NCBI RefSeq assembly: GCF_036864975.1
Contig: NZ_CP104311.1
Coordinates: 1,342,001 to 1,406,000, forward strand
Direction of reading: 5' to 3'
DNA from: Methylococcus capsulatus
GTDB taxonomy: Bacteria > Pseudomonadota > Gammaproteobacteria > Methylococcales > Methylococcaceae
Length of the DNA: 64,000 nt
In this document: piece by piece, positions 1-64,000 of the stretch
Position numbering within the stretch: the stretch's first letter is position 1
Layout of the letters: every line of letters starts with the position of its first letter
Notes under the pieces: model-generated
Databases searched by the model: none
What the model saw: the letters and a program-made list of their open reading frames with translations, nothing else
Told to the model about the DNA's origin: nothing
Made by a program: the position numbers and the translations under genes

Positions 1-117
1 ACCCGGTTCAATCTGTATCTACTCGATGCCGCCGATCATTGTGCCCACGTGACTGCCGACCTGAACCGTGCCACCGGCCTGATTCTGGCCGAGAAATCCA
101 AGGGAGCGGCGACATGA
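1..117 (+). CDS. C-terminal end of an unidentified protein (5' truncated by window)
   Basis: An open frame runs from base 1 to a TGA at 115-117 and encodes about 38 residues. The stop overlaps the ATG of the next gene (ATG at 114-116), as in a translationally coupled operon. The tail is too short for me to assign a family. Its position just ahead of a nif-linked gene group suggests it belongs to the same operon. Confidence 0.6.
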   Translation, partial: TRFNLYLLDAADHCAHVTADLNRATGLILAEKSKGAAT

Positions 118-1268
118 GCGTCCAGCCGAGCATCCTGTTTTCCGATCCGGACATGAGCCTCACCGAACTGGGGGCAGTCGAGGAAGTGTTGAAATCGCCT
201 GGCCTTTCGGGCGGGCCGGTGGTCGAGGATTTCGAAGCCGCTTTCGCGGACTATCTGGGGCGGCAATACGCCGTGGCGGTGAGCAGCGCCACGATGGGGC
301 TGCTGCTGGCGCTCAAGGCTTATGGAATCGGGCCGGGCGACGAAGTCATAGCTCCCCCTTTCGGCTTCCGCGAAACCGCTCACGCCATCGCGCTGGCCGG
401 TGCGAAGCCGGTGTTCGTGGACATTGACTACTGGACCTGCACCCTCGTGCCGGACAAGGCGGCCGCCGCCGTCACACCGCAGACCAAGGCCATCCTCGCC
501 AGCAACGTCAATGGCCACCCGGCACTGTGGGCGCAGCTCCGGGCGCTGGCCGACGAATGCGGCCTGATTCTGATCGAGGATTCCAGCGAGGCCATCGGCT
601 CGCGCTACCAGGGCAAGCTGGTCGGCAGTTTCGGTGACTGTTCGATCTTCGACTTCACCCAGCCCAGCGCACTGACCAGCGGTGAGGGCGGGATGGTGGT
701 GACCGACGACCGGAATCTGGCGCTCCGCTTGCGCGGCTACCGCAACCGCCGCCTGGACGAACGCAAGTCGGTGGTGTTGGGCGATTTGCCGCCATACCGG
801 GCGGAAATGAGTGACATCAATGCGGCCCTCGGACTGGCTCAACTGGAGCGGCTGGACAGGATACTCGAGCGGCGCAAGGACGTCGAAGCCTATTACGACG
901 CCTTCATGCAATCCTTCGAAGGCATCAAGCCGGCTTACCAGGCGCCGGAGGTCGATGAACTGCACTGGATGGTTTACCTGGTGCATCTGGGCACGCGCTT
1001 CACCCGCTCCAGCCGCGACGTGATCATCCAGGACCTGGCGACGGCGGAGGTGGAATCCGTGGCTTTCTGTTCGCCCCTGCATACCCAGCGCTATTACGTC
1101 GACCTGGGTTACCGCAAGGGCCAGTTCTTCGTGACGGAAAAGCTGGCGGACCGGGCCATCGCCCTGCCGTTCCATTGTCACCTCACCGAAGACCAGATCG
1201 GCTTCATCGTGCAGACCGCCAAGGATTCATCCATCAACGTGGGCGCCGGGGCCGCGATTTATCTGTGA
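114..1268 (+). CDS. DegT/DnrJ/EryC1/StrS-family aminotransferase homologue lacking the PLP lysine
   Basis: The 384-residue product has the fold-type-I layout of DegT/StrS sugar aminotransferases: a small N-terminal segment, the glycine-rich SSATMG stretch near residue 58, the Asp that pairs with the PLP pyridine nitrogen in LILIED (D156), and the SGEGGMVVTDD segment. In the family this last segment is preceded by the Schiff-base lysine (pattern F-x-x-x-K-N-L-T-S-G-E-G-G). Here the aligned residue is Ser185, in FTQPSALTSGEGG, so ordinary transamination looks impossible. I chose ATG at 114, with a GGGAG ribosome site about 10 bases upstream, because a longer in-frame extension to 39 lacks family similarity. 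It overlaps the preceding stop and is 10 bases from a ferredoxin gene, so it is probably in a nif-linked operon. The family call is firm; the function is unknown. Confidence 0.85.
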   Translation: MSVQPSILFSDPDMSLTELGAVEEVLKSPGLSGGPVVEDFEAAFADYLGRQYAVAVSSATMGLLLALKAYGIGPGDEVIAPPFGFRETAHAIALAGAKPVFVDIDYWTCTLVPDKAAAAVTPQTKAILASNVNGHPALWAQLRALADECGLILIEDSSEAIGSRYQGKLVGSFGDCSIFDFTQPSALTSGEGGMVVTDDRNLALRLRGYRNRRLDERKSVVLGDLPPYRAEMSDINAALGLAQLERLDRILERRKDVEAYYDAFMQSFEGIKPAYQAPEVDELHWMVYLVHLGTRFTRSSRDVIIQDLATAEVESVAFCSPLHTQRYYVDLGYRKGQFFVTEKLADRAIALPFHCHLTEDQIGFIVQTAKDSSINVGAGAAIYL

Positions 1269-1278
1269 GCGGAAAACG

Positions 1279-1620
1279 ATGTCCGGTTATTTGCGCACCG
1301 GAATCCGGCGAAACGGGAAGGCCTGCGTGACCGTCCTGCCCTCCGGCAAGACAGTGGAAATCAGCAGCGGCAGCCGTCTGCTGGACGCGGTGCTGCTGAC
1401 GGGCGATGCGATCGTCCCCCGCTGCGGTGGCCATGCCCGCTGCGGCGAATGTCACGTGCTGGTGCTAAACGGCGGGCGCAGCTTGTCCAAGATCCGCTCC
1501 GACGAGCGGGAAAAGCTCGAAAACATGCGAGGTACGGAAACCCTGTCCAGGCTGTCCTGCCAGGCGGTCCTGGGCTCCCGTGAGATCACCATCGAACTGA
1601 AACCTAAAAACAGAGGATAA
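1279..1620 (+). CDS. [2Fe-2S] plant-type ferredoxin, nif-linked
   Basis: A 113-residue soluble protein with the cluster ligands Cys49, Cys55 and Cys58 in the motif C-G-G-H-A-R-C-G-E-C, and a fourth Cys at 94 in LSCQA. This spacing (Cx5Cx2C...C) is that of [2Fe-2S] beta-grasp ferredoxins. It most likely carries single electrons at low potential. It lies between the DegT-like gene and a small conserved gene with spacings of 10 and 6 bases, so it is co-transcribed with them. Members of this type near nif genes are often called FdxD-like, but I cannot separate subfamilies by eye. Electron donation to nitrogenase or to cofactor assembly is inference from location. Confidence 0.85.
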   Translation: MSGYLRTGIRRNGKACVTVLPSGKTVEISSGSRLLDAVLLTGDAIVPRCGGHARCGECHVLVLNGGRSLSKIRSDEREKLENMRGTETLSRLSCQAVLGSREITIELKPKNRG

Positions 1621-1626
1621 CCACCC

Positions 1627-1857
1627 ATGACGACTACAGAAAAGATCGAGTCCTTGATCCATGTCCGCTTCGCACCCAATGGTACGGTAATGGAAATCGG
1701 CGAGCGCCCGCCGGGTGTCGAGGCACAGACCTGGTTCAACTTTCTGAGCCAGAACACTTCCAACTGTTACCAGGCCTTGGCGGGCGGGCGGGGCATGTTC
1801 CGCCTGCCGCGTCCGCAAGTCGATGCGCTCAAGGCCGCCCTTTCATCAGCGGGGTAA
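1627..1857 (+). CDS. small conserved protein of the nif-linked operon
   Basis: A 76-residue protein with no cysteines beyond one and no membrane segment. It starts at an ATG six bases after the ferredoxin stop and ends six bases before the SIR2-like gene. I do not recognise the family. The tight spacing on both sides and the codon use, which matches its neighbours, support a real gene. It may be a partner of the ferredoxin or of the SIR2-like protein, but nothing in the sequence proves this. Confidence 0.7.
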   Translation: MTTTEKIESLIHVRFAPNGTVMEIGERPPGVEAQTWFNFLSQNTSNCYQALAGGRGMFRLPRPQVDALKAALSSAG

Positions 1858-1862
1858 TTCTC

Positions 1863-2705
1863 ATGACGGCAACGATACCCACGGAGATTCAGGCTGGACT
1901 GGCCGGCGGCCAGGTCATTCCGTACTTAGGTCCCGGCGTGCTGGATCTGGACGGCGGCAGCGCCGTACCCAGTGCTCCGGAAACCCTGGTGGAGCTGATC
2001 ACCGCCAAGGTGACCGTGCCCCACAAGATCCGCAGGAATCTCACCGCGGCGGGTCAATACATAGAAAACTTCAAGCATCGCAAGACCCTGGTCGGCCTGC
2101 TCAAGGAGGCTTTTGCCGCGGCGCCGGCACCTACCGGTCTGCACCGGTATCTGGCGGGGCAGCCGTTGCCGTTGATCGTCGATGCCTGGTATGACGCCAG
2201 TATGGCAGCGGCACTGGCCGGGCGGTCCGATTTCGGACAGGTCCAGGGGGTGAGCCGCGCCGAGCATTTCGGCGAGTGGGTGCATTATTTCCACGCCGAT
2301 GGCAGTCCTGCCGCGGAGGCGGATGCTGCGAACTGGACGCTCCTGCTCTACAAGCCGCTGGGCAGCATTGCGCCGGCCGCCAACTTCATCCTGTCCGATT
2401 CGGATTATGTCGAAGTGTTGACGGAAATCGACATTCAGACGCCGATTCCGGAGCCCGTGAAACAGCTACGCAGCGGACGTCATTTTTTGTTCCTGGGTTG
2501 CCGCTTCCGCACTCAGCTGGAGCGGACCTACGCCCGGCAGGTCATGAAGCGCTCGTCGGACCTCCACTGGGCCGTGCTGCCGGATGACCTGACCCGCAAT
2601 GAAGCGCGTTTCCTGGAGGAGCAGAACATCCGGCGGATCGACCTGCCGCTTGAAGATTTCGTGCGACAGTTGCTGGGTGCCGAAGCCGCGCGACAGGCGG
2701 CTTGA
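1863..2705 (+). CDS. SIR2-like domain protein of the nif region
   Basis: The 280-residue product opens with a hydrophobic strand and glycine turn, VIPYLGPGV (residues about 18-26), which corresponds to the GAG nucleotide-binding turn of SIR2-like (SIR2_2) domains. It closes with a strand-turn FLFLGCRFRTQLE near residue 203 that resembles the FLGysf-D region of the same fold. Canonical sirtuin zinc cysteines and the GAGIS and HG motifs are not evident, so deacetylase activity is not implied. Relatives in other settings bind or hydrolyse NAD. It starts with ATG six bases after the preceding gene and is the last gene of this group. A role linked to NAD and nitrogenase is inference. Confidence 0.65.
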   Translation: MTATIPTEIQAGLAGGQVIPYLGPGVLDLDGGSAVPSAPETLVELITAKVTVPHKIRRNLTAAGQYIENFKHRKTLVGLLKEAFAAAPAPTGLHRYLAGQPLPLIVDAWYDASMAAALAGRSDFGQVQGVSRAEHFGEWVHYFHADGSPAAEADAANWTLLLYKPLGSIAPAANFILSDSDYVEVLTEIDIQTPIPEPVKQLRSGRHFLFLGCRFRTQLERTYARQVMKRSSDLHWAVLPDDLTRNEARFLEEQNIRRIDLPLEDFVRQLLGAEAARQAA

Positions 2706-2756
2706 GGCAGTGCATGACCGTGCCGGGCGAGCGGTCCGGGACCGGCAACGGTGTGT

Positions 2757-3548
2757 TCAACTCGCCTGGATCGCGTCATATATGCGAGCCATTTCGTCGA
2801 TGCCCACGTCGGTGATGGCCGCCGGCGCGAAAACATCTGCTCCGGATAGCCATTCGGCGTAGCAGTTCTCGTTTTGAATGGCGATGCACACGGCGTGATT
2901 GAGCTCATAGAGGCCGAACGCCAGTCCGGCGTCGCGCAGCGAGGACTGCATGGCGTTCTGGACCAGACCGCGCACCACCCTGTGGGGTCCCGAATAGGGG
3001 ATTTCGCCGGCGCGGCCGGCGGCGGCTTTGACGCAGGCGTGTACATCGTAGGAGGCGTGCCCGCGGCAGGCCAAGGGGCGGACCTGGTAGATCAGGCAGA
3101 TCCCGTTCTCGATGTAGGGACAGCGCAGCCGCAGCGCGACCCGCTGCGCCTCGTCCAGGCCGTGGGTCTTGGCATCGGCGTCGGCTATGCGGGCGGGGAG
3201 GTCGATGCCGATGGATTTGAATCTGCCGTCACTCCAGCGGACGTAGCGGCCGATCATCAGCACCTCGGGTGCCGTGGCGGTGACCCGCAACGTGCAGCAG
3301 GTGGCGCAACCCTTGTGGCAGGCCAGCGGAGGTTGCCCTTCTGCCTGGATGGCGATGTTGTGCTCGAAGCTGTCCCAGGCCTGGAGTAGCAGGCCGTCGA
3401 TGAGCCCGCCGGTGCCTTGCCGCGTTTTCAGCGTTTCGGCAAAGGCCCGGTGCTGCGCTTTGAAGAAGGACAAGGGTCCGGAACCGTTGCTGTCTTGGTC
3501 CGCCATTGACTTGGCCAGCTCCGCAAAAAGTTTTCGACGAATGCCCAT
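2757..3548 (-). CDS. YkgJ-family cysteine-cluster protein
   Basis: The 263-residue product contains a cysteine-rich core: the cluster CHKGCATCC near residue 78, followed by CPYIENGICLIY and RPLACRGH. This is the CxxxCxxCC pattern of the YkgJ / Fe-S or zinc-chelating family (UPF0153-like). The N-terminal 70 residues are helical and charged, and no signal peptide is visible. It is transcribed convergently to the SIR2-like gene and divergently from the small acidic protein at 3661. Family function is poorly defined; metal binding is expected from the cysteines. YkgJ proteins occur in some nif clusters, so a nitrogen-fixation link is plausible but unproven. Confidence 0.8.
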   Translation of the reverse strand: MGIRRKLFAELAKSMADQDSNGSGPLSFFKAQHRAFAETLKTRQGTGGLIDGLLLQAWDSFEHNIAIQAEGQPPLACHKGCATCCTLRVTATAPEVLMIGRYVRWSDGRFKSIGIDLPARIADADAKTHGLDEAQRVALRLRCPYIENGICLIYQVRPLACRGHASYDVHACVKAAAGRAGEIPYSGPHRVVRGLVQNAMQSSLRDAGLAFGLYELNHAVCIAIQNENCYAEWLSGADVFAPAAITDVGIDEMARIYDAIQAS

Positions 3549-3574
3549 GATAGCGGCGCCGCTGGCAAATAACC

Positions 3575-3590
3575 ATACTATTTATAGTAT
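3575..3590. promoter_or_regulatory. palindromic operator-like site between divergent genes
   Basis: ATACTAT-TT-ATAGTAT is a perfect 7-base inverted repeat with a 2-base centre. It lies in an AT-rich patch of an otherwise GC-rich region, 26 bases from the YkgJ start and 70 bases from the start at 3661. It also overlaps TATA-like promoter sequence (TATAGTAT). A dimeric regulator site is the simplest reading; the regulator is unknown. Confidence 0.45.
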
Positions 3591-3660
3591 AATTTTATCG
3601 AGGGCATTCGGTCCGGGTGTCCGGCGCAACTGGTATACGCTGAGGAGCGAGGAGAAAAAC

Positions 3661-3963
3661 ATGGTTGGGGAATTTGGGTATCGCGGGGAAAGATTCAGGG
3701 CCACGATTCATGGGCGTCCGGGGAAGGAAGAGTTGTTCCTGATCTACATGCTGGAAGATGACGAGGAGGGGCCGGAAATCTCTCTGGACCGCTTCGAGGA
3801 TCCAGACAACGATCCGAACCAGAGCCTGGAAGACTGCCTGGCAATGCTGGCAGACAGGCTGATGAAGGAACAGGCGATCTCGGCTACCAAGCCGGATGCG
3901 GAATTCGCCTGGGCACAGCCGAAGACCAGCGTCAACGTCCACAGCGGCGTTCAGGCCCATTGA
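3661..3963 (+). CDS. small acidic hypothetical protein
   Basis: A 100-residue protein beginning at ATG 3661 behind a good ribosome site (AGGAG seven bases upstream). A longer in-frame extension to 3274 runs antisense through the YkgJ gene and was discarded. The product is rich in Asp and Glu, with acidic runs such as EDDEEGPE, and has no cysteine clusters or membrane segments. I do not recognise the family. It is transcribed away from the YkgJ gene across an AT-rich palindrome and is followed by a terminator-like hairpin, so it is probably a single-gene transcript. Confidence 0.7.
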   Translation: MVGEFGYRGERFRATIHGRPGKEELFLIYMLEDDEEGPEISLDRFEDPDNDPNQSLEDCLAMLADRLMKEQAISATKPDAEFAWAQPKTSVNVHSGVQAH

Positions 3964-3971
3964 TGGCCAAT

Positions 3972-4003
3972 GCCCCGGGCGGACCGGTCTGTCCGGGGCT
4001 TTG
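3972..4003 (+). terminator. GC hairpin downstream of the small acidic gene
   Basis: GCCCCGG (3972-3978) pairs with CCGGGGC (3993-3999) across a 14-base loop and is followed by a short T-rich stretch (TTTG). It begins nine bases after the stop codon. The T run is weak, so termination efficiency is uncertain. Confidence 0.45.
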
Positions 4004-4106
4004 TGCCAGGCGGCAGTCCATCACTCAATCGTCATGGCAAGGTCATCGTTTTGACTCAATTTGGGTTTAGGTTCCCTTGCTTCGATCAACTGCAGTGAGG
4101 AGTCCC

Positions 4107-5726
4107 ATGAGCCCTGTCTCCGCGTTTCGCCCGCCCACCGCTGACAGCTTCGGGTACCGGAAAAATTCTATTCAAGCGATCGTTTCCTGCCTGGTTCTGG
4201 CCCTGGCCGCCTGTGCTTCCGTCAATGCCGAGAATTCGGTTCCGCAGATGGAACAGGGGATTCAGATCGGGGATCCTGCCCCCGGCAGGGCGGTGATCTG
4301 GAGCCGGGCGGACCGTCCCGCGCGCATGATGGTGGAATACGCTTTCAGCGCCGATTTCGCCGATTCGAAAACCGTTCGCGGTCCCTATGCCCTGGAAGGC
4401 TCCGACTATACCGCCCGCCAGGATCTGACCGGCTTGCCGGCGGGTCGGGACGTCTACGTGAAGGTCTGGTTCGAGGATTTGACCAATGCCCGCAGCCGGA
4501 GCGAGCCTGTGGCGGGGCATTTCCACACCATCGGCAGGCGTGACGACATCCGTTTCGTGTGGGGCGGCGACACCGCCGGTCAGGGCTGGGGCATCAACCC
4601 CGCTTTCGGCGGGATGAAGATCTACGAGACCATGCGCCAGGTGAAGCCGCAGTTCTTCATCCACAGCGGGGACACCGTCTATTCCGACGGCATCATCAAG
4701 CCTGAGGTCACGGCAGAAAACGGCCAGGTATGGACCAACATCGTCACGCCGGAAGTCGCGAAAGTCGCAGAGACGCTGGATGAATTCCGCGGCCGCTATA
4801 AATACAATCTGCTCGATGACAACCTCCGCCGGTTCAATGCCGAGGTTCCGCAGATCTGGCAATGGGACGACCATGAGGTCGTCAACAACTGGTCCGACGC
4901 CAAGGATCTGAGCGCCGATCCCCGCTATATGGTCAAAGACGTTCCGCTTCTGGTGGCACGGGCCTCGGAGGCGTTCCACGAGTATGCGCCGATGCGTCCG
5001 TATTCAGTGGAGGAGTCCGACCGGATTTATCGACAGCTCTCCTACGGTCCCCTGCTCGATGTCTTCGTCCTCGACATGCGCAATTACCGGGGGCCCAATA
5101 CCTATAACCTGCAGAACCAGGAAGGGCCCGAGACGGCATTCCTGGGAGATGCCCAGCTGCAATGGCTGGAGCAGGGGTTGAAGAATTCGAAGGCGACATG
5201 GAAAGTCATCGCGGCCGACATGCCGATCGGATTGAACATTGCAGACGGCACCGACGCCCAGGGCCGCGCCCGATGGGAGGCAATCGCCAACGGCAACGAC
5301 GGCCCCCCTGCCGGGCGTGAGTTGGAAATCGCACGTCTGCTCGGATTCATCAAAAAGCAGCGCATCAAGAACATCGTGTGGCTGACCGCCGACGTCCATT
5401 ACGCTGCGGCGCACTATTACGATCCGGCACATGCCGCCAGCAAGGATTTCGCCCCTTTCTGGGAATTCGTCGCCGGTCCGCTCAACGCCGGCACCTTCGG
5501 CCCCAACAGCACCGACGGCACTTTCGGTCCCCAAGTAGTGTTCTCCAAGGCTCCTCCGGCAGGGCAGGTCAACCTGTCTCCCTATGCCGGCCTGCAGTTC
5601 TTCGGCGAGGTCAACATCAACCGGGTGGATCAGAGCCTCACGGTGGATCTCAAGGACCTCGACGGTGTGTCGATCTTCAGCAAGACCCTGCGTCCGGAGC
5701 CGGTCTTCACTTTCGGCGGCAGGTAG
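4107..5726 (+). CDS. PhoD-like alkaline phosphatase/phosphodiesterase
   Basis: Exported metallophosphoesterase of 539 residues. The metal-binding blocks of the PhoD family appear in order: GGDTAGQ, HSGDTVYSDG, WDDHEVVNN and TADVHYA. The N-terminus has a basic, then hydrophobic segment (IVSCLVLALAAC) ending in a lipobox-like LAAC, so it is either a lipoprotein or a Tat/Sec-exported enzyme; a clear twin-arginine motif is absent. I chose ATG 4107 because GAGGAG lies seven bases upstream; a TTG at 4077 is in frame but has no ribosome site. The enzyme would release phosphate from phosphomonoesters or diesters in the periplasm. It stands alone between the nif groups. Confidence 0.85.
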   Translation: MSPVSAFRPPTADSFGYRKNSIQAIVSCLVLALAACASVNAENSVPQMEQGIQIGDPAPGRAVIWSRADRPARMMVEYAFSADFADSKTVRGPYALEGSDYTARQDLTGLPAGRDVYVKVWFEDLTNARSRSEPVAGHFHTIGRRDDIRFVWGGDTAGQGWGINPAFGGMKIYETMRQVKPQFFIHSGDTVYSDGIIKPEVTAENGQVWTNIVTPEVAKVAETLDEFRGRYKYNLLDDNLRRFNAEVPQIWQWDDHEVVNNWSDAKDLSADPRYMVKDVPLLVARASEAFHEYAPMRPYSVEESDRIYRQLSYGPLLDVFVLDMRNYRGPNTYNLQNQEGPETAFLGDAQLQWLEQGLKNSKATWKVIAADMPIGLNIADGTDAQGRARWEAIANGNDGPPAGRELEIARLLGFIKKQRIKNIVWLTADVHYAAAHYYDPAHAASKDFAPFWEFVAGPLNAGTFGPNSTDGTFGPQVVFSKAPPAGQVNLSPYAGLQFFGEVNINRVDQSLTVDLKDLDGVSIFSKTLRPEPVFTFGGR

Positions 5727-5773
5727 CGGTCCCTGTCACTTCGGACTGGGCGGTGGAACTCGCACCAGGGCGA

Positions 5774-7363
5774 TCAGGCCCGGTTTCGGGGGTAGGGTGC
5801 CTCGGTCGTGATCCGCGGGTCGTCCAGCGGTTGGCCCACGGTGAAGTGGTACAGCGACTGGAACGCCTTCCCGGACAGCCCCAGCAGTTCGTGGAAGGCG
5901 TCGTCGAAGTAGCAGCCGATGCCGGTACCACGCAGACGCCGGGCTTCGGCTTCCAGATAGAGTACTTGGCCCAGGAGTCCCGCTTGCCAGTGAAGCTGGC
6001 GATAACGCCAAGGAGCGATGCTCAGGATGTCTTCGAATTCCGCCAGCATCCCCAGCGCGAAAGCGCTGTCGGCGGCTATGGCCTGGTGGCAGGCAATGGT
6101 GCGCGCCAGCGGGACGCAGCTGCCTTCAGCCAACAGGAACAGCGGCAGGTGTGGCGGACAGTCAGAGGGTTTGGTCCAGGCGAAATCCGGCCGCAAAACA
6201 GCGCGTAGCTTGGTTTCGGCATCCCGGCTGCGCGGAAGGGCATATAGCCCCGGCGCCAGCCCCGTGACCCGATGGACGAACAGGACCGGATGCAGCGCCG
6301 GTGGATGGTTCCAGACGTCCCAGGGAACGCCGGGCCGGACCAGCAGCGCGTCCAGCAGGGCATAGAAATCCGTCCTAGCCAGTTCGAAGCGGCGGTCGAA
6401 GCGCTGGGCGCTGCGGCGCTGACGGATCACCGCAGCGGCGGCAACGGCCGGCAGATCAGCACGAGGCGGATAATCCGTTTCGGGCGGGGGCGGGGTTGTT
6501 TCAAGGGGGCCGCGACTGGCATCGGCGACTTCGTCGATCACGGGCCAGTGGTACATGGGATGCGGGTCGAGGACGTTCGCCTTGCCGGCCCAGTCCAGGT
6601 CGGCGAACACCGGCAGGGCCGGCGGTGCGGCCTGCCCGATGACCACTTCGAGCAGGAGCTCCGCTTCTTCCGCTTCCGCGCCCAAAAAATCGCCCGCGCG
6701 GTCGAGCCCCAGCAACCGGGCGATGGTGTCAGCGTCGGCCGTGTCCACCTGCCGCAAGCCCCACCCCAGGGCGGCAGCGGCATAGCGCAGGGCGCCGATG
6801 GCGTGGCCGGTGTCAAGCTGACAGTAACGGAAACCCCTTTCGCCGTATTTCCATGCCTCCCGCCAGTGGATGGAACTGAGGCCGAGCAGCAGCCTGGACG
6901 GACTGCCTGGGGGGGCGGCAGTAGCCCGTGCCCGGCGCTCGAGCGCATGGTCGCGGCTAAGGTAGTGGTAGATGCCGTCATCCAGTCCTTCGAGGTTCTG
7001 GCATACCACATACCCTTCGGTGGGATGGAGGTTGCCGCTGGATGGATTGCAGCGCAGCGACCAGCGGTCCGGCCCGTATTCCTTCCAGGCGGATAGAGCC
7101 AGGGACAGTTCGAGCAGCAGGCCGACTGAATCCAGCGTCAAGGCGCGAGGCGGGACGGCGTCCGGTCGGTGCAGATCCGGATACGACGTATCGAGACGAT
7201 CCGCCTGCAGGGGAAGCAGGATTCTGTCGGTGCCTTCGAAAGTCCGGAATGGATCGGGCTGGGCGCTCCAGTCCAGGGTCTCGGGTCCCGCCGCGTAGCG
7301 TTCCAGCCGGTGTTTGGTGCGTTCGTGGTAGGCCGGTATGCGCCCAGTATCGGTGTCTCTCAT
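5774..7363 (-). CDS. SagB-type oxidoreductase with two nitroreductase-like halves
   Basis: A 529-residue flavin-dependent dehydrogenase of the SagB/ThcOx (nitroreductase-like) superfamily. The first half shows the family segment NPSSGNLHPTEGYV and the second half has RQRRSAQRFD, the usual start of a nitroreductase domain. Two SagB-like domains are therefore joined in tandem. SagB enzymes oxidise azolines in peptide natural products, but many genomic copies stand apart from such clusters and their substrate is unknown. I chose ATG 7363, which overlaps the TGA of the ArsC-like gene in an ATGA arrangement; the longer frame to 7633 is a shadow. It is the last gene of the six-gene run that diverges from nifH. 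Confidence 0.8.
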   Translation of the reverse strand: MRDTDTGRIPAYHERTKHRLERYAAGPETLDWSAQPDPFRTFEGTDRILLPLQADRLDTSYPDLHRPDAVPPRALTLDSVGLLLELSLALSAWKEYGPDRWSLRCNPSSGNLHPTEGYVVCQNLEGLDDGIYHYLSRDHALERRARATAAPPGSPSRLLLGLSSIHWREAWKYGERGFRYCQLDTGHAIGALRYAAAALGWGLRQVDTADADTIARLLGLDRAGDFLGAEAEEAELLLEVVIGQAAPPALPVFADLDWAGKANVLDPHPMYHWPVIDEVADASRGPLETTPPPPETDYPPRADLPAVAAAAVIRQRRSAQRFDRRFELARTDFYALLDALLVRPGVPWDVWNHPPALHPVLFVHRVTGLAPGLYALPRSRDAETKLRAVLRPDFAWTKPSDCPPHLPLFLLAEGSCVPLARTIACHQAIAADSAFALGMLAEFEDILSIAPWRYRQLHWQAGLLGQVLYLEAEARRLRGTGIGCYFDDAFHELLGLSGKAFQSLYHFTVGQPLDDPRITTEAPYPRNRA

Positions 7364-7797
7364 TCGTCGGCGGAATCCTCGAGTGGAGGGCAGGGATGAG
7401 GCCGGCGGCAGCTTTCCGGATCGGCATCGGCCGTTTGCCGGTTGCTGCCGAGCCCGATCCAGACTCGGACCGATTCCGGATCGAAGCCGGCCTCCCGCCG
7501 CTCCCCGACCCGCATGAGCGGACGGCGGATCAGCAGAGGGTCTGACAGCATCAAGGCGATCGCCTCCTCCGCGTCCATGGATTCGGGGACGACTTCCCCC
7601 GATTTGATGCGAGGGGCTGCGCGGTTGAACCACTCGGCCACCGGGCGGTCGCCGAAAAACTGCCGCAATTCGCCGGCACGCCAGGGCGTCGCCAGGAGGT
7701 CGTGGACGATCAGCTCATGCCCGGCCTTCCGCAGCATCTGCTTCTGGCGTGCATTGTTGGCGCAGCCGGGTTTTTCGTAGAAGTGGACGAGAGCCAC
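7360..7797 (-). CDS. ArsC/Spx-like nitrogenase-associated protein
   Basis: A 145-residue thioredoxin-fold protein starting at GTG 7797. The N-terminal strand HFYEKPGCANN places a single Cys (Cys12) where ArsC and Spx carry theirs. It matches the nitrogenase-associated branch of the ArsC family, which sits in many nif clusters. The mid-region LIRRPLM resembles the ArsC signature LIxRPI. The last 20 residues (including RPHPCPPLED) are encoded by a copy of a dispersed CCTCAtCCC-type repeat, so the C-terminus was probably extended by repeat insertion. It overlaps the SagB-type gene by four bases and lies seven bases after the Cys-rich gene. Its role in nitrogen fixation is not defined. Confidence 0.8.
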   Translation of the reverse strand: MALVHFYEKPGCANNARQKQMLRKAGHELIVHDLLATPWRAGELRQFFGDRPVAEWFNRAAPRIKSGEVVPESMDAEEAIALMLSDPLLIRRPLMRVGERREAGFDPESVRVWIGLGSNRQTADADPESCRRPHPCPPLEDSADE

Positions 7798-7804
7798 TGT
7801 GGTG

Positions 7805-8056
7805 TCAGCTCGCCCAGACTTGGTACGGACGGTAATCGCCAGGGGAGACGGCCTCGGCCTGGCCGATCGCGCCGCATTTGAGGCAGTGTTCCAGCACGTT
7901 GAAAGCCTGGTCCGAACAGAGATCGTCACGCGACTGCTTGCAGCCGGTGGCGCCGCAGACCTTGCAGGTATACAGGGTACCGTTACAGGGTTCACCGCTG
8001 CTTTTGCGCGTGCCTTGACACAATTTAAGAGCCGATTTGATCACTTGGTAGGTCAT
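7805..8056 (-). CDS. small eight-cysteine protein, nif-linked
   Basis: An 83-residue protein with eight cysteines (13, 24, 31, 34, 39, 47, 58, 61), including two CxxC pairs (CKVC and CLKC). The pattern suggests two zinc or Fe-S sites. It starts with ATG behind GGGGGAA and is 7 bases ahead of the ArsC-like gene. I do not recognise a named family. Its place between a Rieske protein and a thioredoxin-fold protein suggests redox or metal handling for nitrogenase; that is inference. Confidence 0.75.
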   Translation of the reverse strand: MTYQVIKSALKLCQGTRKSSGEPCNGTLYTCKVCGATGCKQSRDDLCSDQAFNVLEHCLKCGAIGQAEAVSPGDYRPYQVWAS

Positions 8057-8107
8057 GGTTCCCCCTTGTGGTTGTGGTCTATGTGCGAAAATCGTGCTTG
8101 CCTTCGT

Positions 8108-8434
8108 CTAACTCAAATAATTGGGTAAAACCCCTTCGGTCTCGATCAGGACTTCGCCGTTTTCGATCTTCAACGGATATTCGGCCAGGGTGCAGCGCTT
8201 GCCCTTAATGCAGGCGCCGTCGCTGTCGAACTCCCAATCATGGTGCGCACAGGTTAGGGTCCTGCCGTCGAAGCGGGCATCCGCCAGCGGCTCCCGGGCA
8301 TGGGGGCACATCCCCTGGAAGGCGCGAGGCCGGGACCCGGTCGGCCATACCACCAGCATCAGGGTGCGATTGACCGCGACAACCTCGTATTTGCCTTCTT
8401 TCAGTTCGCTTTCATCACAGGCTTTGGTGAACAT
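8108..8434 (-). CDS. Rieske [2Fe-2S] ferredoxin
   Basis: A 108-residue soluble Rieske protein. The ligands are Cys43 and His45 (MCPHAR) and Cys62 and His65 (TCAHHD), the CxH...CxxH pattern, in the short form seen in Rieske ferredoxins of dioxygenase or nitrite-reductase-small-subunit type. There is no membrane anchor or signal peptide. It probably transfers single electrons in the cytoplasm. It is the third gene of the run diverging from nifH, 51 bases ahead of the Cys-rich gene. Confidence 0.9.
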   Translation of the reverse strand: MFTKACDESELKEGKYEVVAVNRTLMLVVWPTGSRPRAFQGMCPHAREPLADARFDGRTLTCAHHDWEFDSDGACIKGKRCTLAEYPLKIENGEVLIETEGVLPNYLS

Positions 8435-8488
8435 GGCTGACCTTTGCCGGGGAGGGAGACGCCGCCGCGCGGCGTCCCGTTTTAAGGT

Positions 8489-9076
8489 TCACACCGGACG
8501 GTTATCCGGGATCCGGATCGGGCCCATAATCTTCAGGCCCTCTTCGAAACTGATCACATCGAACTTCTCGTCGAAGTTTGCTGCGGCATCCGCGATGGCG
8601 ACCAGCTTGCCGGCGGTGTCGAGCTTCTTCAGGTCGTTCTTTTCGATGCGGAACAGCTCCAGCAGTTCGTTGTATACGGTCGCCTCATCCAGTGGCAGCA
8701 CCCAGAAACTGGCGCCGCGATGGGTGATCTGGTAGCGCTTGGAAATGTCCAGGTTGCCGGCGAAGAAGAAATACTTGCCGGCAGGCGACAGCTTGTCCCC
8801 CAGCACGTCCATGAGCAGGTCGAGATGTTCCAGCGACAGCGCAACGCCAGCCAGGAAGGGAAGGGTGGATTCGCCGGCTTTTGCCACCGTCATCACCTGA
8901 TCGAATTTGATTTCGGGCGGGCGAGCCTCATCGCTCACTTGCTGGGCGAACTTCAGGGCGATCATTCCGCGGAAGCCGAAGACACCCGGCTGGGCGGTGG
9001 CGCCTTTGAAGACCGGGCTCAACAACCGGTTTTCGTTTTCCAGGGACGCGAGGGGAGTTTCGCTAATAGTGGTCAT
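8489..9076 (-). CDS. hypothetical protein of the divergent nif operon
   Basis: A 195-residue protein with no cysteines, no signal peptide and no obvious membrane span. It contains a hydrophobic mid-region (FLAGVALSLEHLDLLMDVL). I do not recognise the family. It has an ATG start with a GGAGCG ribosome site and is 54 bases ahead of the Rieske gene and 93 bases after the receiver-like gene, consistent with one transcript. By context it belongs with nitrogen fixation. Confidence 0.75.
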   Translation of the reverse strand: MTTISETPLASLENENRLLSPVFKGATAQPGVFGFRGMIALKFAQQVSDEARPPEIKFDQVMTVAKAGESTLPFLAGVALSLEHLDLLMDVLGDKLSPAGKYFFFAGNLDISKRYQITHRGASFWVLPLDEATVYNELLELFRIEKNDLKKLDTAGKLVAIADAAANFDEKFDVISFEEGLKIMGPIRIPDNRPV

Positions 9077-9169
9077 GACGCTCCTTAATGTTGGTCTACG
9101 GTGAAATCGACTTCATTGCATTAAACTACGCGTGGCGGCCCGAACCGCCCGGTTTTTCGGCCGAAGCAC

Positions 9170-9595
9170 TCAGGTGACGACGACCGGGACGGCGAGCTTG
9201 ACCTTGCGGCCCAGTTGCATATCCACCTTCTGGCGGGCTTTTTCGATCGTAAGGGGTTTCGTCAGCAGGGAGTTCGCCCCCAATTTGAGGCATTCCTGCG
9301 CCAAGGGATCGGTGGCAGCATCGGCCACCACGATAATCTTGATGTCTTCCATCTGCGCACGGATTTCTTCCAGTACGCCGATGCCCCGGCTCCTGACCAC
9401 GCCCAGACCCAGCAGCAATACCGCCGGTTTCCAGTCCGCCGCTTTGGCATAGGCGGCCTCGAGGCTGCTTAGTTCATGGGTCTCGATTTCGTCGTGCAGC
9501 ATGAACTGCAAGGCGGCACGGGTGATTTCATCGTCGTCGACGACGAAGACCCGCCTGTCGTCCACCGCTCTTTCAGTATCGACGCCTATTTGCAT
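9170..9595 (-). CDS. receiver-domain protein lacking the phospho-acceptor Asp
   Basis: A 141-residue single CheY-like receiver domain. The acidic pocket (VFVVDDDE, Asp20-Asp21) and the conserved Lys (LLTKPLT, Lys113) are present. The phospho-acceptor position in the beta3 strand is Gly63 (AVLLLGLGV, where the family has LLLDL), encoded by GGT, and the conserved Thr/Ser of beta4 is Ala91. It is therefore a pseudo-receiver that cannot be phosphorylated in the usual way. No output domain follows. It is the first gene of the six-gene run and has its own sigma-54 promoter facing away from nifH. A scaffolding or protein-binding role is inference. Confidence 0.85.
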   Translation of the reverse strand: MQIGVDTERAVDDRRVFVVDDDEITRAALQFMLHDEIETHELSSLEAAYAKAADWKPAVLLLGLGVVRSRGIGVLEEIRAQMEDIKIIVVADAATDPLAQECLKLGANSLLTKPLTIEKARQKVDMQLGRKVKLAVPVVVT

Positions 9596-9720
9596 GGGCT
9601 TCTCCTAAGGTTTTTAGGTTTTCCAGTCCGGTTGAGTCGGCTGCGTCTTCCAAGGTCCCTAGGAACTCCACCGAAGCCGTCGATGCCCCGATGGATTATG
9701 GAGACCTTCTTCCAAAATCT

Positions 9721-9736
9721 AGCAATCGATGTGCCG
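9721..9736 (-). promoter_or_regulatory. sigma-54 (-24/-12) promoter for the divergent operon
   Basis: On the minus strand these bases read CGGCAC-ATCGA-TTGCT, matching the sigma-54 consensus TGGCAC-N5-TTGCA/T with one change. The GG and GC cores are exactly 10 bases apart. It would start a transcript about 110 bases ahead of the receiver-like gene at 9595. Confidence 0.8.
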
Positions 9737-9816
9737 TTCTCTGCCCGGTTTTCCGGTGGCCGGTTTTTTCAAAGGTTTGAGCTTGGCAGCGGGAGATCCG
9801 TAGTGCCCAGGCAACT

Positions 9817-9832
9817 TGTGCCGTTCCCTACA
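9817..9832. promoter_or_regulatory. NifA upstream activator site (TGT-N10-ACA), copy 1
   Basis: TGTGCCGTTCCCTACA is an exact match to the NifA binding pattern. Its centre is about 90 bases from the -24 element of the minus-strand promoter and about 120 bases from that of nifH. The related bases TGTGCCGTTCTCT at 9730-9742 lack the ACA half. Confidence 0.85.
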
Positions 9833-9845
9833 AACAGTGAGGTTT

Positions 9846-9861
9846 TGTAGCGTTGTGAACA
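9846..9861. promoter_or_regulatory. NifA upstream activator site (TGT-N10-ACA), copy 2
   Basis: TGTAGCGTTGTGAACA is a second exact TGT-N10-ACA match, 29 bases centre to centre from copy 1. It lies about 91 bases upstream of the nifH -24 element, the usual range for NifA sites. Confidence 0.85.
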
Positions 9862-9910
9862 TCCCCCGAACGCCCGACTGGCGTCCAGCCATGGGGCGTG
9901 TCTACTGGAA

Positions 9911-9923
9911 TTTCAAGCCGTTA
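9911..9923 (+). promoter_or_regulatory. candidate IHF site between NifA sites and nifH promoter
   Basis: TTTCAAGCCGTTA fits the IHF consensus WATCAAN4TTR with one mismatch and lies between the activator sites and the -24 element, where IHF normally bends nif promoters. A weaker candidate with two mismatches is on the other strand at 9770-9782, on the side of the divergent promoter. Confidence 0.5.
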
Positions 9924-9942
9924 GGTGTGGCATACGAAAGGG

Positions 9943-9958
9943 TGGCACACCGGTTGCT
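9943..9958 (+). promoter_or_regulatory. sigma-54 (-24/-12) promoter of nifHDK
   Basis: TGGCAC-ACCGG-TTGCT is a perfect -24/-12 element with 10 bases between GG and GC. It would give an untranslated leader of about 150 bases before nifH. The stretch 9596-10117 holds no gene; it contains only this promoter, its divergent twin and the activator sites. Confidence 0.92.
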
Positions 9959-10099
9959 TCGGAGATAAGCGTGCAGTGTTCACTGCCGTAAAAGTGGCGG
10001 CGACAAGAATAAGAAAAAGAAAGCGCCTTCCTCATACGGCGGGTCGGAAGTTCCAACATCGGCTGAATGCTGCTGGCCATGAAGCATCGATCATCCTGA

Positions 10100-10999
<900 letters not shown>

Positions 11000-11015
11000 G
11001 GAGATCGGCGGCACA

Positions 11016-11046
11016 GCGGCGTGCGGGCCATCCGGCCGCGCGCCGC
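11016..11046 (+). other. hairpin between nifH and nifD
   Basis: GCGGCGTGCGG (11016-11026) pairs with CCGCGCGCCGC (11036-11046), 11 pairs with one G-U, around a nine-base loop. No T run follows. Hairpins here commonly protect the nifH message and raise Fe protein relative to MoFe protein; that role is inferred. Confidence 0.65.
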
Positions 11047-11096
11047 CCCTGGGCCATCTGGTCGTTTTTCACCCACTCAATCAGGAGCTTAAAAAA

Positions 11097-12557
11097 ATGA
11101 GCCTCACAGTTGAGCAAGTCAAACAGAGAAACAAGGACCTCATCAAAGAGGTGCTTGAGGTTTATCCCGACAAGACGGCCAAGCGCCGCGCCAAGCACCT
11201 TGGCACCTTCGAAGAAGGCAAGCCCGACTGCGGGGTCAAATCCAACATCAAGTCGATCCCCGGCGTCATGACCATCCGCGGCTGCGCCTACGCAGGTTCC
11301 AAGGGGGTGGTCTGGGGTCCCATCAAGGACATGATCCACATCAGCCACGGTCCCGTCGGCTGCGGCCAGTATTCCTGGGCGTCGCGCCGCAACTACTACA
11401 TCGGCACCACCGGCATCGACACTTTCGTCACCATGCAGTTCACCTCCGATTTCCAGGAGAAGGACATCGTCTTCGGTGGTGACAAGAAGCTGGAAAAGAT
11501 CATCGACGAAATCGAAGAGCTGTTCCCGCTGAACCACGGCATCACCGTCCAGTCCGAGTGCCCGATCGGCCTCATCGGCGACGACATCGAGGCCGTATCC
11601 AAGAAGAAGTCCAAGGAATACAACGGCAAAACCATCGTGCCGGTGCGCTGCGAAGGCTTCCGCGGCGTCTCGCAATCGCTGGGCCATCACATCGCCAACG
11701 ATGCGGTGCGTGACTGGGTGTTCGACAAGGCGGGCGACAAGCATCCCGAGTTCCAGTCCACGCCGTATGACGTCGCCATCATCGGCGACTACAACATCGG
11801 CGGCGACGCCTGGTCTTCCCGCATCCTGCTGGAAGAAATGGGGCTGCGCGTAATCGCCCAGTGGTCCGGTGACGGCACCCTGGCCGAGCTGGAAAACACG
11901 CCGAAGGCCAAGCTGAACGTGCTGCACTGCTACCGTTCGATGAACTACATCTCCCGCCACCTGGAAGAGAAGTACGGTGTGCCGTGGGTGGAGTACAACT
12001 TCTTCGGTCCCACCAAGATCGCTGAGTCGCTGCGCAAGATCGCCAGCTTCTTCGACGACAAGATCAAGGAAGGTGCGGAGCGTGTCATCGCCAAGTACCA
12101 GCCGCTGATGGATGCGGTGATCGCGAAGTACCGTCCGCGTCTGGAAGGCAAGAAGGTCATGCTGTTCGTAGGGGGCTTGCGTCCGCGTCACGTGATCGGT
12201 GCCTACGAGGACCTGGGGATGGAAATCGTCGGTACCGGCTACGAGTTCGGCCACAACGACGACTACCAGCGTACCACGCACTACGTCAAGGACGGCACGC
12301 TGATCTATGACGACGTGACGGGCTATGAGTTCGAGAAGTTCGTCGAAGCCATCCAGCCCGACCTGGTCGGTTCCGGCATCAAGGAAAAGTACGTGTTCCA
12401 GAAGATGGGCGTACCGTTCCGGCAGATGCATTCCTGGGACTATTCCGGCCCCTACCACGGTTATGACGGCTTCGCCATTTTCGCCAGGGATATGGACATG
12501 GCCATCAATAACCCGGTCTGGGGTTTGACCAAGGCCCCGTGGAAGAGCGCGGCTTAA
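11097..12557 (+). CDS. nifD: nitrogenase MoFe protein alpha chain
   Basis: A 486-residue alpha subunit of molybdenum nitrogenase. P-cluster ligands are Cys63 (RGCAYAG), Cys89 (PVGCGQ) and Cys155 (SECPIG). FeMo-cofactor ligands are Cys278 (VLHCYRS) and His445 (RQMHSWDYS). The substrate-pocket segment GVSQSLGHH (residues 190-198) is intact. These positions track the Azotobacter numbering with an offset of one to three, so it is the Mo type rather than AnfD or VnfD. It starts with ATG behind TCAGGAGC, 97 bases after nifH. Confidence 0.98.
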
Positions 12558-12580
12558 GCCGTAGCCGGAGAGAAGGTCAG

Positions 12581-12643
12581 TAGGGTGCGCCTGGCGCACC
12601 ATGTTCGAGGCTCCAAAGGTGCGCCCGCCGGGCGCACCCTACC
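12581..12643. repeat. inverted REP-like repeat between nifD and nifK
   Basis: The arm TAGGGTGCGCCTGGCGCACC (12581-12600) recurs as an imperfect inverted copy at 12618-12643. Each arm is itself a GGTGCGCC/GGCGCACC palindrome. It has the look of a dispersed REP-type element and would form a strong hairpin in the nifDK message, though both products are needed in equal amounts. Confidence 0.7.
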
Positions 12644-12668
12644 AACCGACGTTTTTAGGAGTTAAGCC

Positions 12669-14228
12669 ATGAGTCAGAATGCAGAGAAGGTTCTCGATCA
12701 TTTCAACCTATTCCGCGAGCCGGAGTATACGAATCTGTTCGAGAACAAGAGGAAAGAGTTCGAATTCATGCCCCCCGACGCTCAGGTCGAGGAGGTTCGC
12801 GAATGGGCCAAGACCGAGGAGTACAAGGAAAAGAACTTTGCCCGTGAAGCGCTGGTCGTCAATCCCGCCAAAGCCTGCCAGCCGCTAGGCGCCGTCTTCG
12901 CGGCCGTCGGTTTCGAAGGCACCATTCCCTTCGTCCATGGCTCTCAGGGTTGTGTGGCTTACTACCGCTCGCACTTCAGCCGCCACTTCAAGGAACCGAC
13001 TTCCTGCGTGTCTTCGTCGATGACGGAAGACGCGGCGGTGTTCGGCGGCCTGAACAACATGATCGACGGTCTGGCCAACACCTACAACATGTACAAGCCG
13101 AAGATGATCGCCGTGTCCACCACCTGCATGGCGGAAGTGATCGGCGACGACTTGAACGCCTTCATCAAGACATCGAAGGAGAAAGGCAGCATTCCGGCCG
13201 AGTTCGATGTTCCGTTCGCCCATACCCCGGCCTTCGTCGGCAGCCACATCACCGGCTACGACAACGTCATGAAAGGTATCCTGCAGCACTTCTGGGACGG
13301 CAAGGCCGGTACCGTCGAGCCGCTGGTGCGCCAGCCCAACGAGTCGATTAACTTCCTCGGCGGTTTCGACGGCTATACCGTGGGCAACCTGCGCGAGATC
13401 AAGCGCATCTTCAATCTGTTCGGCATCGACTACACCATCATCGGCGATAACAGCGACGTGTGGGATACCCCCACTGACGGCGAGTTCCGCATGTACGATG
13501 GCGGTACCACCCTGGAGCAGGCGGCCAACGCGCTGCACGCCAAGGCAACCATCTCCATGCAAGAGTTCTGCACGGAGAAGACCCTTCCGTTCATCGCTGA
13601 GCATGGCCAGGAGGTCGTTGCCCTGAATCATCCGATCGGCGTGAAGGGGACCGATAGGTTCCTGATGGAAATCTCGCGCCTGACCGGCAAACCGATTCCG
13701 GCGGAACTGGAGAAGGAGCGGGGCCGTCTAGTGGATGCCATCGCCGACTCCACCGCTCACATCCACGGCCAGAAATTCGCCATCTACGGCGATCCCGATC
13801 TGTGCTACGGTCTGGCGGAATTCCTGCTGGAACTGGGTGCGGAGCCGACCCATGTCCTCGCTACCAACGGCAGCAAGGCCTGGGAAACCAAAATGCAGGC
13901 ACTGTTCGATTCCTCGCCGTTCGGCAAGAACTGCAAAGTTTATCCGGGCAAGGATCTGTGGCACATGCGCTCGCTCCTGTTCACCGAGCCTGTCGACTTC
14001 CTGATCGGCAACACCTACGGCAAGTACCTGGAGCGTGATACCGGAACGCCGCTGATCCGCATCGGCTTCCCGATCTTCGATCGCCACCATAAACACCGTT
14101 ATCCGGTGTGGGGCTATCAAGGCGGCCTGAATGTACTGGTCTGGATCCTTGATCGCATGTTCGAGGCGATCGACGCCAACACCAACATTCCCGCCAAAAC
14201 CGACTACAGCTTCGACATCATTCGCTGA
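12669..14228 (+). CDS. nifK: nitrogenase MoFe protein beta chain
   Basis: A 519-residue beta subunit that shares the P cluster with NifD. Ligands are Cys70 (AKACQPLG), Cys95 ([12 protein letters not shown]) and Cys153 ([12 protein letters not shown]), the same numbers as in Azotobacter. The N-terminal extension and the C-terminal FDIIR are typical of the full-length form. ATG lies behind TTTAGGAG. It is 111 bases from nifD, separated by a REP-like inverted repeat. nifE and nifN do not follow; instead a FeSII gene is next. Confidence 0.98.
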
Positions 14229-14312
14229 TTCGCGGCATGTAGGTCTTTTCCTCCTGTCCGCGCGGGTGCCCCCTTCACCCACGCGGCAGGCTGGAAAAGG
14301 TCGATCCGCGCG

Positions 14313-14351
14313 CCATGGCCCTGTCCGGAGTCCGGCAGGACAGCGCCATGG
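14313..14351 (+). terminator. long hairpin after nifK
   Basis: CCATGGCCCTGTCC (14313-14326) pairs with GGACAGCGCCATGG (14338-14351) with one mismatch. The next bases are A-rich rather than T-rich, so it may stabilise the nifHDK 3' end or attenuate read-through into the FeSII gene rather than fully terminate. Confidence 0.45.
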
Positions 14352-14473
14352 CAGCGGGCGCAAGAAAAAAACATTGCTAATTATGCGGTTTTTTCCGATA
14401 CACTGTCTGGCGGGCGCCGGATTCACCCCGCCGGCCCGGTTTCCTTTCAAACTGGTCGATCAAGGACAACAAC

Positions 14474-14842
14474 ATGGCTAACGTGACTTTTTCCTCCCCG
14501 CTTTTGCCGAAGGACGTCACCGTCTACGCGGTGGCCGGCGATACCCACACTCTTCTCAAAGTCGCACAGAAGAACAAGATTCCCCTCCCCTTCGAATGCG
14601 AGGACGGCAACTGCGGTTCCTGCGTGATAGAAGTGGTGTCGCTATCGGACAAACCCTTCATGGCGCAGGATCTCTCCGAGAAGGAACGTGCGACCCTGCT
14701 GGCGGCGGGGAAGCTTTCCAAGGCGGAGATCGAAGAAGCGGTGGTCAACGACAAGCCCCCGCGCTATCGCCTGGCCTGCCAGTACATCGTCCGCGACGAG
14801 GATGTGCTGGTGAAATTCAGCGGTGAGCCCGGCGTCGTCTGA
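14474..14842 (+). CDS. fesII: FeSII (Shethna-type) [2Fe-2S] protective ferredoxin
   Basis: A 122-residue [2Fe-2S] ferredoxin whose length and segments match the Azotobacter FeSII protein as I remember it: FSSPL near the start, PFECEDGNCGSC, a helical insert ending in AAGKLSKAE, PPRYRLACQ, and the end FSGEPG. Cluster ligands are Cys42, Cys47, Cys50 and Cys102. FeSII binds oxidised Fe and MoFe protein under oxygen stress and holds them in an inactive, protected complex. That fits an aerobic diazotroph such as a methanotroph. It lies 245 bases behind nifK with an A-rich leader and may be expressed from both its own promoter and nif read-through. Confidence 0.9.
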   Translation: MANVTFSSPLLPKDVTVYAVAGDTHTLLKVAQKNKIPLPFECEDGNCGSCVIEVVSLSDKPFMAQDLSEKERATLLAAGKLSKAEIEEAVVNDKPPRYRLACQYIVRDEDVLVKFSGEPGVV

Positions 14843-15505
14843 GGATCCTGGGTTATTCGTACCAACGCCGGTGGGCCAGCCACCGCCGTCTTTCGCGTCC
14901 GAGCCGAAACCCGCGGATGGTTTCGGACAAGATCGTGGCTTCAATCTAACCCGGGTCGCCGGCGCCACGAAGGTTTGTCTTTCTTCGAGCAGCCTTTCCC
15001 GCCCCGCTAGTAGTTCGTTCCATCAAATAACCGACGAATTCGCGTATGTTCGTCATTCTGATTCCGGAAACCGAATCGGAGACGAACATGGCGAGAGAAA
15101 CACGGCGTGCCCCGTGGGTGTTGTCGGGCGCTGATGGAATGGAGTGGCTCGAGAACTGCGCCGGCACGTGAGGCGGAGCGAGCCACGGTGTTGTTGCGCC
15201 ACGCCGGTAGGGTATTCGATTTCCGACATTCGGCGGCAGGCTCTGCCTTGTCCACCGGACGGTGAGCCTGAAGGGGGGGGTTGTTTGATGCCATAGCCTA
15301 CGCGCCCGGTGGTATCCACCGCCAGATCACTGCACGGGGGCGGTTTTGACGCCTTTGGGCTTGCGCGGCTTGGGGTGACGGCGTAAGGGTTTGGGGCGAA
15401 CTCGATCATCGATGTGGCAGCCCGCGCAGCTTCGATCCGGGGAAGCCCGCGCGGAGCAGCCGCCTTGCCTATCCGGAGATCCGCCGGCAGCACCCCTCTA
15501 AAATC
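14843..15505. other. 663-base stretch without a supported gene
   Basis: I see no reading frame with a ribosome site and a recognisable product. A dyad at 15048-15087 pairs GTTCGTC with GACGAAC and GATTC with GAATC inside it. A 40-codon frame starts within it and has no known relative. The stretch separates the nif region from housekeeping genes and may contain decayed mobile DNA. Confidence 0.5.
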
Positions 15506-16066
15506 TCATCTTCGTCCCTGTGCCCGTTCCAGCCGATAGTTCCGTCCCCAGACGTAGACGTAGATCGCTCCGCTGGCGATCGTGGTGGTTAGGGTGGCGG
15601 CGAGGAGGGTGTCGAGCAGGAGCGGGGGCAGTTCGGAGACGCCACGGTTGAAGAGGATAGCGACGATGTACGCCAGTTGCAGCAGGGTGTTCAGCTTACT
15701 GGCGAGGATGGGCTGGCCGTCGAAGGGGTGCAGCAGCAGGTAATAGGCGATGGCGCCGGCGACGATCACGGCATCGCGCAGGAGTACGGCGGCGGCCATC
15801 CAGACGGGGAGGAGGCCGAGCCAGGCGCCGGCGACGAAGCAGCAGACCAGGAGCAGCTTGTCTGCCAGCGGGTCCAGGTAGGAGCCGAGCCGGGACTGCC
15901 AGCCATAACGTTTGGCGAGGTAGCCGTCGATCGCATCAGACAGGCCGGCGACCACGAACAGCGCCAAGGCGGCCGTATAGCGCTCCGCCAGCATCAGGTG
16001 GACCACCGGGTAGACCAGGAATATCCGGAGGGTGCTGATGATGTTGGGGATGTGTTCTGGCCGCAT
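15506..16066 (-). CDS. pgsA: CDP-alcohol phosphatidyltransferase (PgsA-like)
   Basis: A 186-residue integral membrane enzyme. The CDP-alcohol transferase signature is D44-x2-D47-G-x2-A...G61-x3-D65-x3-D69, with Lys in place of the usual Arg after the Ala (DGYLAKR). About five hydrophobic helices follow the family layout. PgsA makes phosphatidylglycerol phosphate from CDP-diacylglycerol and glycerol 3-phosphate, the committed step to phosphatidylglycerol and cardiolipin. The head-group acceptor cannot be proved from this motif, since related enzymes use other alcohols. It is transcribed away from purM. Confidence 0.8.
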   Translation of the reverse strand: MRPEHIPNIISTLRIFLVYPVVHLMLAERYTAALALFVVAGLSDAIDGYLAKRYGWQSRLGSYLDPLADKLLLVCCFVAGAWLGLLPVWMAAAVLLRDAVIVAGAIAYYLLLHPFDGQPILASKLNTLLQLAYIVAILFNRGVSELPPLLLDTLLAATLTTTIASGAIYVYVWGRNYRLERAQGRR

Positions 16067-16253
16067 GGTCGCGCTCCTTACGGGGCTTCGATAATCTCCG
16101 GATGGCGGATGGTCGTCAAGCCTGGAGCCGATGGTAACGGAGGCGGGGGGATGGTGATAAACTACTCAGTCATCCTTATTCCGAACAAGTCGCCGTCGTG
16201 ACTCACGAGACGGCCGACGGGTCGCACGGCCCGATCTTCACGCAGGAGTCTCC

Positions 16254-17291
16254 TTGAAAACCGAAAATCCCCTTTCTTTCGACTACAAGAGCGCCGGTGT
16301 CGACATTGCGGCCGGCAATGCCCTGGTGGAGCGCATCAAACCGGCGGCGCGGAAGACGGCCCGGCCCGGCGTCTTGGCGGGATTGGGGGGATTCGGTTCG
16401 CTGTTCGAGTTGCCGGTGGAGCGTTACCGCAAGCCGGTGCTGGTGGCGGGAACCGATGGGGTCGGCACCAAGCTCCGCCTGGCTATCGAGTCGGGTCGCC
16501 ACGGCGGCGTCGGCATTGACCTGGTGGCGATGTGTGCCAACGACATCGTGGTGCAGGGCGCCGAGCCGCTGTTCTTCCTCGATTACTACGCGACCGGCAA
16601 GCTGGACGTGGACGTCGCGTCTGCCGTGATCGCCGGCATCGCCCAGGGCTGCGAGCAGGCCGGCTGCGCCCTGGTCGGCGGCGAAACGGCGGAGATGCCG
16701 GGCATGTACGCCGGCGGCGACTACGATCTGGCCGGCTTCTGTGTCGGTGTGGTGGAAAAGGATGCCATCATCGACGGCAGCCGGGTCAGGCCGGGCGACC
16801 GGCTGGTCGGCCTGGCGTCCTCGGGGCCGCATTCCAACGGCTATTCGCTCATCCGCAAGATCGTCGAGCATTCCGGCCTGGGGCTGGATGCGCCGGTGGC
16901 CGGCCGCGCCCTGGGCGACTGGCTGCTCGAGCCGACCCGGATCTACGTCAAGCCGCTGCTCGAACTCCTGAAAACCGTGGAGGTCCATGCCCTGGCTCAC
17001 ATCACCGGCGGCGGCATCACCGAGAACCTACCGCGCGTGCTGCCGGCCGGCACCGCGGCCCGGATCGACACCGCTGGCTGGACGATGCCTGAGATTTTCC
17101 GCTGGCTGCAACGGCAGGGTGGGGTGGAGACGTCCGAGATGTTCAGGACGTTCAATTGCGGCGTCGGCATGATCGTAGGCGTGGCGGCGGAGGACGAGGC
17201 GCGTACCCTGGAGGTCCTGCGCAGGCTGGGCGAGCGCGCCTTTGCCGTGGGCGAAGTCATTCCCGGCGAGCCCGCCGTCCATTACGTCTGA
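16254..17291 (+). CDS. purM: phosphoribosylformylglycinamidine cyclo-ligase
   Basis: AIR synthetase, 345 residues, the fifth step of purine synthesis, closing the imidazole ring with ATP. Family segments are [10 protein letters not shown], the ATP/Mg loop [43 protein letters not shown] and [15 protein letters not shown]. The start is a TTG at 16254, eight bases after GCAGGAG; no ATG gives the full N-terminus. It is divergent from the PgsA-like gene, an arrangement seen in other gammaproteobacteria. Confidence 0.96.
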
Positions 17292-17326
17292 GCCCTCATT
17301 AAGCGTCCCTATTCCAAGGTATATCC

Positions 17327-18052
17327 ATGCGCCTTTCGGTCGTCGTTCCCGTCCACAACGAAGTAGACAATCTCGAATCCCTCATCGGCGAAATCACCCA
17401 GGCGCTGTCGCCGCTGGGGGATTATGAAATCATCTACGTCGACGACGGCAGCACCGACGGGACGCTGGAGAAGCTGCGTGCGCTGAAGGCATCGGTGCCT
17501 GGACTGCGCGTGCTCCGGCATGTCCGCTGCTGCGGGCAGAGTACGGCGCTGCGCACCGGTATCCAGGCGGCGCGGGGGGCGTGGGTCGCCACCCTCGACG
17601 GTGACGGCCAGAACGACCCCGCGGACATCCCCCGCCTGCTCGAAGCCCTGGACCAGCTCGGCGGCGAAACCGGCCGCGGCATGGTGGCCGGCTATCGGCG
17701 GAAGCGCAAGGACACCGGCTGGCGCCGGTTCTCCTCCCGTATCGCCAATGCTGTGCGCGGCGGTTTGCTGCGCGACAACACGCCGGATACCGGCTGCGGC
17801 CTCAAGGTTTTTTCCCGCGCCCTGTTTCTGGAGCTTCCTTATTTCGACCACATGCACCGTTTCCTGCCAGCCTTGACCCAGCGGGCGGGTGCGCCGGTCA
17901 TCTCCGTCGAGGTCAATCACCGCCCCCGCCTTTCGGGCGTCTCCAAGTACGGCACCTGGCACCGGCTGTGGGTGGGGATCGTGGACCTGTTTGGTGTGAT
18001 GTGGCTGCAGCGGCGCGCGCGTGTTCCGCAGGTCGAGGAACTGGGTGTCTGA
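17327..18052 (+). CDS. family 2 glycosyltransferase (dolichyl-phosphate mannosyltransferase-like)
   Basis: A 241-residue GT-A enzyme starting LSVVVPVHNE, with the nucleotide-sugar motif VDDGSTDGT and the DxD-like ATLDGDGQNDP. GCGLKVFSR and HRPRLSGVSKYG are typical of DPM1/ArnC-type enzymes acting on polyprenyl phosphate. No C-terminal membrane helices are present, only a hydrophobic patch. The donor and acceptor are not determined. It lies 35 bases after purM and 13 bases ahead of the cupin gene. Confidence 0.85.
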   Translation: MRLSVVVPVHNEVDNLESLIGEITQALSPLGDYEIIYVDDGSTDGTLEKLRALKASVPGLRVLRHVRCCGQSTALRTGIQAARGAWVATLDGDGQNDPADIPRLLEALDQLGGETGRGMVAGYRRKRKDTGWRRFSSRIANAVRGGLLRDNTPDTGCGLKVFSRALFLELPYFDHMHRFLPALTQRAGAPVISVEVNHRPRLSGVSKYGTWHRLWVGIVDLFGVMWLQRRARVPQVEELGV

Positions 18053-18064
18053 GGGGGGAGGGGT

Positions 18065-18439
18065 ATGAAATCACGCACGAGCTGGCCGCTTCTGTTGCTG
18101 GCCGCTGCCGCCGGCCTGGATGGCCAGGCCATTGCCGCCGAGGCTGCTTTTTCCCGCCAGGAGCTGTTGGAGAAAGGTTTCGAGCCGGCGCCGCCGCGCA
18201 TCGACGTGCGGGTGGCGCGGGTGGTGCTGCCCGTGGGCTACAAGACGCCGCTGCATACCCACGAAGGGCCGGGGCCGCGCTACGTGGTGCGTGGGCGCGT
18301 GCGGGTCGAGGAAGGCGGCCAGTCCAACACCTACGAACCGGGCCAGGTGTTCTGGGAGTCCGGGCAATGGATGAGCATCGAGAACGTAGGCGAAAACGAG
18401 GCGGAGATCATCCTCATCGAACTGGCGAAGCCGAAATGA
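18065..18439 (+). CDS. exported cupin-domain protein
   Basis: A 124-residue protein with a signal peptide (charged start, hydrophobic LLLLAAAAGL core, cleavage likely after AIAAEA) and one small cupin barrel. Cupin motif 1 is GYKTPLHTHEGPGPRYVVRG, which holds the His-x-His and Glu metal ligands; motif 2 is poorly kept. It starts with ATG behind GGGGAGGGG. The location should be periplasmic. The substrate is unknown, and enzymatic or sensing roles are both possible. Confidence 0.75.
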   Translation: MKSRTSWPLLLLAAAAGLDGQAIAAEAAFSRQELLEKGFEPAPPRIDVRVARVVLPVGYKTPLHTHEGPGPRYVVRGRVRVEEGGQSNTYEPGQVFWESGQWMSIENVGENEAEIILIELAKPK

Positions 18440-18515
18440 ACCGCGCCGGCTCCCAGTTGTCATAGCATACTAGTCCACTTGGTTATTCCTTCCGCCAGAC
18501 CGGCTGACGAAGTCC

Positions 18516-19613
18516 ATGAGTGAAACCGCTTTATCCATACACGATTACGCGATGCTCGACGATGCCGAGTGCGAAACCCGCATCCGGGCAGCGCGGGCGG
18601 CGCTGGGCAAGCGCTGTGTGATCCTCGGCCATCATTACCAGCGCGACGAGGTGTTCCGGCACGCCGACTTCACCGGCGATTCGCTGAAGCTGTCCCGTCT
18701 GGCCTCCCAGTCGGAGGCGGAATACATCGTCTTCTGCGGCGTGCATTTCATGGCGGAGGTCGCCGACATCCTGTCGCGGCCTGACCAGATCGCCATCCTG
18801 CCGGACCTGGCCGCCGGCTGCTCGATGGCGGATATGGCGAACTTGGTCGCGGTGGAGCGCTGCTGGCGCGAGTTGGCGACGGTGCTCGATCCGGAAAGCG
18901 AGGTGACACCGGTCACTTACATCAATTCGGCGGCCGATCTCAAGGCGTTCTGCGGGCGCCATGGCGGCATCGTCTGCACTTCCAGCAATGCGCAGAAGAT
19001 CCTGGAGTGGAGCTTCGCCCGGCGCGGGAAGATTCTGTTTTTCCCCGACCAGCACCTGGGCCGCAACACCGGCCACCGCATGGGGATCCCGCTGGAGGAG
19101 ATGGTCACCTGGGATTTCGGTAAACCCCTGGGCGGCCTGACGGAAGACGAGATCCGACGGGCGCGGATGATCCTCTGGGCCGGTTTCTGCTCGGTGCACC
19201 AGATGTTCCGCCCCGAACACATCGACCGTTTCCTTGAGCAGTATCCCGACACCCGGGTGATCGTGCACCCCGAGTGTAGCTTCGAGGTCTGCCGGAAGGC
19301 GCAGTACATCGGCTCCACCGAATACATCCTCAACACCGTCCGGGCCGCTGAGCCGAACACGCGCTGGCTGGTGGGTACGGAGCTCAACCTGGTCAACCGC
19401 CTGGCCCGCGAGGTCCAGCCGCAGGGCAAATCGGTGCATTTCCTCTCGCCCACGGTGTGCATGTGCTCGACCATGTTCCGGACCGACCCGCAGCATCTGC
19501 TCTGGGTGCTGGAGAATCTGGTCGAAGGCCATGTGGTCAACCGGATCGAGGTCTCCGCCGCCATCGCCGCCGAGGCCCGCGGGGCGCTGGAAAACATGTT
19601 GCAAGTGGCCTGA
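18516..19613 (+). CDS. nadA: quinolinate synthase
   Basis: A 365-residue [4Fe-4S] enzyme that condenses iminoaspartate with dihydroxyacetone phosphate to quinolinate for NAD synthesis. Recognisable segments are ILGHHYQRDEV, GDSLKLSRLA, CGVHFMAEVADIL, ADMANL, CTSSNAQKILEW, FFPDQHLGRNTG, HPECSFEVC and SPTVCMCSTMFR. The cluster cysteines fall in CGVHFM, VHPEC and TVCMC regions. nadB and nadC are not in the window. It is 9 bases ahead of rlmH. Confidence 0.96.
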   Translation: MSETALSIHDYAMLDDAECETRIRAARAALGKRCVILGHHYQRDEVFRHADFTGDSLKLSRLASQSEAEYIVFCGVHFMAEVADILSRPDQIAILPDLAAGCSMADMANLVAVERCWRELATVLDPESEVTPVTYINSAADLKAFCGRHGGIVCTSSNAQKILEWSFARRGKILFFPDQHLGRNTGHRMGIPLEEMVTWDFGKPLGGLTEDEIRRARMILWAGFCSVHQMFRPEHIDRFLEQYPDTRVIVHPECSFEVCRKAQYIGSTEYILNTVRAAEPNTRWLVGTELNLVNRLAREVQPQGKSVHFLSPTVCMCSTMFRTDPQHLLWVLENLVEGHVVNRIEVSAAIAAEARGALENMLQVA

Positions 19614-19622
19614 CCCCGCCTG

Positions 19623-20090
19623 ATGCAGCTCAACTTGGTCTGCGTGGGCGAGCGCATGCCGTCCTGGGTCACCGCGGGGTACGATGAGTACGCCCGTCGC
19701 CTGCCGCGCGAATGTGCTCTGGCGCTGCGTGAGATCGCGCCGGGTAAACGTACCCGTCATTGCGACATCCAGCGCATCGTCGCCGACGAAGGTCAGCGGA
19801 TGCTGGCCGCGGTGGGCGGCAATGCGCACATCGTCACGCTGGACGCCGCCGGCAAGTCCTGGAGTACGCGCGAACTGGCCGACGCCCTGGCGCGCTGGCA
19901 GCGCGACGGGCGGGATATCGCCCTCCTGGTCGGCGGACCGGACGGGCTGTCGGAAGTCTGCCGGCAGCGCGCTGCGGAAAGCTGGAGTCTATCGCGGATG
20001 ACCTTTCCGCATCCCCTGGTGCGGGTCATCGTCGCCGAACAGTTGTACCGGGCCTGGACCCTCCTCAATCACCACCCTTACCATCGCTGA
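19623..20090 (+). CDS. rlmH: 23S rRNA (pseudouridine1915-N3)-methyltransferase
   Basis: A 155-residue SPOUT-class methyltransferase, the normal RlmH length. The knot region shows [13 protein letters not shown] and the C-terminal [33 protein letters not shown] is close to universal in the family (segments quoted in part: TFPHPL, EQLYRAW, HPYHR). It methylates helix 69 of the ribosome. It is followed five bases later by maf, as in many proteobacteria. Confidence 0.96.
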
Positions 20091-20094
20091 GTCC

Positions 20095-20703
20095 ATGCAG
20101 CCCAAAGACCTCAAGCTGATCCTCGCCTCGACCTCGCCCAGGCGCCGTGAGCTGCTGGGCCGCTTCGGCCTGCCGTTCGAGGTGCTCGGAGTCGAGGTGG
20201 AAGAGGTGCCCCGGCGCGGGGAAGCCGCCGAGGATTATGTGCGCCGGGTGGCATCCGACAAGTCCGCGCAGGGACAGAGCATGGCGCCGTCCGACGCGGC
20301 AGTGTTGGCGGCCGACACTGAGGTCGTGCTCGACGGGCAAATCTTCGGCAAGCCGCAGGGACCGGAACATGCACGGGAGATGCTGGGCCGGCTGTCGGGA
20401 CGGACCCACGAAGTGCTCAGTGCGGTGTCTCTGCGCCGCGGCAACTGCCACTGGCAGGCGTTGAGCGTCAGCCGGGTACGGTTCCGCGACATCGGCCTGG
20501 AGGAAATCGACGCCTACTGGGCCAGCGGTGAGCCGGCGGATAAGGCGGGCGCCTATGCCATCCAGGGCCGCGGAGAGCTGTTCGTGGCCGAACTTCAGGG
20601 CAGCTTTTCCGGCGTCATGGGCCTGCCGCTGCTGGAAACGGCCCGTCTGCTACAGCAGCTGGGACTGGGGACCGCGCACCTCCTGGCCGGAGCCGCGCCA
20701 TGA
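20095..20703 (+). CDS. maf: Maf-family nucleotide pyrophosphatase
   Basis: A 202-residue Maf protein. It starts with LILASTSPRRRELLGRFGLPFEVL, seen in nearly all members (core SPRRRELL), followed by AADTEV, FGKPQ and the lysine-rich turn EPADKAGAYAIQG. Maf enzymes hydrolyse non-canonical or methylated nucleoside triphosphates. The 3' end overlaps the rng start by four bases (ATGA), so the two are translationally coupled. Confidence 0.93.
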   Translation: MQPKDLKLILASTSPRRRELLGRFGLPFEVLGVEVEEVPRRGEAAEDYVRRVASDKSAQGQSMAPSDAAVLAADTEVVLDGQIFGKPQGPEHAREMLGRLSGRTHEVLSAVSLRRGNCHWQALSVSRVRFRDIGLEEIDAYWASGEPADKAGAYAIQGRGELFVAELQGSFSGVMGLPLLETARLLQQLGLGTAHLLAGAAP

Positions 20704-22154
20704 GCGACGAGATACTCATCAACGTTACGCCGCCGGAAACCCGTGTCGCCATTATCGAAAACGGGGTCGTTCAGGAGGTCTTGATCGAGCGGACCCGCCG
20801 CCGCGGTCTGGTCGGCAACATTTACAAGGGCAAGATCTGCCGGGTGCTGCCCGGCATGCAGGCGGTGTTCGTCGACATCGGCCTCGAACGGGCGGCCTTC
20901 CTGCACATCTCCGACCTGAGCGCGGCGGAACGTGAAAAGGCCGGCACCGACAAGATCGAAGCCATCTTCAAGGAAGGCCAGGAGATCGCCGTGCAGGTCG
21001 TCAAGGACCCCATCGGCACCAAGGGCGCCCGTTTGAGCACCGAGATTTCGGTGCCGTCGGTTTATGAAGTCTACATGCCGTTTGCCAAGACTTCCGGTGT
21101 ATCGCAGCGGATCGAATGCGAAGCGGAAAGGGCGCGCTTGCGCGCCTGTGTGGAGGCTTTCCAGCGGGAGCACGGCACCGGCGGCTTCATCGCCCGGACT
21201 TCGGCGGAGGGCGTGGACGAGTCCCTGCTGCGGGCGGACATGCTGTTCCTGCTCAAGCTCTGGAACTCCATCGCCCAGCGGATCAAGACCGCGAAGGTCA
21301 GGATGCTGCTGCACGAGGATCTGCCCCTGAGCATGCGCGTGCTGCGCGATCTGCGCCGCACGCGGGTGGACAAGATCCGGGTGGATTCACGGGAAACCCA
21401 CGCGCGGCTTACCAAGTTCGCGAAGGAGTTCGTGCCGGAGATCGCTCCGATGATCGAGCATTATGCCGGCGAGCGGCCGCTGTTCGACCTCTACGGCGTG
21501 GAAGAAGAAATTCAGAAGGCGCTGGAGCGGCGGGTGACGCTCAAGTCCGGCGGCTATCTGATCTTCGACCAGACCGAGGCGATGACCACGGTCGATGTCA
21601 ACACCGGCGCCTTCGTCGGAGGGCGCAACCTCGAGGAAACCATCTTCAAGACCAATCTCGAGGCGGCCCAGGCCATTGCCCGTCAGCTCCGGCTGAGGAA
21701 TCTGGGTGGCATCATCATCATCGACTTCATCGACATGCGGGACGAGGATCACAAGGCTCAGGTCCTGCAGGCACTGAGCCGGCATCTCGAGCGCGACCCG
21801 GCCAAGAACACCATCAGCGAGGTGTCGCCCCTGGGCCTGGTGGAGATGACCCGCAAACGCACCCGCGAGAGTCTGGAGCAGGTGCTGTGCGAGCCTTGCC
21901 CTGCCTGCGGCGGGCGCGGGGTGCTGAAAACCGCGGAAACGACCTGTCTGGACATCTTCCGTGAAATCATCCGCGAGGTGCGCCAATACCAGGTCCAGGA
22001 GCTGTTGGTACTGGCGTCCAACGAAGTGGTGGAGCGGCTGTTGGACGAGGAGGCGGACACCTTGTCTGAACTCGAATCTTTCATCGGCGTCCCGATCAAG
22101 TTCCGCGCCGAGGCCCAGTACAACCAGGAACAGTACGATGTCGTGATCCTCTAG
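20700..22154 (+). CDS. rng: ribonuclease G
   Basis: A 484-residue RNase E/G family endonuclease of the short RNase G type, with no degradosome tail. An S1-like domain (GNIYKGKICRVLPGMQAVFVDIG in part) is followed by the catalytic core with DVNTGAFVGG and IIIIDFIDM (metal-binding Asp residues). The zinc-link cysteines are in CEPCPACGGRG. RNase G trims 16S rRNA 5' ends and some mRNAs. It overlaps maf and precedes yhdP, the same order as in E. coli. Confidence 0.95.
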   Translation: MSDEILINVTPPETRVAIIENGVVQEVLIERTRRRGLVGNIYKGKICRVLPGMQAVFVDIGLERAAFLHISDLSAAEREKAGTDKIEAIFKEGQEIAVQVVKDPIGTKGARLSTEISVPSVYEVYMPFAKTSGVSQRIECEAERARLRACVEAFQREHGTGGFIARTSAEGVDESLLRADMLFLLKLWNSIAQRIKTAKVRMLLHEDLPLSMRVLRDLRRTRVDKIRVDSRETHARLTKFAKEFVPEIAPMIEHYAGERPLFDLYGVEEEIQKALERRVTLKSGGYLIFDQTEAMTTVDVNTGAFVGGRNLEETIFKTNLEAAQAIARQLRLRNLGGIIIIDFIDMRDEDHKAQVLQALSRHLERDPAKNTISEVSPLGLVEMTRKRTRESLEQVLCEPCPACGGRGVLKTAETTCLDIFREIIREVRQYQVQELLVLASNEVVERLLDEEADTLSELESFIGVPIKFRAEAQYNQEQYDVVIL

Positions 22155-22203
22155 GTGAGCGCTTCCCGCCGTGCCGGCGTTGTTTTGCGGGCAGCCGGCC
22201 GGC

Positions 22204-25200
22204 ATGGGAGAATCCACCGATGATCCCTGTCGATATTTCCTTGCGGCCACCGGTCTTTTGAAAAGAATTTTACGCGTTTCCGCCCGCGCCGTCCGTTACG
22301 GAGCACTTGCCGCACTGCTCGGGCTCGCCGCCGGCTCAGCACTGTTCCGGTTGTGGTTGGTCCCCGGCATCGACGCGTTCAAGGGGCAGTTGGAGCAGCG
22401 GATAGGGCGGCTCGGCGGCGAAAACATCAGGATCGGCCAAATTTCGGCCGCGCTGTGGACCGGAACGCTGGAACTGGTGTTGCGGGATGTTTCGGTCCTC
22501 GACGACATGGGTGCCGAAGCCCTGCGTTTCGCCGAGATACGGTTCGGCATAGCGGCCATGGCCTCGCTGATGGCGCGCGACCTGCGCGTGGCCTGGCTGG
22601 AGCTGCGAGGGACCCCGCTGTCCCTGCGCCGTCTCGCCGACGGCAGCCTCGGCATCGTCGGTCTGCATGCGATCGAGACGATTCCGGACTGGCTGCGGAC
22701 GCTGGGTTCTTTCCGGATCAGGGACTGCCGGATCGACTGGCAGGACCTGCAGCGGGGCGGCGCCAGGCTGGAACTGGGCGAGGTCGATCTGCTGTTGATC
22801 ACCCGGGGTGACCGTCACCGGCTGAGCATGAAGCTGAAGCCGCCGGCGGCGCTGGCGGACACCGTGCGGGTCGGTTTCGACCTGCGCGGCGACTTGTTCG
22901 AATCCATTACACTGTCGGGCCGTCTCTATGCCGATGCCAAGGATCTGGCGCTCACCGCCTTGAACGATGAACTGCCGCCGGGTCTGCGGCTGGGGTCTGG
23001 ACTGGCGGACGTGCGGGCTTGGGCAGAGCTTGCGGCGGGCCGCATCGAGTCGCTGGCGGCGCGCGTCGGCGGTCGCGACGTTCATATCGAGCGATTGGCG
23101 GGCGGGTACGGCAACGCGCCGGGCTTGGCACTGGCCGCCATTGCCGGCGATGTGTTCTGGCACCGTGAGGCGGGCGGCTGGCGGATGAACGCCCAAGGGT
23201 TGAAAGTGGTGTCCGCGGGGCATGAATGGCCATTGTCCCGACTGGCCCTGGCGGTGACCCGCGGCTCGGATGCCCGCATCGCATCGGCTTTTGCCATCGC
23301 CGACACCGTCGCCCTGGACGACCTCCAGCCGCTGTGGCCTATGCTCGGCTTGCCCGGTCCCGCGCCGGGGGGGAGGGTCGAAGCCCTCCGGTTCGGCTAT
23401 GAAAGCGCAGGGAGCCCACGGTTCGGGTTCTGCGCGCGCTTTGGCGGGGTTGCGCTTCCGGCCCGCGACGGTCTGCCTGGTGCCGCCGGTCTCGACGGCC
23501 GCATCTGCGGCAGCGACGAGCGGGGATTGGCGGTGATACGCATGCAGAATGGTGTGCTGGATCTGGCCAGTATGCTGGCCGAGCCGATCCGGGTGCAGCG
23601 GGGCGGTATGGCCGTGGCGTGGCAGCGGACCGGTGAAGGCTGGGCCGTGCGCGCCGACCGGGCAAGGCTGGAAACCGGCGACTGGTCCCTGTCCGCCGCG
23701 TTCGGCCTGAGCCGGAAGGCGGGGCAGGGGCTCCGGGTCGATCTGCGGGCAGAAACCGGGGCGGCGGATATCCCCCGCCTCAAGCGTTATTTCCCGGCCA
23801 AGGCGTTTCCGCTGCTGGGCCGCTGGCTGGGCCAGAGTCTGGAGCACGGTCGGCTGGATGGCGCCCGCCTCCGCTTCGAAGGACCGCTGGCGGCGTTTCC
23901 GTTTCGCAATGGCGAGGGGATGTTTCAAGCCGAGGTCGGGTTTTCCGGTGTGCGCCTGCGCTACGATCCGGCGTGGCCTGCCTTGGAGGATGCCGCAGGG
24001 ACGGTTCGTTTCTCCGGGTCAGGAATGGAGATCGCGGCGGCCGGTGGCCGTTTGGCCGGTGGCGAGATACGTGGCGCCAGAGCCAAGGTTGCTGACTTGG
24101 CGAAGGACGCGGTCATCGGCATCGAGGGTCGGGTATCGGCTACCGTGGCGCAGTGCCTCGAGTTTTTCCGGACTACCCCGCTTCGTCCGGTGGCCGATAA
24201 AGTGGATGCGGTGATGACGGTCGAGGGGGACGTGCTGCTCGATCTGGCCATGAAAGTGCCGATGGAAAGCAAGGCGCCGCCGTTCAAGCTGGACGGCACC
24301 GCGCGGCTGAGCCGGACCCGTGTCGAGCTCACCGGCCTCGCCGAGCCGGTCGAGAAGATCGACGGCGAACTGGGATTCACCGAGGATGGGCTGGTGTCCG
24401 GCCGGCTCCAGGGACAATGGTTGCACAAGGCTGTAGCCGGCCGGGCCCGGCGCAGCGGCGATGGTCTGGACGTGGATGTGAGCGGACAGTTCCCGGTGGC
24501 GACATTCAGGGACAGGTTTCCGAACCCCCTCTGGCGCCATCTGGCGGGGGCCATTCCCCTGACCGTGAGCGTCAGGCTGCCCGTTGCCAAGGAGCCGGAC
24601 GATGGTGTGCCGCTGAGTCTGAGTTCGGATCTCGTCGGCACGAAGGTGATCTTGCCGGCACCTTTGGGCAAGGCGCAGGGCGAACGACGGATGTTCCGCC
24701 TCGATACTCGTCTTGGGGAGGCCGCCACGCGGATCGACCTGAGCTATGGCGCCGACGTCGCGGCGCGGCTCGATCTGGGGGGGGGAGACTACCGCTTGAA
24801 GGGTGTGCAGCTCGCGGTCGGAACGGGGTTGCCGAAGAGTGCCGACGGCCCCGGCTTACGTGTCGTGGTCCGGTCGCCGAGCCTGGATCTGGCGCCTTGG
24901 GCCGACGTCTTCGTCGCCGGCGACCCTGGGCGCGAGGGTATCGGGATGGACGTCAAGGCGCTGGACGTGCAGGTCGGACAATTGCTGTGGGATGGCAAGG
25001 CGAAAGGATCGGTGGTCGTGCAGGCGGTCGGGCGTGCGGGTGGCCTCCGGGGCATGATCGACTCGGCTTACGTCAAGGGCGGATTCGACGCCGACATCGT
25101 CGCCGGGCGGTTGTCCAACATCAAGGCCGACCTCGATTTCGTCAAGCTGTCCCGGCTCGACGAAAAAGCGGTCGCTTCGACCGACTCCTGGCTGGACACT

Positions 25201-26055
25201 CTCCATCCAGGCAACTTTCCGTCCTTGAGGCTGGTCGGCCGCCACGTGCTCTGGCATGGTTTCGACGTAGGGCGGCTGCAGGCCGAGGTGGACAGCCAGG
25301 CGCGCGGCATCGTGCTGCGTTCGGCCAGTCTGCGTTCCGACAATCATGAACTCGTCGTCGAGCGGGGTGAATGGACGCGCCAGGGCGGTACCGATCGGAC
25401 CCATATCGCCGGCAAGCTCAAAGTGAAGGATTCGGGCATGTTGGCGGCGGAGCTCGGCTACCCGGAGTTCGTGCGGGATACACCGGCGGATGTGGACTAC
25501 ACCCTGACCTGGGCAGAGACGCCGTTCGGGGTATCCTCCGCCAATCTCGCGGGCACGGTCGACATGAAACTGGGCAAGGGGGCCCTGCTGAAGGTGGACG
25601 TGGGGATAGGCCGGTTTCTCGGACTGTTCAACGTCGATGCCTTGTGGCGGCGTCTCAGCCTGGATTTCTCTGACCTGTTCGGCGCCGGCATGGCTTACGA
25701 CGGCATCGCCGGCAAACTGGACATCGCCCATGGAAGGGCGGAGACCAAAGGGTTCGTGATCGACGGCGTAGCGGCCAAGATCGTGATCGATGGCGGCGTG
25801 AAGCTGGCGACCCGGGAGGTCGACCAGGTCGTGACGGTGATTCCCAACACCAATATCGCCCTGCCCGTTGCCGGCGTTCTCATGGGCGGCCCCCTCGGAC
25901 CGGCGGTGGGCGCGGCGGTTGGGGCCGGCGTGTTCGTCGCCGACAAGATGATGAATGGACAAGTGGAGCGTCTGACCCAGACACGCTATCTGGTCCGAGG
26001 CAGCCTGGACAATCCGGTCATCACCAAGGCCTCGGGCGACACGTCGCGGGAGTGA
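22204..26055 (+). CDS. yhdP: YhdP-like AsmA-family envelope protein
   Basis: A very large protein (1283 residues from ATG 22204) with one N-terminal membrane helix (LAALLGLAAGSALFRLWLV) and a long beta-rich repeat body. It ends with the AsmA-like segment DVGIGRFLGLFNVDALWRR and the hydrophobic tail IALPVAGVLMGGPLGPAVG. YhdP is one of the bridge-like AsmA proteins proposed to move phospholipids between inner and outer membranes. The start is uncertain: GTG 22171, ATG 22204 and TTG 22258 are all in frame and none has a good ribosome site. Gene order rng-yhdP-nitrilase-tldD supports the name. Confidence 0.88.
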   Translation: MGESTDDPCRYFLAATGLLKRILRVSARAVRYGALAALLGLAAGSALFRLWLVPGIDAFKGQLEQRIGRLGGENIRIGQISAALWTGTLELVLRDVSVLDDMGAEALRFAEIRFGIAAMASLMARDLRVAWLELRGTPLSLRRLADGSLGIVGLHAIETIPDWLRTLGSFRIRDCRIDWQDLQRGGARLELGEVDLLLITRGDRHRLSMKLKPPAALADTVRVGFDLRGDLFESITLSGRLYADAKDLALTALNDELPPGLRLGSGLADVRAWAELAAGRIESLAARVGGRDVHIERLAGGYGNAPGLALAAIAGDVFWHREAGGWRMNAQGLKVVSAGHEWPLSRLALAVTRGSDARIASAFAIADTVALDDLQPLWPMLGLPGPAPGGRVEALRFGYESAGSPRFGFCARFGGVALPARDGLPGAAGLDGRICGSDERGLAVIRMQNGVLDLASMLAEPIRVQRGGMAVAWQRTGEGWAVRADRARLETGDWSLSAAFGLSRKAGQGLRVDLRAETGAADIPRLKRYFPAKAFPLLGRWLGQSLEHGRLDGARLRFEGPLAAFPFRNGEGMFQAEVGFSGVRLRYDPAWPALEDAAGTVRFSGSGMEIAAAGGRLAGGEIRGARAKVADLAKDAVIGIEGRVSATVAQCLEFFRTTPLRPVADKVDAVMTVEGDVLLDLAMKVPMESKAPPFKLDGTARLSRTRVELTGLAEPVEKIDGELGFTEDGLVSGRLQGQWLHKAVAGRARRSGDGLDVDVSGQFPVATFRDRFPNPLWRHLAGAIPLTVSVRLPVAKEPDDGVPLSLSSDLVGTKVILPAPLGKAQGERRMFRLDTRLGEAATRIDLSYGADVAARLDLGGGDYRLKGVQLAVGTGLPKSADGPGLRVVVRSPSLDLAPWADVFVAGDPGREGIGMDVKALDVQVGQLLWDGKAKGSVVVQAVGRAGGLRGMIDSAYVKGGFDADIVAGRLSNIKADLDFVKLSRLDEKAVASTDSWLDTLHPGNFPSLRLVGRHVLWHGFDVGRLQAEVDSQARGIVLRSASLRSDNHELVVERGEWTRQGGTDRTHIAGKLKVKDSGMLAAELGYPEFVRDTPADVDYTLTWAETPFGVSSANLAGTVDMKLGKGALLKVDVGIGRFLGLFNVDALWRRLSLDFSDLFGAGMAYDGIAGKLDIAHGRAETKGFVIDGVAAKIVIDGGVKLATREVDQVVTVIPNTNIALPVAGVLMGGPLGPAVGAAVGAGVFVADKMMNGQVERLTQTRYLVRGSLDNPVITKASGDTSRE

Positions 26056-26103
26056 CGGCGGGACGGCCAAGAATCGATTGAATTACGGGTAGAGAGATAA
26101 GGA

Positions 26104-26925
26104 ATGAAAAAAATGATTTGTGCAGCGGTTCAAATGGCTTCCGGACCGCAAGTCGGGTCGAATCTGCTGGAGGCTGCCCGGCTCGTCAAGCAGGCCGCCG
26201 AGGCCGGCGCCAAGCTGGTGGTGCTGCCGGAAAATTTCGCCATCATGGGCATGACCGAAACCGACAAGCTCGGTGTGGCGGAAACCGAGGGCGGCGGCCC
26301 GATCCAGGAGTTTCTCGCCGGCGCGGCCGAGCGCCACAAGGTCTGGCTGGTTGGCGGGACCATCCCGATGTGCGCCGGGGACGGCCGGGTGCGGGCATCG
26401 TGCCTGGTCTACGACGACCAAGGGCGACGGGTCGGCCGCTACGACAAGATCCATCTGTTCGACGTTTTGGTGCCGGGGACCGAGGAGACCTACCGCGAAT
26501 CCCAGACCATCGAACCCGGCACCGAGCCGCTGGTGCTGGATTCGCCATTCGGCGCGCTGGGAATAGCCGTCTGCTACGACCTCCGGTTCCCTGAACTGTT
26601 CCGCCGCATGGCGGCGCAAGGGCTGGATCTCCTCGCCGTGCCGGCGGCTTTTACCGCCCGCACCGGCGCGGCGCACTGGGAAATCCTGGTGCGGGCGCGC
26701 GCCGTCGAGAATCTTTGCTACACCGTGGCGTCCAACCAGGGCGGTTTCCATTTGAACGGGCGCGAGACCTTCGGCCATAGCATGGTGGTCGATCCTTGGG
26801 GCAAGGTGCTGGCGTCGCTGCCCACCGGCGCCGGCATCGTCTGCGCCGAGATCGACCGGGAGTGTCTGGCGCAGGTGCGCGCATCCTTTCCTGTGCTCGA
26901 ACACCGGCGTCTGCATTGCGCATGA
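26104..26925 (+). CDS. carbon-nitrogen hydrolase (Nit-type, probable deaminated-glutathione amidase)
   Basis: A 273-residue nitrilase-superfamily amidase. The catalytic triad is visible: Glu43 (LPENFA), Lys115 (RYDKIHLFD) and Cys157 (AVCYDLRFPE). The last segment matches the Nit1/YbeM group, which hydrolyses deaminated glutathione, a side product of transaminases. It starts with ATG behind AGATAAGGA and lies in the yhdP-tldD interval, where many proteobacteria have the same gene. The substrate is inferred from the subgroup. Confidence 0.88.
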   Translation: MKKMICAAVQMASGPQVGSNLLEAARLVKQAAEAGAKLVVLPENFAIMGMTETDKLGVAETEGGGPIQEFLAGAAERHKVWLVGGTIPMCAGDGRVRASCLVYDDQGRRVGRYDKIHLFDVLVPGTEETYRESQTIEPGTEPLVLDSPFGALGIAVCYDLRFPELFRRMAAQGLDLLAVPAAFTARTGAAHWEILVRARAVENLCYTVASNQGGFHLNGRETFGHSMVVDPWGKVLASLPTGAGIVCAEIDRECLAQVRASFPVLEHRRLHCA

Positions 26926-26930
26926 TCGCT

Positions 26931-26975
26931 CCCCTCACCCCGGCCCTCTTCCGCTTGCGAGAGAGGGGGACGAAG
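26931..26975. repeat. dispersed CCCTCACCCC-type repeat
   Basis: CTCCCCTCACCCCGGCCCTC followed by a GAGAGAGGGGG arm makes a short hairpin just after the nitrilase stop. Relatives are at 29918-29966 (inverted), 58980-59085 and, within a coding frame, near 7376-7400. Confidence 0.6.
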
Positions 26976-27020
26976 AAAGGCTTCGCGTTATGGGCACGTT
27001 AAGCAAGGGCTTGAATCATC

Positions 27021-28458
<1,438 letters not shown>

Positions 28459-28466
<8 letters not shown>

Positions 28467-29793
28467 TACCAGAACCGAAATCGAACGGCTCGAATCGATG
28501 ACCCGCTTCTGCCTGGATGAAGCCGCCAGGCGGGGCGTGAGTGCCGCCGAAGTCGCCTGCAGCGTCGACCAGGGCCTGTCGCTCACGGTCCGGCTGGGCG
28601 CGGTGGAAACCATCGAGCACCACCGCAGCCAGGGCGTCGGGATCACGGTTTATTACGGACAACGCAAGGGCTCGGCCAGTACCACGGATCTCAGCGAACG
28701 GGCGCTGGTGGACACCGTAGGCGCGGCCTGCCGGATCGCACGCTATGGTGCCGAGGACCCCTGCGCCGGCCTGCCCGACGCGGAGCTCCTGGCCAAGGAC
28801 ATCCCGGATCTGGACCTCTACCATCCCTGGAGACTGGACGCGGAGCAGGGCATCGAACTGGCCCTGGCCTGTGAAAATGCAGCGCGTGGTTATTCCGACG
28901 CGATCACCAACTCGGAAGGCGCCAGTCTCAACGCCTTCGAAGGCGTACGGGTACTGGGCAACAGCCTTGGCTTCCTGCACGGCTATGCCAGCAGTCGTCA
29001 TGGTTTGTCCTGTTCGGTGATCGGCGAGCGCGAGGGCAGCATGCAGCGGGACGACTGGTGGACCGTGGCGCGCGACCCGGCCGAACTGGAATCCGCCGAG
29101 GCGGTGGGACGCAAGGCTGCCGAGCGCACCGTGCGCAGGCTGGGCGCGCGGGGCCTGTCGACCCGGCAATGCCCCGTGCTGTTTGCCGCTGACGTGGCTT
29201 CCAGCCTGATCGGCCATCTGATCGCAGCGGTCCGTGGCGGCAATCTCTACCGCAAGTCCTCGTTCCTGCTGGACGCCTTGGGCCAGCGCATCTTCCCCGA
29301 GTTCGTCCACATCCACGAACAGCCGCACCTTCTCCGCGGCTTGGGCAGTGCCCCCTACGATGCCGAGGGCGTGGCGACGCGGGCGCGCGACCTGGTCCGG
29401 AACGGCGTGCTCGAATCCTATGTGCTGAGCACCTACTCGGCCCGCAAGCTGGGCATGCAGACGACCGGCAACGCCGGCGGCGTGCACAATCTGATCGTCG
29501 ACTCGGGCAGTGAAGCCTTCGAGGACCTGATCCGGCGCATGGGCACCGGGCTGATCGTCACCGAATTGCTGGGGCAGGGCGTCAACATCGTCACCGGCGA
29601 CTACTCGCGTGGCGCCGCGGGTTACTGGGTGGAGAACGGTGAAATCCGGTTTCCAGTGGAGGAAATCACCATCGCCGGCAATCTCAGGGACATGTTCGGT
29701 CACGTCGTCGCCATCGGCAATGACGTCGACCTCCGCGGCAATATTCGCACCGGATCGATTCTGATCGAGACCATGACGGTGGCGGGTGATTGA
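28459..29793 (+). CDS. pmbA: metalloprotease subunit TldE/PmbA
   Basis: A 444-residue partner of TldD that lacks the HExxxH zinc motif, as expected. Family segments are [36 protein letters not shown] and [24 protein letters not shown] (in part). The start is GTG 28459, inside the last codons of tldD. It forms the inactive half of the heterodimer that shapes the peptide chamber. Confidence 0.95.
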
Positions 29794-29917
29794 CGGGCCG
29801 CAAGTCTGGTTTACGAGTCTAACGCCGCATGACCGCCCTGCGCATTCCCGTGACGGCGTCAGGAGTGAACGGTCTCCGGCTCGGGTCATGCCATGGAGGT
29901 AAGTTCTTCCGACTCCC

Positions 29918-29966
29918 GCCGGGAGGGGGGGCTCCCTTTCCGGCGGGGGAAGGGCGGGGATGAGGA
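29918..29966. repeat. dispersed CCCTCACCCC-type repeat (inverted copy)
   Basis: On the minus strand this reads CCTCATCCCCGCCCTTCCCC, then CGCCGGAAAGGGAGCC: the same family as the element at 26931-26975. It lies between pmbA and a convergent gene and could act as a bidirectional hairpin. Confidence 0.55.
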
Positions 29967-29972
29967 TGGGAT

Positions 29973-30347
29973 TCAGCCTTTCGCCGCCAGCAGCTCCGCA
30001 GCAAGCTTGAGCTGCGCCGAATACTGCGGCAGCTCAGGAATTTTCCAGGCCTTTCCCGCGACACGGGCCAGCAGATTGTTCAGCCAGAGGCGGTTGGACC
30101 GGCCCTGCTGGATGACGAATTGATGGGATGTCCCGTCGGCGATGATATAAAAGTTTTCAAGCCAGACTTCGATCGTTTCCGATTCACCGGCAAGGTTTAC
30201 TGCGATGTAAGCTTTTCGTGTATCGATGTCAAAGGCAAAATAAGTCAGCTCCGCAATGCCCTTGAGAATAATGTTAGCGATCCACAAAATCAGGAATTTC
30301 GGGGTCAACTTGATAGCGAATTTAACGAGGCTGGCTTTGTAGCTCAT
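29973..30347 (-). CDS. hypothetical protein with N-terminal hydrophobic segment
   Basis: A 124-residue protein. Residues about 15-38 (PKFLILWIANIILKGIAELTYFAF, in part) are hydrophobic and may be a membrane helix or a lipid-facing amphipathic helix. The rest is mixed alpha/beta, with no cysteines and no motif I know. The start codon is ATG. The base composition is more AT-rich than in neighbours, especially the first 200 bases, which hints at separate ancestry. It lies convergently to pmbA. Confidence 0.65.
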   Translation of the reverse strand: MSYKASLVKFAIKLTPKFLILWIANIILKGIAELTYFAFDIDTRKAYIAVNLAGESETIEVWLENFYIIADGTSHQFVIQQGRSNRLWLNNLLARVAGKAWKIPELPQYSAQLKLAAELLAAKG

Positions 30348-30433
30348 TTTCTAATTTACGGAGAATGGCGGGAGGGAGGATTGTAGCCATCCGCTGTTTG
30401 GGCCGGCAAGAGGGAAGCAGGGCGGTTCAGGCA

Positions 30434-30655
30434 TCAGTTGGGGCTTGGGGAAACGGTTAAAAGGTATTCGGCCAGCAGCGCCATGATATCGGCATCGCAA
30501 GCCCCGCAACCAGAGCACGCGCCCGTCGCCCTCGATATCCCATCGATATCGGTTAAGCCCTTATCGAACTGCCGCCTGATTTGCCAGGCCGTCGTGCCGC
30601 TGCAGCGGCAAATCACATCGTGTCTCTCGTCCAGAATTGCGTCACCCATCGCCAT
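30434..30655 (-). CDS. BFD-like [2Fe-2S]-binding protein
   Basis: A 73-residue protein with four cysteines in the arrangement CxC (ICRCSG) and CxxCxxC (CSGCGAC), close to the bacterioferritin-associated ferredoxin (Fer2_BFD) pattern. BFD domains carry a [2Fe-2S] cluster and either reduce bacterioferritin to release iron or serve as a redox module. The C-terminal extension (ALLAEYLLTV) is short. No bacterioferritin gene is adjacent. Confidence 0.75.
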   Translation of the reverse strand: MAMGDAILDERHDVICRCSGTTAWQIRRQFDKGLTDIDGISRATGACSGCGACDADIMALLAEYLLTVSPSPN

Positions 30656-30668
30656 GCGCCAACTTCAG

Positions 30669-30701
30669 GTAGGTCCGATTAGCGCAGCGTAATCGGACGA
30701 A
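30669..30701 (+). repeat. REP element, left copy
   Basis: GTAGGTCCGATTAGCGCAGC followed by GTAATCGGACGAA. The core GTCCGATTA...TAATCGGAC is palindromic. An inverted copy differing by one base lies at 31282-31314, so the two bracket the transposase gene. Confidence 0.85.
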
Positions 30702-30703
30702 AG

Positions 30704-31234
30704 TCATTCACCGCCACCCACCGAAACACCTATATCACCGCACCAATCCGCCGGATAAATCCCTTTCGCAACGTACCGGTGAAAGGTGGAATAAGGCCAA
30801 TCCTGTACACGCATGACGTGGCCATGTTTCAACGGATTCACATGCACATAATCCACATGCCGCTGATAATCGGCATCGTCTCGGATCAAATGCTCCCAAT
30901 AATGACGTTGCCAGATTCCTCGCTCCCCGGCGGCCTTGCGGATATCCGACCGGCGTTCGGTTTTGGGCAATGCACGCGAGAATCCGTTCTTGATCAATCG
31001 CCACCGCAGGCTGAAATCGCTATCGCCGGGCGGCAAGGTCCACACGCAATGCAAGTGATCCGGTAATACCACCCAGGCATCGATTCGAAACGGGTGATGC
31101 GAGCACACCCGCTTCACCGTTTCGCGTAACAAGCCGATCTCGCGGACCAGCAGATCGTTGCCGTAGCGTTGCAGCAGATTGGCCGTAAAGAACCAAGTAC
31201 CGCCGGGCACGAACGCGCGTCGATAATTGGGCAT
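30704..31234 (-). CDS. REP-associated tyrosine transposase (RAYT, Y1 type)
   Basis: A 176-residue Y1_Tnp-family protein. The HUH metal motif is His60-Leu-His62 in VVLPDHLHCVW, and the catalytic tyrosine region is YQRHVDYVHVNPLKHG. The start FVPGGTWFFTANL is typical of the family. RAYTs cleave and rejoin single-stranded REP sequences and are thought to spread REP elements. The gene is bracketed by inverted REP copies 2 bases past its stop and about 50 bases before its start, the usual RAYT-REP unit. Confidence 0.92.
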   Translation of the reverse strand: MPNYRRAFVPGGTWFFTANLLQRYGNDLLVREIGLLRETVKRVCSHHPFRIDAWVVLPDHLHCVWTLPPGDSDFSLRWRLIKNGFSRALPKTERRSDIRKAAGERGIWQRHYWEHLIRDDADYQRHVDYVHVNPLKHGHVMRVQDWPYSTFHRYVAKGIYPADWCGDIGVSVGGGE

Positions 31235-31281
31235 GCCCGTTTTCCGTTCTTGACGTAAGCATTATCGCCGGATGTCAGCCA

Positions 31282-31314
31282 TTCGTCCGATTATGCTGCG
31301 CTAATCGGACCTAC
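31282..31314 (-). repeat. REP element, right copy (inverted)
   Basis: Reads TTCGTCCGATTATGCTGCGC then TAATCGGACCTAC on the plus strand, the inverse of the left copy with a single difference (A for G in the loop). It sits between uvrA and the RAYT gene. Confidence 0.85.
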
Positions 31315-31324
31315 GCTGGCTAAC

Positions 31325-34153
31325 TCACCGCCCCCGCTCCAACAACGGCCCCAAAAACCTCCCCGTATGCGAATCTGGATTCGCCGCGACTTGTTCCGGT
31401 GTACCTTCGGCCACGAGACGTCCGCCGCCTTCGCCGCCTTCCGGGCCGAGGTCGATGATCCAGTCGGCGGTCTTGATGACGTCCAGGTTGTGCTCGATGA
31501 CGATGACGGTGTTGCCGCGGTCACGCAGTTCGTGCAGGACGTTGAGGAGCTGCTGGATGTCGTGGAAATGCAGGCCGGTGGTCGGTTCGTCGAGGATGTA
31601 GAGCGTTTTGCCGGTGTCGCGCCGGGACAGTTCGCGGGCGAGCTTGACGCGCTGGGCTTCGCCGCCGGAGAGGGTGACGGCGTTCTGGCCGAGGGTGACG
31701 TAGGAGAGGCCCACTTCCATCAGCATCTGGAGCTTGCGCGCCACCGCGGGGATGGCCGAGAAGAACGCCGCGGCCTCCTCCACGGTCATCGCCAGCACTT
31801 CGTGGATGGTCTTGCCCTTGAAGCGGATTTCCAGGGTTTCGCGGTTGTAGCGCTGGCCTTTGCAGACGTCGCAGTGCACGAACACGTCGGGCAGGAAGTG
31901 CATTTCCACCTTGATGACGCCGTCGCCCGCGCAGGCTTCGCACCGTCCGCCCTTGACGTTGAAGCTGAAGCGGCCCGGCGTATAGCCGCGCGAGCGCGCT
32001 TCCGGGGTCGCCGCGAACAGCTCTCGGATGGGTGTGAACAATCCGGTATAAGTCGCCGGATTGGAGCGGGGCGTCCGCCCGATCGGACTCTGATCGATGT
32101 CCACCACCTTGTCGAAGTGCTCCAGCCCTTCTATCCCGGCGCAGGCTGCGGGTGTCAGCGAGGCGCCGTTGAGTTCGCGGGCGGCGGCGGGGTAGAGGGT
32201 GTCGTTGATCAGAGTGGATTTGCCCGATCCCGAGACGCCGGTCACGCAGACCAGCAGCCCGACCGGGATCGACACGTCGAGCGATTTTAGGTTGTTGGCG
32301 CTGGCGCCGCGCACCGTCAGCCGGCGTTCGGGGTTGGGCGGATTGCGCCGGGCCGGCACGGCGATGCGGCGCTGACCGGAGAGATACTGCCCGGTGAGCG
32401 ATGCCGGCGCGGCCATCACCTCTTCCGGCGTGCCCTGGGCGATGATCCGGCCGCCATGCACGCCGGCGCCGGGACCGATGTCGACCACGTGGTCGGCCAG
32501 TCGGATCGCGTCCTCGTCGTGTTCGACTACGATCACGGTGTTGCCGATGTCGCGCAGCCGGATCAGCGTGTCCAGCAACCTCTGGTTGTCGCGCTGGTGC
32601 AGGCCGATGGAAGGCTCGTCCAGCACGTACATGACACCGACCAGGCCGGCGCCGACCTGACTGGCCAGGCGGATGCGCTGGGCTTCGCCTCCCGAGAGCG
32701 TATCGGCGCTGCGGTCCAGGCTGAGGTAGTCCAGACCGACATTGATGAGGAACTGGAGCCGGGCGCGGATCTCTTTGACGATTTTGGCCGCCACCTCGCC
32801 GCGCCGTCCGCTCAGTTCGAGTCCGTCGAAAAAGTCCAGCACGCGTCGGACCGGCAGTTGGGCGAGGCCCGGCAAGTTGGTGTCGCCGATGAAGACGTGG
32901 CGGGCGGCCCGGTTGAGGCGGGTGCCTTCGCAGGCAGGACAGGGCTTGCTTGACAGGTACTTGGCCAGTTCCTCGCGCACGAGGGTGGAATCGGTCTCGC
33001 GGTAGCGCCGTTCCATCACCGGGATCACGCCTTCGAAGGTGTAATGCTGCACCAGCGCGGTTCCCTTCGGCGATAGCACTTTGAACGGAATCACCTCGCT
33101 GCCGCTGCCGTGGAGAATCACCTCCCGCACATGCAGGGGCAGGCTGGAAAACGGCTCTTCCGGGTCGAAGCCGTAGTGCTCGGCCAGTGACTGGATCATG
33201 CCGTAATAATAGGCATTGCGCCGGTCCCAGCCGCGCACCGCGCCGCCGGCGAGGCTCAGTTCCGGATTGTGGACGATCAGGGCGGGATCGAAGTACTGCT
33301 TTATGCCCAGGCCATCGCACTCGGGGCAGGCGCCGCGCGGGTTGTTGAACGAGAAGATCCGCGGTTCGAGCTCGCTCAGCGAATAGCCGCAGTGGGGACA
33401 TGCGTATTTGTCCGAGTAGATGATTTCCACGGATTCGTCATCCATGGAAGCGGCGATGGCAAGGCCATCGGCCAGTTTGAGCGCAGTCTCGAACGATTCG
33501 GCTATCCGCTGCGCCAGGTCGGCACGCACCTTGAAGCGGTCGACGATCACCTCGATGCTGTGCTTCTTGCGCAGGTCGAGCTTGGGTGGCTCGTCCAGTT
33601 CGTACACCGCGCCGTCGATCCGCGCCCGGATGAAGCCGCGTCCGCGCAGATCTTCCAGCACCTGTACATGCTCACCTTTGCGCTCGCTCACCACCGGCGC
33701 CAGCAGCATCCAGCGCGATCCCTCGGGTTGGGCCAGGATGTGGTCCACCATCTGGCTGATGGTCTGCGCCTCCAGCGATACCCCGTGTTCCGGGCAGCGT
33801 GGAATCCCGGCGCGCGCGAACAAGAGGCGCAGATAGTCGTAGATTTCGGTGATGGTGCCGACGGTGGAGCGTGGATTGTGCGAGGTCGATTTCTGCTCGA
33901 TGGAGATCGCCGGTGACAGCCCTTCGATGTGGTCGACGTCCGGCTTTTCCATCATCGACAGGAACTGGCGAGCATAGGCCGAAAGCGATTCCACATAGCG
34001 TCGCTGGCCTTCTGCGTAAATCGTGTCGAAGGCCAGTGAGGACTTGCCCGAGCCCGACAGCCCCGTGATCACGATCAGCTTGTCGCGGGGAAGATCGAGG
34101 TCGATGTTCTTGAGGTTGTGGGTTCTGGCGCCCCGGATGCTGATGACGTCCAT
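31325..34153 (-). CDS. uvrA: excinuclease ABC subunit A
   Basis: The 942-residue UvrA damage-recognition ATPase of nucleotide excision repair. Two ABC modules are present, each with a Walker A ([14 protein letters not shown] near residue 31 and [14 protein letters not shown] in the second half) and signature LSGGEAQR motifs. The zinc fingers begin CPHCGYSL...CPEC and CEACAGDG...[10 protein letters not shown]. The length is standard. It is transcribed divergently from the P-type ATPase. I saw no clear LexA box. Confidence 0.98.
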
Positions 34154-34307
34154 GCGCTAGCCGCTTGGTTAAACGCCCGAATATAAGGGTTTTGGTGGCG
34201 CTTTGGCAAAGCGGCGCAGCGGCGTCCGAAGCCGGCCGGGCCTGCCGGACGGCCGCCTGGCGCTTGGTGTACCATCACGGCTTTCCGCCCCATCCCGGAG
34301 GAATGTC

Positions 34308-37025
34308 ATGCACGAACCGAATCCGCACCCTTGGCATCATGTTCCGACCGACTCCGTTCCGGAGCTGCTCGGCGTCGACGCCGGGCGAGGGCTCAGTGAA
34401 AGCGAAGCCGAACGGCGGCGTGAGCGCCACGGTCCCAACCGTCTCACGCCCAAGCGGGGCAAAAGCGCCATCGCCCTGTTCCTGTGCCAATTCCACCACC
34501 CGCTCGTATACATCCTCCTGGTTTCCGCTGGTGTGACCGGGTTCCTCAAGAGCTGGGTGGATTCCGCCGTCATCTTCGGCGTCGTCTTCATCAATGCGGT
34601 GATCGGTTTCATCCAGGAGATCAACGCGCTGCGTTCCATCGATGCGCTGGCGCGGACGCTCAGCCAAAGTGCTGCGGTCCTGCGGGAGGGGGGGCGGCGG
34701 GTGGTGCCGGCGGAGGATCTGGTGCCGGGCGACATCGTGTTTCTGCAGTCCGGCGACAAGGTGCCGGCGGACCTGCGTCTGCTGCGTCACAAGGAACTGC
34801 AGATCGATGAATCGACCCTGACCGGTGAATCGGTGCCGGTCGAGAAGGGATGCGCCCCTTTGCCGGTCGATACCCTGCTGGCGGACCGCCATAACATGGC
34901 CTATTCCTCCACCCTGGTCAGCTTTGGGACCGGCGTCGGAATCGTCGTCGCCACCGGCGATGCCACCGAGATCGGGCGCATCAACCGGATGATCCGGGAA
35001 GCCGGCGAACTGGAAACGCCTCTGACCCGCAAGATAGGTCATTTCAGCCGGGTGCTGATGTGGTTCATCGTCGCGCTCGCGGCGCTCACCTTCCTGGCTG
35101 GGTATTGGCGCGGGGAAGATGTGGCCGGGACTTTCCTCGCCTCGGTGGCGCTGGCGGTTGCCGCGATTCCGGAAGGACTGCCGGTGGCCGTGACCATCAC
35201 GCTGGCCATCGGTGTGCGGCGCATGGCCGGCCGCCATGCCATCATCCGTAAGCTGCCGGCAGTGGAGACCCTGGGCGGCACCACCGTCATCTGTTCGGAC
35301 AAGACGGGAACCTTGACCCAGAACCAGATGACCGTCAAAGCCGTCTATGCCGGCGGAGACCGGTTCACGGTGGGCGGCTCCGGGTACGCCCCGGAGGGCG
35401 AATTCCTGCGTGAAGGCAGCGAGATCGATCCCGCCGGATACCCTGTCCTGCTGGAAACCCTCAAAGCCGGCTTGCTGTGCAACGACGCCCGGCTAGTGCG
35501 CGAGGACGCCATCTGGCGAATCGAAGGGGATCCCACCGAAGGGGCGCTGCTGGTCTGCGCCTACAAGGCGGGGCTGCATCAGGGTGCGATGGCCGAATCG
35601 CACCCGCGGTTGGATGCCATTCCCTTCGAATCGGCGTATCAGTTCATGGCTACCCTTCACCACAACAGGGCCGAAAATACCCGCCATGTATACCTCAAGG
35701 GTTCCGTGGAAAGCATTGTGAGCCGTTGCGATTCGGCCTTTGGCAGGGGTATGGCGCCGGAACCGCTCGATCCGGACGCCATCCATCGCGAAGTGGACGC
35801 CATGGCGGCCCAAGGGTTGCGCGTCCTGGCGTTCGCCCGGGGCGAACGGTTGTCCGACGACCCCACGGTGGAGCACGGGCACGTGAGCGCCGGCCTGAGC
35901 TTCCTTGGCCTTCAAGGTATGATCGATCCGCCCCGACCGGAGGCTGTCCGGGCCGTCGCTTCCTGCCGCGCCGCGGGCATCGGCGTGAAGATGATCACCG
36001 GCGACCACCTCGGCACTGCCGTCGCGATCGCCGGGCAGATCGGCCTGAACGGCGAAGGGGCGAACGTAAGCGCCATCGACGGCAGAGCCTTGGCCAAGAT
36101 TCCGGACGCGGCGCTGCCCGAGGCCGCGGAGCGGACGGCGGTATTCGCCCGCGTCGCGCCCGAGCAGAAGCTGCGCCTCGTCCAAGCCCTGCAGACCCGT
36201 GGTCACATCGTAGCAATGACCGGGGACGGGGTGAACGATGCGCCCGCACTACGCCAGGCCAATATCGGCGTAGCCATGGGCATCACCGGCACCGAGGTAT
36301 CCAAGGAGGCTGCCGCCATGGTCCTGACCGACGACAACTTCGCTTCGATCGCGGCTGCCGTGGAGGAGGGACGGGGTGTCTACGACAACCTGGTGAAATT
36401 CATCACCTGGACCCTCCCCACCAACATCGGCCAGGGCCTGGTCATCCTGATCGCGGTGTCCGCGGGCATCGCCCTGCCCATCCTGCCTGGGCAGATCCTC
36501 TGGATCAACATGACCACCGCTGTGCTGCTCGGCCTGCCCTTGGCCTTCGAAGCCAAGGAGCCGGATATCATGCGGCGGCCGCCGCGCAACCCCGAGCAGC
36601 CTATCCTCACCCGCCGGCTTATGTTCCGCACCCTCTGGGTGGGGCTGCTGCTGTGCGCGGGCTCATTCGGCTTGTTCGAATGGGAGCTGACGCACGAGGA
36701 GAGCGTCGACAAGGCACGTACCGCAGCGGTCAACTTCTTTTGCGTCGGTCAAGCGTTCTATCTGCTCAACTGCCGCTCCCTCAGCCATTCGATGCTGAAG
36801 CTGGGCATGTTTTCCAATCCTTGGATCTGGGGTGGGATCGGGGCGATGATGTTGGCGCAGACCGGCTTCATCTACGCCCCGGTCATGCACTGGCTGTTTC
36901 ATTCCGAGCCGATCGGACTGGACGAGTGGCTGCTGACCCTGGCGGGCGGTGTCGTGATCTTCTGGGCGGTCGGTCTGGAGAAACTCACTTACCGGCGCCT
37001 TTCCCGAGCGAGGATAGCGTCATGA
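34308..37025 (+). CDS. P-type cation-transporting ATPase (P2/Ca2+-type)
   Basis: A 905-residue P-type ATPase. An N-terminal cation-ATPase domain is followed by the actuator TGES loop (STLTGESVPVEKG), the phosphorylation site Asp331 in CSDKTGTLTQNQMT, and the hinge MTGDGVNDAPALR. About ten membrane helices are present, including the PEGLP turn of helix M4. The P2 layout suggests Ca2+, Mn2+ or Na+/K+ transport. The start is ATG 34308 behind CGGAGG; a frame extending to 34203 lacks family similarity. It overlaps a bestrophin-like gene by four bases (ATGA), so ion pump and anion channel may be co-produced. Confidence 0.92.
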   Translation: MHEPNPHPWHHVPTDSVPELLGVDAGRGLSESEAERRRERHGPNRLTPKRGKSAIALFLCQFHHPLVYILLVSAGVTGFLKSWVDSAVIFGVVFINAVIGFIQEINALRSIDALARTLSQSAAVLREGGRRVVPAEDLVPGDIVFLQSGDKVPADLRLLRHKELQIDESTLTGESVPVEKGCAPLPVDTLLADRHNMAYSSTLVSFGTGVGIVVATGDATEIGRINRMIREAGELETPLTRKIGHFSRVLMWFIVALAALTFLAGYWRGEDVAGTFLASVALAVAAIPEGLPVAVTITLAIGVRRMAGRHAIIRKLPAVETLGGTTVICSDKTGTLTQNQMTVKAVYAGGDRFTVGGSGYAPEGEFLREGSEIDPAGYPVLLETLKAGLLCNDARLVREDAIWRIEGDPTEGALLVCAYKAGLHQGAMAESHPRLDAIPFESAYQFMATLHHNRAENTRHVYLKGSVESIVSRCDSAFGRGMAPEPLDPDAIHREVDAMAAQGLRVLAFARGERLSDDPTVEHGHVSAGLSFLGLQGMIDPPRPEAVRAVASCRAAGIGVKMITGDHLGTAVAIAGQIGLNGEGANVSAIDGRALAKIPDAALPEAAERTAVFARVAPEQKLRLVQALQTRGHIVAMTGDGVNDAPALRQANIGVAMGITGTEVSKEAAAMVLTDDNFASIAAAVEEGRGVYDNLVKFITWTLPTNIGQGLVILIAVSAGIALPILPGQILWINMTTAVLLGLPLAFEAKEPDIMRRPPRNPEQPILTRRLMFRTLWVGLLLCAGSFGLFEWELTHEESVDKARTAAVNFFCVGQAFYLLNCRSLSHSMLKLGMFSNPWIWGGIGAMMLAQTGFIYAPVMHWLFHSEPIGLDEWLLTLAGGVVIFWAVGLEKLTYRRLSRARIAS

Positions 37026-37966
37026 TCGTCCGAAGCGGCACCACCCTGTGGCGGGCTTTGCGCAGCGACTGGCCCGCCTTGCTCTATTTTCTGGCGCTGG
37101 CGCTGCTGGCGGAGTTCATCTACGAGTACACCCACATGGAACACACGGCGCTCCCGTTGCTGCCGCTGAGTGTTCTGATCACAGCCATGTCGATCTTCCT
37201 CGGATTCCAGGTCAACCAGTGCTACGAGCGCTGGTGGGAGGCGCGACGGCTGTGGGGCCAACTGGTCAACGTGAGCCGATCGTTCGGACGCCAGGTCACG
37301 ACCTTGCTGACGCCCAGGCGCATTGCGGCGATCACCGACGAAGCGCAGGCGGTGGCCTTGCAGCGGGAGTTGATACACCGGCAGATCGCCTACGCCAACG
37401 CATTGCGCATTGGCTTGCGCTCCGGCGGAGTGGGTGAGGAAGGCTGGCGAATCTTGAAGGACTGGCTCGATGACGACGAAATCGAACACCTGCAGCATGC
37501 GCGCAATGTGCCGACGCAGTTGATCCAACGCCAGGCTCAAAGGCTCGCCGAAGTCGTCGGCACCGACTGGGCTGAGCAGCAGATCCTGTTGCAGATCGAC
37601 GACTCCCTCAATCTGTGCTACGACATCCAGGGCGGCTGCGAACGCATCAAACGCACCGCTTTCCCCGATCGTTTCCGGTTCCACACCCATGCTTTCGTGT
37701 GGCTGGTCGCCAGTCTGATTCCGTTCAGTCTGATCCAGACCGACCAGCGCTTCGACGCGGTGGCCATCGTCATGGAGACGCTGCTGGCTTTCGTGTTCGT
37801 GACCATCGAGCGGCTCGGCTCGGAATTGCGCGATCCATTCGAGAATCATGTCAACGACACGCCCATGTCGGCTCTGTGTCGCACCATCGAGATCGACCTC
37901 AGACAGCAGCTCGGTGAATCCGGGGTCCCGGCACCACCCGAGCCGGTGAAAGGCGTCCTGATGTAG
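37022..37966 (+). CDS. bestrophin-like chloride-channel family membrane protein
   Basis: A 314-residue protein of the bacterial bestrophin family (UPF0187). It has paired membrane helices near the N-terminus (LYFLALALLAEFIYEY and PLSVLITAMSIFLGFQVNQCYERWWEARRLWG, in part) with the family motif N-x-C/A-Y-x-RWWEAR. A second pair lies around residues 220-265. It would form a pentameric channel. The start ATG overlaps the stop of the P-type ATPase gene, and the protein may balance charge or volume for the pump; this pairing is inference. Confidence 0.85.
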   Translation: MIVRSGTTLWRALRSDWPALLYFLALALLAEFIYEYTHMEHTALPLLPLSVLITAMSIFLGFQVNQCYERWWEARRLWGQLVNVSRSFGRQVTTLLTPRRIAAITDEAQAVALQRELIHRQIAYANALRIGLRSGGVGEEGWRILKDWLDDDEIEHLQHARNVPTQLIQRQAQRLAEVVGTDWAEQQILLQIDDSLNLCYDIQGGCERIKRTAFPDRFRFHTHAFVWLVASLIPFSLIQTDQRFDAVAIVMETLLAFVFVTIERLGSELRDPFENHVNDTPMSALCRTIEIDLRQQLGESGVPAPPEPVKGVLM

Positions 37967-38053
37967 CCCTGGTCCGTCGACGGGTACGCCCCAGGGCGCG
38001 GCGAAGCTGGTACCATTAAGCGCTTGGAAGCGCCCTTCAAGGAGACGCAACTC

Positions 38054-39448
38054 GTGCGCCACACCATCGACATCGACAGCCCGATGACCCGCACCGAAAT
38101 CCGGGCTGCCATTTCGCTCGCGGCAATCTATATGTTCCGCATGCTGGGTTTGTTCATGATCCTGCCGGTGTTCTCGATCTATGCGCGCGATTTGCCCGAC
38201 GCGACACCGGCCTTGATCGGCCTGGCCATCAGCGCTTACGGCCTGACGCAGGCCGTGTTCCAGATTCCCTTCGGTGTCTGGTCGGACCGCTTCGGCCGCA
38301 AGCCGCTCATCGTCATCGGCCTCCTGATGTTCGCTGCCGGCAGCGTCATGGCGGCGGTGGCCGATTCGATCTACGGCATCGTTGCGGGCCGGGCGCTGCA
38401 GGGGGCGGGTGCCGTCGCCGGGGTGATCATGGCGCTGGCCGCCGACCTCACCCAGGAGGAGCACCGCACCAAGGCGATGGCGCTGATCGGCATCAGCATC
38501 GGGATTTCGTTTGCCTTTTCGATGGTCGCGGGGCCGGTGCTGTCTGGATGGATCGGCGTCAAGGGCATCTTCTGGAGCGTGGCCGGGCTGGCACTGCTGG
38601 GCATCGTCGTCCTTTATTCCGCCGTTCCGACACCGCAGCGGGTCCGTTTTCACCGTGACACCGAGGCTCAGCCCGCGCGTTTTTCCAGTGTGTTGACCAA
38701 TCCCGAACTGGTGCGTTTGGATTTCGGCATCTTCACCTTGCACGCCATTCTGACCGCGACCTTTGTCGTCCTGCCACTGATCCTGCGCGATGAACTGCGT
38801 ATGGATACGCCGGACCACTGGAAAATCTATCTGCCGGTGTTCGTGCTGTCGATGGTCAGCATGGTGCCATTCGTGATCGTGGCGGAGAAGAAGCGGCAGA
38901 TGAAGCCGGTTTTCCTGTCCTTCATTCTGCTTACCGCCGCCGTCGACGTGGGTCTTGCGGGTCTCACGCCGACGCTTCTGGGTCTTGGAACGCTGCTTTA
39001 CCTGTTCTTCACCGGCTTCAACCTGCTGGAAGCCACCCTGCCTTCGATGGTTTCCAAAGTGGCTCCGGCCGACCTCAAGGGCACGGCCATGGGGGTTTAT
39101 TCCACCACCCAGTTCCTCGGAGCCTTCGTGGGCGGTGCCGGCGCGGGGTGGATTCAGGGACACTATGGCATTCCGGCCGTGTTCCTGTTCTGCGCCGGCA
39201 TCGCTCTGCTGTGGCTGGCGGTGGCCTTCGGCATGCAGAAGCCGCGGCATCTGAGCAGTCTCATGGTCAATCTCGGCGAAATCAGCGCCGCGGCGGCGGC
39301 TGATCTCTCGGCCCGCCTGCGCGGCGTCCCCGGCATTGCCGACGCCGTGGTCGTTCCCGATGAGGGGGTAGCCTATCTCAAAATCGAGCGCGAGCGGCTG
39401 GACCGGCGCCGGCTCGAAGCACTGCTCAACGAAACGGCGAGCGCCTAG
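38054..39448 (+). CDS. yajR: MFS transporter, YajR-like with C-terminal ferredoxin-fold domain
   Basis: A 12-helix major facilitator protein of 464 residues from GTG 38054. Motif A is in [16 protein letters not shown] and motif C-like [16 protein letters not shown] follows. After the last helix, a ~65-residue domain ending [16 protein letters not shown] resembles the YAM domain of E. coli YajR. The start is chosen because AAGGAG lies nine bases upstream of GTG 38054; ATG 38084 is an alternative. The substrate is unknown. The order uvrA...MFS...ssb is common in gammaproteobacteria; here the ATPase and bestrophin genes lie in between. Confidence 0.85.
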
Positions 39449-39482
39449 CCGCCAGCTCAAGGTATACAACGGAGAATCAAGC

Positions 39483-40004
39483 ATGGCCAGTCGAGGCGTC
39501 AACAAAGTCATACTCATCGGCAACCTGGGCGCAGACCCGGAAGTGCGCTACATGCCGAGCGGCGGCGCGGTCGCCAATCTGCGCATCGCCACCAGCGAAT
39601 CCTGGAAAGATCAGCAGACCGGCCAGACTCAGGAGCGTACCGAATGGCATAGCGTGGTGTTGTACCGCCGCTTGGCGGAAATCGCCGGCGAATATCTCAA
39701 GAAAGGCAGCAAGGTTTACATCGAGGGCAGCCTTCGGACCCGCAAATGGCAGGACAAGAACACCGGCCAAGACCGCTATACCACCGAAATCATCGGCAAT
39801 GAAATGCAGATGCTCGACCGTGCCGGTGGAGGGATGGGCGGCGGCGGAACGGGGGCGGGCGAACCCGACTGGGATGCGCCGCCGGCGGGCGGCGGCTCCC
39901 GGCCGCGCAGTTCGGGGGGCGGTTATGGCGGAGGCAGTACCGCCGGGAGCGGCGCCGGAAGCAGCCAGTTCGACGAAGGATTCGACGACGACGTGCCGTT
40001 TTAA
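39483..40004 (+). CDS. ssb: single-stranded DNA-binding protein
   Basis: A 173-residue SSB with an OB fold (residues about 5-110: [18 protein letters not shown], in part, and [11 protein letters not shown]), a glycine-rich disordered linker, and the acidic C-terminal tip DDDVPF that binds partner proteins. It starts with ATG behind CGGAGAAT. It coats single strands as a tetramer in replication and repair. Confidence 0.97.
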
Positions 40005-40383
40005 AAGGCCGGTCTCGATCATGACCGGAGGGGTTATTCCACAGGGTCTAACGGTCGGACCACCTTGATTTCGCTGGGAGACACCATCTCGTAAACGATG
40101 CCTCGCCAAGTGATACGTCGGGTCATGTCGGCGGCGAGGATGTTGTACGGATAGAGGACGACAGAAGAGTAACGACGAGGGGAATCGGACTATCTGAGCC
40201 AGCGTCCGGGCACGTTTCGCACATGCCATTGGCGAAACCGATGGCATCGATTCGATTGGACGTTGGGGGGTGCGGCGAATAGCATTGGAGGTCGGAAGAA
40301 GTCCGGTCTTCCGGGAAGGGCATCGGATGTCATCCTGGATCAGGCCGGCTGATGATCGATCTCTCAATATAGAGGATCAAGCC
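40005..40383. other. 379-base interval between ssb and zwf
   Basis: No complete gene is supported. The part at 40034-40126 encodes a 30-codon frame on the minus strand (see the separate entry). The remaining 250 bases hold no clear promoter or terminator that I can defend. Confidence 0.5.
40034..40126 (-). pseudogene. possible 3' remnant of a membrane glycosyltransferase gene
   Basis: A minus-strand frame ends at TAA 40034-40036 and encodes ITWRGIVYEMVSPSEIKVV. Extended upstream in frame it reads NILAADMTRRITWRG without a start before a stop. The pattern R-x-I-x-W-R-G-x-x-Y resembles the C-terminal end of ceramide-glucosyltransferase-like enzymes (HpnI group). It may be the last surviving bit of a deleted gene. 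There is no ribosome site at the ATG. Confidence 0.3.
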
Positions 40384-41865
40384 ATGAGTCAGCTCCAACT
40401 TCCCAAATCATTCAATCTGGCGTTTTTCGGCGGTACCGGCGATCTGGTGACCCGCAAGCTCCTGCCGGCAATGTATCAATGTGACAGGAACGATCTGCTG
40501 GTTCGGGATGGGCGCATCTATTGTCTTGGCCGGCAGGACCTGACCCAATCGGCGTATCTGGCGAAGATCGAGGAAAAAGCCCGGGAGTTCGTCCCCAAGG
40601 CGGATTGGGACGACGGCCTGTGGTCGGCTTTTCGCTCCCGCTTGCAATATGTCCGGGTGGATGCCGGCGAGCCCGCCGAGTACGTAGTCCTGAAGGAGAT
40701 CCTGGAGGGCAATCCGGCCGAGGTGAATGTGTTCTTCCTATCGGTCGCGCCGTCGTTATTTACCACCGTATGTGACAATCTGGCCCGCCAGGGTCTCAAC
40801 CGGCCGGACTGCCGGGTCGTCCTGGAGAAGCCTCTGGGGCACGATCTCGCCTCTAGCAACGCGATCACCGACGCGGTCGGCAAGCATTTTCGGGAAAACC
40901 AGATCTACCGGATAGACCATTATCTGGGCAAAGAGTCGGTGCAGAATCTGATGGCGCTGCGGTTTGGCAACGCGCTGTTCGAACCTTTGTGGCGGCGGGA
41001 ATGGATCAGCAATGTACAGATCACCATTGCCGAAGAGGTCGGAATCGGCAGTCGCGGCGGGTTTTATGAAGGCACGGGCGCGTTACGGGATATGGTGCAA
41101 AACCACCTGCTGCAATTGCTTTGCTTTATTGCCATGGAGCCCCCGGTCAGCCTCGATTCCAATGCAATCCGCGATGAGAAGCTCAAGGTGCTGGAATCCC
41201 TGGTACCTTTCAAGGACGAGGATGTGCTCAAGAAAACAGTACGCGGACAATACCGTGCCGGCAAAGTGCGGGGAGACCCGGTGGTGGCGTATACCGAAGA
41301 AGCCGGCATACCGCCAGACAGCAAGACCGAAACCTTCGTGGCGATCAAGGCTGAGATCGCCAATTGGCGGTGGGCGGGGGTGCCATTTTATCTTTTCACC
41401 GGCAAACGCCTGCCTAAGCGGCTTGCGGAAATCGTGATCAATTTCCGCGATGTTCCTCACCAGATCTTCCCTTTGGCGCCGGGTGCCGCGGCTGTGCCGG
41501 CGAAGCTGGTGATTCGTCTGCAGCCGGACGAATACATCCGCCTTTATCTGTATGGGAAGCAGCCGGGGGACACGATGGAGCTGCGGCAGGTATATCTCGA
41601 TCTGAATTTTGCCGGTGCTTTCAACGATAAAACACGAAGGGCGGAAGGGTACGAACGCCTGCTGATGGATATTATCCGAGGCAACCAATCACTGTTCGTC
41701 CGGCAAGACGAGCTGGAGCAGGCATGGCGCTGGGTGGAACCGATCCTGAAGGTTTGGGCGGCTGACCCGGCCGGACTCAGGCTGTATGCGGCCGGTACCT
41801 GGGGGCCGGCAGCCTCGGCGGAACTGTTGTCACGAGATGGATTCTGCTGGCACGATGAAGAATGA
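40384..41865 (+). CDS. zwf: glucose-6-phosphate 1-dehydrogenase
   Basis: A 493-residue enzyme that oxidises glucose 6-phosphate to 6-phosphogluconolactone with NAD(P)+. The dinucleotide loop is FFGGTGDLVTRKLLPA (GxxGDLxxRK) and the active-site signature is YRIDHYLGKE. ATG 40384 gives the standard N-terminus; an upstream in-frame extension to 40270 has no support. It feeds the oxidative pentose phosphate or Entner-Doudoroff route; no pgl or edd gene is adjacent. It is the last chromosomal gene before the accessory island. Confidence 0.97.
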   Translation: MSQLQLPKSFNLAFFGGTGDLVTRKLLPAMYQCDRNDLLVRDGRIYCLGRQDLTQSAYLAKIEEKAREFVPKADWDDGLWSAFRSRLQYVRVDAGEPAEYVVLKEILEGNPAEVNVFFLSVAPSLFTTVCDNLARQGLNRPDCRVVLEKPLGHDLASSNAITDAVGKHFRENQIYRIDHYLGKESVQNLMALRFGNALFEPLWRREWISNVQITIAEEVGIGSRGGFYEGTGALRDMVQNHLLQLLCFIAMEPPVSLDSNAIRDEKLKVLESLVPFKDEDVLKKTVRGQYRAGKVRGDPVVAYTEEAGIPPDSKTETFVAIKAEIANWRWAGVPFYLFTGKRLPKRLAEIVINFRDVPHQIFPLAPGAAAVPAKLVIRLQPDEYIRLYLYGKQPGDTMELRQVYLDLNFAGAFNDKTRRAEGYERLLMDIIRGNQSLFVRQDELEQAWRWVEPILKVWAADPAGLRLYAAGTWGPAASAELLSRDGFCWHDEE

Positions 41866-42053
41866 CGGCAGACTCAGGGACCAGTGCATTTCAAAGAGGG
41901 CTCCGCTTGTCGTCCTTGAAAGAAACTGCCGTCCGTCCCGGATCATCGCCTTGTCCAAAGGCTCACGCTGCCTCCGCTCCTTACCACAACACCCTCTGCC
42001 TCCAAGGCTGCGAACGGCTCAATTGGGAAACGGTGCAACGGGTGGCGCCGAGG

Positions 42054-42085
42054 AAAAACCCGCGAAGTCTGGATGCTTGCGGGTT
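42054..42085 (-). terminator. Rho-independent terminator, minus strand
   Basis: On the minus strand AACCCGCAAG pairs with CTTCGCGGGTT (one bulge) around an eight-base loop, followed by TTTTT. No intact minus-strand gene lies upstream, so it looks orphaned and may mark a former RNA or protein gene end. Confidence 0.6.
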
Positions 42086-42116
42086 CGTGGGACTGGGTGA
42101 AACTGGGGATTGGTGG

Positions 42117-42142
42117 CGGGAGCGGGAACCGAACCGCTCCCG
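42117..42142. repeat. perfect 9-base hairpin at island left margin
   Basis: CGGGAGCGG (42117-42125) and CCGCTCCCG (42134-42142) with loop GAACCGAA. Read on the minus strand, it ends in CCGCCACCAA, reminiscent of a tRNA-like CCA end, just ahead of the orphan terminator. It could be a degenerate attachment site. Confidence 0.45.
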
Positions 42143-42368
42143 ACCCTTATGACCAAATATTAACGCGAAGCTCTTGAGGGTAAGCGCCTAGAGAATTTGG
42201 CCGTTTCGATGCTGAGACTGCCTGCCAGTGCGCAGGCGCTCCGTCGCACGTTCCACCCTGAAAACCGCTCGCAGGCCGGGTGCAGTTCCCGACTGGTCGG
42301 CGTCGCCCGCTTGTGGGAGAATTTGCAAAACTTGGCAATCAGAATTCAACGTCTGCATAGGAACGGCA

Positions 42369-42572
42369 ATGGCAGAGCCTGATGGCGACATCCTGACCTT
42401 GGACGAGGTTGCGGCCTATCTGAAGGCGGGCAAGCGCACGGTCTACCGGCTCGCCGCGAGCGGGGAAATCCCGGCGTTCAAGCTCGGCGGGACGTGGCGG
42501 TTCCGGCGCTCTGAGCTGGATCGGTGGATCGCCGCCAGTATCAACGAGACAAAACCCAAGGGAAGGAAATGA
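42369..42572 (+). CDS. helix-turn-helix (excisionase/MerR-like) DNA-binding protein
   Basis: A 67-residue protein with the family pattern LTLDEVAAYLKAGKRTVYRL, then IPAFKLGGTWRFRRSELDRWI, a winged helix of the excisionase (HTH_17) type. It is the first gene of the defence operon, and its stop overlaps the start of the helicase gene (ATGA). It may regulate the operon or act with its enzymes at DNA; such proteins often precede restriction systems. Confidence 0.85.
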   Translation: MAEPDGDILTLDEVAAYLKAGKRTVYRLAASGEIPAFKLGGTWRFRRSELDRWIAASINETKPKGRK

Positions 42573-45463
42573 CGCAACCGCTCCTGACGCCACACCAAAG
42601 CCAGTACGTCGCATGGCTGCTCACCCGCCGCGCGGCGGCCGACACCGTCGAGTCGCTGGCCTCGACGCTTGTCGATTCGCAAGTCGATCTCAACCCGCAT
42701 CAGGTCGATGCCGCCCTCTTCGCCTGCCGCAACCCTCTTTCTCGCGGCGTCATCCTCGCCGACGAAGTGGGGCTCGGCAAGACCATCGAGGCAGGCTTGG
42801 TCATTTCACAACGCTGGGCAGAGCGGCGGCGCAAGATTCTCATCATCGTCCCGGCCAACCTGCGCAAACAGTGGCATCAGGAACTCCAGGACAAGTTCAG
42901 CCTGCAAGGGTTGATCCTCGAAGCGAAGAACTACAACGCCATCCGCAAACAGGAGCGTCAGAACCCATTCCTGATGGCCTCCGGGCCGATCATCTGCTCC
43001 TACCAGTTCGCCAAGGCCAAAGCCAAGGACATCAAAGAAATCGCGTGGGACTTGGTCGTCCTCGACGAAGCGCACCGCCTGCGCAACGTCTACAAGACCA
43101 GCAATGTCATCGCCAAGACGCTGAAGGAGGCGATGGGGCACGTCCATTCCAAGGTGCTGCTCACGGCCACCCCCTTGCAGAACTCGCTGCTGGAACTCTA
43201 CGGCCTCGTCAGCATCATCGACGACCGCGTCTTCGGCGACCTCGACAGCTTCCGCGCGCAGTTCACCGCCAATGGCCGCGATCAAGCGTTCAGCGCGTTG
43301 CGCGAACGGCTGTCAGCCGTCTGCAAACGCACGCTGCGCAAGCAGGTGCAGCCCTATGTCTCGTACACGGCGCGCAAGGCCATCGTGCAGGAGTTCACTC
43401 CGTCGACCGAGGAACAGGAACTCTCGCGTCTCGTCGCCGAGTACTTGCGCCGCCCCAACCTCCAGGCGCTGCCGCAGAGCCAGCGGCAACTGATTTCGCT
43501 CGTCCTGTGGAAACTGCTGGCGTCCAGCACGCACGCCATCGCGGGCGCGCTGGAAACGATGGCCAAACGCTTGCAAGGTGTGCTCGATGCCTCACCCGTG
43601 GTCGATCTGACCGAAGAACTGGATGAGGACTACGAATCGCTGGACGAAACCGCCGAGGAGTTCGTCGAGGGCGATGACGACACGCCGCCAGATGCCGCCG
43701 GGCCGAGCAAGGAAGAACGCGCCGCCATCACGAGCGAGATCGACGAGCTGCGCCACTTCAAGACGCTGGCCACGAGCATCCGAGAAAACGCCAAGGGCAA
43801 GGCCCTGCTCACGGCTCTGGACAAGGCCTTCGCCGAGCTGGATCGGTTGGGCGCAGCCAAGAAGGCCATCATCTTCACCGAATCCAGACGCACGCAGGAT
43901 TACCTCATGAGCCTGCTGGCCGACACGCCCTACGGTGACGGCATCGTCCTCTTCAATGGCACCAACAGCGACGCCCGTGCGCAGGCCATTTACAAGGACT
44001 GGCTCCAACGCCACGAGGGAACCGACCGCATCACGGGCTCCAAGACCGCAGACACCCGCGCCGCACTGGTCGAACATTTCAGGGAACGCGCAACGGTGAT
44101 GATCGCTACCGAAGCGGGCGCAGAAGGCATCAACCTGCAATTTTGCTCACTGGTCATCAACTACGACCTGCCCTGGAACCCGCAGCGCATCGAACAGCGC
44201 ATCGGGCGCTGCCACCGCTACGGCCAGAAGCACGACGTGGTGGTGGTGAATTTCGTCGATTTGTCCAACGAAGCAGACAAGCGCGTCTATGAGTTGTTGT
44301 CACAGAAGTTCCAGCTTTTCGAGGGCGTCTTCGGTGCCAGCGACGAGGTGTTGGGCGCCATCGGCTCCGGTGTCGATTTCGAGCGTCGGATTGCGGAGAT
44401 TTATCAAAACTGCCGCGAGCCCGAAGAGATCAAAGCCAGCTTCGAGCAGCTCCAGCTCGATCTGTCGAGCGAAATCAACGAGGCGATGGTCAAGACACGG
44501 CAGCTGCTGCTGGAAAACTTCGACGAAGAAGTGCAGGACAAGCTCCGCATCCGCGCCGAAGACAGCCGCAGTGCACGTAATCGCTTCGAACGCATGCTGA
44601 TGAATCTGACTCGCGCCGAACTGGGTGACTGCGCCGACTTCGACGACGACGGATTCAATCTAAGACGCGCGCCGGATGGCATTGAGGCCAGCGGACTCTC
44701 GGGCATAGCGCTGGGCCGCTACGAACTGCCGCGCCGTTCCGGCGAGGCTCACCTGTACCGCATCCACCATCCGCTGGCGCAGTGGGTCTTGCAGCAGGCC
44801 AAGTCGCGAAAGCTCGATGAGGCAAAACTCGTCTTCGACTATGACGAGCATGGCACCAAGGTCAGCACCCTGGAGCCCTACCGCGGCAAAGCCGGGTGGC
44901 TCACCTGCAAGCTGCTCATCGTCGAAGCCTTGGGCAATCAGGAACAGCATCTTCTGGTCGCAGCCACCACCACTGACGGTGTGACATTGGCAGAAGACGA
45001 TCCGGAGAAGCTGCTGCGCCTGCCTGCCAGCACACGAGCGGCGGGTCTGTTCCACCAAGTGGGCAACGCCTCGTTGTCGGCAGACGTCGAGAACCGAAAA
45101 AGCAAACTGTTGCGGGAGATCAATCAACGCAACCTCGGCTACTTCGAGCAGGAAGTGCAGAAGCTGGACGCCTGGGCGGACGACTTGAAGCTCGGGCTGG
45201 AGCAGGAGATCAAAGAGATCGACCGCGAGATCAAGGAGGTGCGCCGCACCGCCGCCACCGCGCCGACGCTGGAAGAAAAGCTGTCCTGGCAAAAGAAGCA
45301 GCGCGAGCTGGAAAGCAAGCGCAGCAAACTGCGCCGGGAGCTGTTTGCCCGGCAGGATGAAGTCGAAGCACAGCGCAACGACCTCATCAGCCAGTTGGAG
45401 GCGCAGCTCCAACAGCAGGTCGAAGAGCGGACGCTGTTCACCATTGAATGGGAACTGAAATAG
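42569..45463 (+). CDS. SNF2/RapA-type helicase of a type III restriction-associated operon
   Basis: A 964-residue superfamily 2 ATPase. Motif I is DEVGLGKTIEAGLVIS (residues about 64-79), motif II is VLDEAHRLRN, motif III LLTATPLQNS, and motif VI RIEQRIGRCHRYGQ. This is the Swi2/Snf2 arrangement with an SNF2-like lower lobe (NYDLPWNPQRIEQ). An acidic insert (EELDEDYESLDETAEE, in part) separates the lobes, and the last ~110 residues form a charged coiled coil. It likely translocates on double-stranded DNA. The start ATG 42569 overlaps the HTH gene. Similar helicases occur in DISARM and other defence loci, but this gene set is not DISARM as defined. Confidence 0.88.
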   Translation: MTQPLLTPHQSQYVAWLLTRRAAADTVESLASTLVDSQVDLNPHQVDAALFACRNPLSRGVILADEVGLGKTIEAGLVISQRWAERRRKILIIVPANLRKQWHQELQDKFSLQGLILEAKNYNAIRKQERQNPFLMASGPIICSYQFAKAKAKDIKEIAWDLVVLDEAHRLRNVYKTSNVIAKTLKEAMGHVHSKVLLTATPLQNSLLELYGLVSIIDDRVFGDLDSFRAQFTANGRDQAFSALRERLSAVCKRTLRKQVQPYVSYTARKAIVQEFTPSTEEQELSRLVAEYLRRPNLQALPQSQRQLISLVLWKLLASSTHAIAGALETMAKRLQGVLDASPVVDLTEELDEDYESLDETAEEFVEGDDDTPPDAAGPSKEERAAITSEIDELRHFKTLATSIRENAKGKALLTALDKAFAELDRLGAAKKAIIFTESRRTQDYLMSLLADTPYGDGIVLFNGTNSDARAQAIYKDWLQRHEGTDRITGSKTADTRAALVEHFRERATVMIATEAGAEGINLQFCSLVINYDLPWNPQRIEQRIGRCHRYGQKHDVVVVNFVDLSNEADKRVYELLSQKFQLFEGVFGASDEVLGAIGSGVDFERRIAEIYQNCREPEEIKASFEQLQLDLSSEINEAMVKTRQLLLENFDEEVQDKLRIRAEDSRSARNRFERMLMNLTRAELGDCADFDDDGFNLRRAPDGIEASGLSGIALGRYELPRRSGEAHLYRIHHPLAQWVLQQAKSRKLDEAKLVFDYDEHGTKVSTLEPYRGKAGWLTCKLLIVEALGNQEQHLLVAATTTDGVTLAEDDPEKLLRLPASTRAAGLFHQVGNASLSADVENRKSKLLREINQRNLGYFEQEVQKLDAWADDLKLGLEQEIKEIDREIKEVRRTAATAPTLEEKLSWQKKQRELESKRSKLRRELFARQDEVEAQRNDLISQLEAQLQQQVEERTLFTIEWELK

Positions 45464-45475
45464 GAAAGTACACAC

Positions 45476-47191
45476 ATGGCCGCCACCAACTTCAGCACCG
45501 CCAACCGCACCTACCGCGAACTGCTCGGCAATGGCCAAACCTATCGCATCCCGCGCTTCCAGCGCGATTACTCCTGGGATGAAGAGCACTGGGAAGATCT
45601 TTGGACCGACCTACTCGGCACGCTCCCCCCCGATGGCGAGCCGGCGCATTACATGGGCTATCTCGTATTGCAGACCGCCGACAACCGGGAATTTGAAGTC
45701 ATCGATGGCCAGCAGCGGCTGACCACCCTGAGCCTTGTCGTGCTCGCCGCCATGCGCCTACTCGGCAAGCTCGTGAGCGAAGGCAAGAACGCCGCAGACA
45801 ATCGAAAACGGCTGGATCAATTGCGTGCCACCTATATTGGCTATCTCGACCCCGTAACCCTGGTGACGCGCAACAAACTCGCGCTCAACCGCAACAACGA
45901 CGCCTACTACCGCGACTATCTGGTCACACTCGCCGAGCACCTGCCACAGCGTGGCTTCCCCGCTTCCACCCACGCCATGCGCAAAGGGTTTGAATGGTTC
46001 GAGCGCCGCTTGCGTGACCACGCCAAGAACGCGCCGGATCAAGGCATGGCGCTGGCGCAGTTCATCGACACCATGAGCGACAAGCTCTTCTTCACCGTCA
46101 TCACCGTGGCCGACGAACTCAACGCCTACAAGGTATTCGAGACACTCAACGCGCGTGGCGTGCGCCTATCAGCCACCGATCTGCTCAAGAATTACCTGTT
46201 CTCCGTGCTCGCGCGCGGCAACGAATCCGCGCACGAACTGGACGAACTCGAACGGCAGTGGGAAAAAATGGTTGGCCGTTTGGGGCAGGAGAGCTTCCCC
46301 GACTTTCTGCGGATGCACTGGAACAGTCGGCAGAGCTTTGCCCGCCAGTCCGAACTGTTCAAAACCATACGCAGCCGCATCCAGAACCGCGAGGCGGTGT
46401 TCAACCTGCTGCGCGAGATGGACGAGGACATCGATGCCTACCTCGCGCTGACCCAGCCCGAAGGCTCGCAATGGCCGCCCGCGTGCAAGCAGAGCGCGAA
46501 GGAACTGCGCATGTTCTCGGTGCGCCAGCCCTATCCCATGCTGATGGCCGCACGGCGCAAGCTCGGGGATGCCGACTTCGAGGCCCTGCTGCGCGCCACC
46601 GTGGTCATCGCTTTTCGCTACAACGTCATCGGCGCGCAGCACACGGGTGAACAGGAGCGCATCTACCATGCCGCCGCCCTGAGGCTGCACAAAGGCGAAG
46701 CGAAGATCCTTGCCGACGTGCTCGAAACCCTGCGCCCGATCTACCGTGGCGATGACGCCTTTTGCACCGACTTCGCCGACAAGAGCATCAAGACCACGCA
46801 AAGCCGCAACGCCAAAATCGTGCGCTACATCCTGTGCAAGCTGGAACGGCAGGCGGGCGGTATCGATTTCGATCCCGAGTCCGCCGCCTACACCATCGAG
46901 CACGTGTTGCCGCAGTCGCCGCAGGGGGGCTGGGAAGCGTTTTCCGACCGGGACCTGGACACCTTCATTTATCGCCTCGGCAACATGGTCATGCTGGAGG
47001 CTGGCAAGAACAAGGACATCGCCAACCAACCCTACGCCGACAAGCGCCCCGTGCTCGCCGCGAGCAGCCTGACACTGACGCGCACGCTAGCCGAAGAAAA
47101 CAGCGACTGGACGCCCGAACGCATCGAGGCGCGCCAGAACGCGCTCGCCAAACTCGCTACCGCCGTCTGGCGCATCGCCCAACTGAGTTGA
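45476..47191 (+). CDS. DUF262/DUF1524 protein (GmrSD-like)
   Basis: A 571-residue protein that joins a DUF262 domain to a DUF1524 domain, the architecture of GmrSD-type type IV restriction enzymes and of SspE. DUF262 shows YRIPRFQRDYSW (residues 23-34) and the nucleotide-hydrolysis motif DGQQR (77-81). DUF1524 shows IEHVLPQ with His476, the HNH-like nuclease histidine, followed by RLGNMVML and N-K-D. It probably couples NTP hydrolysis to cleavage of modified or phage DNA. It lies 12 bases after the helicase gene and 7 bases before mod, so it belongs to the restriction operon, an unusual place for it. Confidence 0.88.
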   Translation: MAATNFSTANRTYRELLGNGQTYRIPRFQRDYSWDEEHWEDLWTDLLGTLPPDGEPAHYMGYLVLQTADNREFEVIDGQQRLTTLSLVVLAAMRLLGKLVSEGKNAADNRKRLDQLRATYIGYLDPVTLVTRNKLALNRNNDAYYRDYLVTLAEHLPQRGFPASTHAMRKGFEWFERRLRDHAKNAPDQGMALAQFIDTMSDKLFFTVITVADELNAYKVFETLNARGVRLSATDLLKNYLFSVLARGNESAHELDELERQWEKMVGRLGQESFPDFLRMHWNSRQSFARQSELFKTIRSRIQNREAVFNLLREMDEDIDAYLALTQPEGSQWPPACKQSAKELRMFSVRQPYPMLMAARRKLGDADFEALLRATVVIAFRYNVIGAQHTGEQERIYHAAALRLHKGEAKILADVLETLRPIYRGDDAFCTDFADKSIKTTQSRNAKIVRYILCKLERQAGGIDFDPESAAYTIEHVLPQSPQGGWEAFSDRDLDTFIYRLGNMVMLEAGKNKDIANQPYADKRPVLAASSLTLTRTLAEENSDWTPERIEARQNALAKLATAVWRIAQLS

Positions 47192-47198
47192 ACCCCGC

Positions 47199-48914
47199 AT
47201 GAGCAAACAAAAACTTGAACTCACCTGGATCGGCAAGGACAAGCGCCCCAAGCTGGAACCGCGCATCCTGCTCGAAGACCCGGAGAAGTCCTACCACGCC
47301 AAGCACCGCGTGACGGAAAACGACATTTTCGATAACCGCTTGATCTTTGGCGACAACCTGCTGGCCTTGAAGGCGCTGGAGGCGGAGTTTGCGGGGAAGG
47401 TGAAATGTGTGTTCATTGACCCGCCCTACAACACCGGCAGCGCCTTCACCCATTACGACGACGGGCTGGAGCACTCTATCTGGCTGGGGTTGATGCGCGA
47501 CCGGCTGGAAATCATCAAGCGGCTGCTCTCGGAGGATGGCTCGTTGTGGATCACGATTGATGACAATGAATGTCATTACCTCAAGGTTTTGTGTGATGAG
47601 ATTTTTGGACGGGTGAATTTTGTTTGCAATGTCGTTTGGCAAAAGAAATACACAATAGCTAATGATGCAAAGTGGCTTTCGGATAATCACGATCATGTCT
47701 TGGTGTATGCCAAAAACAAAATGTTATGGAAGCCAAATAAAATGCGGCGCACAGAAGAAATGAATGCGCGCTATAAGAACCCCGACAACCATCCGAAAGG
47801 CCCATGGAAAGCAACTCCGTTGCACGCCAAGAGCGGATCAGAGCTAAACAGAAAATTTACTTTTACGTTTAAGAATGGGGTTGTGTGGAGTCCACCGCCA
47901 GGAACTTATCCGCGCTTTTCCGAAGAAAGTCTCCGTCGGATGGATGAGAATAATGAAATTTGGTTTGGCAAAGATGGAAAGGCATCACCTTCCCGGAAAA
48001 CATTTCTGTGCGATATAGTGGAAAGCGGCACGCCGAGCCCTACCGTATGGCTCCATACCGACGCTGGGAATAACCACGAAGCTAGAGACGAAGTAAAAGC
48101 ATTCAACCAGGAAAATCCCTTTGATACGCCAAAGCCAGAAAAGTTATTAGGCAGAATAATTCATCTGGCCACCAACCCCGGCGACCTCGTCCTCGACTCC
48201 TTCGCCGGTTCCGGCACGACCGGCGCCGTGGCGCACAAAATGGGCCGGCGCTGGATCATGGTGGAGCTGGGCGAGCACTGCCACACGCACATCATTCCGC
48301 GCCTGAAGAAAGTGATCGACGGTGAGGACCCGGGCGGCATCACCCAGGCCGTGGGCTGGAAAGGCGGCGGCGGTTTTCGCTACTACCGGCTGGCGCCCAC
48401 GCTCATCGTCAACGACCGCTGGGGCAACCCGATCATCAACCCCGAATACAACGCGGCGATGCTGGCGGAAGCCTTGGCCAAGCTGGAGGGCTTCACCTAC
48501 GCGCCGTCCGAGGTGCATTGGTGGCAGCACGGGCACTCCAGCGAGCGCGACTTCATCTACGTCACCACGCAGAACCTCTCCGCCGAGCAGTTGCAGGCGC
48601 TGTCCGACGAGGTGGGCGGGGAGCGCAGCCTGCTCGTCATGTGCAGCGCCTTTCGTGGCGTGACGGCGGCGCAGGCGGCCGAGCGCTGGCCGAATCTGAC
48701 GCTCAAAAAAATCCCCAAGGCCGTGCTGGCCCGCTGCGAATGGGGTCACGACGATTACAGCCTGAACGTGGCCAACCTGCCGATGGCCAAGCCCGATCCG
48801 GTTGAGCCTGCGGCGGCAGTCGAGGCCGCCAGAAAAACCCAGAACAGGAAGGTTACCGCTGCGAGCTTGAATCAGGGCGGTCTCTTCGATCAGCACAACG
48901 GGGAGAACGAATAA
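47199..48914 (+). CDS. mod: type III-like adenine-N6 DNA methyltransferase (Mod)
   Basis: A 571-residue beta-class methyltransferase: catalytic DPPYNTG (Asp74-Gly80) comes first and the AdoMet motif FAGSGTTGAVAHKMG (residues about 335-349) comes after the target-recognition part. This order is that of type III Mod subunits. Bases about 47575-48165, encoding the recognition part, are clearly more AT-rich (TTTTTGGACGGG, AAATACACAATAGC) than either side, which suggests that the recognition domain was swapped in. The C-terminal 200 residues continue with a Mod-specific tail. The TAA overlaps the ATG of res (TAATG). Confidence 0.92.
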   Translation: MSKQKLELTWIGKDKRPKLEPRILLEDPEKSYHAKHRVTENDIFDNRLIFGDNLLALKALEAEFAGKVKCVFIDPPYNTGSAFTHYDDGLEHSIWLGLMRDRLEIIKRLLSEDGSLWITIDDNECHYLKVLCDEIFGRVNFVCNVVWQKKYTIANDAKWLSDNHDHVLVYAKNKMLWKPNKMRRTEEMNARYKNPDNHPKGPWKATPLHAKSGSELNRKFTFTFKNGVVWSPPPGTYPRFSEESLRRMDENNEIWFGKDGKASPSRKTFLCDIVESGTPSPTVWLHTDAGNNHEARDEVKAFNQENPFDTPKPEKLLGRIIHLATNPGDLVLDSFAGSGTTGAVAHKMGRRWIMVELGEHCHTHIIPRLKKVIDGEDPGGITQAVGWKGGGGFRYYRLAPTLIVNDRWGNPIINPEYNAAMLAEALAKLEGFTYAPSEVHWWQHGHSSERDFIYVTTQNLSAEQLQALSDEVGGERSLLVMCSAFRGVTAAQAAERWPNLTLKKIPKAVLARCEWGHDDYSLNVANLPMAKPDPVEPAAAVEAARKTQNRKVTAASLNQGGLFDQHNGENE

Positions 48915-51652
48915 TGAACAGCCGCGTCCTGCACGCCGTCACCGGTCGTCTTTCGCTTCGTCCGCCGCAGGAGGAATCGCTCAAGCGGCTGGCTCGCGCG
49001 CTCGAAGCCTCGCCCGATCTTTTGCGCCACGAGCGCGATGTCACGTCGATTCTTTCCTCGCTGAAGGCCGAATTCCCCACGCTGGAGGACTTTGAGCGCG
49101 AATTCCCCTCGCTGTGCTTCGCGCTGGCCACGGGTGTGGGCAAGACACGACTGATGGGCGCGTTCATCGCCTATCTGCACTTGGCGCATGGCATCAACAA
49201 CTTCTTCGTGCTCGCGCCCAACCTCACCATCTACAACAAACTGATCACGGACTTCACGCGCAACACGCCCAAGTACGTGTTCAAGGGCATTGCCGAATTC
49301 GCCCAGCGCCCGCCGCTGATCATCACGGGCGACAACTACGACCAAAGCGGCGCGGCGGTGGACGACGGCGCCTTGGGGTTGGGCTTTGATGTGCGCATCA
49401 ACATCTTCAACATTTCCAAGATCAACTCCGAAGTGCGCGGCGGCAAGGAGCCCCGTATCAAGAGGATGCGCGAGGTGTTGGGCGACAGCTACTTCAACCA
49501 TCTGGCGAATCTGCCTGACCTTGTGCTGCTCATGGACGAATCGCACCGCTACCGCGCCAGCGCGGGCGTGCGCGCCATCAACGAACTGAAGCCGCTGTTT
49601 GGCCTGGAGGTGACGGCGACGCCCTTCTTGGAGTCAAGCCGCGGGCCGGTGCCGTTCAAGAACGTGGTGATGGACTACCCACTGGCACAGGCGATGGAGG
49701 ACGGTTTCGTCAAGGAGCCTGCCGTGGTCACCCAGCGCAACTTCGACGCCAAGGCCCATACGCCGGAGGAAGTCGAGAAGACCAAGCTGGAAGACGGCGT
49801 GCGCCTGCACGAAACCACGAAGGTGGAGCTTGTCACCTACGCCCGCGAAAACGGTGTGAAGCCGGTGAAGCCTTTCATGCTCGTCATCGCGCGCGATACC
49901 ACGCACGCGGCGAGTCTCTTGGCGCTTCTGGAGTCAGAAGCGTTCTACGAAGGGCGTTACGCGGGCAAGGTGATCCAGGTGGATTCCAGCCGTACCGGCG
50001 CAGAAGAGGAGGAGATGATCACGCGCCTGCTGGCCGTGGAGAGCGTGGACGAGCCGACCGAGATCGTGATTCACGTCAACATGCTCAAGGAGGGCTGGGA
50101 CGTGACCAACCTCTACACCATCGTGCCGCTGCGCGCTGCCAACGCGCGCACGCTCATCGAGCAAAGCATCGGGCGCGGCCTGCGGCTGCCCTATGGCAAA
50201 CGTACCGGCGTGGCGGCAGTGGATCGCCTGAACATTGTTGCCCACGACAAGTTTCAGGAAATCATCGACGAGGCCAACCGTGGCGATTCACCGATCCGGT
50301 TGAAGCAGGTGATCCTTGACGCACCGAGCGCGGACGACAAGAAGGTGAGCGTGCAGGTGGTATCCGGCGCAGCAGCTCGCCTCGGCTTGACCGACACGCC
50401 CGTCCTGCAAACAGCCCCCTCGGGCGCAACCGATGAGGCCGCAGTGACAGCGGCGCCGAAGCCGGTGTTCGCCACCGAGGCGGAGAAGCAAGCAGCCCGC
50501 GTCGTGATCGAGGTTATCGGCAAGCTGGAGACGCAGCGCGACTTGGTGCCGACCAGTGGCGCACTGCTCACACCGGAGGTGCAGAAGGTCATTCAGGCGG
50601 AAGTGGCGGAGCGTTTGCGCCCGATGCAGGGCAACCTGCTGGCAGGAGTGGACGGGGCCGTTCCCGCCCTGGACCTTTCGGTCGTTGTGGCGAAGACGAC
50701 GGAGATCGTCGTTCAGCAGACCATCGACATCCCGCGCATTTCCGTGGTGCCCAAGGGTGAGGTCACGACCGGTTTTCGCCCGTTCCGGCTCGACGTGAGT
50801 CAGCTCCATTTGCAACCGGGTGAGCGGGAGATCGTCGGCCAGATGCTGCGCACCAACGAGCAGTTCACGCTGGCTTCGGAAATCGGCCTGAAAGAGCAGC
50901 GCCCAGAGGACTACATCGTCCACGCGCTGGTGGACTTCGACGACATCGACTACTTCACCCAGGCGGATTTGCTCTACGACCTGGCGGGGCAGATGGTGCA
51001 GCATCTGCAAAGCTATCTCACGCCGGATGAGGTGATCCATGTGTTGGACCGTGAGCGCCGCTTGATTGCGCGGGAAATCCACGCCCAGATGATGGCGCAC
51101 TTCTTCGAGGAGGCGACCGAGTTCGAGGTGCAGGTCAGTCGCGGCTTCACGGCACTCAAGCCGTGCAACTACACGGCCACGGCGGGACAAGCCCCGCGCC
51201 ATTTCCGCGAAACGGTGGAGGACGTGGGGCGTATCAAGCAGATGCTGTTCGGCGGATTCACCAAGTGCCTGTACCCCCTGCAGAAGTTCGACTCGGACAC
51301 CGAGCGGCGTTTTGCCGTCATCCTGGAACGCGACGCCAACAAGTGGTTCAAACCCGCAAAGGGGCAGTTCCAGATCTACTACAAGCTCGGCACTGAGCAG
51401 CCGGAGTACGTCCCCGACTTCGTTGCCGAAACCAATTCCACGATCTTCATGGTGGAAACCAAGGCACGGGGCGACATCGACTCACAGGAGGTTCAAGCCA
51501 AAGCCGCTGCAGCCGTGCAGTGGTGCAAGCACGCCTCGGAGTACACGTCGACCATCCAGGGAAAGCCCTGGAAGTATCTGCTGGTGCCCCATGACGAGAT
51601 CAATGAATCAAGGCGTTTCACGGACTTCTTGCGTTTCGAGGCACGGCGCTGA
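48914..51652 (+). CDS. res: type III restriction enzyme subunit Res
   Basis: A 912-residue helicase-nuclease. Motif I is ATGVGKT (residues 72-78), motif II is MDESH (Asp208), and the SF2 motif VTATPF follows. Later motifs include LKEGWDV and SIGRGLRLPYG. A C-terminal PD-(D/E)xK nuclease is formed by VPDFVAE (Asp835) and VETKA (Glu848, Lys850). Res works with Mod: ATP-driven travel brings two complexes together to cleave. It is the last gene of the five-gene run and overlaps mod. Confidence 0.93.
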   Translation: MNSRVLHAVTGRLSLRPPQEESLKRLARALEASPDLLRHERDVTSILSSLKAEFPTLEDFEREFPSLCFALATGVGKTRLMGAFIAYLHLAHGINNFFVLAPNLTIYNKLITDFTRNTPKYVFKGIAEFAQRPPLIITGDNYDQSGAAVDDGALGLGFDVRINIFNISKINSEVRGGKEPRIKRMREVLGDSYFNHLANLPDLVLLMDESHRYRASAGVRAINELKPLFGLEVTATPFLESSRGPVPFKNVVMDYPLAQAMEDGFVKEPAVVTQRNFDAKAHTPEEVEKTKLEDGVRLHETTKVELVTYARENGVKPVKPFMLVIARDTTHAASLLALLESEAFYEGRYAGKVIQVDSSRTGAEEEEMITRLLAVESVDEPTEIVIHVNMLKEGWDVTNLYTIVPLRAANARTLIEQSIGRGLRLPYGKRTGVAAVDRLNIVAHDKFQEIIDEANRGDSPIRLKQVILDAPSADDKKVSVQVVSGAAARLGLTDTPVLQTAPSGATDEAAVTAAPKPVFATEAEKQAARVVIEVIGKLETQRDLVPTSGALLTPEVQKVIQAEVAERLRPMQGNLLAGVDGAVPALDLSVVVAKTTEIVVQQTIDIPRISVVPKGEVTTGFRPFRLDVSQLHLQPGEREIVGQMLRTNEQFTLASEIGLKEQRPEDYIVHALVDFDDIDYFTQADLLYDLAGQMVQHLQSYLTPDEVIHVLDRERRLIAREIHAQMMAHFFEEATEFEVQVSRGFTALKPCNYTATAGQAPRHFRETVEDVGRIKQMLFGGFTKCLYPLQKFDSDTERRFAVILERDANKWFKPAKGQFQIYYKLGTEQPEYVPDFVAETNSTIFMVETKARGDIDSQEVQAKAAAAVQWCKHASEYTSTIQGKPWKYLLVPHDEINESRRFTDFLRFEARR

Positions 51653-51673
51653 AGCGGGCAAACACGAAGTGCA

Positions 51674-52132
51674 TCAGGCACATAGGAGACACACTTCTGC
51701 CTCTCTGCGCAAGGCCAGCCCCGGCAGCGGTTTTCCGCGGCCATAGATCCACCGTTGCAGTTCGGTGGCTGCTGACAGCCAATCCCGCTGGTTCACCCGT
51801 CGCCGCAGGGTCGAGGTCTGCAAGCGACCGCCCCCGAGGTTGAACGTGAAGTCAACGATGGCCGCCAGCCGCTCCTCGGGCTCCGTGGCCAGTACCGGGC
51901 AGTAGCGCAGCGCGGCGGTGGCCGCCGTCTGCACGTCACGGGCCAGATAGGCCTCGGCTTCAGCCTCGGTGATCGGCGGATGTGCGGCATCGCAGAGATG
52001 GCCGTAGCCAATCGTCCAATACCCCGCCGGGCAGATGTACGGATGCGCGCGCCCTGGATCGGACTTCGGTACCCGGTGGAAACCTTCGAAGAGCTTGGCC
52101 AGGTCGATGGCTGTTTGCGGTACAGCGATCAC
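51674..52132 (-). CDS. phage lysozyme (GH24 endolysin)
   Basis: A 152-residue muramidase starting at GTG 52132. The catalytic region is FEGFHRVPKSDPG then YICPAGYWTIGYGH, the E-x-n-C/D-x5-T pattern of lambdoid/P21-like lysozymes. FTFNLGGGRLQTSTLRRRVN is the family's second block. The N-terminus (VIAVPQTAIDLAKLFEGF) has no obvious signal-anchor. It overlaps the next phage gene by four bases (GTGA). It is part of a lysis cassette in a prophage remnant. Confidence 0.88.
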   Translation of the reverse strand: MIAVPQTAIDLAKLFEGFHRVPKSDPGRAHPYICPAGYWTIGYGHLCDAAHPPITEAEAEAYLARDVQTAATAALRYCPVLATEPEERLAAIVDFTFNLGGGRLQTSTLRRRVNQRDWLSAATELQRWIYGRGKPLPGLALRREAEVCLLCA

Positions 52133-52605
52133 GAGCGCACCCGGTCGAACACGCGGCCGAGGAACCAGAAGTTCAGCACCCCGGCCCACAGCGCCTGATC
52201 GGCCTCTGTCCAGGCGCGCAGGATGGCCTCGCCCCAGCCAGCACCGGCAGTCACAGCTGCCGCGAATGCCGCCGTCTTGGCGGCGCAGTACAACGTCATG
52301 AACCAGTAGGTGATCACCGGCCTCACGCTGGCGGACAAGGCATCGGCCCAGCGCACGCCGGATCGGTGCCCTTGCGCGGCGACCGCCTCGCGCAGCGTCT
52401 CGATGGCGCCGACGTTCCACGCCGCATCGGCACCCGCGCCGATCTCGGCCATGCGCTGGGCGCCGCGCAGTTTCTCGAACTCCAGCGCCTTGTCCTGCAT
52501 GGCAAGCTCGTGGCTACGCTCGCCCTTGCGGTCGAGCCACTTAAGGATCTCCGGCGCGAGACGGAAGGCCCCGCCCAGGAGACCACCGAGCAGGGTCTCG
52601 ATCAT
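52129..52605 (-). CDS. phage membrane protein, probable holin-region (3TM-type)
   Basis: A 158-residue protein with an N-terminal glycine-rich amphipathic start (IETLLGGLLGGAFRLAPEILKW, in part), an alpha-helical charged section, and two or three hydrophobic segments (PVITYWFMTLYCAAKTAAFAAAV region and the C-terminal ALWAGVLNFWFLG). The layout is like GTA-type three-helix holins. It overlaps both neighbours by four bases, lying between the lysozyme gene and a small membrane protein gene, which supports a lysis role. Confidence 0.6.
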   Translation of the reverse strand: MIETLLGGLLGGAFRLAPEILKWLDRKGERSHELAMQDKALEFEKLRGAQRMAEIGAGADAAWNVGAIETLREAVAAQGHRSGVRWADALSASVRPVITYWFMTLYCAAKTAAFAAAVTAGAGWGEAILRAWTEADQALWAGVLNFWFLGRVFDRVRS

Positions 52606-52904
52606 TGGCCGCCTCCCACCAGCTTCAGCTTGATGGCGGCGCCGACCAGCAGCGCGGCCAGGATGCCGGTCGTGACCACCTTGACGATGGTCTGCCAGGC
52701 GGTGCGACGGGCGTCGCGCCACGCGTCGAGCAGGTCGCGCAGTTCGCGGATGTCGCGCGCGGCGCTGCCGTTCTCCAGGCCCAGGTGGGCGAGGTATCGC
52801 TCGGCCCCGCGCTGGGCGGCGAGGTCGAGCAACTCGTCGAAGTCCTCCTTGCGCAAGAGGAGCATGTTCTCGACGAGGGCCGGCTTGTGGTCAGGTTCGG
52901 TCAT
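52602..52904 (-). CDS. small phage membrane protein (DUF6127-like)
   Basis: A 100-residue protein. The N-terminal 60 residues are charged and helical (LRKEDFDELLDLAAQRGAERYL, in part) and one C-terminal membrane helix (TTGILAALLVGAAIKLKL) follows. It overlaps the holin-like gene. The family is commonly seen in tail or lysis regions of phages of proteobacteria; function is unknown. Confidence 0.6.
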   Translation of the reverse strand: MTEPDHKPALVENMLLLRKEDFDELLDLAAQRGAERYLAHLGLENGSAARDIRELRDLLDAWRDARRTAWQTIVKVVTTGILAALLVGAAIKLKLVGGGQ

Positions 52905-52987
52905 GGGTGGTCTCCAGAAATGCGAAACCCGCCCGACGCGTGAGCATCAAGGCGGGTCTCAGGGATGAATGCGGGATCAGCGCCGCT

Positions 52988-53209
52988 TCAGATCTCGATC
53001 AGCTCCAGCATCAGGGTCGGTGCGATGCCTTCCACGATGTCGTCGCGGACGAACACGTTCTGGCCGATGGCGGCGGTGCCGCGGGCCTTGATCCGGCCGC
53101 CACCGGGCAACTGCACGGTGACCACGCCGGAACCAGTCTCGATGACAGTCCCCGCCTGCAGCGGCGGGTCGGGGATCAACTGGCGGAACTGCTCGTAGAG
53201 GTTATGCAT
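52988..53209 (-). CDS. small phage tail-region protein
   Basis: A 73-residue beta-rich protein (TVIETGSGVVTVQLPGGGRI and QNVFVRDDIVEG). The pattern looks like an OB-type baseplate or hub accessory domain, but I cannot name the family. The start overlaps the stop of the large tail protein by eight bases, so the two are co-translated. Confidence 0.6.
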   Translation of the reverse strand: MHNLYEQFRQLIPDPPLQAGTVIETGSGVVTVQLPGGGRIKARGTAAIGQNVFVRDDIVEGIAPTLMLELIEI

Positions 53210-55229
53210 GGCCCTGGACTCCCAGCGTCTGCCAGACCTCCGGCATCCCGGCCTCGACTTGCGTCGAACGCACGAGGCCCAAGCGGGTCACGCTCCCGTC
53301 CTCGTACTCGACGAAGGCACCCGGCTCGATGATTCCGGTCTCCGCGAGCACCGGCAGGCGCAGGCTCACCTCGATCTGCTGCCCGGTGTCGGCCAGCACG
53401 GCGAGGCCGCGCTGGCGCGCGGCCGCGGCCTCGGTGATCAGGGCGTCAACGACCATGGGCGCCAGCGCGTCGCCAGCAGTGCCAGCACGGGTCACCTGCC
53501 CGAGCACGCCCACGTCCTGCCCGGAGACGAACACCCGGTTGTAGGCGGGCTTCTCGATCCAGCGCAGCGACTCCCGGGCGACGGCGTCGACCGGCAACAC
53601 GTAGTCGGGCGTAACGGTGCCCCATTCCCAGGGCGCCACGGGATATCGGTGCCGAACCCGCAGCGTGTGGGTGGAAGCGTGCGGCAGCAGGTAGCCGCCC
53701 GCTGCTGCGGCGATGCCGGCCAGCGCCTCGATCCACGTCCCCTGGCGGGCGAAGGCGCGCGCCGGCACGTTCCAGTCGGTGAGCCCCCAATCGACAGTCC
53801 AGCCGAGCGGGATGCCGTTGAGCGTGAGCACGTCGTCCATCAGCTGCCGCGCGGTGCGGCCTTCGGTGTTCGAGAAGGTCATCACCGGCGCGTAAGGCGC
53901 GGCCAGCACGGCGTTGTGTCCGCGCCCCGAGACGCGGACAGCGGCCTCGCCGAAGCTGCGCTCCCGGCTGATGTTCTCGGCGAGCACGCGGAAGTCGGTA
54001 CCGTTGACGGTGGCGATCAGCTCGACCGGCCGGGTGCCGCTTCCCGGCACGACCAACGGTTCCGCCTTCGCCGGCAGTTGGGCCTCGAAGCCCCAGGCCC
54101 AGGACGCCGCATCGAGCGACAGCGACAGGCTGAGCACCGGCACCTCGGCGCCATCCGGTACCCGGTGCAGGCTCACGTTGTTGATCACGAAGTACACCCT
54201 CCGAACAGGAACGACCACCGGCTCCCCATCGGGAGGTGGCGAGTCAATGTGGTTTTCACAAACGAACAGCAAGTGGCTGTCCGCAGGGGCCAATGCCGCG
54301 AACAGCAGGTGGGCGCTCGGCGTGTAGCAAGGTTGAGGCGCGGGCGGCTCTGGGATCACCCAGATGCTGATCCCCGGCGGTGGTGGCACGGCATCCTGAT
54401 ACCGGCCGCGCCATCCCATCGCTGATGGACTCGCGCTCTGAAAATCACTCCCTTGGCGCTGGGTGAGCTGCCGCGCGGTTTGCCAAGGGCTCACCCGTCC
54501 CGCGCGCTTGGTGCGGTCGCCGTCTTGATGAAGAAACCCCGTCGCATCGCGCAGGCGGGACGCGTTCTGAAACAAGCTCAGTCGAGCCAATTCGAGATAC
54601 GTGCCATCCTGATGCGCGAACCACGTCAAGTCGTGGAAGGGCCGAGCCTGTTGCTGGCCCGTTCGATGCTGCGCAGGCAGCGAGGCCAAGACCGGAGGTA
54701 ACCGATGATCGACGCCTTGAGGCGCGGCAATCGTGCGCCGCCAGAACGTCTTCCAGCCTGCGGGCGTCGCAGCCGTATCCTGCTGGCCCTGCTTCGCGCC
54801 GTCCTCCGTCTGCTTCGCCACCTGCCAGAGGTGCGAAGTCCGACCTACCGTGGGACGCTGCGTGTGCGACGCGTACCTGACCTCTCCGGTGAACACGACG
54901 CCGGGCAGGCTTGCGCCAGCACCAGCCCCCACATTCAAGGGCACGCTCGGGCGCAAGACCAGTGACTGCACCGTCAGGCCCGGGAGCTGGGCTAACAACT
55001 CGGCCCGTGCCGGTGGGATGAACTTGATCGTGACGACCGGCAGCGGCAGTGTGGCCTGCACCGTCACATCGTCGCGCGGCGCGATGTAGTTGGCCCCGAA
55101 CACCAAATTGGCGTCGGTGGCGGCAGGTTGATCGAAGAGCAGATCGACCAGGGGCGGACCGACGACTACGGTGACGGCGAGCGCGGGCAACGTGGCGACC
55201 AGGGTCACCTCGTTAGACACGGCAGGCAC
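53202..55229 (-). CDS. phage tail hub/tip-like protein
   Basis: A 675-residue protein starting at GTG 55229. The N-terminal ~300 residues are low in complexity, with recurring W-Q-x-A units (LWQVAKQT, SPWQTARQ). The C-terminal ~350 residues form a beta-rich body with FVINNVSLHR, RQLMDDVL, PAYNRVFVSG and a tail-hub-like end (PVLAETGIIEPGAFVEYED, in part). This fits tail tip or hub proteins of siphovirus-type prophages. It lies 4 bases after the truncated phage gene and is followed by the small tail gene and lysis genes. Confidence 0.6.
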   Translation of the reverse strand: MPAVSNEVTLVATLPALAVTVVVGPPLVDLLFDQPAATDANLVFGANYIAPRDDVTVQATLPLPVVTIKFIPPARAELLAQLPGLTVQSLVLRPSVPLNVGAGAGASLPGVVFTGEVRYASHTQRPTVGRTSHLWQVAKQTEDGAKQGQQDTAATPAGWKTFWRRTIAAPQGVDHRLPPVLASLPAQHRTGQQQARPFHDLTWFAHQDGTYLELARLSLFQNASRLRDATGFLHQDGDRTKRAGRVSPWQTARQLTQRQGSDFQSASPSAMGWRGRYQDAVPPPPGISIWVIPEPPAPQPCYTPSAHLLFAALAPADSHLLFVCENHIDSPPPDGEPVVVPVRRVYFVINNVSLHRVPDGAEVPVLSLSLSLDAASWAWGFEAQLPAKAEPLVVPGSGTRPVELIATVNGTDFRVLAENISRERSFGEAAVRVSGRGHNAVLAAPYAPVMTFSNTEGRTARQLMDDVLTLNGIPLGWTVDWGLTDWNVPARAFARQGTWIEALAGIAAAAGGYLLPHASTHTLRVRHRYPVAPWEWGTVTPDYVLPVDAVARESLRWIEKPAYNRVFVSGQDVGVLGQVTRAGTAGDALAPMVVDALITEAAAARQRGLAVLADTGQQIEVSLRLPVLAETGIIEPGAFVEYEDGSVTRLGLVRSTQVEAGMPEVWQTLGVQGHA

Positions 55230-55232
55230 GGC

Positions 55233-55421
55233 TTACCCAAGGATGGCCGACACCATCCGGGCGTCACCGCCCAGATAGAGGTTGGTGCTGGCCAGCTTCA
55301 CATCGCCATCGCCGTCGGTACCGCTGCAATCCAGATCCAAAGCCGTGACTTCGTTGCCGTTGACCAGCCGCGCCCACGTGGCGACGCCGGTGCTGGTGAT
55401 CAATCCGTCCTCCTGTTGCGT
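55233..55421 (-). pseudogene. C-terminal fragment of a phage structural gene
   Basis: A minus-strand frame ending at TAA 55233-55235 encodes APPTQQEDGLI, GVATWARLVNG and a Gly/Asp-rich end, typical of the C-terminal part of a phage tail-module protein. It has no start codon or ribosome site of its own. Its upstream part is missing because the frame runs into the oppositely oriented recombinase fragment near 55421-55440. It marks a deletion or recombination junction. Confidence 0.65.
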
Positions 55422-55423
55422 CG

Positions 55424-55690
55424 GTGGTGCGCCATATCCAGCGCAACGGTGGTCAGATCGACGAGGCCACCACGGTGATGGCGATGGGGCGGCTCAACGA
55501 CGTGTGGGATCAGTTGTTCCCGGTGGAGCGCCACCGCATCGCCAACCTGATGATCGAGCGCATCGACCTCGTCCACGTCGGCGAGGTGCAGGGCATCAAG
55601 GTGAAGTGGCGGGAACTGGGCTGGGACGCCCTGATCGGTGAGTTCGCCCCAAGGGGCATCGGCGCGGAACTGGTGGAGGTCGAAGCCTGA
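55424..55690 (+). pseudogene. C-terminal stub of a large serine recombinase
   Basis: About 88 codons that match the end of large serine recombinases: GGQIDEATTVMAMGRLNDVW, then ELFP-type LFPVERHRIANLMIERIDL (in part). The catalytic N-terminal domain with the active serine and the zinc-ribbon region, some 400 residues, are absent. The 5' edge abuts the phage fragment. The two genes that follow are the usual companions of such recombinases, so this is the broken integrase of the island. Confidence 0.8.
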
Positions 55691-56061
55691 TGGACGACAT
55701 ACTGGAAACCTTCGTGCCCCTGACGTTTCGCCGCCGGGGCGCGCGGCGGGTGGCCGCCGACGACCGCCAAGTTCACGATGTGACGCTGCTGGAGGGGGTG
55801 GCACGCGGTTTCTACTGGCAGCACCTCGTGGACACCGGTGTGATGAAGAGTGGATCAGACATTGCCCGGGCCGAAGGACTGCACCCCTCGGTGCCCAACG
55901 AGCTGATGCGCCTGACCCTGCTCGCGCCTGACATCCTCGAACTGCTGATGGCCGGGCGGCAGCCTCGCCGGATGAACCTGATCTGGTTCCAGCGCAACCC
56001 GCTGCCGGTGGATTGGGAGGCGCAACGCCAGATCGTGAAGCGCTTTGAGGAGGACGCATGA
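55690..56061 (+). CDS. recombinase-companion protein 1
   Basis: A 123-residue protein containing a ParB-like helix-turn-helix stretch (GSDIARAEGLHPSVPNELMRLTLLAPDILELLMAG, in part). The segment FYWQHLVDTG matches LAHHWQRLLDE in the next gene, so the two are diverged paralogues. Its ATG overlaps the recombinase stop (TGATG). Such pairs follow large serine recombinases in many proteobacterial elements; their job is not known, but DNA binding is likely. Confidence 0.7.
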   Translation: MDDILETFVPLTFRRRGARRVAADDRQVHDVTLLEGVARGFYWQHLVDTGVMKSGSDIARAEGLHPSVPNELMRLTLLAPDILELLMAGRQPRRMNLIWFQRNPLPVDWEAQRQIVKRFEEDA

Positions 56062-56531
56062 GCAAGAAGCACCGGGGCCGGTTCAAGGGTGATCCGGTCA
56101 CCTATCAACTGCCGAACCCGGCAGGCGGCGTGCAACTGGAAACCTTCGTGCCCTGGACGCTGGTGAAGCGGGGGCTGAAGAAGCAGGTCATCACGCCCTT
56201 GGACGCGCCGCAGGAATTTCTCTCCGAGGCCACCCGGGAGCGGGAAGCCCGGTCGGCCGCGCAAGACACCGCGTTGATGCGGGCGCTCGGACTGGCGCAC
56301 CACTGGCAACGCCTGCTGGATGAGCAGCGGGCGGCATCGGTGGCCGAGATCGCCAAGGCCGAAGGCATGGACGTGACGCAGGTGCGCCGGGTCATGCGGC
56401 TGACGCTCCTGGCCCCGGATGTCGTGGAACGGCTGGTGGGTTCGCCCGACGCCGTGCTGGAGAAGGTGATGCGCCGCCCCTGGCCCAACGCCTGGGGCGA
56501 CCAGATGCGCGTGCTCGCGCCACCAGGGTAA
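56058..56531 (+). CDS. recombinase-companion protein 2
   Basis: A 157-residue protein with a basic start (MSKKHRGRFKGDPVTYQLP, in part), the segment FVPWTLVKRGLKKQVI, and an HTH region SVAEIAKAEGMDVTQVRRVMRLTLLAPD. The HTH is similar to that of companion protein 1. It overlaps that gene by four bases (ATGA). A strong terminator follows after 23 bases. It is intact although the recombinase is not. Confidence 0.7.
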   Translation: MSKKHRGRFKGDPVTYQLPNPAGGVQLETFVPWTLVKRGLKKQVITPLDAPQEFLSEATREREARSAAQDTALMRALGLAHHWQRLLDEQRAASVAEIAKAEGMDVTQVRRVMRLTLLAPDVVERLVGSPDAVLEKVMRRPWPNAWGDQMRVLAPPG

Positions 56532-56554
56532 GCGCGTCGCACCCAGCGCCAGCA

Positions 56555-56577
56555 ACCGCCTGCGGGCGGTTTTTTTG
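56555..56577 (+). terminator. Rho-independent terminator after recombinase companions
   Basis: AACCGCC-TGCG-GGCGGTT followed by a run of seven T (56571-56577). It ends the island's plus-strand transcript. The bases between this and 56806 hold no gene. Confidence 0.85.
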
Positions 56578-56806
56578 TGGCCGCTTGGCACTCGGTCGCC
56601 ACCGCTACAGGAGTTGCCAACCACAACCGACAGCCTCTAAACCCGCGCCGCCAAAGCCAGTGGCCTCAAGAACGCTCGCGAGACCACCAGAGAAAACGGA
56701 GAACAGAGAGGCGCCCGTAGGGACAAAAACGCAGGGGCTGGAGGGGTGGCGCTCGCGAGGCCATGCCCGGAATCCGCGCCAACACAGGGGGAAACGGGCG
56801 AAAAAA

Positions 56807-56828
56807 AACCAACCGAGAGTGGTTGGTT
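56807..56828. terminator. bidirectional terminator at the ssrA 3' side
   Basis: AACCAACC-GAGAGT-GGTTGGTT, with an A run on its left and a T run on its right, so it works on both strands. On the minus strand it begins 11 bases after the tmRNA CCA end. Confidence 0.85.
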
Positions 56829-56838
56829 TTTGGAATCT

Positions 56839-57194
56839 TGGTGGAGGCGGCGGGAATTGAACCCGCGTCCGCAAATCCTCTGCCATCGGTTCTACATGCG
56901 TAGCCACTCTATTGATTTAACCGGCCGCTACCCGGGTGGCAGGGAAGACGAACGGCGATTCCGTTGGGTTTTAGCGCTTCGGCTCCGGACAGGCTTCAGC
57001 GCGAGCTTACAATTGGGTTACCCCCAATCAGCCGCTTGTAAGCGAGCTGCTGATCAGAGGCCGGCCGGCTTAAGCGGCCAGTGCGTAAACGTCGTCGTTG
57101 GCGTTTATTTGGTTTGCAGATTGATTTACGAGGTTATCTGCACCTCGGCATGCCCCTCAGGTTTCGCGATCCACGTCGAAGCCATGTCGCCCCC
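56839..57194 (-). ncRNA. ssrA: transfer-messenger RNA (tmRNA)
   Basis: A one-piece tmRNA of about 356 bases. The 5' end (minus strand) reads GGGGGCGACATGGC and the 3' end closes with GCCGCCTCCACCA, pairing with it as an alanyl acceptor stem with CCA encoded. The T-arm GCGGGTTCAATTCCCGC is intact. The tag frame at 57070-57102 encodes ANDDVYALAA then TAA, close to ANDENYALAA of E. coli. tmRNA rescues stalled ribosomes and marks the products for proteolysis. The ssrA 3' end is a favoured integration site, and here the accessory island abuts it. Confidence 0.96.
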
Positions 57195-57254
57195 GAGTTA
57201 ACATGTCAGACCGCACGGTTTGGAGAAAGTTTCCCGCGCGGCCGACCAATGCGC

Positions 57255-57260
57255 ATTATA
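57255..57260 (-). promoter_or_regulatory. -10 element of the ssrA promoter
   Basis: The minus strand reads TATAAT, 61 bases before the mature 5' end, leaving a short leader for RNase P to remove. A -35 element matching TTGACA is not obvious at 17 bases upstream. Confidence 0.55.
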
Positions 57261-57314
57261 TCAGAAAAGCCGTCGGCTTGGGCGACAGGTGTACGGCCCA
57301 TTCCACTGCGTGCG

Positions 57315-57785
57315 TCAGATTTCGTGGAGCATCTGCTGCGTGTCGCGGACGATGCGCTGTTTTTCCTTTTCGCTTGCCTCGGCCAGATTGTTGAAGACGT
57401 CCCGGGCTTTGGGATCATCCATTTCCGCCGCTGCTTCCTTGTAGAGGGTTACGAGCGCGTCGTCGAACGCGCAGGCCACTTGCACCAATTCGTCGACAGT
57501 CATGCCGGGACGGGGCGTGGCCTTTACCAGCAGTTCTTCGACATGGTCGCTGGGGGCGAACTGCAGCCAGGTATTGAGAACGGCGCTGCGGGCGTTTTCC
57601 TCGAAACGCTCCAGCATTTCCTTCTGTTCGTGTTCGTGCCAGCTTAGATAGTCGAGAGCCATTTTCAACCGGATTTCCGACTCATCCGTTTGTTTTTTCA
57701 GGTTTTTGTAGTAGTCCCGAATCTGATCGTGGAGCGCTTTGCCATGATCCAGAACATCCTTGACCTGTTCGAAGTTTCTCATCAT
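57315..57785 (-). CDS. helical ferritin-like hypothetical protein
   Basis: A 156-residue all-helical protein. Long amphipathic helices (DVLDHGKALHDQIRDYYKNL, ALDYLSWHEHEQKEMLERFEE and DELVQVACAFDDALVTLYKEA, in parts) carry regularly spaced His and Glu (WHEHEQ), the style of ferritin-like or rubrerythrin-like bundles. A complete di-iron E-ExxH set is not certain. There is no signal peptide. It is transcribed in the same direction as ssrA, upstream of it. Function is unknown; stress-related ferritin-like proteins are one possibility. Confidence 0.65.
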   Translation of the reverse strand: MMRNFEQVKDVLDHGKALHDQIRDYYKNLKKQTDESEIRLKMALDYLSWHEHEQKEMLERFEENARSAVLNTWLQFAPSDHVEELLVKATPRPGMTVDELVQVACAFDDALVTLYKEAAAEMDDPKARDVFNNLAEASEKEKQRIVRDTQQMLHEI

Positions 57786-58023
57786 GTCATCCTCCGTGTT
57801 GTAGGTCGCTTCGGATTTTTGCTGTGGCCCACCAAAATGTCAGGGTGATTGTCACGGGGCCGTGATGTTGAAATTCGGCTCCTCAGGTCGCCATATAACG
57901 CTTCGGCGGGGTGGAGTCAATGGCCTGGTTGACTGGCGGAATGTTCGGCATGAGCCGAGATGGGCGTTGTGGTATTCTTATTGAATTTCACCGAACCTAA
58001 TGTTCCCTCGGCTGTACCCCCCC

Positions 58024-58932
58024 ATGAATCCCCACAGATTGACCCACCTGAAGCACCTGGAATCCGAGAGCATCCACATATTTCGGGAAGTGGTGAGCGA
58101 ATTCGAGCGGCCGGTGATGCTGTACTCGATCGGGAAGGACTCGGCGGTGATGCTACATCTGGCGATGAAGGCGTTTTACCCGGGCAAGCCGCCGTTTCCG
58201 TTGCTGCACGTCGATACCACCTGGAAGTTCCGCGACATGATCGCCTTCCGCGACCGGCGGGCGCGGGAGCTGGGGCTGGACCTCATCATCCACGTCAACG
58301 AAGAGGGGGTGCGCGAGGGCATCAACCCTTTCGTGCACGGCAGCAAGAAGCACACCGACATCATGAAGACCGAAGCGCTCAAGCAGGCGCTGGCCCGGTA
58401 CCGCTTCGACGCCGCCTTCGGCGGAGCGCGCCGGGACGAGGAGAAATCCCGCGCCAAGGAACGGGTGTACTCGTTCCGCGACCGGCATCACCGCTGGGAC
58501 CCCAAGAACCAGCGCCCTGAGCTGTGGAATCTGTACAACGGCAAGATCAACCCGGGTGAGAGCATCCGCGTGTTCCCCCTGTCCAACTGGACCGAACTCG
58601 ACGTGTGGCAGTACATCTACCTGGAAAACATCCCCATTGTCCCGCTGTACTTCGCCGCCGAGCGGCCGGTGGTCGAGCGCGACGGCATGCTGATCATGGT
58701 GGATGACGAGCGCATGCCGTTGTTGCCGGGCGAAGTGCCGCTGCGGAAGAAGGTGCGGTTCCGCACCCTGGGCTGTTATCCCTTGACCGGCGCCATCGAA
58801 TCCGAGGCCGCCACCTTGCCCGAGATCATCCAGGAAATGTTGCTGACCAAGACCTCCGAGCGCCAGGGCCGGCTCATCGACCACGACCAGGCCGGGTCCA
58901 TGGAAGAAAAGAAGAAGGAAGGGTATTTCTGA
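58024..58932 (+). CDS. cysD: sulfate adenylyltransferase subunit 2
   Basis: A 302-residue PP-loop ATP sulfurylase subunit. The PP motif is [13 protein letters not shown] near residue 40, and [16 protein letters not shown] and [12 protein letters not shown] are family hallmarks. It joins sulfate to AMP from ATP to make APS, driven by GTP hydrolysis in CysN. ATG 58024 was chosen over an in-frame start eight codons upstream. It lies 187 bases ahead of cysN. Confidence 0.97.
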
Positions 58933-58979
58933 CCGTTATGGCCCAAGGCTGTCGCAGCTGCCCCGATGGCCATGACGAC

Positions 58980-59085
58980 TTCCCTCACCCCGCCCCGATG
59001 GTTCCGGCCCGTCCTGCCCGGAACCCTGGGGACGAACCGCGTTCGCCCCCCTCCGCTCGCGGCGGGGGGCAGGGAGGGGAATGAT
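58980..59085. repeat. dispersed CCCTCACCCC-type repeat in cysD-cysN spacer
   Basis: CCCTCACCCCGCCCC at the left and GGGGGGCAGGGAGGGG at the right form arms of a long hairpin, with an inner dyad GGTTCCGG/CCGGAACC. It is related to elements at 26931 and 29918. It separates two genes whose products act 1:1, so it may modulate message stability. Confidence 0.55.
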
Positions 59086-59119
59086 GAATTTATTTCGCGA
59101 TGTTTGATCGATCACGCCT

Positions 59120-60769
59120 ATGTCACACCAATCCGACCTCATCGGCACCGACATCCATGCTTATCTGGCCCAGCACGAGCAGAAGGAGCTCTTGCGGCTC
59201 CTCACCTGCGGCAGCGTCGACGACGGCAAGAGCACCCTGATCGGGCGGCTGCTGCACGATTCCCAGATGATCTACGAGGATCAGCTCAGCGCGGTGCGGC
59301 GCGACAGCGTGAAATCCGGCACCACCGGCGGCGAACTCGATCTGGCCCTGCTGGTCGATGGCCTGCAGGCCGAGCGCGAGCAGGGCATCACCATCGATGT
59401 GGCCTACCGCTATTTTTCCACGGCCCAGCGCAAGTTCATCATCGCCGACACCCCCGGCCACGAGCAGTACACCCGCAACATGGCCACCGGCGCTTCCACC
59501 TGCGACCTGGCCATCATCCTGATCGACGCCCGCCGCGGCGTGCAGGTGCAGACCCGCCGCCACAGCTACATCGTCTCGCTCCTGGGGATCCGGCACGTCC
59601 TGGTCGCCATCAACAAGATGGACCTGATGGACCACAGCGAAGCCGTGTTCGACCGCATCCGCGCCGATTACCTCGCCTTCGCCGACAAGCTCGAGCTGCA
59701 TGACGTGCGCTTCATCCCGATCTCCGCCCTGCACGGTGACAACGTGGTGCACAAGAGCGCGGCCATGCCCTGGTACGGCGGGCCGCCTCTGCTCGAGCTG
59801 CTCAACACCCTCGAGATCGCCCAGGACCGCAACTTCGATGACCCGCGCTTCCCGGTGCAGTACGTCAACCGCCCCCACCTCGACTTCCGCGGCTACAGCG
59901 GCACCGTCGCCGCCGGGGTGTTCCAGCCGGGCGATCCGGTCTTGGTGCTGCCGGCCAAGACCCGCAGCCGGATCCAGTCCATCGTCACCTACGACGGCGA
60001 GCTGGAGGCCGCCTTCCCGCCCCAGGCCGTCACCCTCACCCTGGAAGATGAAATCGACCTCAGCCGCGGCGATCTCCTGGTGCATCCGGACCGCCTGCCG
60101 CACCTCGACAGCCGCTTCCAGGCCCACCTCGTGTGGATGACCGAAGCCCCGCTGATTCCGGGGAAGCAATACCTCCTCAAGCACGCCACCCGGACCCTCA
60201 CCGGCTCGGTGGCCGCCATCCGCCACCGGATCGATGTCAACACCCTGGAACGGCACCCCGCCGGCCAGCTCCACCTCAACGAGATCGGTCTGTGCGAGCT
60301 GGCCTTGAGCGCGCCGCTGGCGTTCGACGCTTACGCCCGCTGCAAGGGCACCGGCGCTTTCATTCTCATCGACCGGCTGACCAACGCCACCGTCGGCGCC
60401 GGCATGATCTTAGGGCCGGTGCAGGGTGAGACCGGCTTCCGCAAGGTCACCGCCGAGGAGCGCGCCGCCCGCTTCGGCCAGAAGGCCGTCACCGTCTGGC
60501 TCACCGGCCCTCAGCGGCACGACATGGCTTATCGGCTCGAGCGGGCGCTGTTCGATATCGGTCATCCGGCGACGGTGCTCGAAGACGAAGGCCTCGGAGC
60601 CGAGCTGATCCGGGCGGCGCAACTTGTCAACCACGCCGGGCTGATTTGTTTGTGTCCGCTGGCGCATACCGATCTCGGTACGGGCGAGGGGCGGCTGGTG
60701 CTGTCGGTGGAGGGGCGGGATGTGGCCGACCTCATTGAGGCGTTGCGCCAAGAGGGGATTCTGTCCTAG
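59120..60769 (+). CDS. cysN: sulfate adenylyltransferase subunit 1 with vestigial APS-kinase tail
   Basis: A 549-residue protein. Residues 1-435 are the CysN GTPase: [26 protein letters not shown] and NKMDLMD, then two beta-barrel domains. This part drives APS formation with CysD. The extra ~110 residues begin like the APS kinase half of CysNC ([21 protein letters not shown]) but the P-loop is lost: where CysC has GLSGSGKST, residues 463-469 read GPQRHDM, and the middle of the kinase is missing. The tail ([12 protein letters not shown]) is recognisable as the kinase remnant. A separate cysC is needed elsewhere. The stop codon TAG coincides with an IS target site. Confidence 0.93.
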
Positions 60770-61925
60770 CAGCCTGTCGGACTGAAGGTTGAGAATTGCA
60801 TGTTAAGGCGAAGCGGAGGGTTGGATTTTCAAGATGATCGAGCCGATGAAATGGCTGAAATGGCGGTCGAGTGATCCCGCCCCTGCTTTAGGCGGGCATC
60901 AGGGCGAACATCCGCCGCACATTCCAGGCCAACGTCACCAGATGCCACTCGCCTTTGACCTTTTGCAGCCCGCGCAAGGAGAATTGCCGGAATCCCATCA
61001 CCGATTTGATGATGCCGAACACCGGCTCCACCGTCTGCTTGCGCAGCGCATACAAGCGTTTGCCCTCTGGGGTTGCCAGTCGATGCGCCATTGTCTGCAT
61101 CGGCGTGGGATTCCCGGGCGCGGGCCCGGCTTCCTCGAAGCGCTTCTTCCAACCCGGGTGATGCTTTTCGCGCCCCAGTGCAATCAGTGGTGCGATCCCG
61201 GCGGCTGCGCAACCATTCACATTGGCCGCGGAGAAATAGCCGCTGTCGGCCAGCACGCTTCGCGAATTGCCAACTCTTCCGGAATCGACAGGCCGTCGGG
61301 CACGTCCGAGCGATCTTCGGCTTCCGCCAGCGCCAGCAGTTCGGCCACTTCCTGCCGCAGCTTCGCTTCGAGCTTGTTGGCGTGTTCGTAGGACAGCGCA
61401 CTGTGGCGCGAGGCATTGGCGTGAATCTTGGTGCCATCGAGCGCCACCGTGCCGAGTTTCGACAGGCCCATCTCGCGCGCCAGCATCAGCACTTCGACGA
61501 AGAGGCGCTCGATGTCCTCGAGAAAGCGGCGGCGGAAGGTGGCCAGCGTGTCGTGATCGGGGTGGCTGTTGGCGGCGATGAAGCGGAAGGCCACCGAGTC
61601 ATGGGTGGCACGCTCGATCTTGCGGCTGGAGAACACGCCGGTGGCGTAGCCGTAGATCAAGAGGCAAAGCAATGGCCGGGTGATAGGACGCCGAGCCCGA
61701 ACCGCGGTAGGCGCGGGTCATGGAAGACAGGTCGAGTTTGTCGGTGACTTCCACCACGAAGCGCGCCGGGTGGCGTTCGGGCAGCCATTCGTCCACCGCG
61801 GGCGGCAGCAAATATCCTGTGCTACGGTCTATCGGACGGAAGTTACTCATGGCAGGCTCGCTGTCAAAAAAGATTCTCGCGATTATCGCCTTTCAGAATG
61901 CCAGACGGTTAAGTCCGACAGGCTG
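60770..61925 (-). mobile_element. decayed IS1182-type insertion sequence
   Basis: The ends are inverted repeats: CAGCCTGTCGGACTgAAGG at the left and, inverted, CAGCCTGTCGGACTtAAcc at the right. CTAG flanks both sides (60766-60769 and 61926-61929) and is probably the target duplication. The element is 1156 bases, shorter than an intact copy, because the transposase gene carries a frameshift and an internal deletion. Confidence 0.85.
60888..61850 (-). pseudogene. broken IS1182-family transposase
   Basis: Three pieces of one transposase lie in order on the minus strand. The first (from ATG 61850) has FRPIDRSTGYLLPPAVDEWL; it shifts frame near 61675. The second has LLCLLIYGYATGVFSSRKIE, RFIAANSHPDHDTLATFRRR (in part) and VALDGTKIHANASRHSA. 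At about 61257-61262 a deletion of roughly 100-130 codons joins it, out of frame, to the third piece, VLADSGYFSAANV through QTVEPVFGIIKSVMGFRQFS. The lost part includes a DDE catalytic stretch, so the protein is dead. Family recognition is by these segments. Confidence 0.85.
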
Positions 61926-64000
61926 CTAGGCGCAGCGTCGTGCCAATAGCGGCGATGGCTCAGACGGTAGGGAACGATCTCGGGTCCGGAGCCGTCGGCA
62001 GCGGGCAGGACGGTCAGTGCGCCGCCACTGGCGGTGTCGAATACCCGGATGCCGAAGCGCCGGTAGCGTTCCATCACCTGGGGACTCGGGAATCCCCAGC
62101 GGTTGCGATAGCCGGCCGAAACCAGAACGGCGGATGGCCGCACTTCGCTCAAGAATTCCGGGCTGGACGAGGTTTTGCTGCCGTGATGTGGCGCAACCAG
62201 TACCGCGCTCGCCAGCGCGGCCCCAATGCGCGTAACCAGCCCGGCTTCGGCGCCGCGTTCGATGTCGCCGGTCAGCAGTGCACTGCCCTGATTGGCGGTG
62301 ATCTTCAGCACGCAGGAGGCGTCGTTTCCGGTACCTCCCTCGGCGGCGGGCGGCCACAGCATTTCGAACCGCACGCCGTCCCATTGCCAGCTTTGCCCGG
62401 CTTGGCAGGGTCTTGCGTCGGGATGCGAAAGTTTGTCCGGTACGCTGCTCAGTGCCGCAGCAACCGGGAAGTGTTGTAGCAGTGCTGCGGCTCCTCCGAT
62501 GTGGTCGTTATCGCCATGGCTGACCACGAGGGTGTCGATGGCCGAGATGCCGCGGCTGCGGAGATAGGGCCCCAGCACCGCCGTGCCCATGTCGAAGCTG
62601 TCGCTCAGGCGTGCGCCGGTGTCGAATACCAGCGTATGGGCGTGGGTTTCCACAACGCTGGCCAGCGCTTGGCCGACATCCAGCACGGTGAGCCGGTAGC
62701 TGCCTTCGGGCGGCGGAGGCGGGGCCTGGGTTGCAGCCGGCAGCAGCAGGAACAGGCCCAGCCAGCGTCCCGGAATGCCGCGCGGAATCATCAGTACCGT
62801 TGCGCCGAAGGCCGCGAGCAGAGCGATCGGAAACGGTGGGGCGGCGTGCTGCCATTGCGCCCAGGACGGGGCGGAGAGCCATTCCAGGACTTTCCAGGTC
62901 CAGGCGACGAGCGTTTCCGTGAGTTCCATCAAAACCGTCCCCGCAGCGGGCCAGACCAGGAGCATCAGGGCGCTGAACAGCGCCAGAGGCGTGATCGCCA
63001 AGCCCAGCACCGGAACGGCGAACAGATTCGCCAGGGGTGATACCAGTGAGATCTGGCCGAAGAAGAACAACAGCACCGGCGCGAGGCCGAGGCTGGTGGC
63101 CCAGTTGGTCCAGGCCAGTCCTTGCACGAGATTGGCGCGGTGCAGCCGGCCAGTCAGCAAATAGAGGATGCACCCGACTGCCAGAAAGGACAGCCAGAAC
63201 CCCGGCGAGGTCACGGACAGGGGGTCGAGCAGGACGACGGCGGCGAGCGCCAATGCCAGGGTATGGGCCGGGCGGAGATGGCGCTGGGCGATGACGCCGC
63301 CCATGGTGATTGCGATCATGAGCAGCGCCCGCCGCGTCGGTATCGCGAAGCCGGTGAGGGCGGAATAGGCGGCTGCCGCGGTGATCGCCGCCCTGGCCGC
63401 CAGGGCGGGGGGCGGCCAGCGCATCACGTGCAGCAGGGCGGTGGCTCTTGCCGTGACGCCGTAAGCGAGGAGGGCAATCAGGCTGATGTGGGAGCCGGAA
63501 ATGGCGATCAGATGGGCGGTGCCGGTGCGCCTCAACACCTCCCACTGGGGCGGGGTGATGGCATCTTCTGCGCCCATGACCAACGCCCGGATCACGCCGT
63601 CGAAGGGGCTGCCGGCCAGGGCGGCATGGATGCGATCCGACAAGGCCTGACGCCAGGCGCCTGGCAGCCAGGGGTTCGCCGGCTTCAACAGCACGTTGCC
63701 GGCAGACTCGCGTACATAGCCGAGGGCGCGGATGTTTCGGGAGAACAGCCAGAGTTCGTAGTCCATCCCTCCGGGGTTGAGCATGCCGTGCGGGCGTTTG
63801 AGGCGGATGGTCAGACGCCAGTGCTCGCCGGCGCGGACAGTATGTCCGGGGTCGTACCAGGTCAGCCGGAGATGCTCGGGAACCCGGTATTCCGCCGGAC
63901 CGACGATCCGGTCGACGTCGAATTCGAAACGCATGCCCCGTTCATTCGGCTCCGGCAGGCTGGCGACGGTGCCTTCGACGCGGATGTCCCGGCCTTCGAG
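61883..64000 (-). CDS. comEC: ComEC/Rec2 DNA-uptake channel (5' end beyond window)
   Basis: 705 codons are present and the frame continues past base 64000. The visible part has a DUF4131-like N-terminal segment, the multi-helix Competence domain (GSHISLIALLAYGVTARA, TRRALLMIAITMGG) and a C-terminal metallo-beta-lactamase domain with VSHGDNDHIGGA and VAPHHGSKTS. ComEC moves single-stranded DNA across the inner membrane in natural transformation. The last 16 codons (after RYWHDAAP) are supplied by the insertion sequence at 60770-61925; without it the frame would have run a further 13 codons or so into antisense cysN. The core is intact, so it may still work. Confidence 0.93.
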   Translation of the reverse strand, partial: LEGRDIRVEGTVASLPEPNERGMRFEFDVDRIVGPAEYRVPEHLRLTWYDPGHTVRAGEHWRLTIRLKRPHGMLNPGGMDYELWLFSRNIRALGYVRESAGNVLLKPANPWLPGAWRQALSDRIHAALAGSPFDGVIRALVMGAEDAITPPQWEVLRRTGTAHLIAISGSHISLIALLAYGVTARATALLHVMRWPPPALAARAAITAAAAYSALTGFAIPTRRALLMIAITMGGVIAQRHLRPAHTLALALAAVVLLDPLSVTSPGFWLSFLAVGCILYLLTGRLHRANLVQGLAWTNWATSLGLAPVLLFFFGQISLVSPLANLFAVPVLGLAITPLALFSALMLLVWPAAGTVLMELTETLVAWTWKVLEWLSAPSWAQWQHAAPPFPIALLAAFGATVLMIPRGIPGRWLGLFLLLPAATQAPPPPPEGSYRLTVLDVGQALASVVETHAHTLVFDTGARLSDSFDMGTAVLGPYLRSRGISAIDTLVVSHGDNDHIGGAAALLQHFPVAAALSSVPDKLSHPDARPCQAGQSWQWDGVRFEMLWPPAAEGGTGNDASCVLKITANQGSALLTGDIERGAEAGLVTRIGAALASAVLVAPHHGSKTSSSPEFLSEVRPSAVLVSAGYRNRWGFPSPQVMERYRRFGIRVFDTASGGALTVLPAADGSGPEIVPYRLSHRRYWHDAAPSSLSDLTVWHSERR

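Follow-up and report, generated by a model that had tools for sequence, protein, structure and literature searches.

A putative bidirectional NifA/sigma-54 control region with a tandem pair of activator sites between nifHDK and a divergent operon

Introduction

The locus described here, in which nifHDK and a six-gene operon are transcribed away from each other and two sigma-54 promoters flank a single pair of NifA-type sites, is a compact natural construct for asking whether one NifA enhancer serves two promoters. It lies in a 64,000-nt stretch of DNA, called the window below, which corresponds to positions 1342001–1406000 of a 3.43-Mb single-contig genome. Control of this kind would also link the expression of nitrogenase in aerobic methane oxidisers, organisms that have to shield the enzyme from oxygen, with a set of conserved, uncharacterised genes (encoding P195, a pseudo-receiver, and a Cys-rich protein). 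The explanation preferred here, at a probability of roughly 0.8, is a bidirectional NifA/sigma-54 control region with one tandem enhancer between the two promoters.

Promoters and activator sites

The features of the region are collected in Table 1. The operon promoter reads CGGCACATCGATTGCT on the minus strand (9736–9721) and the nifHDK promoter TGGCACACCGGTTGCT on the plus strand (9943–9958). Both are −24/−12 elements with the GG-N10-GC of NifA-activated sigma-54 promoters; the former is imperfect, with C for the T of TGGCAC, and scores 14 against 15 for the nifH promoter. From these positions, the operon transcript would be expected to start near 9709 (minus strand) and the nifHDK transcript near 9970 (plus strand).

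Centred at 9824.5 and 9853.5, the two activator sites are 29 bp apart, with a gap of 13 bp. Their midpoint is 9839, that of the promoters 9839.5, and on either side ~89 bp separate a site centre from the promoter edge. A first-pass annotation of this DNA had described the outward elements and the two exact TGT-N10-ACA sites, midpoints agreeing within a base, and site centres about 90 bases from the nearer promoter; all of this was borne out, the elements by direct reading and pattern search. Upstream TGT-N10-ACA sites are characteristic of NifA-activated promoters, and here there are two, both exact and conserved; with outward sigma-54 promoters on both sides of them, the layout is of the nifJ-nifH kind.

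A scan of 5500–10200 gave no sigma-70-like site, which says little because shuffles yield just 0.9, and seven terminator-like sites against 4.6 in shuffles; the three on the operon's strand lie within genes. A structured nifH leader was considered and rejected, the RNA fold of 9969–10117 being no better than those of shuffles (z −0.17). An A-rich stretch in the same leader, AAGAATAAGAAAAAGAAAG, shows fairly good conservation among ten aligned Methylococcales sequences.

Table 1. Features of the nifH-divergent region (window coordinates)
Feature	Position	Strand	Remarks
SagB-family nitroreductase-type dehydrogenase	5774–7363	−	TIGR03605, 106.4 bits (cut-off 78.4); 4-bp overlap with TIGR01616 gene
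Nitrogenase-associated ArsC-like protein	7360–7797	−	TIGR01616, 185.5 bits (cut-off 109); GTG start
Cys-rich protein, 83 aa	7805–8056	−	no family above cut-off
Rieske-type [2Fe-2S] protein	8108–8434	−	PF00355, 5.5e-17
P195, conserved 195-aa protein without family	8489–9076	−	no Pfam/NCBIfam match up to E 0.1
Receiver-domain protein (pseudo-receiver), 141 aa	9170–9595	−	first gene of operon; Response_reg, 1.8e-15
Sigma-54 (−24/−12) promoter of six-gene operon	9721–9736	−	CGGCAC-N5-TTGCT; direct reading and pattern search
IHF-like site	9767–9779	+	1 mismatch to WATCAANNNNTTR; between UAS2 and operon promoter
NifA-type upstream activator site UAS2, operon-proximal	9817–9832	+	TGTGCCGTTCCCTACA; exact TGT-N10-ACA
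NifA-type upstream activator site UAS1, nifH-proximal	9846–9861	+	TGTAGCGTTGTGAACA; exact TGT-N10-ACA; orientation as UAS2
IHF-like site	9911–9923	+	1 mismatch; between UAS1 and nifH promoter
Sigma-54 (−24/−12) promoter of nifHDK	9943–9958	+	TGGCAC-N5-TTGCT; direct reading and pattern search
nifH	10118–10999	+	TIGR01287, 459.5 bits (cut-off 394.35)
nifD	11097–12557	+	TIGR01282, 888.5 bits (cut-off 653.55)
nifK	12669–14228	+	TIGR01286, 856.1 bits (cut-off 427.3)

Chance expectation

Taken singly, the motifs are near chance level, as they would be if weak motifs had simply happened to fall together upstream of nifH. The window has five TGT-N10-ACA matches where 6.1 are expected, and two of YGGCAC-N5-TTGC against 0.59, a count reached in 12 of 100 shuffles; genome-wide, there are 90 sigma-54-like matches with up to one mismatch, compared to 82 for a reversed control pattern. 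The combined arrangement is not at chance level. Of 20,000 first-order Markov sequences modelled on the 522-bp intergenic region, 63 had at least two TGT-N10-ACA sites, and no sequence carried sigma-54 sites on both strands or the full set of elements. With its 13-bp gap, the one gap searched for genome-wide, the pair of sites occurs once in the genome, the control pattern not at all. A chance origin is also contradicted by the conservation described next, and its probability can be taken as negligible.

Conservation of the intergenic region

P195, whose nearest named relatives in a search of reference genomes are from Methylococcus, was used as the query against these genomes and gave 27 loci. 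In 22 of them nifH lies within the fetched stretch, always transcribed away from P195, and in 16 of these 22 the receiver gene lies between the two. Loci from stretches without nifH (L019, L020, L022, L024, L026) or with its start outside the stretch (L077, L079, L101, L102) were omitted; with the addition of a plasmid of Methylococcus sp. EFPC2 and further genomes, 43 intergenic regions were compared. The site pair, for which spacings of 26–33 bp only were accepted, and outward sigma-54 sites were found in 40 of the 43, a count that still contains near-duplicates and has the window twice; the three regions lacking the pair are L021, L023, and L025. Removal of nine near-duplicates, the redundancy filter being applied to the 40, left 31 loci. 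With the three exceptions this makes 34 non-redundant regions from Methylococcales and other proteobacteria, the window included, and 31 of them show the arrangement. Across the order (251 genomes), nifH matches were found in 132 genomes and a close P195 (E < 1e-100) in 19; in all 19, nifH is at most 1.8 kb from P195 and oppositely transcribed. This conservation is the strongest evidence that the arrangement is real.

In the 31 loci the centre-to-centre spacing of the pair is 28 bp in one, 29 in 21, 30 in eight, and 31 in one. From the nifH −24 element to UAS1 the distance is 86.5–90.5 bp in 26 loci, 99.5 in four, and 76.5 in one, and on the operon side it is 43.5–133.5 bp in 29, with 276.5 and 290.5 bp in the other two. 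Much of the flanking sequence differs between loci (two alignments have a mean column identity of 50% and 48%), and seven loci have additional TGT-N10-ACA sites. In one of the regions without the pair (L025, ~5508–5547), only ~18 bp separate a single NifA-type site from a divergent sigma-54-like site, and the ORF just downstream of the latter resembles, by eye, a truncated haemoglobin.

The search fixed the TGT and ACA of each site and left the AAC core between them free to vary. This core, on the minus strand in the window, is present in the far site (UAS2) in 30 of 31 loci and in the near one (UAS1) in 25, in the same register and direction; a core in the opposite direction was found in neither site of any of the 31. 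Since the cores share one direction, the enhancer is a tandem repeat and not the mirror-image, symmetric one that the first-pass annotation had proposed. Promoters and sites are symmetric to within 1.5 bp in just seven of the 31 non-redundant loci, so the exact symmetry seen in the window is probably incidental, and it was rejected as a functional feature.

Helical phasing of the operon-side distance was also considered. The distances cluster near 88, 99, and 111 bp, and in a first test 29 non-independent values beat all 5,000 uniform draws. With the 13 distinct values and a uniform null, p was 0.006 for an 11-bp period and 0.20 for a 10.5-bp period, and the signal weakened when SIR2-side distances (see below) were pooled (R 0.30 at 11 bp). 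Because the loci share ancestry the pattern is merely suggestive, and it was set aside as evidence.

An IHF site between the activator site and a NifA-activated sigma-54 promoter is usual, though not universal. Sites with up to one mismatch to the IHF consensus WATCAANNNNTTR were counted as IHF-like, and expectations were obtained by Markov resampling of each segment. On the nifH side 17 of 31 loci have such a site (3.1 expected) and 14 have none; on the operon side 11 of 29 have one (1.1 expected) and 18 have none. The genome has one nifA gene above cut-off (659 bits, cut-off 529), one rpoN (481 bits, cut-off 277), and three genes of the HU/IHF family. Given these genes and the recurrence of the arrangement in 31 of 34 regions, it appears well supported by comparison that NifA and sigma-54 activate nifHDK together with the six-gene operon. 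The part of the earlier proposal that places NifA/sigma-54 control between nifHDK and an operon transcribed the other way is thus supported: the region is conserved well beyond the genus, NifA and RpoN are encoded, and IHF-like sites exceed expectation on both flanks.

It could be asked whether the tandem module acts on nifHDK only, the left sigma-54 site being weak or served by another activator such as NtrC. That site is the less perfect of the two, and the distance on the nifH side is steadier than that on the operon side. However, an operon-strand sigma-54 site scoring at least 14 is kept beyond the far activator site in 30 of the 31 loci despite the drifting distance, where 0.73 would be expected from resampled sequence and the opposite strand gives two. 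With IHF-like sites above expectation on the left as well, and an operon whose content is nif-related, action on nifHDK alone seems improbable.

SIR2-like and nifE comparison regions

For comparison, 60 nifH upstream regions were picked for genus spread from the Methylococcales nifH matches. Nearly all are without a close P195 alongside; four genomes also contribute their second nifH copy, and one of the genomes, L134, has the receiver gene and is also among the 31. A site 60–130 bp from the nifH promoter was found in 51 of the 60. A SIR2-like gene is divergent from nifH in 33, and in 32 of these it has its own sigma-54 promoter with a TGT-N10-ACA site 63.5–133.5 bp away, the kinds of element also seen beside the window operon; in 30 of the 32 another site lies in the nifH range. 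Unlike the window, these regions have a variable site spacing, with successive sites 23–1005 bp apart, and a different first gene (a SIR2_2 domain was identified in L136, the one tested). A divergent putative NifA operon is therefore common in the order, with the tight pair belonging to the P195/receiver group. The window itself has a SIR2-like gene (1863–2705; PF13289, 2.2e-21) ~8 kb from nifH, and it is a relative of this gene that neighbours nifH divergently in the 33 control regions.

These regions bear on the possibility of two independent units set back to back, each site driving the nearer promoter only and their close spacing reflecting packing or inheritance. A separate site for each promoter is what the SIR2-like regions have in 32 of 33 cases, so sharing is not required by the mechanism; in L023, one of the exceptions noted above, there are likewise separate sites, 91 bp apart. 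Against this, the pair seen in 31 of 34 regions of the P195/receiver type is always spaced 28–31 bp, and a comparable pair is found where there is no well-placed second promoter. Upstream of nifE, 10 of 18 regions from P195 genomes have a sigma-54 site with TGT-N10-ACA, in all ten as two sites exactly 30 bp apart; no site pair was identified in the other eight nifE regions. Weak opposite-strand sigma-54-like matches (score 13–14) occur in three of the ten, none placed as at nifH, so the pair does not imply two promoters. Its presence at nifE also makes it look like a general NifA enhancer module, a functional tandem unit, and at nifH this module stands between two promoters. Two independent units are somewhat unlikely.

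For the preferred reading, a single tandem enhancer between two promoters, the following sequence of events may be pictured. At low fixed nitrogen and low oxygen, signals taken from NifA biology, NifA would bind the tandem sites (9817–9861), presumably as two dimers, and through DNA looping would contact sigma-54 polymerase at each outward promoter, aided by DNA bending at the IHF-like site on that side. NifHDK and the six-gene nif-accessory operon would then be turned on together. That one module serves both promoters is plausible. A more specific form of the idea is speculative and rather unlikely: that the two promoters use the one enhancer, with its 28–31 bp spacing, alternately, each activation choosing nifHDK or the accessory operon and so fixing their ratio, and that the operon, with its pseudo-receiver and P195, is an unstudied nitrogenase-support module kept beside nifH in Methylococcaceae and several other proteobacterial lineages.

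The divergent operon

The operon is compact: neighbouring genes are separated by 93, 54, 51, and 7 bp, and the last two overlap by 4 bp. It had been called unknown, which holds for its members without a family, but a TIGR01616 "nitrogenase-associated protein" (presumably NifO), a Rieske protein, a SagB-type dehydrogenase, and a receiver-domain protein are recognised, and by these assignments it would be a nif-accessory operon that is unknown only in part.

In the receiver protein the phospho-acceptor Asp, aligned to that of NtrC1, is replaced by Gly, so that it lacks the residue of a phospho-accepting response regulator; Gly or Ser stands at this position in all 18 aligned sequences, the window's included. 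The N-terminal MQIG is invariant in the same 18-sequence alignment. A receiver without the Asp and with an invariant N-terminus may be a phosphorylation-independent adaptor.

Among 18 P195 sequences, one weakly matched DUF7063 (E 0.0071). A P195 profile run against sequences of solved structures gave one weak match, a VP3 chain (E 0.012), which was taken as chance. Many other Methylococcales have a distant relative of P195 (~26–30% identity), and in five controls (L135, L136, L138, L140, and L162) it is divergent from nifH, behind the SIR2-like gene.

The divergent stretches of relatives include a bacterial-globin domain in L003 and L006, an annotated truncated haemoglobin in EFPC2, DraT in L003 and L004, and an ADP-ribosylglycohydrolase in L003. 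Together with the content of the operon itself, these genes point to a role in nitrogenase support, which could take the form of redox supply, oxygen protection, or switch-off.

Related systems

Genes that regulate nitrogenase are transcribed away from nifHDK in Azospirillum, where draTG adjoins nifH. The draT that L003 and L004 have on their divergent side resembles this arrangement; the window operon differs in having no dra gene, the draT of its genome being elsewhere (C1:3091066–3091833). An exact sigma-54 site lies ~2.4 kb upstream of that draT, with other ORFs between (region C1:3091066–3094271), and a TGT-N10-ACA site is 105.5 bp from this sigma-54 site.

In Klebsiella pneumoniae, nifH diverges, as in the window, from a second nif operon with a sigma-54 promoter, and the divergent nifJ and nifH promoters are described as sharing regulatory features (PMC3723869). 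The partner there is nifJ, whereas the window operon has six genes, among them one for a pseudo-receiver and one for a protein without a family; the likeness drawn here is one of layout. Azoarcus sp. BH72 has near nifH (azo0538) a gene, azo0536, with predicted RpoN and NifA sites, described as NifA-regulated (PMC3916325); the resemblance to the window operon drawn here is one of position and regulatory sites.

A literature search on MCA0226–0231 of M. capsulatus Bath gave one paper, PMC517821, the available portion of which describes nifHDKENX and does not mention the divergent side; PMC10623323 matched only in its reference list. Searches of the open-access literature for divergent or shared NifA enhancers and for tandem NifA sites gave no recognised description of the region. 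The general layout is already known in other nitrogen fixers; the strict spacing and some of the controlled genes are little studied.

Genome context

The nif cluster itself is split in this genome. Past 14842 of the window the cluster does not continue into nifE, which lies at C1:611423–612781, ~740 kb from nifHDK, whereas it is 4.3–5.0 kb from nifH in five other genomes of the same genus and nifHDKENX is described as contiguous in M. capsulatus Bath (PMC517821). The distant nifE is, judging from these positions, the result of a rearrangement in which its site pair was kept. Farther along in the window, at 42524–51652, are a helicase, a DUF262-type protein, and type III restriction-modification subunits, as judged by eye from their translations.
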